Source: Astropecten irregularis
Taxonomy: Eukaryota > Echinodermata > Asteroidea > Paxillosida > Astropectinidae
NCBI GenBank assembly: GCA_963971285.1
Contig: OZ020258.1
Span: 10,808,614-10,872,613 of the forward strand
DNA length: 64,000 nucleotides
Direction: 5' to 3'
The notes beneath the pieces were generated by a model. The model was given only the letters and a program-made list of their open reading frames with translations, made no database searches and was not told the DNA's origin. The first letter of the stretch is position 1; the number at the start of each line of letters is the position of its first letter. Of this stretch, positions 1 through 64,000 are shown piece by piece. The position numbers and the translations under genes were made by a program.

Positions 1-571
1 TCAATTAGAAGCTTTGGACAAAAAACGAGCACCCCCACCCAAACCAAGAAAAAACAAACAAACAAAATAACAACATAATAATAATAACTCTAACAACAAC
101 GATAGGGGGAAATTCCCATAGGGTCATGCACAAACTTTATTTACCTATTTCTAAATAACCCCCAAACCGATCGACTTGAAATTGATATATGTTCCTAATG
201 GGAGCATTCTCCATCTTATATCAAAAAATGGACAATAAAAATGTTTCTTTAAAAGGTAATGAAAACGTTAGGGGGAAGTGGAAATTTACCCCTAACAGCC
301 GATTTCCCCCTAACGTCGACTTTTAATGCAAACCGTTTCCCCCTAACGTAGTCATTAACAATATAATTAGACCGCTACAGTCAATTTTTCTTTATTCACC
401 TTTTATTGACTGTAAAATGAATCCAGTCAGTTTCCCAGGTGGCTATTTCATGATTAACATGATAATTGAACAATAAAATATATTTGGAAAATTCTTCATT
501 AAATAATGGAAACAAATATATTGTTAATTAATATTAATATTGATTGAAAATATGTTTTTTATTTCCTGAAG
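1..571. other. Intron (5' part outside window), protein 4.1 gene
   Basis: AT-rich sequence with no coding potential, ending in the acceptor AG at 570-571. It holds several copies, in both orientations, of a short G/C-run motif related to TTAGGGGGAA (266-277 forward; 288-296, 304-315 and 336-350 reverse). The FERM-encoding exons must lie upstream of the window. Confidence 0.6.
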
Positions 572-744
572 ATTGGTGTCCCCAGAGCCACCACCAAAGA
601 GAACGCTCTTCCGTCTAGGCTCCAAATTCCGCTACAGCGGCCGCACCCAGTTCCAGACACGCCAGGCCAGCTCCACCATCGACCGGGACAACCCCAAGTT
701 TGACCGGGCCCTGAGCGGTCGTCTGTCACGAAGTATGGACGGAG
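572..744 (+). CDS. EPB41: Protein 4.1-like, exon 1 of 9 in window: end of FERM and FERM-adjacent domain
   Basis: First visible coding exon of a protein 4.1 / band 4.1-like gene, whose products link spectrin-actin to membrane proteins beneath the plasma membrane. The reading begins LVSPEPPPK, a hallmark of the end of the FERM F3 lobe in the 4.1 family. It continues with [11 protein letters not shown] and RQASS, the FERM-adjacent (FA) region, which in vertebrate 4.1 proteins is a phosphorylation-regulated segment (family knowledge). The acceptor AG is at 570-571, and base 572 completes an arginine codon from the upstream exon. The donor is GGAG|GTGAGT at 744/745, leaving phase 1, which fits the next exon exactly. 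The nine exons together give 419 codons of the C-terminal half. In vertebrates the gene is duplicated (EPB41, EPB41L1-L3); an invertebrate would be expected to have one co-orthologue, so the symbol marks the family and not a particular paralogue. Confidence 0.95.
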
Positions 745-1477
745 GTGAGTGGCCCTTAACGAAAATAAAATATCTTAGCCCCCCAAAATGTTGCGGGAAA
801 AATGACACCGTATTTGTGGTGGTGATGTGGTTACATGTATTAAAGTGAACCTGCAATTGAACTCGTTGCGAGGAAAATTTTGGACTGTTTTGCACTCCAG
901 TGGAATGCCACTATTACGAACACGCTGGGATGCACTGAAATTCTCTGTTGATAGTGGTCGTTCATTATAGTGAACAATTTTCAGCAAGCCTATTGTACAT
1001 ACAAATTGGGAGCCAAGGATGATGTTTGGTATAGCGGTGTTGGTTGGTTATAGTGACATTCTTCTGTATTTATCAAAGTCTTTTAAACATCAAAGTCTTT
1101 CAAACATCTAAAAACAAAAATGTTGACGTGTCATTTTTGATATCCAGGCATTGAAACACTGCAACCAATCTTTATAGTTTATGAGCAGAATTTTCCTCCG
1201 AAGCGTTTCAAATACCAGAGAAGCTGTTTTTGTGCGTGTGTGTGTGTGCGTGTGTTGTAATCCCTTATAACTATGGCGATTTTGTAGAAACAACTGGAAA
1301 GATAGTTGATACAAGTAATAAACTGTTGCAAACTGTTCATCAGCCAAAATAATGACCTGAAATTTCTAAAATACTTGGAGTTTGGAGGGCCTGTCGCATT
1401 TCGATCCTAGCAGGATCTTTATCGAAGGCTAAAGTTATACAAATAAAGTTGTGACAAACTTTTTGCCCCGGTTTTAG
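745..1477 (+). other. Intron 1 of the visible protein 4.1 gene
   Basis: GT (745-746) to AG (1476-1477). It contains a TG-rich microsatellite (about 1229-1257). It also has a dispersed repeat tail: about 1320-1420 resembles 20,226-20,340, sharing the motifs CATCAGCCAAAAT and GGAGGGCCTG. No gene is seen in it. Confidence 0.8.
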
Positions 1478-1620
1478 GATACGGTGGGCCGATCGACCGT
1501 GAGGAACGCCCCGACGAAGTCATCCTCGCCCAGCAGGCCAAAATGCAAGAGTCAGAGCGCCCTCGCAGCCAGTTTGAACAGCAGCTGGAGTACGCCGACA
1601 ATAACGAGGACGAGCAAAAG
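1478..1620 (+). CDS. EPB41: Protein 4.1-like, exon 2: linker after FA domain
   Basis: The acceptor TTTTAG|GA and donor CAAAAG|GTACGC bound 143 bp. The first two bases complete the glycine codon split from exon 1. The product is hydrophilic and charged (GYGGPIDREERPDEV, then a Q/E-rich stretch ending NNEDEQK), and it may form a short helix. Linker sequence between the FA region and the C-terminal domain is poorly conserved in the family, so assignment rests on the matching phase, good splice sites and codon-like composition. It ends in phase 0. Confidence 0.85.
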
Positions 1621-1825
1621 GTACGCAGAGAAAGACAGACAAAAATGACAAGAAGAGAGAAAAATGTCCGAACGGGATGGAATATGTTGTAGAGATGTTT
1701 TACAGTGATTTTCACGTTTTCCTCTTCGTTGTTAACCATATCAAGGTTTTGTGAACAGCTTTGGAGCTGTTGAACCTATGTGTAGTTAAACCTGAGAGCA
1801 TTATGATCTCTGTGGATCGGCCTTA

Positions 1826-1959
1826 GGTCATGTCCCAAATCTCTGGCTGGTGCTGCAAATTACACACACACCTATGGCAGCCACTAAGCCAATGGCTGCA
1901 GCCGCTTCCATAGAGTTGTGTATAATTTGCGGCCGTAGCCAAAGATTTGGGACGTGTCC
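1826..1959. repeat. MITE-like inverted repeat, about 134 bp
   Basis: The ends are inverted copies: 1826-1848 begins GGTCATGTCCCAAATC, and 1937-1959 reads as its near complement (GATTTGGGACGTGTCC). There is no coding capacity. Similar short palindromic elements with a 'tgtccgaat' theme occur at about 7183-7320 and 23,800-23,910. Confidence 0.7.
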
Positions 1960-2477
1960 GTATTAATGCTTCCACAGCTTTGACGCACTGTTTATGTGAT
2001 GGTAGGACATGCACGGTTGCTGTTACTGTACTCAAAATCCTGACAGTGGGTGCTTGTACAGTGAGACATAAGGTGTCTTGCCAAATGGCCGTGCGATGTG
2101 TAATATGTTTTATCGATTGATGTATGACCTTTGATCAATATTGCCGGAACAGTAAATTTTACCTCCGCCGCTAACAGCTAACATTACATATCAGGAGCAA
2201 GCAGTATTGCATATGAAGGGGAGGATTAATCAAAGGGATGTGGCTAGGGCTTCGCCAGTGCTACAAATGAAGTGCTCATAGGATGAGTAGAAACGACCCT
2301 GAGCAACAAGCCATAGCCGTAGAATAGTCTGTGAATTTGGCTATGGCTATATTGGTTAGGGTACATCATCAACTTGCCAGACGTATAGCAATGAGTGGAA
2401 TCATGATAGTCCCAAGTGTGAACAAAACTGAGGATTAGGAAATTAAGTAGTAACTTAGGTTTAGGAGACAAATGACC

Positions 2478-2579
2478 TGGGGCCGATTTCATAAAACTTA
2501 CAAGGCGTCGCAGAGTGAAGACGCATCCATACTCAAATCGAGTTGCGATGCATCGCAGAGCTTTATGAAATCGGCCCCT
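2478..2579. repeat. MITE-like inverted repeat (TGGGGCCGATTTC ends)
   Basis: Starts TGGGGCCGATTTCATAAA and ends with the complement TTTATGAAATCGGCCCC. It abuts a second, related element directly. Confidence 0.75.
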
Positions 2580-2716
2580 GGGGTCGATTTCACAAAGCCC
2601 TACGATTCGTAACTCAAGCTACGAAGGATAACCCATCATAGACGGGGCCTATCCCTATGTAGGGCTGCAATGCATCATAATCCTATGTGATAGCAAGTTT
2701 GGTGAAATCGACCCCA
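2579..2716. repeat. MITE-like inverted repeat, GGGGTCGATTTCAC family copy 1
   Basis: Starts TGGGGTCGATTTCACAAAG and ends GGTGAAATCGACCCCA. Other copies of the same family lie at 8383-8534 and 22,082-22,347, with a fragment at about 24,376-24,450. Confidence 0.8.
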
Positions 2717-2864
2717 GGATAGGTTATGTCTGGTACCCAGTCTCTCGCATAGGGAACCAATACATTACCATCACTCCCCAAACCTCACCACCCTCCCTGC
2801 CCACCAACAACCACCACCATCAATGACAATGGTTTATAATTTGCTACAAAAAAACCCCAAAAAG

Positions 2865-2963
2865 TTACATTTCGTCGACTCGGACGACGAAGAAAAAGAC
2901 AAAGAAGACACCCCCGGAGACAAAGACGCCGAGGGGAGCAAATCCGGCCGGAAAGAGGACGCG
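2865..2963 (+). CDS. EPB41: Protein 4.1-like, exon 3 (acidic linker, tentative)
   Basis: A 99-bp phase 0 to phase 0 exon candidate starting LHFVDSDDEEKDKEDTPGD and ending KSGRKEDA, followed by donor GCG|GTAGGT. It is very acidic, as many 4.1 linker exons are, and shows strong codon-like composition against an AT-rich background. The weak point is the acceptor, which has a purine- and C-rich run (CCCCAAAAAG) in place of a polypyrimidine tract. It could be an alternatively spliced exon, or the start could be slightly different. Confidence 0.55.
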
Positions 2964-4870
2964 GTAGGTCAGAGGTCACAAACCAGTTTTGTTGAAATTT
3001 TTGACCTTGAATGCGGCTGTCTTGCATCTTAACATCCTCGGCCTATTAACCAAGAATGCACTATGCTCTCTTTGTTTGATAAATAGTCGATGCCTGTCTT
3101 TGATTGACGTAGATCGACCGATCCGTTGAGGGTTGTTTTTTGACGGACGTGCAAGCTAAAAAACTTCTTTTTCTCTTGAAATGCCGACAAAAAAGTGTTA
3201 GAATGCCGTGGCATTTTCTCATCATTGAATTCTACCTACATCTGGATCTCCTTCTATATCTTGTGTCTCATAACTTTGCCTTAAATCCATGATTTTTGCA
3301 TAAGCATCTTCTCACATTCATTCTTTCTGATTTGATGCTGATTTTAAATTTTAGATTTTTATCAAAACTATAATACTTTTCATCATTTAAATTTTTTTTT
3401 TTCGGAATGCCGTTGCATACTGCTATTTGATGCATTGAGTCGTTTTTTTTTTTTATTCTTCGCTGTTTGAGTTTATTTTTTATTTTTCCTCGATCCACCT
3501 GCGGTCAGCTGGGTTGTCTCCGGTCAGCAGGCTTCAGTTGTGGTCAGGCATGGCCGGAAGCTAAGGATGTGACAAAGGCGGCGATTGCAGTGTAGTCCCA
3601 GGTCATTACCCTGTTGCCTTTTCACATGCTCCACAAGACAGCGCTCTCTTAAAAAGCACCCCTTGAGCCAAAGGGAAGACTGCCTCGCCCCTTGAAGCTA
3701 AGATTTTCCTGCCCAGGGCTAGTCGCCCCAGACTTGAGTGTTTGAAATCGCCTCAAATTGGCAAGAAGAATTCAAATCCTGAGAAGAATTTCTTGCTGAA
3801 AAAATCCTGAGCATAGAATCTGCTGTCAGTATTGACAGTGCACAAACCAAAGGAATGCTATGGAGCGGTTTTTTGGTAGGTTGTGTCACAATCAACCGGC
3901 TGTGGCTTGAAATCACACACGTGTCTATGGGAAGCGGCTGCATTTGCTTATGTGTGAATCAATGCAAGACAAAGTCGTAGCCAGTGAATTCAGACCAGGC
4001 CTCAAGTCTTCTGCGATTTTAGATTTGAACAGTGTCTATTGCACGGACTTTCGTTGCATGTTCGCATTCCGAGCTTGTATTTCCCCTTTGAAAATAGACT
4101 GGTAGTTCTTCATCTTGCGATTCCTTCCAAGATCTCATAGTATTAACCACAAGCTTGTGGAATAGTCTGGTGCCATAATGCCCTCAGCACCCATATGGTG
4201 TACCATTGTATTAATCCCTGACTTCTCCTATGTTACCTATGTCTTGAGTCATGTTGCATTTGGTGTCCTCGGTCAGTGGAATTGAAATTTGGGACATTAT
4301 GCACTATTCGTTGATGGAGCACGAATGGAGCACATTATTCAGACGGATCTCTTTAAGTTTTAGAATGTTCCAAATGCATGGGAGTTGACGGATGGGAAAC
4401 ACAGACTACACATCGTGCAGTGTGAATGGACCCTTCCGGCCTGTCAATCAAACTGTGCACATTGACCAATTGGAGGACGCCTTATAATCAGGTGACCACG
4501 AAAGCCTCGGTCAAACTCGGTCACAGCTGTATGTAAAACACACATGTGGGCGGGGCTTAAGAGCAAAGCCGGAACGGTCCATTGCAGCAAGAGGTTGAAG
4601 CTAACACAAAATGGTGATGAATTTTTTGGAGTTCTGGTGTTCAGAATGCAAGTGTAGATGCTGTGTTTTGCTTGGGAATGAGTGTAGTACTAGTCACACC
4701 TGACATAACATGCCTGTTACACACACAAACATTACCTGAGATTTACACCTAACATCCAGTGGCTAATTATATGATATCAACGTATATGTACAGGATTTGC
4801 TCTGAATCCTGATATATAAACAAATTACAAATGTGCATGATTTTATGTATGTACCCAACCCCTCCGCCTG

Positions 4871-5240
4871 TTAAAGGTAGTATCATACTTTGGTAAGAAA
4901 CCAAAACAGAAATGTTCACAGATTAACGTATAACTTACAGGGTATGAAGATGGTGGTGGTAGAAACATACCGTTAAAATGTTTCCGCCTGAAATGCTGTA
5001 TTTATCCAGAAATTAGTAAAACAACGACCGAAAATCTTTTTGATCTTTTAAAAGATAAAAAAATAAAAGAGAAAAGACTTAAGAAATACTGTGGCTGTTT
5101 TTCACCGTTTTCTCAAATAGTGGGCACCGTATGCAACTGAAATTTTTACAGATGACTGTTACTGTTGTATCTGTCTTGATATTTTTGTCCATGAATCTGA
5201 TTTTTTTGTTATAAAAACCAAAGTATGATATTACCTTTAA
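4871..5240. repeat. MITE, TTAA-flanked family, copy 1 (370 bp)
   Basis: Both ends are TTAA, followed by inverted termini: TTAAAGGTAGTATCATACTT at the left, and the near complement AAGTATGATATTACCTTTAA at the right. A second copy in the same orientation lies at 20,835-21,199 and is similar along its whole length. TTAA at both ends suggests piggyBac-type mobilisation (inference from target-site preference). No transposase is encoded. Confidence 0.85.
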
Positions 5241-5985
5241 TTCTGAAAGAAGTCGTCTATAAATGAAAATATAACTTCGCCTGAAGTCATCAAAACCAAC
5301 CAATATTCCGATTTCTTATGCAGTTGTGACTTCTGGCTGCCTCAATCTTTCAAAAATTCCCCAAACTCTCTGAATAGAAGACGTTGAGATGATTAAGGTT
5401 TTTAGGAAGGTAATGTTTACCCCGAGTGAAGAGGCTTCAACACAGAAGCCTAAGGACATTATCGATGGATGCATGGTTTCGGATATTGTGTCTGAAATCC
5501 TGTTTGTCTTTCAAATCTTATAGCAGTGACATGATAAGGCAGAGTCCTGAATCCATCCAAATACATGTACCTGTCCGACCTGGGTGTACGTTTGGCTGGG
5601 GTAAAGAGTAATCATGGATACAGTGACTTTTCATCAGCCCTTGATTTAAAAGAAACGCCTCGGCCTATTTCAGGATTTTCTTCTTCTTTTTTTTTTCTGG
5701 GAACAGTCTTGTATTGACCATTTTGCTTGTGTCATTCTTGTCCTCATTCAGTGCATTCAGTGAAGTAAAGATCTCTCTTTGTTGTAATTCCTCTATTTAC
5801 TTGTTTCATCTCCTCTTAAACTGTTAAAATTTCTCTCTCCCCCGAGGAAACGCAAGTTTTCCTTTTCGGCGAAATTCTTGATAATTCTTGTCCCCTGTCT
5901 CTCTCTGTCCCTCCATCCCAACCTGCCAACCCCCCCGTTCAAAATTTTGTTAAGGACCCCACTCCAACAAAGATATTAGATCTTT

Positions 5986-6218
5986 GGCCAATTTCATTGA
6001 GCTGTTTAGCACAAAAAAAAATACTTAGCACAAAAATCGCCATGAAAAATTCCATTCCATTTGATATTCATGGTCAACGAACGAGCAACAGCCAAAGAAC
6101 AACGACAAGCGATACACAACTCATGGAAATTTGGCTGGTAACCCTGTTTTTGTTGAGACAGACATTTTGTGGTTAGCAAATATTTTGTGCTAAGCAGGGC
6201 CGTGAAATTGGCCTCTGG
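5986..6218. repeat. MITE, GGCCAATTTCA family, copy 1
   Basis: Starts GGCCAATTTCATTGAG and ends CGTGAAATTGGCCTC. The interior shares the 'gctaagca / tgcttagcac' theme and the segment around TTTGATATTCATGGTCA with copies at 17,169-17,413, 18,532-18,780 and 26,144-26,364. Confidence 0.8.
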
Positions 6219-6245
6219 TTTTACTTGTTTGACTCCATCTAAAAT

Positions 6246-6619
6246 TAAGGTGACCATATTTTGTTCAGATGATCCAGGGACAGTGATCCGTGTCCTGGGG
6301 GAGGGGTATAAATTTGAATTTTTTGTTTAATCCAGATGGTGCCTACATGCAAAATGGTGGCATCTATGGACATCTTGTCCAGTTGACATGAGTGGGTTAC
6401 ATACTTACATGTCTTAGGCGGTTGTCTTCGCATACTTCTCTGAAGAATGGATCTTCTTCAGCACAGCATTTGTGTTCTTCAACTTTTTTATTTAGGACAA
6501 ATAGAATTTCCGGGGGCATTTCGTCGAATCGGGGACATTTTCGGGGACAATTTTTCATTGGGGACGGCACTTTCAAATCCAGAACTGTCCCCGGAAATCG
6601 GGGACGTCAGGTCACCTTA
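6246..6619. repeat. Inverted-repeat element with TAAGGTGACC ends (374 bp)
   Basis: The left end TAAGGTGACC (6246-6255) is mirrored by GGTCACCTTA (6610-6619). A stretch within it (about 6392-6530) occurs in reverse orientation at about 32,310-32,448, showing that it is a dispersed family. Short open frames inside are not convincing genes. Confidence 0.75.
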
Positions 6620-7702
6620 CCTAAAATGATAAATGAAATCTTTTTCATTCGGGGAGGGAGGGGGGGATTTTCTATTTTATTTGATTCTTCTTTATATGTT
6701 TGGTATCGTTAAGATTTTTGTTTTGGGGCGGGGGCAGGGGAGCTTCTTCCAACACACACTGCCGTAATCCTCCTTCCATTACCCGTTATTATCTGTGTCT
6801 GTTGAATCGATGTTGCTTGTCTTTTTAATGGATTGGTTTGATTTCGTGTTGACTGCACGTGTCTGCTGTTCCAAGTCTTTGTCTAGAGTTGACACCTTCC
6901 GTATAAAAAAAAACCGTTATATGCTTTGTGATTTTATATCTATAACCAAGCAAAATGACAAATGTTCTGTGGAGCTATATTTATATTGCACTGTAGATGG
7001 CACATGATGGAGTTGTGTTTAATGTGCGTGTGTATTTTAGAGTCTTTTTGAAGGAGATGTTCTTTTATTACATAGCATCGCCTAGCGCTCCCCCTCCCAC
7101 AGCCAACTTCGTCTAGCTCCCTAGATCCATCACTTGTTAAGTGGTTACCTTCCACTGCGAGGAACCAGGCTATTCATATTTGACACCAGGCCCTCAGTTT
7201 GTGGCTGCATCCGAATCTGTTGTCTAGAGCTAGGTCTAGGTCTTCGCTCCATTGGAAATACGTGGAGACACCAAGACAATAGACCTAGCCGTAGCCCATT
7301 TCGGACACGGCCTGTATGTCATTCATGACCAAGATGGTTCTCGCTGCTGCTTTGGTCTGGTGCCCTCTATCCTCGTGCATTCCTGATCTCAGACAGACGG
7401 GCAATACTCATGGACCAGACTAGTTTCCGAACCATGTCCATTTTCCTCATCTGGACATATCTTCTTTTCTTTTTGTTTCAAATTTCTCAACCCTTTTTTT
7501 TGTAGGAGGTAAGCTGGTTTTTCTTGCAAAAAAATTTGCCCTGTCTGTTTTAAAAGAAACTTGCCGTTTCTTTTTTTTTTAGCGAGGGGGGCATTAGTCG
7601 GGTTCTATTTTTTCACTACCTTTCCATTTTTTTTTCCCCATTTATAATCTCATCACTCCTTCCCCCTTGCAAACTTTCCCCCCCGTATCATGCCAACCTC
7701 AG

Positions 7703-7801
7703 TCTCAGGACCACGACATAACTTCGGACGAGGGCGATTATGACGGCGTAGACCCGGAAATGGCGGAAAAGTTTGAAGAGATCAAGATGTCTTACTTTTC
7801 G
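7703..7801 (+). CDS. EPB41: Protein 4.1-like, exon 4 (acidic linker)
   Basis: A 99-bp phase 0 to phase 0 exon. It begins SQDHDITSDEGDYDGVDPEM after an acceptor with a good C/T-rich tract (AACCTCAG), and ends KMSYFS. The only donor that keeps the frame well is TCG|GTCTGT, which is weak. A 5-base later start (second CAG) is also possible but would change the phase. Composition, length and phase fit the gene; the sequence itself is not conserved enough to name a domain. Confidence 0.65.
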
Positions 7802-8382
7802 GTCTGTTGTACCTTCTTTCTCTTAAATATCTATCTTCCTTTGTCCTCTCATGGTGTTTTTTATTTTTATTTCTTTTCCACTTCAACGAGAGTTGAGAAT
7901 TATTTTCCCTTATCGGTGTTGTGTTGCATCCCTTGTGTATAAAGTGTGGTTCTTTTTCGACTGTCAAAAAGTGTGTGGATTTTTTTAGAGTTGCCGTAGT
8001 TAGCTGCTGTGCTTTCTGAATGGTGGTGTATCATACAGCATGCATTGTTGTTGTTCATCGGTGAGATTGTACAAGTGCATGAACGACACCTTTATGAATA
8101 ATATGCGACGGCTTTTCGGTCCTACGGTCTGTAAGAAGATGTTTAAAAAACTGTTTACCAGCTAGAAAAGTAACAGAAACAACAGAATTGGCCTACGATC
8201 TGAATACATATCCAACCAATTTTTCAAAATGCCTGAAAAAATTGTGTATTCTCGAGAAGACAAAAAACATAACTTTTTACTCCCAAGATGGATACAACAG
8301 GATTTATCATTATTTTTGTTATTCTTCCTCATTTTGGGGGCATTTGTATGAAAAGATCATCATTGGAAATAATTCAGTGACC

Positions 8383-8534
8383 TGGGGTCGATTTCACTAA
8401 GCCCGATCGATCGTAACTCAATTTAATACAATGGTTAAACCATCGTATCCTACAACTTCTACATAGGGCTGGATACATCATAAGTCCTACGATTGATAGT
8501 AAGTTACGATGAGTTTGGTAAAAATCGACCCCAA
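8383..8534. repeat. MITE, GGGGTCGATTTCAC family, copy 2
   Basis: Starts TGGGGTCGATTTCACTAAG and ends AAAAATCGACCCCA. The interior shares 'gtaactcaa', 'ctacatagggctg' and 'cctacgattgatag' with the other copies. Confidence 0.85.
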
Positions 8535-9430
8535 GTTATGGTGCAGGTCTTCTCAACTCATCCTTATTCTCAAACAACAACAGATTGAAAAGTGAACAAG
8601 AGACCAACTCCCCCCAAAAACATGGTGACGTTTTGGCCTCTTCTAAAAACTCTCTTCTAATTTGGTAAACAGTTTTTTTAACTCAGAGATTCTTCTCCGA
8701 AGGACCAATTCTTTGGAAGAGTTGACGTCGGAGTTGAATTACCTAGTATTACATGTATGCATGGTTGTGATATGTCTTTTCTCAGTAGGTATTTGTGTGA
8801 TATGACTGTGTTCCGACTTAATGGACAAAACGCGTTCATTCCTTTGTAGATTGTGTCAATTAATTTTTTGCACACTGCGTAGCACTCTTCACTCCACAGC
8901 CTCAATGTCTCTGCTGATTCTTTTAAAGGGATTTCTCTGTATTCTTTTTGCTTTGCCCTCGAACCAGACTATTTTTCCTTTATTATTTTTGTTTCATACT
9001 GATTCTTGTTTGATTTTGTCGCATTTATTTCTGTCTGTTTCATGATTTGTTTTATGATTTTTGTTTCTTTTTATGTTGTTTTGGGTTCCCCCACCTTCCC
9101 CCACAAGGAGAAAGTTGATCTGAAATAGAAGAGAATCGATCTCAAGTTGTTCCCACTCAGTTTTACCTTGAATGTCCGATCCTCCTTGCTTGAATGATTG
9201 AACATACTGAATGAATTCCTTTATTAACGTTTTAACGTCTAGGCAAAACACTCCTACTCGTGCAGTCCACTTCCCAGTATCCACAGTTTCTTTTTCTCCC
9301 TTGTGCCTTTCCGTTTCTAATTCTTCAAGTACTTCCCGCGTCATGTTTTATGCTGACAAGACAACTGAATTGTCAGACGGGTTGAAATTGATAGTGGGTC
9401 CTCTTATCAGAGGAAACAGTGCAAGAGCGG

Positions 9431-9960
9431 CCTCTATTAGCCTTTTAGAAGTATGGCGGACAGGGTTCTACTAGCCAGACAAATTTTAGTGGTGGACTCT
9501 AGATATGAAGTTGAGCCGCGGTGAGAAAAATGCAGCTGCAACATGATCAAGGTCCAAGGCCAGCATTTTCACTGTTCCGAGTCCGACGGCAGAGCCATTT
9601 AATCGGTATAAAGCTGCATTTTAAGGACTGATATTCAATTAATTTGAGGTGTATAACAGAAAAGAGTGAACTTTTATTCCGGAATGTGATCAAAATTCAC
9701 GATATTGCCAATACTTTTATTCACTCTGCGGAAATTCGTGCTGGGCGGCAGAGTTTATTTCAGACCTACGTTCCGGACGCAAATTTCCAGTGCCGGGCTG
9801 GCCCGCCCAGCGCTGCCCACCGTGGCTAGAACCCTGATGGCGGACACAATAGTAGGGCGCTGTTTGGTTTTGCTAAAATCCTTTGTGTTCGACTCAAAAT
9901 ACCCACTTCAAACAACGCCCTCCTATTGTATCCACCATACTTCGAAAAGGCTAATAGAGG
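9431..9960. repeat. Composite inverted-repeat element (about 530 bp)
   Basis: The outer arms 9431-9456 (CCTCTATTAGCCTTTTAGAA...) and 9935-9960 are near-perfect inverted copies. A second, inner pair (9836-9864 against 9912-9938, around CACAATAGTAGGGCG) suggests a nested insertion. There is no coding capacity. Confidence 0.65.
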
Positions 9961-10382
9961 TTTAATATTCACGTGACGTCATTATTGGCTGTCAAGCACA
10001 ATGATTGCACACGTGAAACAATACGCTTCAGTGCACACGCAACGTACAGTGTCCTACGAGTAACCACGGACAACGTTGAAAAGCTTAACGGCCAATCGCG
10101 TGATTTGGTGACGTCGGTGAATAACCTCTATATATCAATCAGTGGTTCAGTGGGCTGACTAGGCTTAAATACTTTTACAGCCTATTCACATTTAAAATAC
10201 TGAACTTTTCTTTTTTTAATTCTTGACTTGACACTGATTTTTGTAAAAAATACTATAAAAAGTTCCCCCTTTTTTAATTCGGGAGATTCCGAATTGTGCA
10301 CCACCAAGAGTTTGCTATGCGTTGGCCAATCACAGTTCACATAATTTGTAGACCAAATGCTCATCTGTAAAGGGTCAACAGG

Positions 10383-10622
10383 GGCCTTTTCCAATCCTCG
10401 GCTCCGGCTCCGGCTCAGGCTCCGTCTTCGGCTCCATTTCGTGACTCCATTTTTGAATAACGGGTATCAAAATAGAGGCTTTCGGTTACGGATTGGAAGT
10501 AGATACTCTATTTTGAACAAGAAAACAAAGATTCAGTTTCAATGAAAAGCCACAACCTACATTTTCAGCATATGGATGACAGCACCGGAGCCTGAGCCGG
10601 AGCCGAGGTTTGGAAAAGGGCC
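10383..10622. repeat. MITE, GGCTCCGGCTCC-ended family, copy 1 (opposite orientation)
   Basis: The ends are GGCCTTTTCC next to a GGCTCC tandem (10,399-10,432), and the complement at the right (GGAGCCTGAGCCGGAGCC, then GGAAAAGGGCC). The interior 'aatagaggctttcggtt' and 'gaagtagatactct' segments are complementary to copies at 12,147-12,372 and 23,404-23,627. Confidence 0.8.
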
Positions 10623-12146
10623 TAGATTCTGCGCAACACATAGCAAACTCTTGGAGGCGCACAATTCGGAATGGCCTGAATTGTGGCCCGAATTGTTGGT
10701 TTTTGAGCTGTCTGTGGGTAAATATCGCAGTGTTAAAAACAGAACGAAAGAAATACTTTTCTGGCCATGCAATAATTGTTCAGCCAGCATCAGCCTGTAA
10801 CTTTGGTTGTAATGTACGTTGGATTATTTCGGCCATCCGATATCAGGCTGTGGTACCCATACACATGATATTGGAGATGGAAGAAGTGCAGTGTCGTAGT
10901 ATTGCTTGAAGCTGCATTTCCTTTATAAGACATTAATGTATATATCTACATGTACATGTACTCAGAGGGTCTCTGGATATTAAAGGGCGGCTGCAGTGCT
11001 TTTTTTCAGTCAGGTTATTTTATTGCCTTCATACAGAGAATATACTGACAGATAATGAATGGCAAGTCTTATTTTGGTTTCAAACCAGCATTTGCTTTTC
11101 CTTTGAATGGCTTTGTAAAATGCAGGATTTTCACGCATACTCATGTAGGGAACCAACAGCAAAAATAAAATGAAAAAACATAAAAAATGAAGACCTATAC
11201 AGAAATGGTTTGGTAAAAAATTACACCACCAGTTGAGTGAAAGGAACATATTTCGCAAAATAAAACCCATTGGGGGAGGAAGAGGTCTGTCAGAGAACCT
11301 ATAAAACAACCGCAACTTTTTGTGCACAAATCAATTGGGTTACTGCTCTCAGTGTCCCAGATGACATCACAGTTTTGCTCATAAATATGGAAATTCTGAT
11401 TAGCATACAAACCAAAAAACCTGTTTTTAACCCTGGATCAGTGTGAGGAAGTGGGTAAAATCACAGTCCCCATGTACAGTTTTTGTTATTGGCACATGTT
11501 CCAGCCATAATATTCCCATTGCAGAGACCCTTTAACTGGCTATGCCTGTTTAAAGCATAGTGCGAACTAAATCCATTATAAAGTGGTGCCAAGTACACTG
11601 TTACTTTAGACCCAATTGCATTTTTGCTGCACATTTTGGTTTTTGCTAGAGGTTCATGGTTTGGGGCAACCTCTTGCACAGTTCATTTTTAAATAGCTTT
11701 GGAATGATCGGATGGCATTATGGCACTCTTCTCCGCCTTGTTGCCACAGTCTTGTTGTGTAGTAACAGTGTCCTTAAGTTTGGGCAGGTAATGTTGGATA
11801 TGCACGGAGTCAGTCGAATGGTAAAAGGCATGTTAGCCCTAATCCTTTGCTAAAGGGCTAAAAACACCACACATTACCAGTAACCACAGTCTCCATTGGG
11901 GGAACTGGTCATAAAACATGCATTACCACACAAACCACTCTGTGTGGTGTATTGTGGTATTCAGGATTCCACACTTCATACCACAGGGAAAAACTGCGAG
12001 TGATAAACCGGGGTGTGCATGTGGGTTAGAGTTACGGTAAACAACAAACATTTATGTCACAGCAACTTTTGCCTAGCGATGAGGAGTAATACACTGCTAA
12101 TAAATACAATTGGACAGTGCCGATTCATGTAATGGTCTTTGATTAA

Positions 12147-12372
12147 GGGCCATTTTGAAACTCGGGCTCAGGCTCCGGCTCCGACTCCATCATCCATACG
12201 CTGAAAATACAGGTTGTTGGTTTTTTTCATTGAAGCCGGAACTCTGTTTTATTTTTTAAACCAGAGAATCTACTTCCGAACCGCAGCCAAAAGCCTCTAT
12301 TTTGATGCACTTTATTTTAGAATTGATTCATGAAATGGAGCCAGAGCCTGAGCCTCTGTTTGAAAAAGGCCC
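12147..12372. repeat. MITE, GGCTCCGGCTCC-ended family, copy 2
   Basis: Starts GGGCCATTTTGAAACTCGGG with a GGCTCCGGCTCC run and ends in GAGCCTGAGCC then AAAAAGGCCC. The interior shares 'gagaatctacttcc' and 'gcagccaaaagcctctatttt' with copy 3. Confidence 0.8.
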
Positions 12373-13363
12373 TAAAACTACGATCCAGCCATCACCATCG
12401 GTATCCGTTTCCTTCAGTTCCCTTGAGTTGAAGATAGAGTCAAACTGTTGCATGTTTTGTCATGCGTGTTACTTGTGCATCAGTCTTTTCGTACCAACAT
12501 CCTTATCTGATGGTGCATTGAACACATATCAAAATCATGTGCAAAGTCTAAAACTCATTCCCAGCCAAAAGGAAAAGCAAATCATTTCCCCAGAACAATA
12601 ATACCGTTGTAAGCAGGCCTAAAACTTTTAATTTTGCCCGGGAAAAGCTTTTGCCAGAAACAGGCCCTTGATCAATAGCACATTTACAATACCCTTTGAA
12701 GCACTTCCGTCTTTTTTCCTTCAATTCCAAATTCTTCTATTATTCTGTGAGCTCGGCTCACGTTCTTTGCATCACATGATATCATCATCAGGTTTGATTC
12801 ATTCGGCACATTCGTATATATTTGTAAAAATTCTTTTCGCTGTTTTTCTTTCTCTCTTTTTGATTTTTTATAAACATTTTTCTTTTGGAAGCATGGAATG
12901 GCCTGGAAATATTTTCCCCTCTCACTCATCAATTTAACACTCTGTGATTCTTTTTCAGATGCTGGTTTCGTTTTTTGTTTGATTTTTCGATAGTTTCTGT
13001 TGGATTTTGTTGGAATGAGTTTTTTTTTTTTTTTATGTCAGTCGGCTGTGTACAAATACACCTCTGGGAGTGTCTGTATGTAATAATATCGGCAATACCA
13101 CTAATATCGATAGTCCTTTGTAGTGAGATGATTGATGCATACACAAATTGTTCCCTGTAGTTTTTGTATGTAATACATATTAGGATTTTTTCCTCCAACT
13201 GATGCAATCTAAGACCTTAAGGTTTGGATGAAGGCGCCTAACTTTTGGGGGCGCAAGTACTGAATTTCAAACATTCCAGTGACGTCAGATACACAGTTCA
13301 AAGATCTGGGACCGATTTCACAAAGCACTAAGACTGATCTCAACTGTGAATCGATCTTAATTA

Positions 13364-13738
13364 TTAAAGGGAGGGTACAGAATTGGTAAGACAAAATACA
13401 CTTCATAATCACAGATTCACACAAAACTTACACAGTATAATGGTGATGATAGGAGAAAACATCCCATGAAATGTTTTTGTCTGAAATGCCATATTTTTTG
13501 AGAAATAAATGAAACTATTTTCCGATTGGAATAAATCGCTTCGAAGCGTTTTATTAATTCGTTGAAATGTGTACAGTTCTCCGTACATGGGTTTTCACTA
13601 TTTTCTCGTGACCCAGATGGCTGATTGACCTCAAACTTCTACAGGTTTGTCAGTTAAGGTATATGATGGATTACATAATGTGCTTTCACTGTCAGCAACG
13701 GTTTTGTCGCAAACACCAGTTCTGTACCATCCCTTTAA
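13364..13738. repeat. MITE, TTAA-flanked, second family (375 bp)
   Basis: Begins TTAAAGGGAGGGTACAGAAT and ends with the near complement of this (TTCTGTACCATCCCTTTAA). TTAA stands at both ends. The overall design resembles the 4871-5240 family, and part of the interior is similar ('tcacagatt', 'tgtctgaaatgc'). Confidence 0.8.
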
Positions 13739-13760
13739 GCAAAGTGCGATGTAAAAGAAG

Positions 13761-13920
13761 GTAATCTCTTGTGTGAGAGTGTGTGGTTCTGAGAAGAACC
13801 GTTGGTATTATCTCAACGTTCCAGACAGTGTACTCTGTTCGTACTCGGGAGAGTATTATGAACGTCGAGATAATACCTACGGTATTTCTCAGAACCACAC
13901 ACTCTCACAGAAGAGATTAC
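13761..13920. repeat. 160-bp hairpin element
   Basis: Starts GTAATCTCTTGTGTGAGAGT and ends with its near complement; the arms are about 60 nt. The right arm and its downstream flank recur at about 25,487-25,575. Confidence 0.8.
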
Positions 13921-14385
13921 ATGGTGTCACCGCAAACCTACCTTCTTTTTGTACTTCCACCATGCATAGCTTCAAGTCTTTTAATAGTGTGGTGTGACAA
14001 AAATACAAATCAATATGGTGATACTCATCTTAAGATTGATCTTAGTGCTTGGTGAATTCCAGCCATTATCAGACTGACCTCGTTGGAAACTGACCAGATT
14101 CATTTTTCTAAAGGTAGCACATTGACCGCAAGCTACTTGTTTCTGTGATCTTTGGATGCAACAGATGCTCTAAAAAATGAGGAAATCTGCCTTAAAAATA
14201 AAATACTCAAACATCAAAAATGCCAGAAATACAAACGACAGACAGGGATATTCTGTCAGAAAAAAAAAGAGAAAAATATCAAAAAGAGATAATAAAATTT
14301 AACACGCCTCTATTTTAGTAATGCCTGTAATAATTTTGATATTCAAAAAATAACGTGAATGGTTGTGTTTGCGTTTGTTCAACAG

Positions 14386-14553
14386 AGATCCGCGGATGAT
14401 GTATGCGCCAGCAAGCCAGAGGAAGACCAGCCAGAGTTCAGGGCACCAGACGACGAGGAGTACGATATGCAACCGGGGCAGACTAGGTACCAGACCACAA
14501 CCACTACCACCACCACCAAGACTGTCTACAAAGTGGAGCGGACCGGCGACGAG
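14386..14553 (+). CDS. EPB41: Protein 4.1-like, exon 5 (linker with poly-Thr tract)
   Basis: A 168-bp phase 0 exon bounded by TTCAACAG and GACGAG|GTAAGG, both good splice sites. It starts RSADDVCASKPEEDQPEF, has an acidic middle (APDDEEYDMQPGQ), a run of threonines, then KTVYKVERTGDE. Thr-rich runs are common just upstream of and within the 4.1 C-terminal domain. No known binding domain is recognised; its role as a flexible linker is inferred. Confidence 0.8.
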
Positions 14554-15954
14554 GTAAGGCACCAGACTAGTCAGGAGCAGTCTTGGCAAACTGCCTGCCA
14601 TAGGTCAAGCAAGGGCGCTCTGTCTGCCATCCTTTGACAGTACACATCGCATTACAGTTACGTCCAAATATCTCAATGCATTCTGGTTGTATGAGATAAT
14701 CTGAATGAATAATTTACTGTATCAAAAATTTACTTCCTTAAAACTGTTCACATTTTTTCCTGTAAATTTTGCTTTCAAATGCAGCGTGTGACACAGTTCC
14801 TGAATACTAGATCAGTAATTGACTCAATTGAAAAGCTGACCTAAAAAAAGGAAAATGTGTTAACGTTGAGAAAAATTTGAACGTAATTATTTGAACGAAA
14901 GGTCACAGATGGAAATGGCAAACTTGTTTTTTCTTTGCATTAATAATTATAACCCAAACCATCCTGAATCAGCCCGAATCCATTTCCATATATTGAAAGA
15001 CTGAAAACTTTACATCCCAGGCCCTACTGTAGGTTTGTGAAATTTGGAAGGTTGCCGGACTGTATAGGCACGGCACTGAAATTTATCGCAATAAGCTGAG
15101 AGATACCACACACTGGAGGGTCTTTGGGGCAGATTCAGGAAGGATCCTAGTCATAATGTCCAGTCACAGTGCGATCATTTAACTGGCTTTACAGCGACTC
15201 CGACCTGTTGAGCTATAAAATGTACTGTGGATTGCTTTCAAAGAGCAAACCTATTAGACCTCATGCATATTTGCTTGCAATCTTTGCATGTATCGGAAAT
15301 GTCAGTAGGTTCGTGTTTGCATGCTGTCGTCTGTGAAGAAGACATGGAGGGTTTTCTTGGGACCATGCCTGATGCATACCTTTGACACTTGATGATTTAT
15401 TGTACCCCTCATAATGTTTACCAGGTGGAAGGGCTGCATTACAGAATCCAAATAGGCTTGTTCCTTTCAGAACACTCCAGCTGGAGGGTTTGGGAGTTTG
15501 ACACAGTCTGCCAGTAACCTTCACTGAGAGTAGGAGGGTCATTCCCTCCAATACACTCCAGCTGGAGGGTTTGAGAGTTTGACACAGTCTGCCAGTAACT
15601 GTCACTGAGAGAAGAAGGCTCATTCCCTCCAATACACCCCAGCTGGAGGGTTTGGGAGTTTGATACAGTCTGCCAGTAACCTTCAGTAAGTGTAGGAGGG
15701 TCATTCCTTCCAATACACTCCAGCTGGAGGGTTTGGGAGTTTGACATAGTCTGCCAGTAACCTTCACTGAGAGAAGAAGGGTCATTCCTTCCAATACACT
15801 CCAGCTGGAGGGTTGGGGAGTTGACATAAAGTCTGGCATCACTTGTTGGAGGGTTACAGGAGGGTTACCGAGTATTTGACAAGAACCTTTTTTCTTGCAG
15901 TCACTGTGCTTGTTTGTTGTGTGTAATTCATGAAAACCTCTTAAACCCAAACAG
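14554..15954 (+). other. Intron 5, protein 4.1 gene
   Basis: GTAAGG to AAACCCAAACAG. It holds the first block of the 81-bp minisatellite (15,458-15,850). A minus-strand open frame over this block reads through the following exon and is not considered a gene. Confidence 0.7.
15458..15850. repeat. 81-bp minisatellite, block 1 (about 4.5 copies)
   Basis: Successive copies are 81 bp apart, for example the CTCCAGCTGGAGGGTTTGG motif at about 15,475, 15,556, 15,637 and so on. The same unit forms a larger block at 26,547-27,210. As 81 is a multiple of three, one minus-strand frame stays open with a 27-residue periodic peptide. Confidence 0.95.
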
Positions 15955-16074
15955 CCAGGTGTCCTGCTGGAAGGGGAGCCCATTTTATTAGAGCCATCTT
16001 TGGAGGAGGCACCCACTACCGTCACGACTAACGTTGAAACCTTTGTCAGCACCAGTCCAGAGACCTTTTCTGAG
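15955..16074 (+). CDS. EPB41: Protein 4.1-like, exon 6
   Basis: A 120-bp phase 0 exon (40 codons) between AAACAG and TCTGAG|GTATTG. It starts PGVLLEGEPILLEPSLEE and ends in a Thr/Ser-rich segment (TTVTTNVETFVSTSPETFSE), which resembles the Thr-rich approach to the C-terminal domain. The donor GTATTG is weak but usable. There is no recognised domain. Confidence 0.72.
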
Positions 16075-17168
16075 GTATTGAAACATTGAACAAGACCTTC
16101 AAATAACCAAAACTCAATCAAACAGGTGGAATCAGTCACCCAGCAGGTTTCATATCTGAGTCTTAATCACATTCCTTTCTCTCTTGGTTTTTATTCTTTG
16201 CTGCACATCTAACCTCACATTTTTTTTTTTTGGGGGGGGGTTCAATAATTCCGTGGAGCTGCGTAGCGGAACAGGAAGCTTATCACATTTTTCACTGCTA
16301 AGCAGAAAAACAGCCGAGTACCAGGCTGATCAAAATCTGTTTTGCTGAGCAGCTCAACACACCCAGCCCTTGGGCTAGTTTCTGGCAACTGGCCTCGCAG
16401 GAAATACCACTTTTAAAATCAGATTTTTCGTGTTAAGCTGAATTTGTCAAATACCAGCCGCATCCAGTGAGTACTCTTTCAGATCAGACTGGTAACCTTT
16501 CTTCTTTTTTTACGCTGAGCGAATTTGTACACTATGCAGCTCCATGGAAATTGAACGAGATCACCTCATTATTAATACTCTCTCGGTTTCAAGGGGATAA
16601 TTGTTTGGTTTGGTTGGCGGTCAACCACCGACAGTTAATTTTCTTCATCATCATCATGTATTTTTCACCATTTACCACTTCTCCATATCAGTCATTGTAC
16701 AGGCAATTGAAAAATCCAGAAGTTTTGATGCCGATTCATGTTTCATGTTGGAATTTATAAACACCCCTCAAAGGGGTATCTTAACTGAAAAATTATCCAT
16801 TCAAACAATTTCAGCTTTCCTGAGATTGAATTCGCCAAATTAACATTACTCATTTATTTGTCAAACCTGGTTGGGCATATCTGTAGTAGAAATCAGGAGT
16901 TCGAATCCCACCCGAGACACCCCTTAGTTGATTTGTTTACAAACAGGTTGCCTGACCCACCCTCCCTTCCCATAACCCACCCCAAAATATGTCAAACATA
17001 ACATTACGAACACTGCCCGAGCATCATCGCTTCACATTTATACATGATTCATTATCCATGTATTCAATTTACTCGCACACTAAGCCTATGTTGTCCGTTG
17101 ACGTACATGGCGTGAATATTCAAGCTGCATTCAGATCTTGACAACCTACACAGAAACAGATTAGACTC

Positions 17169-17413
17169 CAGGGGCCAATTTCATGGCGCTGCTAAGCACA
17201 AAAATGTGCTTAGCACAAAAATGTCTTGGCCAATAAAGCAAGCCACCGCTAAAAATTTCATTTGATATTCGTGTTCAGCAAACAACAGCCAAAGAACAAT
17301 CACAAGCGATACACAACACATGGAAATTTTGTTGTTAACACTGTTTTTATTAAGACAGAAATGTCATGCTTAGCAAATTTTTGTGCTAAGCAGCACCGTG
17401 AAATTGGCCCCTG
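17169..17413. repeat. MITE, GGCCAATTTCA family, copy 2
   Basis: Begins CCAGGGGCCAATTTCATGGC and ends CGTGAAATTGGCCCCTGAG. The interior is similar to 5986-6218 and 18,532-18,780. Confidence 0.88.
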
Positions 17414-17848
17414 AGCTTTCAGAAAAATCTATTTGGGAAGACCAGATAGAGTTTTTTCCAATCTTGAAATTAGAAAGCCCCGAGGCTTGTCTTAACCGGC
17501 ACACCCCGCAAAAAAACCTCACTAAGCATTTTGCGCTGTGATAATTAAAATGTCAGAGTAGGAGATTGGGGATATCGGAAGGATTTTTCAAGTACATCAC
17601 TTCTTTTCTCCCCCCGCCCCCTCACTGAATATTGTACAGTTAGGCTTTACTTGCTCAGACGGCAATTTCATCTCAAATGGATATATGATACCTGGATATC
17701 TGCCACCTTCTGTCCTGGGTGGCAGAGCCCAGGCACTGAACATTTTAATTGTGGCTTGATGGCCAAACTTGGTCCAAGTCCAAAGAATCTTCCATAGGGA
17801 TACTGCACACAGTGTCATATTTTGGAGGACACAGGAATATAGAGCCCA

Positions 17849-17991
17849 GCAGCCGATTTCACGAAACTCCAAATGTTGCGTACTTACGCAACATTTTCCT
17901 GCCTTGGTTGCACGAGCTATGGCCGTTTCACGAAACTTACGCAACATTTGTACGTGGCATAAGTTACGCAATGTTTTGTGAAATCGGCTGC
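17849..17991. repeat. MITE-like inverted repeat (GCAGCCGATTTCAC ends)
   Basis: Starts GCAGCCGATTTCACGAAAC and ends with the near complement TTTTGTGAAATCGGCTGC. The motif ACGCAACATTT occurs in both orientations inside. Confidence 0.8.
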
Positions 17992-18531
17992 AGGCACTGT
18001 AGGTCTTTATATGAGTCTTAATGGACCTACTTTGTCCAAGTCCATAGAATGTGCCATAGGGATACTGCTCAGTTTGTTATTTTCAAGGACATATATTATT
18101 TGCTGTAGAGCTCAGCATTCCACTTTAAAGAACTAAGCGCACAGCGCACTTTGTGTGCCATCATTTTCAAACCGGAACGCGTTGTTCGCCAAATGCGAAC
18201 GCACAAAGTTCGCAAAACAAAGCTAACGATGTAGTACAGGTGTTTGCTTAACTCCACAAACTACATTGAATGAAAGATGGACGTAATACGCAACACATGT
18301 TCACCATTTATTGCGTGCGCGTTCCACTTCAAAATCCAAGCATAACGCGAACCTCGCGAACATGTTCGTGTATGTTCCCGCAAGTGGAACGCACCCCTGG
18401 GCACTGTAACCAGGGCACAATTCACGATCAAAATGCATGGTAATGCTTGCATAAACCAGGACTACATACATGTTGAGATGTAGTGTTGCTGTTTGTTGGA
18501 ATCTGGGCTTACACTATAGGCGGCAATCAGC

Positions 18532-18780
18532 CAGGGGCCAATTTCATAAAACTGTTAAGCACACAAACTTGCTTAGCACAAAAATGTCGTGCCCAATAAA
18601 ACAAACCACCGTTGAAAATTCCATTTGATATTCACGGTCAGCGAAGAACAGCCAATTAAACAATCACAAGTGATACACAACACGTGGACATTTGGTTGTT
18701 TATAACCCTGTTTTTATTAAAACAGAAATGTCATGCTTAGCAAATTTTTGTGCTAAACATTTTTATGAAATTGGCCCCAG
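18532..18780. repeat. MITE, GGCCAATTTCA family, copy 3
   Basis: Begins CAGGGGCCAATTTCATAAAA and ends TTATGAAATTGGCCCCAG. Confidence 0.88.
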
Positions 18781-19388
18781 GGCTCAATCCTGTACGTATG
18801 ATCACCACACCTCTTTCGTAAAATCGGCCTGTATTTATTTTACATGACTATCAGGCAGAAGCAATAGTGCGTCTAAGGCCAACAGTGTAGATACCCGACA
18901 GTACGGTGCAGTCGCAGTGTCACCGCAGCAACAATTGAAACTAGGCCAAGGGGGAAATGAATGCATGCACCAAAAAAAAAATAATAATCAGCTCATACAT
19001 CACATCCAATTCGATATTTATCCATTTTGTTTGGTCGTCGTCTGATGTAAGAGCTGTTTTTACTATTAACACGTGAGATCAGTCAGCGTGAGTCATTTTC
19101 CAACATTTCATGAGTCACTCGTTGGGGAGGGAAAAAGGAAAAGAAAGAAAAAAGGGAAAGGAATCGGGTCATGTTTCCCATCAATGTCAGCCAAGATTCG
19201 TCAAAGAATCAGCGAGGTTTTATAGAGGCAGACTTATCTGTGGCACTAATGGGATGATTTCGGTTCAGACAAGTACACATGCATCACATATGTACTCAAC
19301 CTTTGGTTTGTTAATGTACATTGTGTATCTCATGAATATGCACTGCGGTACCCGCCGCAATATTGGATTCGATTCAATCCGCTGACCC

Positions 19389-19466
19389 CAGCTAGCTCTG
19401 TGGCCTATTGGTATGACATCTGCACTAGAAAGCAGGAGGTCATGGGTTCGAATCCCACCTGAGCCA
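19389..19466 (+). repeat. tRNA-derived SINE head
   Basis: A tRNA-like stretch with an A-box-like segment (GTGGCCTATTGGTA) and a perfect B box (GGGTTCGAATCCC, about 19,444-19,456). The acceptor arms do not pair well, so it is a SINE promoter or decayed tRNA and not a functional tRNA gene. A B-box remnant also stands at about 16,893-16,910. Confidence 0.65.
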
Positions 19467-20054
19467 GCACGCAATTTTTTTCACGTGCACTCATAAGTAC
19501 TGAGTATACAGTGCTCAACCACGTCAGTGAAGGGCAAGCCTAATTTGCATACATTGTCTCGTCATAACATTATGACTTTATTATTGTAACAACACATTTC
19601 ATAACCACAGAACATAACGATGCATCTCACGAATATCATTACCCCCCAGTCACTGGACTAGATTTTTATATTCGGTCCTGAAACCATTCTCAACTCCACT
19701 CATTCTGGAACATACAAAAACTAAACTTAAGTCTTGAAACGAGACTACAGCACTTTTAAAAATGACAGCGTGACCAATCAGCCCTCCTCTCTCATGTTGT
19801 GTTGTTGTACTGTAGCCTCCGCAACTAGTCGTCGAGGGAGACGTCGGCGTGATGAAGCGGCTTGATGACCAATCTGAGGTGGGGGACCGGTCGTTGTTAT
19901 TTATGCACTGGGTGTGGTGGATGATGTTAATAGCACTATGACTGCTTCGTAAAAAAAATTCCCAACACCGAAAAATCTCAACCTTTACACCAAACATTAA
20001 ACAGGGTTCATTGCAATTGCACAGGGCATAATTGCGTGTGAAGTGTCTACGTTA

Positions 20055-20170
20055 CACCAGCAAAGATACACCATCTATTATCCTTTCAAAATTGGAGGTC
20101 GCAGGTTCCAATCCCTCTCCAGTCAATTTTTTTCTTTGTTGACCTGTCAAAATCAACTTAAATTTAAATT
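20055..20170 (+). repeat. tRNA-derived SINE, degraded copy
   Basis: A degenerate B box (GCAGGTTCCAATCCCTC, 20,101-20,117) is followed by CCAGTCAATTTTTTTC, the same junction as in the copies at 20,430-20,531 and 22,582-22,700. Confidence 0.6.
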
Positions 20171-20429
20171 TCTTTCCAGTTTCCTTTGTTGTTTGTTTAA
20201 TCATCTTGGAAAAAATACAAGTAATTAAGTGCTGCCAACTGCTCATCAGCCAAAATGACCTGACATCTATCAAATCGGCTTAGAGTTGGGAGGGCCTGAC
20301 GTGTTTCCATCTTAGCAGAATCTGCTAGGACCGAAACGCATCTTGAAAAAAAAAAAAAGACTTTTGCTCCTGAAATCAGAACAAAATCATCCTTTGAATC
20401 TTTGCTTGTTGAGAGTCAAAGGATTTTAG

Positions 20430-20531
20430 ATCATTGAAAAGTGAGCAATGTAAAATTGACTGGAGCGGGATTCGAACCAGCGACCTCCGAAATACCGTAT
20501 CGGCACTCTTACCAACTGAGCTATTCCCGGG
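20430..20531 (-). repeat. tRNA-derived SINE, minus-strand copy
   Basis: Read on the minus strand, this gives an A box (TAGCTCAGTTGGTAAGAG), then a B box (GGTTCGAATCC) and the shared tail beginning CTCCAGTCAATTTTAC. This is the same family as 22,582-22,700. Confidence 0.78.
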
Positions 20532-20834
20532 TTGATGATAATAGATCGTGTTTGGCGATGTAACATGAACATTGTCACATATTGTACCCGAAGCTCTGTG
20601 TATCGTACACGAACCCGTGGCTTATAACACACAAAAAATAAACATGCATCATAAACTTAGCAATAATAAAACGACACACCTGGCAATAATAATCACACGT
20701 GTATGGCATGTTGACACTCACAGTATACCTGCATGGTTCTACACTCACAGTTTAAAGCACTGATAAAAAGATTCAAATGATATTCGTCAAATTCAAGGGT
20801 TTCATCAATTTATCATATTAGTAACTCTTTCAAC

Positions 20835-21199
20835 TTAAAGGTAGTATTATACTTTGGTAAGACACCAAAACAGAAATGTTCACAGATTTATGTATAACTT
20901 TCAGGGTATGAAGATGGTGGTGGTAGAAACATTTCATTAAAAATTGTCTGCCTGAAATGCTGTATTTATCCAGAAATGAGTAAAACAACAACCAAAAATC
21001 TTTTTGATCTTTTAAAAGATCAAAAATAAAAATAAAAAGACTTCAGAAATACTGTGGCTGTTTTTCACTGTTTTCTCAAAAAGTGGGCACCGTATGGGAC
21101 TGAAATTTTCACAGATGACTGTTACTGTATCTTCCTTGATATTTTTGCCCATGCATCTGTATTTCTTTGATAAAAACCAAAGTATGATATTACCTTTAA
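20835..21199. repeat. MITE, TTAA-flanked family, copy 2 (365 bp)
   Basis: Begins TTAAAGGTAGTATTATACTT and ends GTATGATATTACCTTTAA. It is collinear with 4871-5240. Confidence 0.88.
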
Positions 21200-21710
21200 A
21201 AATGAGACAACAATGAACAGTTTGTGCCCATCTCATCAGATTCAAGATCCGGGTGACATTTTCAAAATTCCCATTTTCCCAAAAAATATTCTCGAAAACA
21301 ATGGGAATGATTTGACAAGAACTTTAACCTCCAAGAGTATTATTAGGTTTCACACTTAATTACATTGAATTCCTAATTAACCAGACGTATTTCCATGGGT
21401 CACGTCATTGTTAAAACCGCACATTTCACATTAACATGCAGACAAACTTTGCATTTTGTATGTAGTGAATAATGCTTTTTTTAATATTGCAGTTTATTAT
21501 AATCCGCTGCTATTAACATAGTTTGTTCAGCTTGTCACGTCATGTCCACGCTAATTATTAACCGGGATCATTTCTTGCAGAATTCCTTTGCCGTGTCCAA
21601 ACAAATGTTTCTTCTGATGTCTCTCCACTCCGCCTTTCCTTCATACCTTGCTTCACGATTCATTCTCAAGATTCTTTTTCCAGGTTCACTCACAAAATAA
21701 ACACCATCAA

Positions 21711-21880
21711 CAAGCCTTGAATTTAACGGAGGCCAAGGAGGCCATGGCCTTCGTTGCCCTTGTTTTTGGCCTTCATGCCCCCTTCAAATGTTTCCATAGA
21801 CATTATGATTTTCCAATGGAAGTGCCCCTTGCAATGGAAAAGTAGCCTTGCCCTTTTCAGAACTAAATTCAAGGCCTGCA
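21711..21880. repeat. MITE-like inverted repeat (AAGCCTTGAATTTA ends)
   Basis: The left end CAAGCCTTGAATTTA is mirrored by TAAATTCAAGGCCTG at the right. The interior is rich in GGCC/CCTT and has no open frame of note. Confidence 0.7.
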
Positions 21881-22081
21881 TCAAAATCAGTGTCAAGTTT
21901 TGACTTGTCTTTCGTCAACCATCTCTGAAAGCAGCAACTGGGATGGGTTGGGCTGAATCAAGTTTTCGAAAAAAGAAAAATGTTTTAAAGGGATTGTTTG
22001 TGCGTATGCATTCACCAGGTATTCTTACAGCGGTATATTACTGACATTCTGTATTTCCGAACAGTCCCTTTAACCAATCAA

Positions 22082-22347
22082 GGGTTGATTTCACGAAACC
22101 CTACAATCAATCATAACTTGAGTTACGAAGGATTACCCATTGTATCCTACTTTATATTCTACATAGGGTTTATTTTGCACCTTAAGTTCTACGATTGATA
22201 GTAAGTTTTGATGAGTTTGGTGAAACTCATTGAAACTCACCATACTATCAATCGTAGGACTTCTGATGCATTGCAGCCCACTGATAAGTCGTAGGATACG
22301 ATGGGTTATCCTTCGTAACAACGTAGGGCTTTGTGAAATCGACCCCT
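22082..22347. repeat. MITE pair, GGGGTCGATTTCAC family, copies 3 and 4 head to head
   Basis: Begins GGGTTGATTTCACGAAACC and ends TTTGTGAAATCGACCCCTG. In the centre 'gagtttggtgaaactca' meets its own inverse ('tgaaactcaccatact'), so two copies or half copies are fused at about 22,215-22,240. Confidence 0.75.
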
Positions 22348-22581
22348 GAAAACAGAAACTTAGCACCCTCAATGGTGTGCGCAAGGATCGATTAGCTTCC
22401 CAAGATCCTGTTCTTCAGGACAGCAGACTTCTCATTTTGGATCGTGCTCATCTCATACAACTCATCTTTCTTTCCTCAATTTATATTACTTTCTCTGATT
22501 CTAACACTTTCCTTCCATTTCATGGCTTCTGACTGCCAAACAAACAAAGATAATTGACTATTGGGGTCACCACCAACATAG

Positions 22582-22700
22582 GGCTGGATGGCTCAGTTGG
22601 TAGAGCGCCTGTACGGCATTCAGGAGGTCGCCGGTTCGAATCCCGCTCCAGTCAATTTTACTTTGTTCACTTTTCACTGACTTTCCTTCCATTGTTTGTT
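22582..22700 (+). repeat. tRNA-derived SINE with well-preserved cloverleaf head
   Basis: Positions 22,582-22,653 can fold like a tRNA: the acceptor GGCTGGA pairs with TCCAGTC, the D arm is GCTC...GAGC, and the T loop is TTCGAAT inside a B box. The T stem has a C-C mismatch and the anticodon stem a T-T mismatch. The same head and CAATTTTAC tail occur at 20,430-20,531, so it is called a SINE. A real tRNA with a family of pseudogenes cannot be excluded. Confidence 0.75.
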
Positions 22701-23403
22701 TCTAACTTTGTACGACTAATCTAATTGTTGCCCACTTGTTAGTTAATTAGCACAACTCGTTATTAAATAACAAATGTAGTGGTTTTTAAAGCGTAGAGTA
22801 GATCTGATGCTAAGAAATCTTGAGTGTTGCGACGGTATTTTGTGAGGACCATCATGGTCTTTGGAGTGCGCTTTGTTGTTGATGCTTTTTGCGTCCTTTT
22901 AATGAAAGAGTTGTATTTGAAGCGCAAAGATTATTCAGATATCGAGGTTGTTTTTTTTTTATGATGACTAGAGCGGGCTAGTTGAAAGATTGAGACCTTA
23001 TGAGAAGTGCAAACGAAATAGAAGTGCGAAAGTACGAACGATTCTTACATGGTGTTTCCGCAAACCGATCCACATTCCAATTATCACCATGCAAAGCCTC
23101 AAATCTTTTGTGGGTTTTTTCCTCTGAAATTTGCTCTGTGAAGCATGAATTAGAATGCACAGTTGCACAATATATGGTGATGAAAGGCAGCACGTAGATA
23201 ATGAATAGGAGCATGAATCTTGCTGCCTTGCTGTGAACTAAAGTACTGTACTCCTTCCCAGTTCCTTGTACGGTGAAGACTTACCACCAATTTGGTCTTA
23301 TGTTCAGTGTGAAGGGCTGTTTATTCCAGAAAACAGGGTTGCAGGTACTTTGCTGTTGACTTGAAAGGTTGCACTGCTTGCACATTACCCAGTCCAGTCC
23401 AGT

Positions 23404-23627
23404 GGCCTTTCTCAAAGCTCTGCTCCGGCTCCGGCTCCTTCTCTGTTTTCATACACTGAAAATAATAAAGCTTGTGGTTTTTCATTGAAGCTGAAACTTT
23501 GTTTTCCTTTTCAAACCAGAGAATCTACTTCCTAACTGCAGCCAAAAGCCTCTATTTTGAGACCTGTAATTTTGAAATGGATTCACGTAATGGAGGAGGC
23601 GCCGGAGCGGAGCTTTGAGAAAGGCCC
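23404..23627. repeat. MITE, GGCTCCGGCTCC-ended family, copy 3
   Basis: Begins GGCCTTTCTCAAAGCTCTGC with a GGCTCCGGCTCC run and ends GCCGGAGCGGAGCTTTGAGA, then AAGGCCCC. The interior matches 12,147-12,372. Confidence 0.85.
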
Positions 23628-23973
23628 CTGTCCATACTGAGAAGCAAAATTTAACTTTGCTATAAACAAAAGAAAAATTACCGACGGTCAACTAATATGT
23701 GGCCAAAGCTTGTAAAAGAATGGGCTATTGTGTGGGCCTCATGTTAAACTATGCAGTGAAATTTGAAATTAATTAAGAGAAATAATGATTGTATTAGAGG
23801 CTGTGTCTGATTGGAACATTACCGGGGCTATGGCTACTTCCTGTAGCAATATATGGAATGATTCAAGCTGCAGCCTTTAAAACAGCATGAATTTGGATAC
23901 AGCCTGACGTGAATTTCTATCCATTGTAAAGAATCTGTCAATCTTTATTGAAAAAAAAAAACAACTCCAATAG

Positions 23974-24243
23974 CCCCCTCCTGAGGATGATGAAATGGTG
24001 GCAGCCACAGCCTCGGAAGGCGACGAGCCGTACGTCAAGACCGCGACCATCGTCCAGCAAGGAGGCCCCGATGAGAACTCGCAGTTGACCCACGACGTGC
24101 CCTACGTACAGACGGAGAACACCACCATCACGTACGAACGGGAGGAACCGGACAACAGCCTGGACGATTCGGGCATGCTGGTTAGTGCCCAGACGCTGAG
24201 CAGTGAGGGACATACCACCACCACCACCACTCATATCACACGG
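23974..24243 (+). CDS. EPB41: Protein 4.1-like, exon 7: start of the C-terminal domain
   Basis: A 270-bp phase 0 exon (90 codons) from CCAATAG|CCCCCTCCTG to CACGG|GTAGGT. It reads PPPEDDEMVAATASEGDEPY, then a segment with VPYVQTENTTITYE, which corresponds to the family motif 'VPVVHTETKTITYE'. It ends SGMLVSAQTLSSEG followed by a Thr run and HITR, the family 'LMSAQTITSE..TTTTTHITK' signature. This is the C-terminal domain of protein 4.1, which in vertebrates contacts partners such as NuMA and membrane receptors (family knowledge). The region is the most diagnostic for the gene identity, together with the next two exons. Confidence 0.96.
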
Positions 24244-24874
24244 GTAGGTACTAGGTACAGACCTAGTGTCCAGCGGGCCCTGAAATGTCACGGCCTACGT
24301 CGCTTATGGTCTCGATACCCGCCCAAAAGCTCCTTATCAACTCTAACCCACCCCCATAGCATAATTTACCACACTCATGTAGTTGATTTCTCGAAGCCCT
24401 ACGATTGATCGTAATTCGAGTTACGAAGGATAACCCATACTATCCTACGTAGTTTTTTAGCCAGTTTTGGCATTGCTGTTTTTAATGTGCTGCCATTTCA
24501 GGGACACCCCTGCTGTGCAATGTCGTAGGCATTCTTCAACCAATTATGGGTTTGCGATTTGGTTTTCTGGCTGCTAAACAGGATCCCTGGATTTTTTATT
24601 ATTTTTGTAAAAGGAAAATGCCGAAAGGTTGATAATTTGATCATAATCATATTCATAACCATTCCATCATTCACGCAGCGGAACCAAAAAAATCATCGCT
24701 CACTCTGCCACGAATATATTTCAATCATATGATATGTTGTAATTCTTGCTTTGTTCGTTTTCCTTTGCGTTATTTACTGGATTTACATACAATGCCTTGT
24801 CCCTGGACAGTGTCTTAAGCACAAAAGAAAGATTTGCTTTTGTTTGAGTTTGATAAATTGGTTTTGTTTGGCAG
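24244..24874 (+). other. Intron 7, protein 4.1 gene
   Basis: GTAGGT to TTTGGCAG. It includes a fragment of the GGGGTCGATTTCAC family at about 24,376-24,450. Nothing else is recognised. Confidence 0.85.
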
Positions 24875-24955
24875 ACCGTCAAGGGTGACGTGACCGAGAC
24901 CCGTGTGGAGAAGAAGATCATCATCCAGGGAGATGCAGACATCAACAAGGATGAG
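24875..24955 (+). CDS. EPB41: Protein 4.1-like, exon 8: C-terminal domain core
   Basis: An 81-bp phase 0 exon with strong splice sites (TTTGGCAG; GATGAG|GTAAAG). It encodes TVKGDVTETRVEKKIIIQGD followed by ADINKDE, a direct match in pattern to the family '[27 protein letters not shown]' segment. The exon length and phase are as expected for this conserved block. Confidence 0.97.
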
Positions 24956-25026
24956 GTAAAGAGTCTTGTCTTTCTCCTGTTTCCAAAGATCAATTGAGCT
25001 GAACATTTTACAAGCTTGTTTGTATT

Positions 25027-25320
25027 TGGGCAATTCCAGCGTAACGGACATGACAATCACACAGTTTTTGCCTTCTTGTGACCGTAACGGACATGACACC
25101 AAATGCCACTTGATGTCATGTCCATTACGGTCACAAGAAGTGCATTTTCTCTACAACTGTTCAATGAAATTACATAAAATTTACTACATATGTCACTGAT
25201 AGTTAAATGTGTCTGATAAGCCTAATTAAAATTGTTGCCAAACTGCCAATCCTACTTTGTGATCCTCTGAATAAGGCAAAAACTGTGTGATTGTCATGTC
25301 CGTTACGCTGGAATTGCCCA
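25027..25320. repeat. MITE with perfect 46-bp terminal inverted repeats (294 bp)
   Basis: The left arm 25,027-25,072 (TGGGCAATTCCAGCGTAACG...) and the right arm 25,275-25,320 are exact inverted copies. Inside is a second, shorter hairpin around GACCGTAACGGACATGACA (25,079-25,135). No transposase is present. The perfect arms suggest recent activity. Confidence 0.92.
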
Positions 25321-25785
25321 TTTCGTGACAAATCAAATTATGAACAGACCGCATATGTTCTATCAACTTCATACAAAAGTATCCTTTAATGTGAAGCTTA
25401 ACCATTGCTGGGTTACATTATCGTAGTTGACTCACTCTCCTAAGGACGAACAGAGCACACTCTTTGAAAAATAGACGAGAAAATACCACAGGTTCCTCTC
25501 AGAACCACACTCTCACAGAAGAGATTACATGGTGTCACCACAAACCTACCTTCCTTTTAGTACTTCCACCATGCATAGCTTCAATTGTTATAATAATAAT
25601 ACTGTAATCTTGTATAGTGCCAACTCCAACGAAAAGGTTGCTCAAGGCTCAGAATCTGCACTAAGCTCTTCACAATTGAGAAATGATTCAGAAAAACCTT
25701 ATAACAAAGGAGACTAGGGCCGATTTCATGAAGCACCGAGTCCGATCTTAAGTGCTAAAGAATCCAGCATATTATTTACTTTGTG

Positions 25786-25923
25786 AATGGGAGACTTTTG
25801 AGAACCAGTCTTCAAGTCAACAGCGCATGCGCACGCAATTGTGAGCATGCGCGTGTTGTTTTGCGCCTGCACTGTTGCGCGTGCACTGTTGACTTAAAGA
25901 CCGGTTCTCAAAAGTCTCCCATT
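25786..25923. repeat. 138-bp hairpin next to the last coding exon
   Basis: The arms of about 38 nt begin AATGGGAGACTTTTGAGAAC and are mirrored at 25,886-25,923 with few mismatches. The loop is rich in GCGCATGCGC-like palindromes (25,824-25,880). Confidence 0.85.
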
Positions 25924-25979
25924 GAAACAACCTTGTTGATGAAGTGCTCTGAGTAATTTCTTCTTGTTGATCCGTCCAG

Positions 25980-26087
25980 CTGTTGGCCCAGGCCATCGCT
26001 GAGGAGCAGAGGGAAAATCCCGACTTTAAAATCACCAAGGTAGTTATCCACAAAGAAGGAGAGGAGACTAACGGGGAGGTGGAATAG
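25980..26087 (+). CDS. EPB41: Protein 4.1-like, exon 9: C-terminal end and stop
   Basis: Phase 0 exon after TTGATCCGTCCAG. It encodes LLAQAIAEEQRENPDFKITK, then VVIHKEGEETNGEVE and a TAG stop at 26,085-26,087. The pattern LAQAI..A/E..NPD....KVV(I/V)HKE is the end of protein 4.1 family proteins, and the ending is at the usual place. The transcribed exon runs on for 27 nt to a donor (AAAG|GTAGGT at 26,114/26,115), so a spliced 3' UTR is predicted. The stop is less than 50 nt from that junction, so nonsense-mediated decay would not be expected. Confidence 0.97.
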   Translation: MLAQAIAEEQRENPDFKITKVVIHKEGEETNGEVE

Positions 26088-26143
26088 GCGACCACCCATG
26101 CAAGCTGGAGAAAGGTAGGTCCATTTATCGGGATTCTAACATC

Positions 26144-26364
26144 CTGGGGCCAATTTCACGGCACTGCTTAGCAAAAACAATTTGCTAAGCAGTGCCGTTA
26201 AATTTCCATGTTTTTGGTACCGCTTGTGAGTGATTGTTCTTTGGCTGTTGTTCGCTGACCATGAATATCAAAAGGAATTATTAACGGTGGCTTGTTTTAT
26301 TGGACAAGACATTTTTGTGCTAAGCATTCTTTTCTGCTTAGCAGCTCCATGAAATTGGCCCCTG
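26144..26364. repeat. MITE, GGCCAATTTCA family, copy 4
   Basis: Begins CTGGGGCCAATTTCACGGC and ends CATGAAATTGGCCCCTGG. Part of the interior is in reverse orientation relative to the other copies. Confidence 0.85.
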
Positions 26365-26546
26365 GACTGGCCGTTGTTTGGGGCAGTTGCACATAACCAA
26401 CCTTTCCTCCGCTAAATATGTTTGGTCACTGGTTGTCACTGGTTTGCTTGAGCAGCAAAATTTGCTTAAACATAACAACCTTTCTGAGTAAGATTCAGTT
26501 GCCAGCCAGAAACTCATGTGAATGTTTAGATAGTTATCAGAGAATT

Positions 26547-27210
26547 CGGTCATTCCTTACAATATACTCTAAGCTGAAGGGTTTGGGAGTTTGACATAGT
26601 CTGTCAGTAACCTTCACTGAGAGTAGGAGGGTCACTCCCTCCAATACATTCCAGCTGGAGGGTTTGGGAGTTTGACATAGTCTGCCAGTAACCTTCACTG
26701 AGAGTAGGAGGGTCATTCCCTCCAGTACACTCTATCCGGAGGGTTTGGGAGTTTGACATAGTCTGCCAGTAACCCTCACTGAGAGTAGGAGGGTCAGTCC
26801 CTCCAGTACACTCTATCCGGAGGGTTTGGGAGTTTGACATAGTCTGCCAGTAACTTTCACTGAGAGTAGGAGGGTCAGTCCCTCCAATACACTCCAGCTG
26901 GAGGGTTTGGGAGTTTGACATAGTCTGCAAGTAACCTTCACTGGGAGTAGGAGGGTCACTCCCTCCAATACACTCCAGCTGGAGGGTTTGGGAGTTTGAC
27001 ATAGTCTGCCAGTAACCTTCACTGAAAGTAGGAGGCTCATTCCTCCGATACACTTCCAGCTTTAGGGTTTGGGAGTTTGACATAGTCTGCCAGTAACCCT
27101 CACTGAGAGTAGGAAGGTCATTCCCTCCAATACACTCCAGCTGGAGGGTTTGGGAGTTTGACATAGTCTGGCAGTAACCTTCACTGAGAGTAGGATTGTC
27201 ATTCCTTCTC
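26547..27210. repeat. 81-bp minisatellite, block 2 (about 8 copies)
   Basis: Tandem units with the core CTGGAGGGTTTGGGAGTTTG and CCAGTAACCTTCACTGAGAG, 81 bp apart. It is the same unit as 15,458-15,850, 11 kb upstream in the same gene. A 202-codon minus-strand open frame is a by-product of the 27-codon period. Confidence 0.95.
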
Positions 27211-27348
27211 ACAAACCACCCAAGCTAGAAAACTCAAATTGCCTTCCCATCCAAATAGTTCTGCTCCAAACGCCAGATTAAATTGTTGTCTCTTTTTCCC
27301 CCCCCCCCCCTTTCTTCTTTTCCTTATTCGTCTCGCCCTGTTTTTCAG

Positions 27349-28900
27349 ACAAGTGTCTTCTGACGAGATTCCCAGCACATCCTCCTCTGTGAATCCTTTC
27401 CCGTGTGTCTTGGGGACGTGTCCCAAGCCGAGACGCTCAAACGCCTGGAGGGAGGGAAGAATCTTTTTAGTGAGACCATTTTTATCGAGCACATCCTGTT
27501 TATTACTACCGTAGGAACCTATATACACATTTAAATACCATCTTTAACAAACAAAACAAAACAATTTGCTGTACGTAGTGTTGTTACAAAAAAGGCGCTT
27601 GCCAACATTTTTTAGATATCTCTTGATTCTGCAATCTTTTTGCTTCAATTTTTTTTCTAACGATTATTTTGAAGCAATAGTTCGGGTGATAATTTTAAAT
27701 GTGGATTTTTTTGTTGATTTTTTTTTTGCCTTGAGTGTACAATTTTAAACGATGCTTTTTAACTAAAAAAAAATATTTTGTGGATTGGTTTTTTTCTGTT
27801 TTTTTTTTTTCTGGTTTGGATAAGTTTAATTTTAAGCAATCAAGATTAATACATCATTCTAACGGTTTTTAAAGATTGTGTAGAAATGTCGACTATTGTC
27901 ACATGTTTTTTCGTTACCAAAGATGTCGACAAATGTGCTTAATGTATTTGGTGGCGGAGCTCAAGTCTGATTGGATATCGAGTTTAGAGGGAAAAAAAAA
28001 TCAATCAAATTTTTTTACATGAATGAAAGTCCAGTTTCCCACTGTTACATACATCATGGCTTTGTAATGTTTCCTCTTTTTTTCTTTCTTATTTCCATTT
28101 CATAAGAGGGGTCAGCGTACATTATGACTATCTTTAAAGGAAAATAACAATTGATTTATAAAAACCGATTCCGTTGAAAATCTCTGTGTGTTGGAAAGTT
28201 AATCATGATAGAGTTTTAGCCACATCCTGGTAGTACTGCTAGAATTGGAATGTAGTGCTTAATTAAAAAAAAAAAAATTAAAAAAATTCATCACCAAAAA
28301 AAAAAAAATGAAACAATTAGTAAGGCTGTATACAAAATCTGATTTGCTCCGCCCTTTAGGCATCGATTAATTGTAGAAATTTTTGCTGAACATGTGCAGT
28401 ATGTGCTCTGGTTTTACGGGCATACGTAGTTTAACTACAGCATATCATATAAATAATCTCGCTTTTTAAAAACAACACAAACAAACAAATCGAGTAGATA
28501 ATTTTTAGTCAGTTAGCGTAGCGTGGTTGTAATTAGTAATGGCCACCCGGTTGTTTCATTGCTATCAAGTGAAACAATAACAAATATCTTGTAATTATAA
28601 AAAAAAAATGAAAAATGGAAGAAAAAAAAAGCGTAGCATGTTGGTTATGCCCTGTAGTAAATATTTGTGGCCTGTATCCGTGACGTTTAAATGTTAACAG
28701 TACTTCTTTTATTGTTATTTTTGTTATTATTATTATTATTATTTTTTAAATAGAAGGGTCGGCATTGATTGAGTTGGGGACATATGTATAATTGAGCTTG
28801 TTTAGAATGCAATTGGAAAAAGTTATATAACTTCAGATAGCCACAGCAAGAAAATGCATTTTTTGTTTGTTACTTTACTTTTACTTTATTTCTTTTTTAT
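27349..28900 (+). other. Putative terminal 3'-UTR exon and downstream AT-rich sequence
   Basis: Starts after the acceptor at 27,348. It is AT-rich with long T and A runs, as in many 3' UTRs. I found ATTAAA (about 28,262 and 28,277) but no convincing AATAAA, so the end of the transcript is not determined. An ATT microsatellite lies at about 28,725-28,745. No coding region is seen. Confidence 0.4.
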
Positions 28901-28959
28901 TCATGCAAATCCCCCGTTTTTTGGTTTCTTTTTCGAGTAATTGGTGGATATTTTGTACA

Positions 28960-29125
28960 ATTACAATGTCATTTTCATGAATTGAATGAATATTCATGTC
29001 ATTGTCACAAATGATATGAATTTGCATGTCATTTTCACATATGTCATAAATATCCATGTCATTTTCACATATGTCATGAGTATTCATGTAATTTTCACAT
29101 ATGTCATGAATATTCATGTCATCTT
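28960..29125. repeat. 30-bp minisatellite (about 5 copies)
   Basis: Units of the form CATGTCATTTTCACATATGT followed by CATGAATATT repeat every 30 bp with scattered substitutions. The open minus-strand frame over it is a by-product of the period. Confidence 0.9.
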
Positions 29126-31770
29126 TGATATTGAGTGTAATATACAGATTTGATTGGCTGGTTTAAGCCACCACTATTCATTGATTGGTTCTTTTTGAGT
29201 AGTTTAGCATCCCATCTTTCAAATCAGTGCACTGCAATTTTATTAATGGTTTTTGGGGGTATGCATTTGTAGAGTGAACAAATTCAAACTGAGTAATTAA
29301 TCTGCTAATATACAACAAAAATTCAATTAAATTCATTTACTGTCATAAACTTGACATATTTCTGTTTTCATTTTGACATTTTTTGTTTTTGTTTTAATGA
29401 CACCTTTTGTGTTGGTAGTTGCATTTTTAATCACTGAAAAAAACAAAAAACCTAATTATTGGACTGTAAGCAATCAGAAATTAATCCCAACACAGACAAC
29501 ACAGATCTTCAATCTGGACGTTCACTTTCATCTGAAATATTCCAAAATTGAGAGGAGATGAGAAAGGAATTTGGATTGATTCCAAGAGTGTGTCTTTATG
29601 ATGTATGAGAATGACTTTGGTCAGGTTAGGACTGATGGGTTTTAGGGTTGGGTTCCGATGAGGGGACGCTTGTCGAGCAGTTCGGGATCCTTTAAGCTTC
29701 CGAGAAGGATTTGTTAGAATTGCTGACCCTGTTGAGGGTTATCCTAGTCACGAAGAAGCTTGCTTATGGATCGAGTCTGTTTAATCTAGCCACCGTCATC
29801 ACGATGGGATCGCTGCCTTCTGAATATGTGACGCAACCACTCCGGGAGCAATGTCATCCATGCATGAATTTGACTAAGACTCATTCTAGTCAGTTGTAGT
29901 CTAGTCGACCATCCGGATCCAGAGCCAGGCTACAAGGAAGTTATTGCATTGGTAAGCAGTTAGCAGTGGCTATGTGATCACTGTTGGAACTGCATGGAAG
30001 GGGACCAGTGAGAACCGTGGAATTGACTGGAGTTGTTTTGGACTTGGATATCAATGTGCATGCCTGCAAGTTAGACGGCAACCAACCATTCGATGATGAA
30101 TGGTGAGTGATCAAACTTGCTCGAAATTTCTAATAATTGCAGACTTGTGGCAGCTCAGTGGTCAGCCAGTGGATGGAGAGTATTGGGTGGCTTCAGGAGA
30201 CTGGCGGTCACTCATAAGGAGAGATGACCCATAGGTGGACAGGTGGCCAAAATGAACAGGTGACCATATTTAAAGTATGATCGAGAAGCTCTTAATATGA
30301 TGCATTGGAGGCGAGAATGGTCAGGCACCCTGGACAGAACAGGTAGTGCCATCATGGACATTGCTGATTGTGCATCAATCAGTATGGACTTGCTTAGAAC
30401 TGACCAGGGTACAAGACTTTGTTGAGGTGCTTGGTAGTTAATCAGAATACTCTTCAATGACTAGTGTTCTTGATACGACCATCTCTATCAGCACTGGACG
30501 TGGGATGTCAAAATATTGGACTTCAGAACCCAGACACTCTTGTGAGGCCCCATAAACCCATTAGCCTTGTGAATAACTGTTTGATTTGGTTTGATCCAGG
30601 AAGGTTATTCAACCAGAATCTCCCTGGGGTAGTGACTCAAGATGATCCACACTTCTTAAAGTCCAGCTCCAAACCATTTTTGGAAACGCCGACAGGATTC
30701 TTCAGTACAGTCAGTGTGAACATGTAAGGCACCTCCTAAGGCTTAAAATCAATATTACATGTACACTCTCGTTACAAATTACCCAGTATCATTGCATGGT
30801 GTATTTTTCTAAGTAAAATCAAAAATTGAATAATACTTTGCTGGGGTTTCTTCTGTAAGCGACATAATTGAATTGGAAAGGAATTCTCAGCCTCATTTTG
30901 GTTGGGGTTTTCACTACAAACTGTGTTGCTTTTTGAAATATACGTTTGTGAAATGCATGCATAACTTGAACCGTCATTATAGTAGTCATCACACGCTTTT
31001 TATCCAATTTTTTTTTTTAAGTAAAAGATACATAATTGTGGATGTATTTGATTTGGTTGTCTGGTGGGATATGAGCGTCTTTTATTTTCTCTTTTAGTTT
31101 AAAGACAAATGAAAAGAACAAGCTCAAGATTGTAAAGGTCAGTTGCCAGTGGTCAGTTGGCTGAAATTGAGAGATTGTGATCGTGGAGAATTTATCATTT
31201 TTTACCAAAAAAAAAAGAAAGAACTGTGTACTTTCTCCAATTTGTAATCGAAGAAGTTGTTTGAAGTTGAATCTTGCTGACGTGGGTTAGAGGGCGCTGT
31301 TTGTGTCGTATTGATAACGGAACAGGCTTTCGGTCACATTGTGGACTGTTTTCTCTCAATGCAGCAAACATCTTTTGAATTGTTTTTGAAGATGTATCGT
31401 GACTATGTGGCGAATTATGGGAAATAGGTCATGTGATCAACATGATGACAATACAGCGCCCTCTATTAACGCGCAGAACTGCCAGTGGGAACTGGATTTC
31501 TTATGCAATAGAATGACAAAGATGAAATGGATCATTGATAATGAATGTGATATAAAAACTGTGTTGCTGTGTTCAAAACCGTGAGTGGATTATTTTGTGA
31601 TTGTTCAAATTTTGTGGAACATAAAAAAAGCCCAATAAATCTACCCTACTTGAATCTACAAAAATTGCGTTTTTTGAGTCAGCCTTGTGTGAAAACATGT
31701 AAATATTCCATATGGACATTAGAAGCAATCTCTTTTGAAGTGTTTGAAAAGTTCCGCTCAATTTCGTCAT
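29126..31770. other. Intergenic, no recognisable gene
   Basis: There is no open frame longer than about 90 codons, and none has a recognisable domain. There is no obvious inverted-repeat element. The base composition of 29,600-30,750 is less AT-rich than its flanks, but I cannot assign it. Confidence 0.5.
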
Positions 31771-32560
31771 TTTTGCCCAAAATTGTCCTTTGCTAAATGA
31801 TCCAAAATTCCCTGTCAGATGTCGACAATTGAAACGAACAACCTCCAAGTATAAAACCAGCAATATTGGTGTCTAAAAGGAGGCCATTGAACTGATTTCA
31901 TGACACGTCAACAAATTGTGAAAATTGACAAAAACAGCAAGGGGTACTTTATACCCCTTGTTGTTTTGGCCCAAAATGTACTTTTTCTCTCATTGATCCA
32001 GAATGCCCTAACGGATGTCTACAACAACTTTCAAGCATAAAACCAGCAATATTGGTGTCTTAGGAGGCCATGGAACTGATTTCATGACACGTCAACAAAT
32101 GGTGAACATTGACAAAAACAGCAAGGGGTACTTACCCCTTGTCGTTTTGGCCCAAAATTTACTTTTTCTCTCATTGATCCAGAATGCCCTAACGGATGTC
32201 TACAACAACTTTCAAGCATAAAACCAGCAATATTGGTGTCTTAGGAGGCCATGGAACTGATTTTATGAAAAGTTAAAAAAATGGTGAAAATTGACAAAAA
32301 CGGCAAGGAAATTTCTCAGATTCGACGAAATGCCCCCGTAAATTCTAATTATCCTCAATAAAAAACACAAATGCTGTGCTGAAGAAGATCCATTCTTCAG
32401 AGAAGTGTGCGAAGACAACAACCTAAGACATGTAAGTATGTAACCCACTTGTCATTTTGGCCCAAAATTTACTTTAATTGATCCAGAATGCCCTTACATG
32501 TCCACAACAACTTTCAAGCATAAAACCAGCAATATTGGTGAACTAACAGATGCCTACAAC
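31771..32560. repeat. About 181-bp tandem repeat (four copies plus a partial fifth)
   Basis: Copies start at TTTTGGCCCAAAA-like motifs at 31,771, 31,963, 32,145 and 32,455, and share GATCCAGAATGCCCTAACGG and AAACCAGCAATATTGGTG. Copy 3 is interrupted by a foreign insert (32,308-32,449). A fifth copy starts at about 32,541 (AACAGATGCCTACAACAACT) and runs directly into the 36-bp satellite. Confidence 0.9.
32308..32449 (-). repeat. Fragment of the TAAGGTGACC element inserted in the 181-bp repeat
   Basis: In reverse orientation it matches about 6392-6530, for example GAAGATCCATTCTTCAGAGA here against its complement near 6440-6460. The 181-bp repeat resumes after it at CTTGTCATTTTGGCCC. Confidence 0.8.
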
Positions 32561-34595
32561 AACTTATGAAGCCCAATTCGTGATTGATGGTAGATATACG
32601 TACGAAGCCCAATTCGTGATTGATGGTAGATACACGTACGAAGCCCAATTCGTGATTGATGGTAGATACACGTACGAAGCCCAATTCGTGATTGATGGTA
32701 GATACACGTACGAAGCCCAATTCGTGATTGATGGTAGATACACGTACGAAGCCCAATTCGTGATTGATTGTAGATACACGTACGAAGCCCAATTCGTGAT
32801 TGATGGTAGATATACGTACGAAGCCCAATTCGTGATTGATGGTAGATACACGTACGAAGCCCAATTCCTGATTGATGGTAGATACACGTACGAAGACCAA
32901 TTCGTGATTGATGGTAGATACAAGCACGAAGCCCAATTCGTGATTGATGGCAGATATACGTACGAAGCCCAATTCGTGATTGATGGTAGATACACGCACG
33001 AAGCCCAATTCGTGATTGATGGCAGATATACGTACGAAGCCCAATTCGTGATTGATGGCAGATATACGTACGAAGCCCAATTCGTGATTGATGGCAGATA
33101 TACGTACGAAGCCCAATTCGTGATTGATGGCAGATATACGCACGAAGCCCAATTCGTGATTGATGGCAGATATACGTACGAAGCCCAATTCGTGATTGAT
33201 GGGAGATACATGCACGAAGCCCAATTCGTGATTGATGGCAGATATACGTACGAAGCCCAATTCGTGATTGATGGTAGATACACGCACGAAGCCCAATTCG
33301 TGATTGATGGCAGATATACGTACGAAGCCCAATTCGTGATTGATGGTAGATACACGCACGAAGGCCAATTCGTGATTGATGGTAGATATACGTACGAAGC
33401 CCAATTCGTGATTGATGGTAGATACACGCACGAAGCCCAATTCGTGATTGATGGTAGATACACGCACGAAGCCCAATTCGTGATTGATGGCAGATATACG
33501 TACGAAGCCCAATTCGTGATTGATGGTAGATACACGCACGAAGGCCAATTCGTGATTGATGGTAGATATACGTACGAAGCCCAATTCGTGATTGATGGTA
33601 GATACACGCACGAAGCCCAATTCGTGATTGATGGCAGATATACGTACGAAGCCCAATTCGTGATTGATGGTAGATACACGCACGAAGGCCAATTCGTGAT
33701 TGATGGTAGATACACGCACGAAGCCCAATTCGTGATTGATGGCAGATATACGTACGAAGGCCAATTCGTGATTGATGGCAGATATACGTACGAAGCCCAA
33801 TTCGTGATTGATGGTAGATACACGCACGAAGCCCAATTCATGATTGATGGCAGATATACGTACGAAGCCCAATTCGTGATTGATGGTAGATACACGCACG
33901 AAGCCCAATTCGTGATTGATGGCAGATATACGTACGAAGCCCAATTCGTGATTGATGGCAGATATACGTACGAAGCCCAATTCGTGATTGATGGCAGATA
34001 CACGTACGAAGCCCAATTCGTGATTGATGGTAGATACACGCACGAAGCCCAATTCGTGATTGATGGTAGATATACGTACGAAGCCCAATTCGTGATTGAT
34101 GGTAGATACACGTACGAAGACCAATTCGTGATTGATGGTAGATACAAGCACGAAGCCCAATTCGTGATTGATGGTAGATACACGCACGAAGGCCAATTCG
34201 TGATTGATGGTAGATACACGCACGAAGCCCAATTCGTGATTGATGGCAGATATACGTACGAAGCCCAATTCGTGATTGATGGCAGATATACGTACGAAGC
34301 CCAATTCGTGATTGATGGCAGATATACGTACGAAGCCCAATTCGTGATTGATGGCAGATATACGTACGAAGCCCAATTCGTGATTGATGGCAGATATATG
34401 TACGAAGCCCAATTCGTGATTGATGGCAGATATACGTACGAAGCCCAATTCGTGATTGATGGCAGATATACGCACGAAGGCCAATTCGTGATTGATGGTA
34501 GATATATGTACGAAGCCCAATTCGTGATTGATGGTAGATATACGTACGAAGCCCAATTCGTGATTGATGGTAGATACACGCACGAAGCCCAATTC
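32561..34595. repeat. 36-bp satellite, left block (about 56 monomers)
   Basis: A perfectly phased array with a 36-bp period and the core CCCAATTCGTGATTGATGG. The plus-strand open frame reads YEAQFVIDGRYT repeatedly; all three minus-strand frames are also open. This block is marked by variants GGCAGATAT and CACGCACGAAG, which I do not see right of the retrotransposon. It ends at AATTC, exactly where the DIRS element starts. It is regarded as non-coding satellite because no frame is preferred. Confidence 0.98.
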
Positions 34596-34754
34596 CATTA
34601 CAGAAAACACCTCACCTCTGTTTACCTACATTTGCATATCAGCGCGCATGCGCCAGAAACCTCGCTGAAAAGTAGCCCAAAGCGCACCCTCCGCGCCCAC
34701 TGCATGTCCCCGTATATAAGCCCCAGTGACCCGAAGGATCGTCCTAGTTTTTCA
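34591..34754. repeat. Left inverted terminal repeat of the DIRS element
   Basis: Begins (AATT)CCATTACAGAAAACACC and is the inverted counterpart of 39,896-40,058. The outer 45 bp or so is exactly complementary to 39,770-39,814 in the internal complementary region. It contains ATTTGCAT, GCGCATGCGC and TATATAAG. Confidence 0.93.
34630..34720 (+). promoter_or_regulatory. Putative DIRS promoter in the left ITR
   Basis: In order: octamer-like ATTTGCAT (34,630-34,637), NRF1-like palindrome GCGCATGCGC (34,644-34,653), and a TATA box TATATAAG (34,713-34,720), about 170 bp upstream of the gag ATG. The same elements are mirrored in the right ITR (TATA complement at about 39,931-39,938), so antisense transcription is possible. 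Motif identity is seen; function is inferred. Confidence 0.6.
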
Positions 34755-34891
34755 GCGACGCGTACTATAGAAACCTTTAGTTATACTAGTGCTACATACT
34801 GTACAATACACACGGCATTCACGTTGCTGTACACGTGCTGTGTTCGTTCAATAGTATATTACACGTACACGCTTCAGCCAACAAAGCCAAA

Positions 34892-36687
34892 ATGGCGGAC
34901 ACAGCCAAGACTCGTCAGAGACTTTCTAGCGTTTCCGCAAAACCTCCCTCCAAGCCCAAGTCTGACCGGCACAAGAATGTTCCCGTCTCTACCGTGATGC
35001 AGCCACCGGTAACGACGGAAGGAATCTCCCCGGGAACGAGCCCTCGGCCAACCAATTCCAGGGCCTCAACCCGGCAAATCCCGCACACATATGGAAGTCT
35101 TCGAGAGCACATGCAGGCCGTGGAGGCCGACGTGCATGGAATTGCGGGTTGGCGGGGCCCGGCGATCGATGCTTTAACGCCCCTCGAGCGCACGGTTAGC
35201 CCCGCCAGGTCACAGAGGCAAGGGGCACCACCACCACCACCGCTACCACCGCCTTCTTCGTTTTCATCATCGTCACATTCCGGCCACGATTTCCCAGCCA
35301 CCTGGTCTCACCCTTCACCATTCGCCACAGGTCCATCGCAGCATTTTCAACCGCGTTTCCACCCGACATCCGGGTCTTTTTTCCCTAACGATCCGCGTCA
35401 GTATGGCTACGAGTTTCCTTCCTTCCCACCGATGTTCCCAGCGAGCTATTCACGGGAAAGTTCTCGGTATTTCTCCAGGAACTACGACGTTGTCCCCCGG
35501 GAAAGTGCTCCTTTTTCCCCACACCGTTCAGCTGATCACCGCAGTCGCCCCGATCGGCCTACCGCCGGCGATGTTCGGCGTGATTTCCGGGCGCGTTCGC
35601 GCTCCACGGATCGACACCGGCGCCATTCTCGTGATCGTTCTCGGTCACCGCTGCCACACGGGGACCGACATCGCTCTACTTCTAGATCCCTGTCACAGGA
35701 TTCTTTTTCTTCATTCCATTCTACTGAAGAAGATCACCTCACCCTTTCTCAGCGGGCCAACTTGACGCATACGGAAGTGGGTAAGCTCCTTCAGTTTCCT
35801 TCTCCCCCCCCAACTGAGCCTGCCCGTCCATCCTATCGCAGGGAATCCAATGCAGGTAAGCTAAGCGTGCCTCCTTTTTCCTTTAGATAGCACATGTGCA
35901 GACATTATGAGCGAGGCTTTTCGTCAGGTCCAGAGCAGGCTTTCTGTCCCACCTTTGAAACGTGCGTTTTCTAGCTTGTTTGTCACCAGCTCGGCTGATT
36001 CCGAGAAATTCTTCTCGACTCCTACTCTTTCTTCTGAAGCCAAAGATTTCCTCAGACATGAGAACCCGCTGTCACGCAAGTACTTCCAAGATTCTGTATC
36101 CAGACTTCTGGACCAGAGACTCTCGTCCTTAGACTCACGCTTGCGTCAAGGGGCCAAGGTCGTTTTCCCTTTTGCTTTCTGACGCTCTTGCTCGATGCTC
36201 TGGGGACCCCTCCTTGGTTAATGCAGATTGCCTTCAGGAGATGTTTCGTTTTCTCGATGATTGCCTCACCCTTTGCCTACAGGGCTTTGCTATAGGGTCG
36301 GCTACCACCTCTCTCTTGCGTCGTTCGCTGGTTATCGACAAGCTGTCCCTCCCCTCCGTTGGTGCTAAAGACCGTCTTCTGGCCCTACCACTGGAAGGGA
36401 ACGACCTCTTCGACCACAAGTTTGGCGAGACTGTGCTGCAGGAGGCCAAACGCCTCAAGGCCGAGGACAAACTCGATCTCCGTCGTCCTAGCAAACGCCC
36501 CTCGTCATCTACCCAGCCTCCGCCTAAGAAGAATAGGTCTTTCTCCTCCTACCAGAGATCATCTTATCGTTCTAGGAGGGACGCACCCCGGTACTCATCC
36601 TCTTCATGGAGCCGCAGTAAACCTCAGCCCCCCAGATTCGCGCGACCCTCTAAGCCCCGAGGTTCGCGAGGCAGCAAGGGCTTCTGA
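34892..36687 (+). pseudogene. DIRS ORF1 (gag-like), interrupted frame
   Basis: Start ATG at 34,892 in good context (CCAAAATGG), beginning MADTAKTRQRL. The first frame runs to TAG at 35,888-35,890 and is rich in Ser/Pro/Arg, with runs of prolines and an RSRSTDRHRRHSRDRSRS-type segment that suggests nucleic-acid binding. The reading then continues in a second frame (to about 36,165; MSEAFRQVQSRL...) and a third (to 36,687; ends with an Arg/Ser-rich tail). A 31-bp stretch with GT...AG ends (35,856-35,886) exactly accounts for the first shift. The second shift, near 36,160-36,180, looks like a one-base indel. No zinc knuckle is seen, as usual for DIRS gag. Either the copy is damaged or expression needs splicing or frameshifting. 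Confidence 0.75.
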
Positions 36688-38749
36688 CTTCCAAGGGAAC
36701 ATTCCGCCACCCACCGGCCCAGTAGGAGGTCGTCTCTCGCTATTCATCCTTCAATGGCCTCTCATCACAGCAGACTCCTGGGTTCTTCAGACAGTTTTGA
36801 CAGGCTACCGACTGGAATTTACCAGCCCCCCTCCTGTGGGCCCTCCCTTGCGAGTCACTCCTGTTCCAACAGACGCAGACCGACGGGCCGCTTTGGAAAG
36901 GGAGATCCTTGCTCTCTTGGACAAGAACGCCATCTCGGCACTACCCCAAGGGTCGACTCTCGGCTTCACCTCTACCTTCTTCCTGGCTCCGAAGAAGTCC
37001 GGAGAATGGCGACCTATCATCAACTTGCGGCCTCTCAACTTCCACATCAAGCCAAAACGTTTCCGCATGGAAACTCTCTCCACGGTTCTGCAATCACTGA
37101 CCGTCGGCTGGTGGGCAGCCTCGATCGACCTGAAAGATGCCTATCTGCATATTCCAATCCATCCGCATCACCGGCGATTTCTGCAATTCATGTACCAGGG
37201 TGCAGCTTACCAGTTTCGTTGCCTCCCGTTCGGCCTGTCCACGGCCCCGCGAGTTTTCACAAGAGTCACCAAGGTAATTGCAGCTGCCCTACGCCAAAGA
37301 CATGTTCATCTCTTCATGTATCTGGACGATTGGCTCATCGTAGGCCCCTCTCGACAGGAAACCGCCGAGGCCCTCCTACAAACTGTTCGGCTCACACTCA
37401 AGCTTGGCTTCATCATCAATATAGAGAAGTCCTTCCTGACTCCTTCCCAGCAGCCTACCTACCTCGGGGCAGTTATCAACCTGGCCTCTGGCAGAGCTTC
37501 TCCGACCCTGGAACGGTTCCAGGCTCTTCAGGATTGTATCCACATCTTCATGGTCACTCGCTCCCTTCCGGCCAGCTTATGGCTCCGACTACTGGGCATG
37601 ATGGCAAGCCTGATAGACCTGGTCCCTTGGTGCAGATTGCACATGCGGCCCTTTCAGCTACACCTTCTCTATCACTTCCGTCCACGCAGGGACCCGGTCT
37701 CCAAGGAAGTCCCTGTCACACACCTTATCCGCAATCAGCTCCTCTGGTGGCAGATGCGGAACAACCTGATGAGTGGCTTCGAATTCCCTCATCCCTCTCC
37801 ATCCATCTCCCTCACCACAGATGCCTCGAATCTGGGCTGGGGAGCCCACCTTGGGGACCAGACCGTTGCCGGCACCTGGACGTCCGATCAACGCAGTCTA
37901 CACATCAATCATCTGGAGCTACTGGCAGTGGCCAAAGCTCTGGAGTCCCTCCAGGAGAGAGTCCAAAACCAGCTCGTCCTTATCCGGACAGACAACTCCA
38001 CTGTGGTCTCTTACATCAACCGTCAGGGGGGAACCCACTCTCCGTCTCTGTGCCTTGCCACGTGGGATCTTCTCCACTGGTGCATCTCTCGTCGGATCTC
38101 ACTCCAAGCTACTCATCTGGCAGGAAAGAAGAACTCGCTGGCCGATGCACTTTCAAGAGGCCGAATCATGCCAACAGAATGGTCTCTCAACCCCGTTGTG
38201 GTCCGGCACATCTTCAACGTTCTCGGGACGCCTCATGTGGACCTGTTTGTGTCCAACCTCAACCATCGGCTTCCAACCTTCTGCTCACGCCATTTCCATC
38301 CCCTGGCATGGAAAGTGGACGCCCTCAGCTTCAACTGGACCGGGATCCATGCTTACGCCTTCCCTGCAATCTCTCTGCTTCACCGGGTGCTGACCAAAAT
38401 AGAAGCCGAACTATCCAGGGTGATCCTCATAGCACCCTTCTGGCAACGACAACCTTGGTTTCCACGCATTCTGGACCTCCTGATTCAGTCACCAGTCAAG
38501 CTCCCCAACCGGAGAGATCTCCTGATTCAGCCCAAGTCTCAGTTCGTACACCCGGACCCAGCCTCCCTTCATCTTTGTGCCTGGATGCTGTCAAAATCTC
38601 CCTCAGAGAAGCTGGCTTTTCGGCAGAAGCTTCAGCCCTGGCAGCCAGGGGCAGACGAGAGTCCACTAGACGAACTTACGATAGCCGACTTCTCCACTTC
38701 TTCAAGTGGTGTAAGGAGAGAGCTATCGATCCCCATTCTGCATCTTTAA
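36359..38749 (+). CDS. DIRS ORF2: reverse transcriptase, RNase H, methyltransferase-like domain
   Basis: An open frame of 796 codons that overlaps the end of the gag frame. The frame opens at a TTG, and no convincing ATG lies before the RT domain, so it is probably expressed with gag. The RT starts at about residue 185 with GEWRPIINLRPLN; the palm motif is YLDD at 321-324, preceded by LPFGLSTAPRVFTR. RNase H follows, with Asp488 (TTDAS), Glu520 (HLELLAV), Asp545 (RTDNST) and Asp596 (LADALSRG), so the catalytic set is complete. After it comes a region (about 620-720) with HVDLFVSNLNHRLP and YAFPAISLLHRVL, the conserved block called Dam/methyltransferase-like in DIRS elements. The usual DIRS YAFPPF-type motif is here FPAI, so activity is doubtful. 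The last 440 bp overlap the recombinase frame. Confidence 0.93.
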   Translation: MVLKTVFWPYHWKGTTSSTTSLARLCCRRPNASRPRTNSISVVLANAPRHLPSLRLRRIGLSPPTRDHLIVLGGTHPGTHPLHGAAVNLSPPDSRDPLSPEVREAARASDFQGNIPPPTGPVGGRLSLFILQWPLITADSWVLQTVLTGYRLEFTSPPPVGPPLRVTPVPTDADRRAALEREILALLDKNAISALPQGSTLGFTSTFFLAPKKSGEWRPIINLRPLNFHIKPKRFRMETLSTVLQSLTVGWWAASIDLKDAYLHIPIHPHHRRFLQFMYQGAAYQFRCLPFGLSTAPRVFTRVTKVIAAALRQRHVHLFMYLDDWLIVGPSRQETAEALLQTVRLTLKLGFIINIEKSFLTPSQQPTYLGAVINLASGRASPTLERFQALQDCIHIFMVTRSLPASLWLRLLGMMASLIDLVPWCRLHMRPFQLHLLYHFRPRRDPVSKEVPVTHLIRNQLLWWQMRNNLMSGFEFPHPSPSISLTTDASNLGWGAHLGDQTVAGTWTSDQRSLHINHLELLAVAKALESLQERVQNQLVLIRTDNSTVVSYINRQGGTHSPSLCLATWDLLHWCISRRISLQATHLAGKKNSLADALSRGRIMPTEWSLNPVVVRHIFNVLGTPHVDLFVSNLNHRLPTFCSRHFHPLAWKVDALSFNWTGIHAYAFPAISLLHRVLTKIEAELSRVILIAPFWQRQPWFPRILDLLIQSPVKLPNRRDLLIQPKSQFVHPDPASLHLCAWMLSKSPSEKLAFRQKLQPWQPGADESPLDELTIADFSTSSSGVRRELSIPILHL

Positions 38750-39651
38750 CAGCCATTGGAGATTTTCTCCTTCACCTCTTCAACTCCGGCCTCCAGATCT
38801 CCACTGTCAAGGGGTACAGATCAGCCATCAGTGCCATTCACAATGGCTTCCAAGACGGTACGACCATGTCTTCTAGCATACCTTTGTCGCAGCTACTACG
38901 GGGCATGTTCATCGAACGGCCCCCCACCAAAAAGCTTATTCCGTCCTGGGACTTGGGTTCTGTTCTCTCTTTGCTTTCCAGGCCGCCCTTCGAGCTGCCC
39001 GGATCCTCCTCTCTCCACCAACTTACCATTAAGACGGCATTCTTACTAGCTGCAGCCACAGCCCGACGAAGGAGTGAGCTCCATGCCCTGTCTCTAGAAC
39101 CGGGCCACATCCGCTGGGAGCCGGGCGGCGTTCGTCTCATCCCTAACATAGAATTCCTAACCAAGAATCAGTCTGCCAACTTCTCCCCTCCTGACATCTT
39201 TGTTCCTAGCTTAACGGCGTTCTCTACAGTACAGGAGGATAAATGGTGGTGCCCCGTACGAGCTCTCAAGTATTACATCGCTTGTACTCAGCTGCTCAGA
39301 GGTAACATCAAACAGCTGTTCATCACGACCATCCAGCCTCATCGTCCAGCCTCTGTGACCACTATCGCTCGCTGGATATCCGAGGCAATCCCCCATGTAA
39401 GCCCTCAGAGCGATAGCCAAGGACCGAAATCCAAAGCCCATGAGACACGCAGCACGTCAACCTCCTGGGCTCATCTTCTTGGAGTCTCTGTTCCAGACAT
39501 CATGAAGGCAGCATGCTGGAAGAATCCATCCACCTTCACGTCTTGCTACCTGAAGGACGTGGTCCAAACAGAGGGACTCATGGGCAGGAAAGTCCTCCAA
39601 GAAGTCGGCCGGTCAGCAGCCCGCAAGTACCGGAAAGCTCCTCACAACTAG
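38308..39651 (+). CDS. DIRS ORF3: tyrosine recombinase
   Basis: It performs strand exchange for integration of the circular DNA intermediate (DIRS family knowledge). The frame is open from 36,754, but that part is a shadow of ORF2. The ATG at 38,308 gives 447 residues, a normal size. The N-terminal core-binding part has STRRTYDSRLLHFFKWC and ISTVKGYRSAISAIH. The catalytic set is complete: Arg254 (ARRRSEL), His378 and Arg381 (AHETR), and Tyr414 (FTSCYLKD). It ends with RSAARKYRKAPHN and a TAG. No frameshift or stop is present, so the recombinase could be functional. The exact start is uncertain and might be further downstream. Confidence 0.93.
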   Translation: MESGRPQLQLDRDPCLRLPCNLSASPGADQNRSRTIQGDPHSTLLATTTLVSTHSGPPDSVTSQAPQPERSPDSAQVSVRTPGPSLPSSLCLDAVKISLREAGFSAEASALAARGRRESTRRTYDSRLLHFFKWCKERAIDPHSASLTAIGDFLLHLFNSGLQISTVKGYRSAISAIHNGFQDGTTMSSSIPLSQLLRGMFIERPPTKKLIPSWDLGSVLSLLSRPPFELPGSSSLHQLTIKTAFLLAAATARRRSELHALSLEPGHIRWEPGGVRLIPNIEFLTKNQSANFSPPDIFVPSLTAFSTVQEDKWWCPVRALKYYIACTQLLRGNIKQLFITTIQPHRPASVTTIARWISEAIPHVSPQSDSQGPKSKAHETRSTSTSWAHLLGVSVPDIMKAACWKNPSTFTSCYLKDVVQTEGLMGRKVLQEVGRSAARKYRKAPHN

Positions 39652-39769
39652 TTAGGCAGCTCCCGGGTATGTCTAAACAAACCTTTTCTTACTTGGTAGA
39701 AGTAGTTTAGACCCTCGTTCACTCTGCATGTCCCTTCCCCCCCTAGCTTATATCTAACGGTGCTACTCT

Positions 39770-39870
39770 GCAAATGTAGGTAAACAGAGGTGAGGTGTTT
39801 TCTGTAATGGAATTCCCCAAATCCGAAGGGATTTTCCATTCTAATAAGAAAACACTCACCTCTGTTTACC
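39770..39870. repeat. Internal complementary region of the DIRS element
   Basis: Its left half (39,770-39,814) is exactly complementary to the outer end of the left ITR. Its right half (39,811-39,870) is complementary to the outer end of the right ITR with one mismatch. The halves meet at GGAATTCC (39,809-39,816). In the DIRS replication model this region templates the join of the two ends in the circular intermediate. Confidence 0.95.
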
Positions 39871-39895
39871 ACCCTCCCTACTCCGAGAGGATTGA

Positions 39896-40084
39896 TGAAA
39901 AACTAGGACGATCCTTCGGGTCACTGGGGCTTATATACGGGGACATGCAGTGGGCGCGGAGGGTGCACTTTGGGCTACTTTTCAGCGGGGTTTCTGGCGC
40001 ATGCGCGCTGATATGCAAATGTAGGTAAACAGAGGTAAGTGTTTTCTTATTAGAATGGAAAATCCCTTCGGATTTGGGGAATTC
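39896..40084. repeat. Right inverted terminal repeat with terminal extension
   Basis: 39,896-40,058 is the inverted copy of the left ITR. It is followed by an extension of about 21 nt (40,059-40,079, ending GGATTTGGGG) that is absent from the left end but present in the internal complementary region. A longer right ITR of this kind is typical for DIRS. AATTC at 40,080-40,084 is shared with the satellite. Confidence 0.93.
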
Positions 40085-43048
40085 GTGATTGATGGTAGAT
40101 ATACGTACGAAGCCCACTTCGTGATTGATGGTAGATACACGTGCGAAGCCCAATTCGTGATTGATGGTAGATATACGTACGAAGCCAATTCGTGATTGAT
40201 GGTAGATACACGTACGAAGCCCAATTCGTGATTGATGGTAGATATACGTACGAAGCCCAATTCTTGATTGATGGTAGATACACGTATGAAGCCCAATTCA
40301 TGATTGATGGTAGATATACGTACGAAGCCCAATTCGTGATTGATGGTAGCTATACCTATGAAGCCCAATTCGTGATCGATGGTAGATATACCTATGAAGC
40401 CCAATTCGTGATTGATGGTAGATATACGTACGAAGCCCAATTCGTGATTGATGGTCGATACACGTACGAAGCCCAATTCGTGATTGATGGTAGATATACC
40501 TATGAAGCCCAATTCGTGATCGATGGTAGATATACCTATGAAGCCCAATTCGTGATTGATGGTAGATATACGTACGAAGCCCAATTCGTGATTGATGGTC
40601 GATACACGTACGAAGCCCAATTCGTGATTGATGGTAGATATACCTAAGAAGCCCAATTCGTGATTGATGATAGATACACGTACGAAGCCCAATTCGTGAT
40701 TGATATAGTAGATATACGTACGAAGTCCAATTCGTGATTGATGGTAGATATACGTACGAAGCCCAATTCGTGATTGATGGTAGCTATACCTATGAAGCCC
40801 AATTCGTGATTGATGGTAGATATACGTACGAAGCCAAATTCGTGATTGATGGTAGATATACGTACGAAGCCCAATTCGTGATTGATGGTAGATACACGTA
40901 CGAAGCCCAATTCGTGATTGATGGTAGACACACATACGAAGCCCAATTCGTGATTGATGGTAGATACACGTACGAAGCCCAATTCGTGATTGATGGTAGA
41001 CACACATACGAAGCCCAATTCGTGATTGATGGTAGATATACGTACGAAGCCCAATTCGTGATTGATGGTAGACACACGTACGAAGCCCAATTCGTGATTG
41101 ATGGTAGATATATGTACGAAGCCCAATTCGTGATTGATGGTAGATATACGTACGAAGCCCAATTTGTGATTGATGGTAGACACACGTACGAAGCCCAATT
41201 CGTGATTGATGGTAGATATACCTATGAAGCCCAATTCGTGATTGATGGTAGATACACGTACGAAGCCCAATACGTGATTGATGGTAGACACACGTACGAA
41301 GCCCAATTCGTGATTGATGGTAGATACACGTACGAAGCCCAATACGTGATTGATGGTAGACACACGTACGAGGCCCAATTCGTGATTGATGGTAAATATA
41401 CGTACGAAGCCCAATTCGTGATTGATGGTAGATATACGTACGAAGCCCAATTCATGATTGATGGTAGATACACGTACGAAGCCCAATTCGTGATTGATGG
41501 TAGATATACGTACGAAGCCCAATTCGTGATTGATGGTAGATATACGTACGAAGCCCAATTCGTGATTGATGGTAGATATACCTATGAAGCCCAATTCGTG
41601 ATTGATGGTAGACACACGTACGAAGCCCAATTTGTGATTGATGGTAGCTATACCTATGAAGCCCAATTCGTGATTGATGGTAGATACAAGCACGAAGCCC
41701 AATACGTGATTGATGGTAGACACACGTTCGAAGCCCAATTCGTGATTGATGGTAAATATACGTACGAAGCCCAATTCGTGATTGATGGTAGATATACGTA
41801 CGAAGCCCAATTCATGATTGATGGTAGATACACGTACGAAGCCCAATTCGTGATTGATGGTAGCTATACCTATGAAGCCCAATTCGTGATTGATGATAGA
41901 TACACGTACGAAGCCCAATTCGTGATTGATGGTAGATATACGTACGAAGCCCAATTCGTGATTGATGGTCGATACACGTACGAAGCCCAATTCGTGATTG
42001 ATGGTAGATATACCTATGAAGCCCAATTCGTGATTGATGATAGATACACGTACGAAGCCCAATTCGTGATTGATGGTAGATATACGTACGAAGCCCAATT
42101 CGTGATTGATGGTAGCTATACCTATGAAGCCCAATTCGTGATTGATGGTAGATATACGTACGAAGCCAAATTCGTGATTGATGGTAGATATACGTACGAA
42201 GCCCAATTCGTGATTGATGGTAGATACACGTACGAAGCCCAATTCGTGATTGATGGTAGACACACGTACGAAGCCCAATTCGTGATTGATGGTAGATATA
42301 CGTACGAAGCCCAATTCGTGATTGATGGTAGACACACGTACGAAGCCCAATTCGTGATTGATGGTAGATATACGTACGAAGCCCAATTCGTGATTGATGG
42401 TAGACACACGTACGAAGCCCAATTCGTGATTGATGGTAGATATACCTAAGAAGCCCAATTCGTGATTGATGGTAGATATACGTACGAAGCCCAATTCGTG
42501 ATTGATGGTATCTATACCTATGAAGCCCAATTCGTGATTGATGATAGATACACGTACGAAGCCCAATTCGTGATTGATGGTAGATATACGTACGAAGCCC
42601 AATTCGTGATTGATGGTAGATATACGTACGAAGCCAAATTCGTGATTGATGGTAGATATACGTACGAAGCCCAATTCGTGATTGATGGTAGATACACGTA
42701 CGAAGCCCAATTCGTGATTGATGGTAGACACACGTACGAAGCCCAATTCGTGATTGATGGTAGATATACGTACGAAGCCCAATTCGTGATTGATGGTAGA
42801 CACACGTACGAAGCCCAATTCGTGATTGATGGTAGATATACGTACGAAGCCCAATTCGTGATTGATGGTAGACACACGTACGAAGCCAAATTCGTGATTG
42901 ATGGTAGATATACCTAAGAAGCCCAATTCGTGATTGATGGTAGATATACGTACGAAGCCCAATTCGTGATTGATGGTATCTATACCTATGAAGCCCAATT
43001 CGTGATTGATGATAGATACACGTACGAAGCCCAATTCGTGATTGATGG

Positions 43049-46000
43049 TATAGTTATACCTACGAAGCCCAATTCGTGATTGATGATAGATACACGTACG
43101 AAGCCCAATTCGTGATTGATGGTAGATACACGTACGAAGCCCAATTCGTGATTGATGGTAGATATACCTATGAAGCCAAATTCGTGATTGATGATAGATA
43201 CACGTACGAAGCCCAATTCGTGATTGATGGTAGATATACGTACGAAGCCCAATTCGTGATTGATGGTAGCTATACCTATGAAGCCCAATTCGTGATTGAT
43301 GGTAGATATACGTACGAAGCTAAATTCGTGATTGATGGTAGATATACGTACGAAGCCCAATTCGTGATTGATGGTAGATACACGTACGAAGCCCAATTCG
43401 TGATTGATGGTAGATATACGTACGAAGCCCAATTCGTGATCGAGGGTAGATATACGTACGAAGCCCAATTCGTGATAGATGGTAGATACACGTACGAAGC
43501 CCAATTCGTGATTGATGGTAGATATACGTACGAAGCCCAATTCGTGATTGATGGTAGCTATACCTATGAAGCCCAATTCGTGATTGATGGTAGATATACG
43601 TACGAAGCCAAATTCGTGATTGATGGTAGATATACGTACGAAGCCCAATTCGTGATTGATGGTAGATACACGTACGAAGCCAAATTCTTGATTGATGGTA
43701 GACACACGTACGAAGCCCAATTCGTGATTGATGGTTGATATACGTACGAAGCCCAATTCGTGATTGATGGTAGACACACGTACGAAGCCCAATTCGTGAT
43801 TGATGGTAGATATACCTAAGAAGCCCAATTCGTGATTGATGGTAGATATACGTACGAAGCCCAATTCGTGATTGATGGTATCTATACCTATGAAGCCCAA
43901 TTCGTGATTGATGATAGATACACGTACGAAGCCCAATTCGTGATTGATGGTATAGCTATACCTACGAAGCCCAATTCGTGATTGATGATAGATACACGTA
44001 CGAAGCCCAATTCGTGATTGATGGTAGATACACGTACGAAGCCCAATTCGTGATTGATGGTAGATATACCTATGAAGCCAAATTCGTGATTGATGATAGA
44101 TACACGTACGAAGCCCAATTCGTGATTGATGGTAGATATACGTACGAAGCCCAATTCGTGATTGATGGTAGCTATACCTATGAAGCCCAATTTGTGATTG
44201 ATGGTAGATATACGTACGAAGCTAAATTCGTGATTGATGGTAGATATACGTACGAAGCCCAATTCGTGATTGATGGTAGATACACGTACGAAGCCCAATT
44301 CGTGATTGATGGTAGATATACGTACGAAGCCCAATTCGTGATCGAGGGTAGATATACGTACGAAGCCCAATTCGTGATAGATGGTAGATACACGTACGAA
44401 GCCCAATTCGTGATTGATGGTAGATATACGTACGAAGCCCAATTCGTGATTGATGGTAGCTATACCTATGAAGCCCAATTCGTGATTGATGGTAGATATA
44501 CGTACGAAGCCAAATTCGTGATTGATGGTAGATATACGTACGAAGCCCAATTCGTGATTGATGGTAGATACACGTACGAAGCCCAATTCGTGATTGATGG
44601 TAGACACACGTACGAAGCCCAATTCGTGATTGATGGTAGATATACGTACGAAGCCCAATTCGTGATTGATGGTAGACACACGTACGAAGCCCAATTCGTG
44701 ATTGATGGTAGATATACGTACGAAGCCCAATTCGTGATTGATGGTATAGCTATACCTACGAAGCCCAATTCGTGATTGATGGTAGATATACGTACGAAGC
44801 CCAATTCGTGATTGATGGTAGCTATACCTATGAAGCCCAATTCGTGATTGATGGTAGATATACGTACGAAGCCAAATTCGTGATTGATGGTAGATATACG
44901 TACGAAGCCCAATTCGTGATTGATGGTAGATACACGTACGAAGCCCAATTCGTGATTGATGGTAGACACACATACGAAGCCCAATTCGTGATTGATGGTA
45001 GATACACGTACGAAGCCCAATTCGTGATTGATGGTAGACACACATACGAAGCCCAATTCGTGATTGATGGTAGATATACGTACGAAGCCCAATTCGTGAT
45101 TGATGGTAGCTATACCTATGAAGCCCAATTCGTGATTGATGGTAGATATACGTACGAAGCCCAATTCGTGATTGATGGTAGATACACGTACGAAGCCCAA
45201 TTCGTGATTGATGGTAGATATACGTACGAAGCCCAATTCGTGATTGATGGTAGATATACGTACGAAGCCCAATTCGTGATTGATGGTAGATATGCGTACG
45301 AAGCCCAATTCGTGATTGATGGTAGCTATACCTATGAAGCCCAATTCGTGATTGATGATAGATACACGTACGAAGCCCAATTCGTGATTGATGGTAGCTA
45401 TACCTATGAAGCCCAATTCGTGATTGATGATAGATACACGTACGAAGCCCAATTCGTGATTGATGGTAGATATACGTACGAAGCCCAATTCGTGATTGAT
45501 GGTCGATACACGTACGAAGCCCAATTCGTGATTGATGGTAGATATACCTATGAAGCCCAATTCGTGATTGATGATAGATACACGTACGAAGCCCAATTCG
45601 TGATTGATGGTAGATATACGTACGAAGCCCAATTCGTGATTGATGGTAGATATACGTACGAAGCCCAATTCATGATTGATGGTAGATACACGTACGAAGC
45701 CCAATTCGTGATTGATGGTAGATATACGTACGAAGCCCAATTCGTGATTGATGGTAGATATACGTACGAAGCCCAATTCGTGATTGATGGTAGATATACC
45801 TATGAAGCCCAATTCGTGATTGATGGTAGACACACGTACGAAGCCCAATTTGTGATTGATGGTAGCTATACCTATGAAGCCCAATTCGTGATTGATGGTA
45901 GATACAAGCACGAAGCCCAATACGTGATTGATGGTAGACACACGTTCGAAGCCCAATTCGTGATTGATGGTAAATATACGTACGAAGCCCAATTCGTGAT

Positions 46001-47266
46001 TGATGGTAGATATACGTACGAAGCCCAATTCATGATTGATGGTAGATACACGTACGAAGCCCAATTCGTGATTGATGGTAGCTATACCTATGAAGCCCAA
46101 TTCGTGATTGATGATAGATACACGTACGAAGCCCAATTCGTGATTGATGGTAGATATACGTACGAAGCCCAATTCGTGATTGATGGTCGATACACGTACG
46201 AAGCCCAATTCGTGATTGATGGTAGATATACCTATGAAGCCCAATTCGTGATTGATGATAGATACACGTACGAAGCCCAATTCGTGATTGATGGTAGATA
46301 TACGTACGAAGCCCAATTCGTGATTGATGGTAGCTATACCTATGAAGCCCAATTCGTGATTGATGGTAGATATACGTACGAAGCCAAATTCGTGATTGAT
46401 GGTAGATATACGTACGAAGCCCAATTCGTGATTGATGGTAGATACACGTACGAAGCCCAATTCGTGATTGATGGTAGACACACGTACGAAGCCCAATTCG
46501 TGATTGATGGTAGATATACGTACGAAGCCCAATTCGTGATTGATGGTAGACACACGTACGAAGCCCAATTCGTGATTGATGGTAGATATACGTACGAAGC
46601 CCAATTCGTGATTGATGGTAGACACACGTACGAAGCCCAATTCGTGATTGATGGTAGATATACCTAAGAAGCCCAATTCGTGATTGATGGTAGATATACG
46701 TACGAAGCCCAATTCGTGATTGATGGTATCTATACCTATGAAGCCCAATTCGTGATTGATGATAGATACACGTACGAAGCCCAATTCGTGATTGATGGTA
46801 GATATACGTACGAAGCCCAATTCGTGATTGATGGTAGATATACGTACGAAGCCAAATTCGTGATTGATGGTAGATATACGTACGAAGCCCAATTCGTGAT
46901 TGATGGTAGATACACGTACGAAGCCCAATTCGTGATTGATGGTAGACACACGTACGAAGCCCAATTCGTGATTGATGGTAGATATACGTACGAAGCCCAA
47001 TTCGTGATTGATGGTAGACACACGTACGAAGCCCAATTCGTGATTGATGGTAGATATACGTACGAAGCCCAATTCGTGATTGATGGTAGACACACGTACG
47101 AAGCCAAATTCGTGATTGATGGTAGATATACCTAAGAAGCCCAATTCGTGATTGATGGTAGATATACGTACGAAGCCCAATTCGTGATTGATGGTATCTA
47201 TACCTATGAAGCCCAATTCGTGATTGATGATAGATACACGTACGAAGCCCAATTCGTGATTGATGG
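43049..47266. repeat. Higher-order satellite repeat, 4,218 bp, copy 1
   Basis: The 38-bp marker monomers at 43,049 (TATAGTTATACC), 43,951 and 44,745 (TATAGCTATACC) recur at 47,267, 48,169 and 48,963, each exactly 4,218 bp later. 4,218 equals 114 monomers of 36 bp plus three of 38 bp. Rare monomers between them, such as CGAGGGTAGATAT and TACAAGCACGAAG, recur at matching places. Confidence 0.92.
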
Positions 47267-50200
47267 TATAGTTATACCTACGAAGCCCAATTCGTGATTG
47301 ATGATAGATACACGTACGAAGCCCAATTCGTGATTGATGGTAGATACACGTACGAAGCCCAATTCGTGATTGATGGTAGATATACCTATGAAGCCAAATT
47401 CGTGATTGATGATAGATACACGTACGAAGCCCAATTCGTGATTGATGGTAGATATACGTACGAAGCCCAATTCGTGATTGATGGTAGCTATACCTATGAA
47501 GCCCAATTCGTGATTGATGGTAGATATACGTACGAAGCTAAATTCGTGATTGATGGTAGATATACGTACGAAGCCCAATTCGTGATTGATGGTAGATACA
47601 CGTACGAAGCCCAATTCGTGATTGATGGTAGATATACGTACGAAGCCCAATTCGTGATCGAGGGTAGATATACGTACGAAGCCCAATTCGTGATAGATGG
47701 TAGATACACGTACGAAGCCCAATTCGTGATTGATGGTAGATATACGTACGAAGCCCAATTCGTGATTGATGGTAGCTATACCTATGAAGCCCAATTCGTG
47801 ATTGATGGTAGATATACGTACGAAGCCAAATTCGTGATTGATGGTAGATATACGTACGAAGCCCAATTCGTGATTGATGGTAGATACACGTACGAAGCCA
47901 AATTCTTGATTGATGGTAGACACACGTACGAAGCCCAATTCGTGATTGATGGTTGATATACGTACGAAGCCCAATTCGTGATTGATGGTAGACACACGTA
48001 CGAAGCCCAATTCGTGATTGATGGTAGATATACCTAAGAAGCCCAATTCGTGATTGATGGTAGATATACGTACGAAGCCCAATTCGTGATTGATGGTATC
48101 TATACCTATGAAGCCCAATTCGTGATTGATGATAGATACACGTACGAAGCCCAATTCGTGATTGATGGTATAGCTATACCTACGAAGCCCAATTCGTGAT
48201 TGATGATAGATACACGTACGAAGCCCAATTCGTGATTGATGGTAGATACACGTACGAAGCCCAATTCGTGATTGATGGTAGATATACCTATGAAGCCAAA
48301 TTCGTGATTGATGATAGATACACGTACGAAGCCCAATTCGTGATTGATGGTAGATATACGTACGAAGCCCAATTCGTGATTGATGGTAGCTATACCTATG
48401 AAGCCCAATTTGTGATTGATGGTAGATATACGTACGAAGCTAAATTCGTGATTGATGGTAGATATACGTACGAAGCCCAATTCGTGATTGATGGTAGATA
48501 CACGTACGAAGCCCAATTCGTGATTGATGGTAGATATACGTACGAAGCCCAATTCGTGATCGAGGGTAGATATACGTACGAAGCCCAATTCGTGATAGAT
48601 GGTAGATACACGTACGAAGCCCAATTCGTGATTGATGGTAGATATACGTACGAAGCCCAATTCGTGATTGATGGTAGCTATACCTATGAAGCCCAATTCG
48701 TGATTGATGGTAGATATACGTACGAAGCCAAATTCGTGATTGATGGTAGATATACGTACGAAGCCCAATTCGTGATTGATGGTAGATACACGTACGAAGC
48801 CCAATTCGTGATTGATGGTAGACACACGTACGAAGCCCAATTCGTGATTGATGGTAGATATACGTACGAAGCCCAATTCGTGATTGATGGTAGACACACG
48901 TACGAAGCCCAATTCGTGATTGATGGTAGATATACGTACGAAGCCCAATTCGTGATTGATGGTATAGCTATACCTACGAAGCCCAATTCGTGATTGATGG
49001 TAGATATACGTACGAAGCCCAATTCGTGATTGATGGTAGCTATACCTATGAAGCCCAATTCGTGATTGATGGTAGATATACGTACGAAGCCAAATTCGTG
49101 ATTGATGGTAGATATACGTACGAAGCCCAATTCGTGATTGATGGTAGATACACGTACGAAGCCCAATTCGTGATTGATGGTAGACACACATACGAAGCCC
49201 AATTCGTGATTGATGGTAGATACACGTACGAAGCCCAATTCGTGATTGATGGTAGACACACATACGAAGCCCAATTCGTGATTGATGGTAGATATACGTA
49301 CGAAGCCCAATTCGTGATTGATGGTAGCTATACCTATGAAGCCCAATTCGTGATTGATGGTAGATATACGTACGAAGCCCAATTCGTGATTGATGGTAGA
49401 TACACGTACGAAGCCCAATTCGTGATTGATGGTAGATATACGTACGAAGCCCAATTCGTGATTGATGGTAGATATACGTACGAAGCCCAATTCGTGATTG
49501 ATGGTAGATATGCGTACGAAGCCCAATTCGTGATTGATGGTAGCTATACCTATGAAGCCCAATTCGTGATTGATGATAGATACACGTACGAAGCCCAATT
49601 CGTGATTGATGGTAGCTATACCTATGAAGCCCAATTCGTGATTGATGATAGATACACGTACGAAGCCCAATTCGTGATTGATGGTAGATATACGTACGAA
49701 GCCCAATTCGTGATTGATGGTCGATACACGTACGAAGCCCAATTCGTGATTGATGGTAGATATACCTATGAAGCCCAATTCGTGATTGATGATAGATACA
49801 CGTACGAAGCCCAATTCGTGATTGATGGTAGATATACGTACGAAGCCCAATTCGTGATTGATGGTAGATATACGTACGAAGCCCAATTCGTGATTGATGG
49901 TAGATATACCTATGAAGCCCAATTCGTGATTGATGGTAGACACACGTACGAAGCCCAATTTGTGATTGATGGTAGCTATACCTATGAAGCCCAATTCGTG
50001 ATTGATGGTAGATACACGTACGAAGCCCAATACGTGATTGATGGTAGACACACGTTCGAAGCCCAATTCGTGATTGATGGTAAATATACGTACGAAGCCC
50101 AATTCGTGATTGATGGTAGATATACGTACGAAGCCCAATTCATGATTGATGGTAGATACACGTACGAAGCCCAATTCGTGATTGATGGTAGCTATACCTA

Positions 50201-51376
50201 TGAAGCCCAATTCGTGATTGATGATAGATACACGTACGAAGCCCAATTCGTGATTGATGGTAGATATACGTACGAAGCCCAATTCGTGATTGATGGTCGA
50301 TACACGTACGAAGCCCAATTCGTGATTGATGGTAGATATACCTATGAAGCCCAATTCGTGATTGATGATAGATACACGTACGAAGCCCAATTCGTGATTG
50401 ATGGTAGATATACGTACGAAGCCCAATTCGTGATTGATGGTAGCTATACCTATGAAGCCCAATTCGTGATTGATGGTAGATATACGTACGAAGCCAAATT
50501 CGTGATTGATGGTAGATATACGTACGAAGCCCAATTCGTGATTGATGGTAGATACACGTACGAAGCCCAATTCGTGATTGATGGTAGACACACGTACGAA
50601 GCCCAATTCGTGATTGATGGTAGATATACGTACGAAGCCCAATTCGTGATTGATGGTAGACACACGTACGAAGCCCAATTCGTGATTGATGGTAGATATA
50701 CGTACGAAGCCCAATTCGTGATTGATGGTAGACACACGTACGAAGCCCAATTCGTGATTGATGGTAGATATACCTAAGAAGCCCAATTCGTGATTGATGG
50801 TAGATATACGTACGAAGCCCAATTCGTGATTGATGGTATCTATACCTATGAAGCCCAATTCGTGATTGATGATAGATACACGTACGAAGCCCAATTCGTG
50901 ATTGATGGTAGATATACGTACGAAGCCCAATTCGTGATTGATGGTAGATATACGTACGAAGCCAAATTCGTGATTGATGGTAGATATACGTACGAAGCCC
51001 AATTCGTGATTGATGGTAGATACACGTACGAAGCCCAATTCGTGATTGATGGTAGACACACGTACGAAGCCCAATTCGTGATTGATGGTAGATATACGTA
51101 CGAAGCCCAATTCGTGATTGATGGTAGACACACGTACGAAGCCCAATTCGTGATTGATGGTAGATATACGTACGAAGCCCAATTCGTGATTGATGGTAGA
51201 CACACGTACGAAGCCAAATTCGTGATTGATGGTAGATATACCTAAGAAGCCCAATTCGTGATTGATGGTAGATATACGTACGAAGCCCAATTCGTGATTG
51301 ATGGTATCTATACCTATGAAGCCCAATTCGTGATTGATGATAGATACACGTACGAAGCCCAATTCGTGATTGATGG
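47267..51376. repeat. Higher-order satellite repeat, copy 2 (4,110 bp)
   Basis: The next TATAGTTATACC marker is at 51,377, so this copy is 108 bp, or three monomers, shorter than copy 1. One former TACAAGCACG monomer here reads TACACGTACG. Confidence 0.88.
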
Positions 51377-52170
51377 TATAGTTATACCTACGAAGCCCAA
51401 TTCGTGATTGATGATAGATACACGTACGAAGCCCAATTCGTGATTGATGGTAGATACACGTACGAAGCCCAATTCGTGATTGATGGTAGATATACCTATG
51501 AAGCCAAATTCGTGATTGATGATAGATACACGTACGAAGCCCAATTCGTGATTGATGGTAGATATACGTACGAAGCCCAATTCGTGATTGATGGTAGCTA
51601 TACCTATGAAGCCCAATTCGTGATTGATGGTAGATATACGTACGAAGCTAAATTCGTGATTGATGGTAGATATACGTACGAAGCCCAATTCGTGATTGAT
51701 GGTAGATACACGTACGAAGCCCAATTCGTGATTGATGGTAGATATACGTACGAAGCCCAATTCGTGATCGAGGGTAGATATACGTACGAAGCCCAATTCG
51801 TGATAGATGGTAGATACACGTACGAAGCCCAATTCGTGATTGATGGTAGATATACGTACGAAGCCCAATTCGTGATTGATGGTAGCTATACCTATGAAGC
51901 CCAATTCGTGATTGATGGTAGATATACGTACGAAGCCAAATTCGTGATTGATGGTAGATATACGTACGAAGCCCAATTCGTGATTGATGGTAGATACACG
52001 TACGAAGCCAAATTCTTGATTGATGGTAGACACACGTACGAAGCCCAATTCGTGATTGATGGTAGATATACGTACGAAGCCCAATTCGTGATTGATGATA
52101 GACACACGTACGAAGCCCAATTCGTGATTGATGGTAGATATACGTACGAAGCCCAATTCGTGATTGATGG

Positions 52171-52428
52171 TATAGCTATACCTACGAAGCCCAATTCGTG
52201 ATTGATGGTAGATATACGTACGAAGCCCAATTCGTGATTGATGGTAGATATACGTACGAAGCCCAATTCGTGATTGATGGTATAGCTATACCTACGAAGC
52301 CCAATTCGTGATTGATGGTAGATACACGTACGAAGCCCAATTCGTGATTGATGGTAGATATACGTACGAAGCCCAATTCGTGATTGATGGTATAGCTATA
52401 CCTATGAAGCCCAATTCGTGATTGATGG
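52171..52428. repeat. Local amplification of the 38-bp marker monomer
   Basis: TATAGCTATACC occurs at 52,171, 52,281 and 52,391, 110 bp apart (36 + 36 + 38), forming a three-monomer tandem. Confidence 0.85.
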
Positions 52429-55400
52429 AAGATATACCTAAGAAGCCCAATTCGTGATTGATGGTAGATATACGTACGAAGCCCAATTCGTGATTGATGG
52501 TATCTATACCTATGAAGCCCAATTCGTGATTGATGATAGATACACGTACGAAGCCCAATTCGTGATTGATGGTAGATATACGTACGAAGCCCAATTCGTG
52601 ATTGATGGTAGATATACGTACGAAGCCAAATTCGTGATTGATGGTAGATATACGTACGAAGCCCAATTCGTGATTGATGGTAGATACACGTACGAAGCCC
52701 AATTCGTGATCGATGGTAGATATACGTATGAAGCCCAATTTGTGATTGATGGTAGATATACGTATGAAGCCCAATTCGTGATTGATGGTAGCTATACCTA
52801 TGAAGCCCAATTCGTGATCGATGGTAGATATACCTATGAAGCCCAATTCGTGATTGATGGTAGATATACGTACGAAGCCCAATTCGTGATTGATGGTCGA
52901 TACACGTACGAAGCCCAATTCGTGATTGATGGTAGATATACCTAAGAAGCCCAATTCGTGATTGATGATAGATACACGTACGAAGCCCAATTCGTGATTG
53001 ATATAGTAGATATACGTACGAAGTCCAATTCGTGATTGATGGTAGATATACGTACGAAGCCCAATTCGTGATTGATGGTAGCTATACCTATGAAGCCCAA
53101 TTCGTGATTGATGGTAGATATACGTACGAAGCCAAATTCGTGATTGATGGTAGATATACGTACGAAGCCCAATTCGTGATTGATGGTAGATACACGTACG
53201 AAGCCCAATTCGTGATTGATGGTAGACACACATACGAAGCCCAATTCGTGATTGATGGTAGATACACGTACGAAGCCCAATTCGTGATTGATGGTAGACA
53301 CACATACGAAGCCCAATTCGTGATTGATGGTAGATATACGTACGAAGCCCAATTCGTGATTGATGGTAGACACACGTACGAAGCCCAATTCGTGATTGAT
53401 GGTAGATATATGTACGAAGCCCAATTCGTGATTGATGGTAGATATACGTACGAAGCCCAATTTGTGATTGATGGTAGACACACGTACGAAGCCCAATTCG
53501 TGATTGATGGTAGATATACGTACGAAGCCCAATTCGTGATTGATGGTAGATACACGTACGAAGCCCAATTCGTGATTGATGGTAGATATACCTATGAAGC
53601 CCAATTCGTGATTGATGGTAGATACACGTACGAAGCCCAATTCGTGATTGATGGTAGATATACCTATGAAGCCCAATTCGTGATTGATGGTAGATACACG
53701 TACGAAGCCCAATACGTGATTGATGGTAGATATACCTATGAAGCCCAATTCGTGATTGATGGTAGATACACGTACGAAGCCCAATACGTGATTGATGGTA
53801 GACACACGTACGAAGCCCAATTCGTGATTGATGGTAGATACACGTACGAAGCCCAATACGTGATTGATGGTAGACACACGTACGAGGCCCAATTCGTGAT
53901 TGATGGTAAATATACGTACGAAGCCCAATTCGTGATTGATGGTAGATATACGTACGAAGCCCAATTCATGATTGATGGTAGATACACGTACGAAGCCCAA
54001 TTCGTGATTGATGGTAGCTATACCTATGAAGCCCAATTCGTGATTGATGATAGATACACGTACGAAGCCCAATACGTGATTGATGGTAGACACACGTACG
54101 AAGCCCAATTCGTGATTGATGGTAGATACACGTACGAAGCCCAATACGTGATTGATGGTAGACACACGTACGAAGCCCAATTCGTGATTGATGATAATTA
54201 CACGTACGAAGCCCAATTCGTGATTGATGGTAGATATACGTACGAAGCCCAATTCGTGATTGATGGTAGCTATACCTATGAAGCCCAATTCGTGATTGAT
54301 GGTAGATATACGTACGAAGCCAAATTCGTGATTGATGGTAGATATACGTACGAAGCCCAATTCGTGATTGATGGTAGATACACGTACGAAACCCAATTCG
54401 TGATTGATGGTAGACACACGTACGAAGCCCAATTCGTGATTGATGGTAGATATACGTACGAAGCCCAATTCGTGATTGATGGTAGACACACGTACGAAGC
54501 CCAATTCGTGATTGATGGTAGATATACCTAAGAAGCCCAATTCGTGATTGATGGTAGATATACGTACGAAGCCCAATTCGTGATTGATGGTATCTATACC
54601 TATGAAGCCCAATTCGTGATTGATGATAGATACACGTACGAAGCCCAATTCGTGATTGATGGTAGATATACGTACGAAGCCCAATTCGTGATTGATGGTA
54701 GATATACGTACGAAGCCAAATTCGTGATTGATGGTAGATATACGTACGAAGCCCAATTCGTGATTGATGGTAGATACACGTACGAAGCCCAATTCGTGAT
54801 TGATGGTAGACACACGTACGAAGCCCAATTCGTGATTGATGGTAGATATACGTACGAAGCCCAATTCGTGATTGATGGTAGACACACGTACGAAGCCCAA
54901 TTCGTGATTGATGGTAGATATACGTACGAAGCCCAATTCGTGATTGATGGTAGACACACGTACGAAGCCCAATTCGTGATTGATGGTAGATATACCTAAG
55001 AAGCCCAATTCGTGATTGATGGTAGATATACGTACGAAGCCCAATTCGTGATTGATGGTATCTATACCTATGAAGCCCAATTCGTGATTGATGATAGATA
55101 CACGTACGAAGCCCAATTCGTGATTGATGGTATAGCTATACCTACGAAGCCCAATTCGTGATTGATGATAGATACACGTACGAAGCCCAATTCGTGATTG
55201 ATGGTAGATACACGTACGAAGCCCATTTCGTGATTGATGGTAGATATACCTATGAAGCCAAATTCGTGATTGATGATAGATACACGTACGAAGCCCAATT
55301 CGTGATTGATGGTAGATATACGTACGAAGCCCAATTCGTGATTGATGGTAGCTATACCTATGAAGCCCAATTTGTGATTGATGGTAGATATACGTACGAA

Positions 55401-57031
55401 GCTAAATTCGTGATTGATGGTAGATATACGTACGAAGCCCAATTCGTGATTGATGGTAGATACACGTACGAAGCCCAATTCGTGATTGATGGTAGATATA
55501 CGTACGAAGCCCAATTCGTGATCGAGGGTAGATATACGTACGAAGCCCAATTCGTGATAGATGGTAGATACACGTACGAAGCCCAATTCGTGATTGATGG
55601 TAGATATACGTACGAAGCCCAATTCGTGATTGATGGTAGCTATACCTATGAAGCCCAATTCGTGATTGATGGTAGATATACGTACGAAGCCAAATTCGTG
55701 ATTGATGGTAGATATACGTACGAAGCCCAATTCGTGATTGATGGTAGATACACGTACGAAGCCCAATTCGTGATTGATGGTAGACACACGTACGAAGCCC
55801 AATTCGTGATTGATGGTAGATATACGTACGAAGCCCAATTCGTGATTGATGGTAGACACACGTACGAAGCCCAATTCGTGATTGATGGTAGATATACGTA
55901 CGAAGCCCAATTCGTGATTGATGGTATAGCTATACCTACGAAGCCCAATTCGTGATTGATGGTAGATATACGTACGAAGCCCAATTCGTGATTGATGGTA
56001 TCTATACCTATGAAGCCCAATTCGTGATTGATGATAGATAGATGTACGAAGCCCAATTCGTGATTGATGGTAGATATACGTACGAAGCCCAATTCGTGAT
56101 TGATGGTAGATATACGTACGAAGCCAAATTCGTGATTGATGGTAGATATACGTACAAAGCCCAATTCGTGATTGATGGTAGATACACGTACGAAGCCCAA
56201 TTCGTGATCGATGGTAGATATACGTATGAAGCCCAATTGGTGATTGATGGTAGATATACGTATGAAGCCCAATTCGTGATTGATGGTAGCTATACCTATG
56301 AAGCCCAATTCGTGATCGATGGTAGATATACCTATGAAGCCCAATTCGTGATTGATGGTAGATATACGTACGAAGCCCAATTCGTGATTGATGGTCGATA
56401 CACGTACGAAGCCCAATTCGTGATTGATGGTAGATATACCTAAGAAGCCCAATTCGTGATTGATGATAGATACACGTACGAAGCCCAATTCGTGATTGAT
56501 GGTAGATATACGTACGAAGCCCAATTCGTGATTGATGGTCGATACACGTACGAAGCCCAATTCGTGATTGATGGTAGATATACCTATGAAGCCCAATTCG
56601 TGATTGATGATAGATACACGTACGAAGCCCAATTCGTGATTGATGGTAGATATACGTACGAAGCCCAATTCGTGATTGATGGTAGCTATACCTATGAAGC
56701 CCAATTCGTGATTGATGGTAGATATACGTACGAAGCCCAATTCGTGATTGATGGTAGATATACGTACGAAGCCAAATTCGTGATTGATGGTAGATATACG
56801 TACGAAGCCCAATTCGTGATTGATGGTAGATACACGTACGAAGCCCAATTCGTGATTGATGGTAGACACACGTACGAAGCCCAATTCGTGATTGATGGTA
56901 GATATACGTACGAAGCCCAATTCGTGATTGATGGTAGACACACGTACGAAGCCCAATTCGTGATTGATGGTAGATATACGTACGAAGCCCAATTCGTGAT
57001 TGATGGTAGATATACCTAAGAAGCCCAATTC

Positions 57032-58767
57032 GTGATTGATGGTAGATATACGTACGAAGCCCAATTCGTGATTGATGGTATCTATACCTATGAAGCCCAA
57101 TTCGTGATTGATGATAGATATACGTACGAAGCCCAATTCGTGATTGATGGTAGATATACGTACGAAGCCAAATTCGTGATTGATGGTAGATATACGTACG
57201 AAGCCCAATTCGTGATTGATGGTAGATACACGTACGAAGCCCAATTCGTGATTGATGGTAGACACACGTACGAAGCCCAATTCGTGATTGATGGTAGATA
57301 TACGTACGAAGCCCAATTCGTGATTGATGGTAGATATACGTACGAAGCCCAATTCGTGATTGATGGTATCTATACCTATGAAGCCCAATTCGTGATTGAT
57401 GATAGATACACGTACGAAGCCCAATTCGTGATTGATGGTATAGCTATACCTACGAAGCCCAATTCGTGATTGATGATAGATACACGTACGAAGCCCAATT
57501 CGTGATTGATGGTAAATATACGTACGAAGCCCAATTCGTGATTGATGGTAGATATACGTACGAAGCCCAATTCATGATTGATGGTAGATACACGTACGAA
57601 GCCCAATTCGTGATTGATGGTAGCTATACCTATGAAGCCCAATTCGTGATTGATGATAGATACACGTACGAAGCCCAATTCGTGATTGATGGTAGCTATA
57701 CCTATGAAGCCCAATTCGTGATTGATGATAGATACACGTACGAAGCCCAATTCGTGATTGATGGTAGATATACGTACGAAGCCCAATTCGTGATTGATGG
57801 TCGATACACGTACGAAGCCCAATTCGTGATTGATGGTAGATATACCTATGAAGCCCAATTCGTGATTGATGATAGATACACGTACGAAGCCCAATTCGTG
57901 ATTGATGGTAGATATACGTACGAAGCCCAATTCGTGATTGATGGTAGCTATACCTATGAAGCCCAATTCGTGATTGATGGTAGATATACGTACGAAGCCC
58001 AATTCGTGATTGATGGTAGATATACGTACGAAGCCAAATTCGTGATTGATGGTAGATATACGTACGAAGCCCAATTCGTGATTGATGGTAGATACACGTA
58101 CGAAGCCCAATTCGTGATTGATGGTAGACACACGTACGAAGCCCAATTCGTGATTGATGGTAGATATACGTACGAAGCCCAATTCGTGATTGATGGTAGA
58201 CACACGTACGAAGCCCAATTCGTGATTGATGGTAGATATACGTACGAAGCCCAATTCGTGATTGATGGTAGACACACGTACGAAGCCCAATTCGTGATTG
58301 ATGGTAGATATACCTAAGAAGCCCAATTCGTGATTGATGGTAGATATACGTACGAAGCCCAATTCGTGATTGATGGTATCTATACCTATGAAGCCCAATT
58401 CGTGATTGATGATAGATATACGTACGAAGCCCAATTCGTGATTGATGGTAGATATACGTACGAAGCCAAATTCGTGATTGATGGTAGATATACGTACGAA
58501 GCCCAATTCGTGATTGATGGTAGATACACGTACGAAGCCCAATTCGTGATTGATGGTAGACACACGTACGAAGCCCAATTCGTGATTGATGGTAGATATA
58601 CGTACGAAGCCCAATTCGTGATTGATGGTAGATATACGTACGAAGCCCAATTCGTGATTGATGGTATCTATACCTATGAAACCCAATTCGTGATTGATGA
58701 TAGATACACGTACGAAGCCCAATTCGTGATTGATGGTATAGCTATACCTACGAAGCCCAATTCGTGA
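57032..58767. repeat. Satellite higher-order duplication with 1,298-bp offset
   Basis: Segment 57,032-57,469 recurs at 58,330-58,767, including the 38-bp marker at 57,439 and 58,737. 1,298 equals 35 monomers of 36 bp and one of 38 bp. The ACCCAATTC substitution at 58,681 is absent from the first copy. Confidence 0.85.
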
Positions 58768-61700
58768 TTGATGATAGATACACGTACGAAGCCCAATTCG
58801 TGATTGATGGTAGATACACGTACGAAGCCCAATTCGTGATTGATGGTAGATATACCTATGAAGCCAAATTCGTGATTGATGATAGATACACGTACGAAGC
58901 CCAATTCGTGATTGATGGTAGATATACGTACGAAGCCCAATTCGTGATTGATGGTAGCTATACCTATGAAGCCCAATTCGTGATTGATGGTAGATATACG
59001 TACGAAGCTAAATTCGTGATTGATGGTAGATATACGTACAAAGCCCAATTCGTGATTGATGGTAGATACACGTACGAAGCCCAATTCGTGATTGATGGTA
59101 GATATACGTACGAAGCCCAATTCGTGATCGAGGGTAGATATACGTACGAAGCCCAATTCGTGATTGATGGTAGATACACGTACGAAGCCCAATTCGTGAT
59201 CGATGGTAGATATACGTATGAAGCCCAATTCGTGATTGATGGTAGATATACGTATGAAGCCCAATTCGTGATTGATGGTAGCTATACCTATGAAGCCCAA
59301 TTCGTGATCGATGGTAGATATACCTATGAAGCCCAATTCGTGATCGATGGTAGATATACCTATGAAGCCCAATTCGTGATTGATGGTAGATATACGTACG
59401 AAGCCCAATTTGTGATTGATGGAAGATACACGTACTAAGCCCAATTCGTGATTGATGGTAGCTATACCTATGAAGCCCAATTCGTGATTGATGGTAGATA
59501 CACGTACGAAGCCCAATTCGTGATTGATGGTAGCTATACCTATGAAGCCCAATTCGTGATTGATGGTAGATACACGTACGAAGCCCAATTCGTGATTGAT
59601 GGTAGATATACGTACGAAGCCCAATTCGTGATTGATGGTAGATATACGTACGAAGCCCAATTCGTGATTGATGGTAGATACACGTACGAAGCCCAATTCG
59701 TGATAGATGGTAGATACACGTACGAAGCCCAATTCGTGATTGATGGTAGATATACCTATGAAGCCAAATTCGTGATTGATGATAGATACACGTACGAAGC
59801 CCAATTCGTGATTGATGGTATATATACGTACGAAGCCCAATTCGTGATTGATGGTAGCTATACCTATGAAGCCCAATTCGTGATTGATGGTAGATATACG
59901 TACGAAGCTAAATTCGTGATTGATGGTAGATATACGTACGAAGCCCAATTCGTGATTGATGGTAGATACACGTACGAAGCCCAATTCGTGATTGATGGTA
60001 GATATACGTACGAAGCACAATTCGTGATCGAGGGTAGATATACGTACGAAGCCCAATTCGTGATTGATGGTAGATACACGTACGAAGCCCAATTCGTGAT
60101 CGATGGTAGATATACGTATGAAGCCCAATTCGTGATTGATGGTAGATATACGTAGGAAGCCCAATTCGTGATTGATGGTAGCTATACCTATGAAGCCCAA
60201 TTCGTGATCGATGGTAGATATACCTATGAAGCCCAATTCGTGATTGATGGTAGATATACGTACGAAGCTAAATTCGTGATTGATGGTAGATATACGTACA
60301 AAGCCCAATTCGTGATTGATGGTAGATACACGTACGAAGCCCAATTCGTGATTGATGGTAGATATACGTACGAAGCCCAATTCGTGATTGATGGTAGCTA
60401 TACCTATGAAGCCCAATTCGTGATTGATGGTAGATATACGTACGAAGCTAAATTCGTGATTGATGGTAGATATACGTACAAAGCCCAATTCGTGATTGAT
60501 GGTAGATACACGTACGAAGCCCAATTCGTGATTGATGGTAGATATACGTACGAAGCCCAATTCGTGATCGAGGGTAGATATACGTACGAAGCCCAATTCG
60601 TGATTGATGGTAGATACACGTACGAAGCCCAATTCGTGATCGATGGTAGATATACGTATGAAGCCCAATTCGTGATTGATGGTAGATATACGTATGAAGC
60701 CCAATTCGTGATTGATGGTAGCTATACCTATGAAGCCCAATTCGTGATCGATGGTAGATATACCTATGAAGCCCAATTCGTGATCGATGGTAGATATACC
60801 TATGAAGCCCAATTCGTGATTGATGGTAGATATACGTACGAAGCCCAATTTGTGATTGATGGAAGATACACGTACTAAGCCCAATTCGTGATTGATGGTA
60901 GCTATACCTATGAAGCCCAATTCGTGATTGATGGTAGATACACGTACGAAGCCCAATTCGTGATTGATGGTAGCTATACCTATGAAGCCCAATTCGTGAT
61001 TGATGGTAGATACACGTACGAAGCCCAATTCGTGATTGATGGTAGATATACGTACGAAGCCCAATTCGTGATTGATGGTAGATATACGTACGAAGCCCAA
61101 TTCGTGATTGATGGTAGATACACGTACGAAGCCCAATTCGTGATAGATGGTAGATACACGTACGAAGCCCAATTCGTGATTGATGGTAGATATACCTATG
61201 AAGCCAAATTCGTGATTGATGATAGATACACGTACGAAGCCCAATTCGTGATTGATGGTATATATACGTACGAAGCCCAATTCGTGATTGATGGTAGCTA
61301 TACCTATGAAGCCCAATTCGTGATTGATGGTAGATATACGTACGAAGCTAAATTCGTGATTGATGGTAGATATACGTACGAAGCCCAATTCGTGATTGAT
61401 GGTAGATACACGTACGAAGCCCAATTCGTGATTGATGGTAGATATACGTACGAAGCACAATTCGTGATCGAGGGTAGATATACGTACGAAGCCCAATTCG
61501 TGATTGATGGTAGATACACGTACGAAGCCCAATTCGTGATCGATGGTAGATATACGTATGAAGCCCAATTCGTGATTGATGGTAGATATACGTAGGAAGC
61601 CCAATTCGTGATTGATGGTAGCTATACCTATGAAGCCCAATTCGTGATCGATGGTAGATATACCTATGAAGCCCAATTCGTGATCGATGGTAGATATACC

Positions 61701-63652
61701 TATGAAGCCCAATTCGTGATTGATGGTAGATATACGTACGAAGCCCAATTTGTGATTGATGGTAGATACACGTACTAAGCCCAATTCGTGATTGATGGTA
61801 GCTATACCTATGAAGCCCAATTCGTGATTGATGGTAGATACACGTACGAAGCCCAATTCGTGATTGATGGTAGATATACGTACGAAGCCCAATTCGTGAT
61901 TGATGGTAGCTATACCTATGAAGCCCAATTCGTGATTGATGGTAGATATACGTACGAAGCCCAATTCGTGATTGATGGTAGATACACGTACGAAGCCCAA
62001 TTCGTGATAGATGGTAGATACACGTACGAAGCCCAATTCGTGATTGATGGTAGATATACCTATGAAGCCCAATTCGTGATTGATGATAGATACACGTACG
62101 AAGCCCAATTCGTGATTGATGGTAGATATACGTACGAAGCCCAATTCGTGATTGATGGTAGCTATACCTATGAAGCCCAATTCGTGATTGATGGTAGATA
62201 TACGTACGAAGCCCAATTCGTGATTGATGGTAGATATACGTACGAAGCCAAATTCGTGATTGATGGTAGATATACGTACGAAGCCCAATTCGTGATTGAT
62301 GGTAGATACACGTACGAAGCCCAATTCGTGATTGATGGTAGACACACGTACGAAGCCCAATTCGTGATTGATGGTAGATATACGTACGAAGCCCAATTCG
62401 TGATTGATGGTAGACACACGTACGAAGCCCAATTCGTGATTGATGGTAGATATACGTACGAAGCCCAATTCGTGATTGATGGTAGACACACGTACGAAGC
62501 CCAATTCGTGATTGATGGTAGATATACCTAAGAAGCCCAATTCGTGATTGATGGTAGATATACGTACGAAGCCCAATTCGTGATTGATGGTATCTATACC
62601 TATGAAGCCCAATTCGTGATTGATGATAGATATACGTACGAAGCCCAATTCGTGATTGATGGTAGATATACGTACGAAGCCAAATTCGTGATTGATGGTA
62701 GATATACGTACGAAGCCCAATTCGTGATTGATGGTAGATACACGTACGAAGCCCAATTCGTGATTGATGGTAGACACACGTACGAAGCCCAATTCGTGAT
62801 TGATGGTAGATATACGTACGAAGCCCAATTCGTGATTGATGGTAGATATACGTACGAAGCCCAATTCGTGATTGATGGTATCTATACCTATGAAACCCAA
62901 TTCGTGATTGATGATAGATACACGTACGAAGCCCAATTCGTGATTGATGGTATAGCTATACCTACGAAGCCCAATTCGTGATTGATGATAGATACACGTA
63001 CGAAGCCCAATTCGTGATTGATGGTAGATACACGTACGAAGCCCAATTCGTGATTGATGGTAGATATACCTATGAAGCCAAATTCGTGATTGATGATAGA
63101 TACACGTACGAAGCCCAATTCGTGATTGATGGTAGATATACGTACGAAGCCCAATTCGTGATTGATGGTAGCTATACCTATGAAGCCCAATTCGTGATTG
63201 ATGGTAGATATACGTACGAAGCTAAATTCGTGATTGATGGTAGATATACGTACAAAGCCCAATTCGTGATTGATGGTAGATACACGTACGAAGCCCAATT
63301 CGTGATTGATGGTAGATATACGTACGAAGCCCAATTCGTGATCGAGGGTAGATATACGTACGAAGCCCAATTCGTGATTGATGGTAGATACACGTACGAA
63401 GCCCAATTCGTGATCGATGGTAGATATACGTATGAAGCCCAATTCGTGATTGATGGTAGATATACGTATGAAGCCCAATTCGTGATTGATGGTAGCTATA
63501 CCTATGAAGCCCAATTCGTGATCGATGGTAGATATACCTATGAAGCCCAATTCGTGATCGATGGTAGATATACCTATGAAGCCCAATTCGTGATTGATGG
63601 TAGATATACGTACGAAGCCCAATTTGTGATTGATGGAAGATACACGTACTAA
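58330..63652. repeat. Satellite higher-order duplication with 4,214-bp offset
   Basis: Segment 58,330-59,438 recurs at 62,544-63,652, with markers at 58,737 and 62,951. The period equals 116 monomers of 36 bp and one of 38 bp. The second copy continues to the window end. Confidence 0.85.
58964..61595. repeat. Satellite higher-order repeat of 1,440 bp (40 monomers)
   Basis: The stretch 58,964-60,155 recurs at 60,404-61,595, both carrying rare monomers such as CGAGGGTAG; 59,448-60,155 and 60,888-61,595 share the TATATACG and GAAGCACAA variants. The ACGTACTAAG monomer at about 59,430 recurs at about 60,870. It lies inside the larger 4,214-bp duplication. Confidence 0.85.
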
Positions 63653-64000
63653 GCCCAATTCGTGATTGATGGTAGCTATACCTATGAAGCCCAATTCGTG
63701 ATTGATGGTAGATACACGTACGAAGCCCAATTCGTGATTGATGGTAGCTATACCTATGAAGCCCAATTCGTGATTGATGGTAGATACACGTACGAAGCCC
63801 AATTCGTGATTGATGGTAGATATACGTACGAAGCCCAATTCGTGATTGATGGTAGATATACGTACGAAGCCCAATTCGTGATTGATGGTAGATACACGTA
63901 CGAAGCCCAATTCGTGATAGATGGTAGATACACGTACGAAGCCCAATTCGTGATTGATGGTAGATATACCTATGAAGCCAAATTCGTGATTGATGATAGA

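Follow-up and report, generated by a model that had tools for sequence, protein, structure and literature searches.

The model of DIRS integration set out in the excerpts of Piednoel et al. (2011; PMC3266345) on which we draw has the junction of the element recombine with a genomic sequence that is short and identical to it, and the target is not duplicated. The comparison set of that paper comprises 28 DIRS1-like elements, ten of which are tabulated with start and end trinucleotides that differ. Non-random locations have been reported, in excerpts of the respective papers, for DIRS-1 of Dictyostelium and Ngaro of Cafeteria (PMC5633606, PMC8547959). In integron cassettes the exchange takes place on the bottom strand, at AA/C, and the junction is resolved by replication (PMC4792948, in excerpt).

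Here we describe a 5.5-kb DIRS1-like retrotransposon, a young copy of a multicopy family, at positions 34591-40084 of a 64,000-nucleotide stretch of the Astropecten irregularis genome (the window, meaning the whole stretch analysed). Like the DIRS1-like elements described in the same excerpts of PMC3266345, it has inverted terminal repeats (ITRs), a right extension, an internal complementary region (ICR) matching both ends, RT/RNase H and a probable tyrosine recombinase, and it integrated at a short junction-shared sequence without target duplication. Its ATT/ATT ends are those of the commonest class in the published set.

Anatomy and borders of the window element

The features of the window, in order and with their strand, are as follows.

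32568..34590, plus strand: left array of the 36-bp satellite, 56 monomers from 32575, of a private monomer subtype
34591..34595, plus strand: left border AATTC, with AA from the target and TTC from the circle according to the copy comparison
34611..34754, plus strand: left inverted terminal repeat of 144 nt; complementarity to the right ITR, 98%
34835..36687, plus strand: probable gag region, in three frames (34835-35890, 35907-36182 and 36172-36687)
36359..38749, plus strand: pol frame, with Pfam matches to RVT_1 (2.4e-21) and RT_RNaseH (2.6e-06)
38590..39651, plus strand: tyrosine recombinase frame, with the N-terminal SAM-like domain PF02899 (2.4e-05)
39762..39870, minus strand: internal complementary region, whose reverse complement gives the predicted circle junction GGGG-AATTC-CATTAC
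39896..40039, minus strand: right inverted terminal repeat, 144 nt, partner of the left ITR
40040..40079, plus strand: outer right end, made up of divergent ITR and right extension; its only complement is the ICR
40080..40084, plus strand: right border AATTC, with AA from the circle and TTC from the target according to the copy comparison
40085..64000, plus strand: right array of the 36-bp satellite, 663 monomers to the window end

Because it combines ITRs, an ICR, RT/RNase H and a recombinase N-terminal domain, the element has a DIRS1-like anatomy, and it is a member of the known DIRS class. The SAM-like domain of the recombinase frame scored above the Pfam cut-off; the C-terminal part of this frame weakly resembles Cre (E 0.12), and its HxxR and Y were picked out by eye. 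The name gag for 34835-36687, a region without a Pfam match, is probable and was given on position and composition. Pfam likewise returned no match between 38152 and 38746, after RNase H, except the edge of the recombinase; this region may resemble the methyltransferase domain of DIRS1-like elements.

The ICR of the window copy is complementary to both outer element ends, and 27 copies were aligned over the ICR (the copy L028 is absent from this alignment). Counted from AATTC, the exact match of the window ICR reaches 46 nt into the left end and 47 nt into the right end before the first mismatch. The left border reads CCC-AATTC-CATTAC, with AATTC ending at 34595, and the right border reads GGGG-AATTC-GTGATT, with AATTC starting at 40080. 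Together with the ICR, these borders confirmed a claim of the first-pass annotation, that AATTC is present at both borders and in the ICR-predicted circle junction. The sequence is EcoRI-like, and a cloning artefact was considered and rejected, the satellite site being CAATTC and the ICR junction AATTCCATT being present in 26 of the 27 aligned copies. A shared run of at least 5 bp between unrelated sequences has a probability of about 0.005, and within the 36-bp monomer 2 of 72 phase and orientation combinations yield one. The two bases shared beyond the published 3-bp junction are unremarkable (p about 0.16).

Recombination between circle junction and target, as also claimed earlier, accounts for both borders without duplication or loss inside the monomer and matches the published DIRS model in the form excerpted above. 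The left array stops and the right array restarts at the same monomer position, so that the joined flanks make an intact in-phase array without target-site duplication. The claim of integration without loss thus held inside the monomer; loss or rearrangement of whole monomers is possible, given that left and right monomer variants differ sharply.

Sister copies and the crossover point

Sister copies were searched for in the host genome (476 Mb, 168 contigs). Scoring 40 of 123 right-end candidates gave 28 loci with usable right ends, a lower bound on copy number. Twenty copies were fetched with both sides, plus seven further left ends; two of the 20 (L044 and L049) were excluded for want of a usable left border. 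Paired borders were usable for 19 copies, including the window copy (L001), and 26 left borders were counted. L046 is absent from the first target profile and included in the final 19-pair profile. Identity to the window copy is 98.0 to 99.2% for eight sisters and falls to 78% among the others; at 0.7-1% difference from its nearest sisters, the window copy is called young. The recombinase of L045 shares 49% protein identity. A search for pol relatives gave no match in the viral_contigs collection and 13 pattern matches in genome_contigs, none confirmed.

At the right borders, AA followed GGGG in 28 of 28 loci (L023 being counted with one extra G, a one-base shift) and the sequence then varied. 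At the left borders, TTC preceded CATTAC in 25 of 26, the exception being TTT in L040, and the bases before TTC varied, with A at -1 in 19 of 26 and A at -2 in 12 of 26. The right-hand AA and the left-hand TTC, being all but constant, come from the circle and the other bases from the target. All 19 pairs are compatible with a single fixed crossover point between AA and TTC. Target and circle differ just 3′ of this point in 14 of the 19 pairs; in 10, one of the two bases on its 5′ side differs. Without the window copy, targets preferred A at -1 (15/18), T at +1 (15/18) and C at +2 (12/18), base 0 showing no preference.

Paralogous empty sites, an independent check of the crossover point, were found for three copies; they agree with it and, with gaps in the case of L034, again showed no target-site duplication. 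Four such sites were found for L043, three of them without any gap across the join; they show G/A, and the borders show G to the left and A to the right of the point. The single empty site of L037 lies in its own right flank and spans the join with 11 bases beyond. For L034, three empty sites span the join with small gaps, one of which (1 bp) is at the join itself. The search for an empty site of L045 found none.

These targets differ from the identical 3-bp target of PMC3266345, as excerpted: in the Astropecten family identity is not required, the middle base differing from the circle in 14 of 19 pairs, and the crossover lies between trinucleotide bases 1 and 2. This limits the wording of the published model and not DIRS1-like membership, since the published table itself holds eight elements with differing trinucleotides beside AmDIRS1 and BfDIRS2, which are uninformative with a junction of only 2 bp. 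Where start and end differ at base 2 or 3 the tabulated junction equals the start (7/7), and where they differ at base 1 it equals the end (1/1). All eight informative published elements, from unrelated hosts, therefore fit a crossover between bases 1 and 2, an outcome with a chance of 1 in 256. The copy comparison thus sharpens a vague 3-bp overlap into a crossover position and an assignment of each base to one partner. We found no statement of this rule in the open-access literature searched, outside of which the main DIRS reviews lie.

Integration and strand exchange

We consider it very probable, for the explanation as a whole, that a circular DIRS copy recombined with a loosely matching site at a fixed crossover point. 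A circular DNA copy with the junction GGGG-AA/TTC-CATTAC would form, and this junction would recombine, with the recombinase as the presumed catalyst, with a chromosomal site that matches it loosely (consensus about A-A-N-T-C/T), the crossover always falling between AA and TTC. At the left border TTC and everything after it would come from the circle; at the right border everything up to AA would come from the circle and the remaining bases would be chromosomal. Integration would leave neither duplication nor loss, and the window copy would be one such integration into a 36-bp satellite monomer. The missing left borders of L044 and L049 and the missing empty site of L045 count against this explanation.

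Tyrosine recombinases canonically make a staggered double-strand exchange. If such an exchange were followed by random strand retention, two crossover points would be expected. A second point was seen in none of the 14 pairs informative on the right side and in none of the 10 informative on the left, outcomes that equal odds would give with probabilities near 6e-5 and 1e-3. This leaves three options: a strict bias in which strand is retained, an overlap of almost nothing, or the exchange of one strand with replication completing the reaction.

The first two options amount to an ordinary double-strand exchange with a stagger, in which the fixed point would stem from consistent strand retention during repair or replication, or from a very short overlap. 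We give this reading nearly an even chance. It is the reaction canonical for the enzyme class, with which integrons are contrasted in the excerpts of PMC4792948, and the target preference on both sides of the point agrees with it; yet the second point is absent from all informative pairs, and to account for this one has to assume in addition that strand retention is strictly biased or that there is almost no overlap.

The fixed single crossover point also suggests, by analogy with integrons, that one strand exchange decides the product, a serious but unproven proposal. In one form of it, which we hold to be possible without being likely, a folded single-stranded circle junction would recombine with duplex DNA and be cut at N/TT (AA/N on the complement), with replication finishing the reaction. 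ITRs and right extension, so far unexplained as recombination features, would then be the stem and tip of a folded recombination substrate. The junction tip folds somewhat better than shuffled sequences (z -2.3 to -2.8, its fold being equalled by 2 to 6 of 200 shuffles), which is modest support; with a stem that is almost the same in all 27 aligned copies, covariation adds none.

The satellite as insertion site, and known systems

The satellite core has 875 exact matches genome-wide, 522 of them in the window. Scaled to monomers, the satellite totals roughly 40-50 kb, about 0.01% of the 476-Mb genome. The 100 core matches listed all lie on the window's contig (C22), in at least three arrays besides that of the window, and the right array runs past the window to at least C22:10876500. 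The core was not found in the viral_contigs collection, and a literature search found no paper combining DIRS, satellite DNA and 36 bp.

The arrays on the two sides of the element are of different subtypes. In the left array, C stands at monomer position 16 in 41% of monomers, C at 26 in 36% and G at 33 in 11%; in the right array each of these variants stays under 5%. The variants of the right array, at 19, 25 and 28, are absent from the left one and were met again in three other C22 arrays, of which short stretches were read; left-type monomers were not seen in the stretches of those arrays that were read. One subtype gives way to the other either at the element or within the first five or so monomers on its right side. 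Such a change is left unexplained by plain insertion of a young copy and to that extent counts against recombination of a circle as the full account. With a young copy, it needs either insertion into a pre-existing boundary or a later replacement or amplification of one half-array.

One might suppose instead that the border now seen arose secondarily, the element having been put at a subtype boundary by rearrangement of the satellite or by misassembly. The near absence of each monomer type from the opposite side, and the occurrence of the right type alone in what was read of the other C22 arrays, speak for this. However, both ends are intact to the last base and follow the border rule of the family, and the array is in phase, from which we conclude that the insertion itself was clean; the subtype change would, moreover, also arise from later turnover of the two half-arrays. 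We therefore regard a secondary border as unlikely.

Considerably less probable is integration without a circle, by blunt insertion of a linear copy with the ends TTCCATT and GGGGAA at preferred sites. The borders alone can be described in this way, there being no overlap between the fixed parts of its ends, and target base 0 shows no preference. Against it, the bases preferred in the target (A, A, then T, C) are like those of the circle junction, the joined ends carried by the ICR in nearly all aligned copies are explained by a circle, and a Pfam search of the element frames found no DDE integrase.

The first-pass annotation had further proposed that the satellite would serve the recombinase as a repeated landing pad, with one AATTC(G) per monomer to recognise; the family would then insert there by preference. 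AATTC does occur about once per 36-bp monomer (57 in the 2.0-kb left array, 638 in the 23.9-kb right array), as well as at both borders and in the junction, and one of 28 right ends in so small a satellite compares with a uniform expectation of roughly 0.003. The copy comparison did not bear out the proposal that AATTC is always shared, however: of the right borders 4 in 28 have the exact sequence, of the left borders 10 in 26, and it makes up the whole target in one of 19 pairs, that of the window copy. Nor did it bear out enrichment, 27 of the 28 right ends (from the 40 of 123 candidates scored) lying outside the satellite. Among 55 loci tested against it (the 28 with right ends, the 20 full copies fetched from these, and seven left ends), only the window copy matches, and none of the DIRS ends scored is at one of the other three C22 arrays listed. 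In a target profile of the family itself, for which the 18 pairs without the window copy were used, the satellite has 0.57 of the mean odds of 86 kb of background, and the window site has a low score of 1.08 (others, 0.9 to 4.7), which also tells against the preferred explanation.

Copies at unrelated sequences, the outcome that by the annotation's own criterion would refute the landing pad, are thus largely what was found, with the reservations that one insertion in 28 exceeds the uniform expectation and that the copies examined are a lower bound. With the satellite at only about 0.01% of the genome, even one insertion is unexpected if insertion is uniform, a point against the preferred explanation too; one insertion cannot show enrichment, and the small expectation hangs on a single event singled out for being conspicuous. 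We have set the landing pad aside for now as the least probable of the readings. Within recombination of a circle at loosely matching sites, the satellite AATTC is very probably an acceptable site among many others, without being preferred.

Other mobile elements with location preferences allow a further comparison, again on excerpts of the papers concerned. DIRS-1 of Dictyostelium and Ngaro of Cafeteria belong to the same order of elements as the window copy, and the preferences reported for them concern other mobile elements, not a satellite motif (PMC5633606, PMC8547959). The nimaviral tyrosine recombinases specific for telomere repeats or rDNA (PMC10871703) likewise involve elements inside host repeats; those elements enter their own repeat repeatedly, whereas the Astropecten family did so once in the 28 right ends examined.

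Integrons, to judge from the excerpts of PMC4792948, differ from the DIRS family in host, replication route and recombinase family, and a single-stranded DIRS substrate is hypothetical. The two systems share a tyrosine recombinase, a fixed crossover in a short AAC/GTT-like triplet and a target held to microhomology only; the complement of N/TT in the DIRS family, AA/N, has the same shape as the integron AA/C. If the crossover rule does reflect a one-strand exchange, an uncommon reaction, that of bacterial integrons, would operate in animal, fungal and amoebal retrotransposons as well.

Satellite subtypes around the element

The 36-bp satellite changes monomer subtype between the left array (window 32568-34590) and the right array (40085-64000), and the switch lies at the DIRS1-like element or at most about five monomers away. 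Right-array variants are also present in three other satellite arrays of the host contig, C22; none of the left-array variants was seen in the stretches read of those three arrays.

Other repeats and RNA matches in the window

15472-15826 and 26548-27205, one 81-bp tandem repeat present as two arrays
13761-13805, minus strand, histone 3′ UTR stem-loop match (Rfam, 35.6 bits, cut-off 34)

The 81-bp arrays are separated by 11 kb, and the minus strand is open in both. The stem-loop match sits within a repeated inverted sequence (13761-13920), of which a similar copy is found at 25476-25595. Three tRNA matches were detected, one of them to tRNA-Ala and the other two weaker (22582-22654, 19394-19466 and 20461-20527). 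The segments 20431-20509 and 22602-22680 are copies in inverted orientation, perhaps tRNA-derived repeats.

A dispersed repeat and further copies of the element

4871-5240 and 20835-21199, dispersed repeat
5084-5220 and 21047-21179, within these copies, paralogous empty site for L034
G000:C16:9698272-9701403, L045, a copy of the DIRS1-like element

Since L034, another copy of the element, is inserted into a relative of this dispersed repeat, the window supplies its paralogous empty site. The recombinase of L045 shares only 49% protein identity, yet its ends and border rule are those of the rest of the family; the termini therefore outlast protein divergence or were exchanged.
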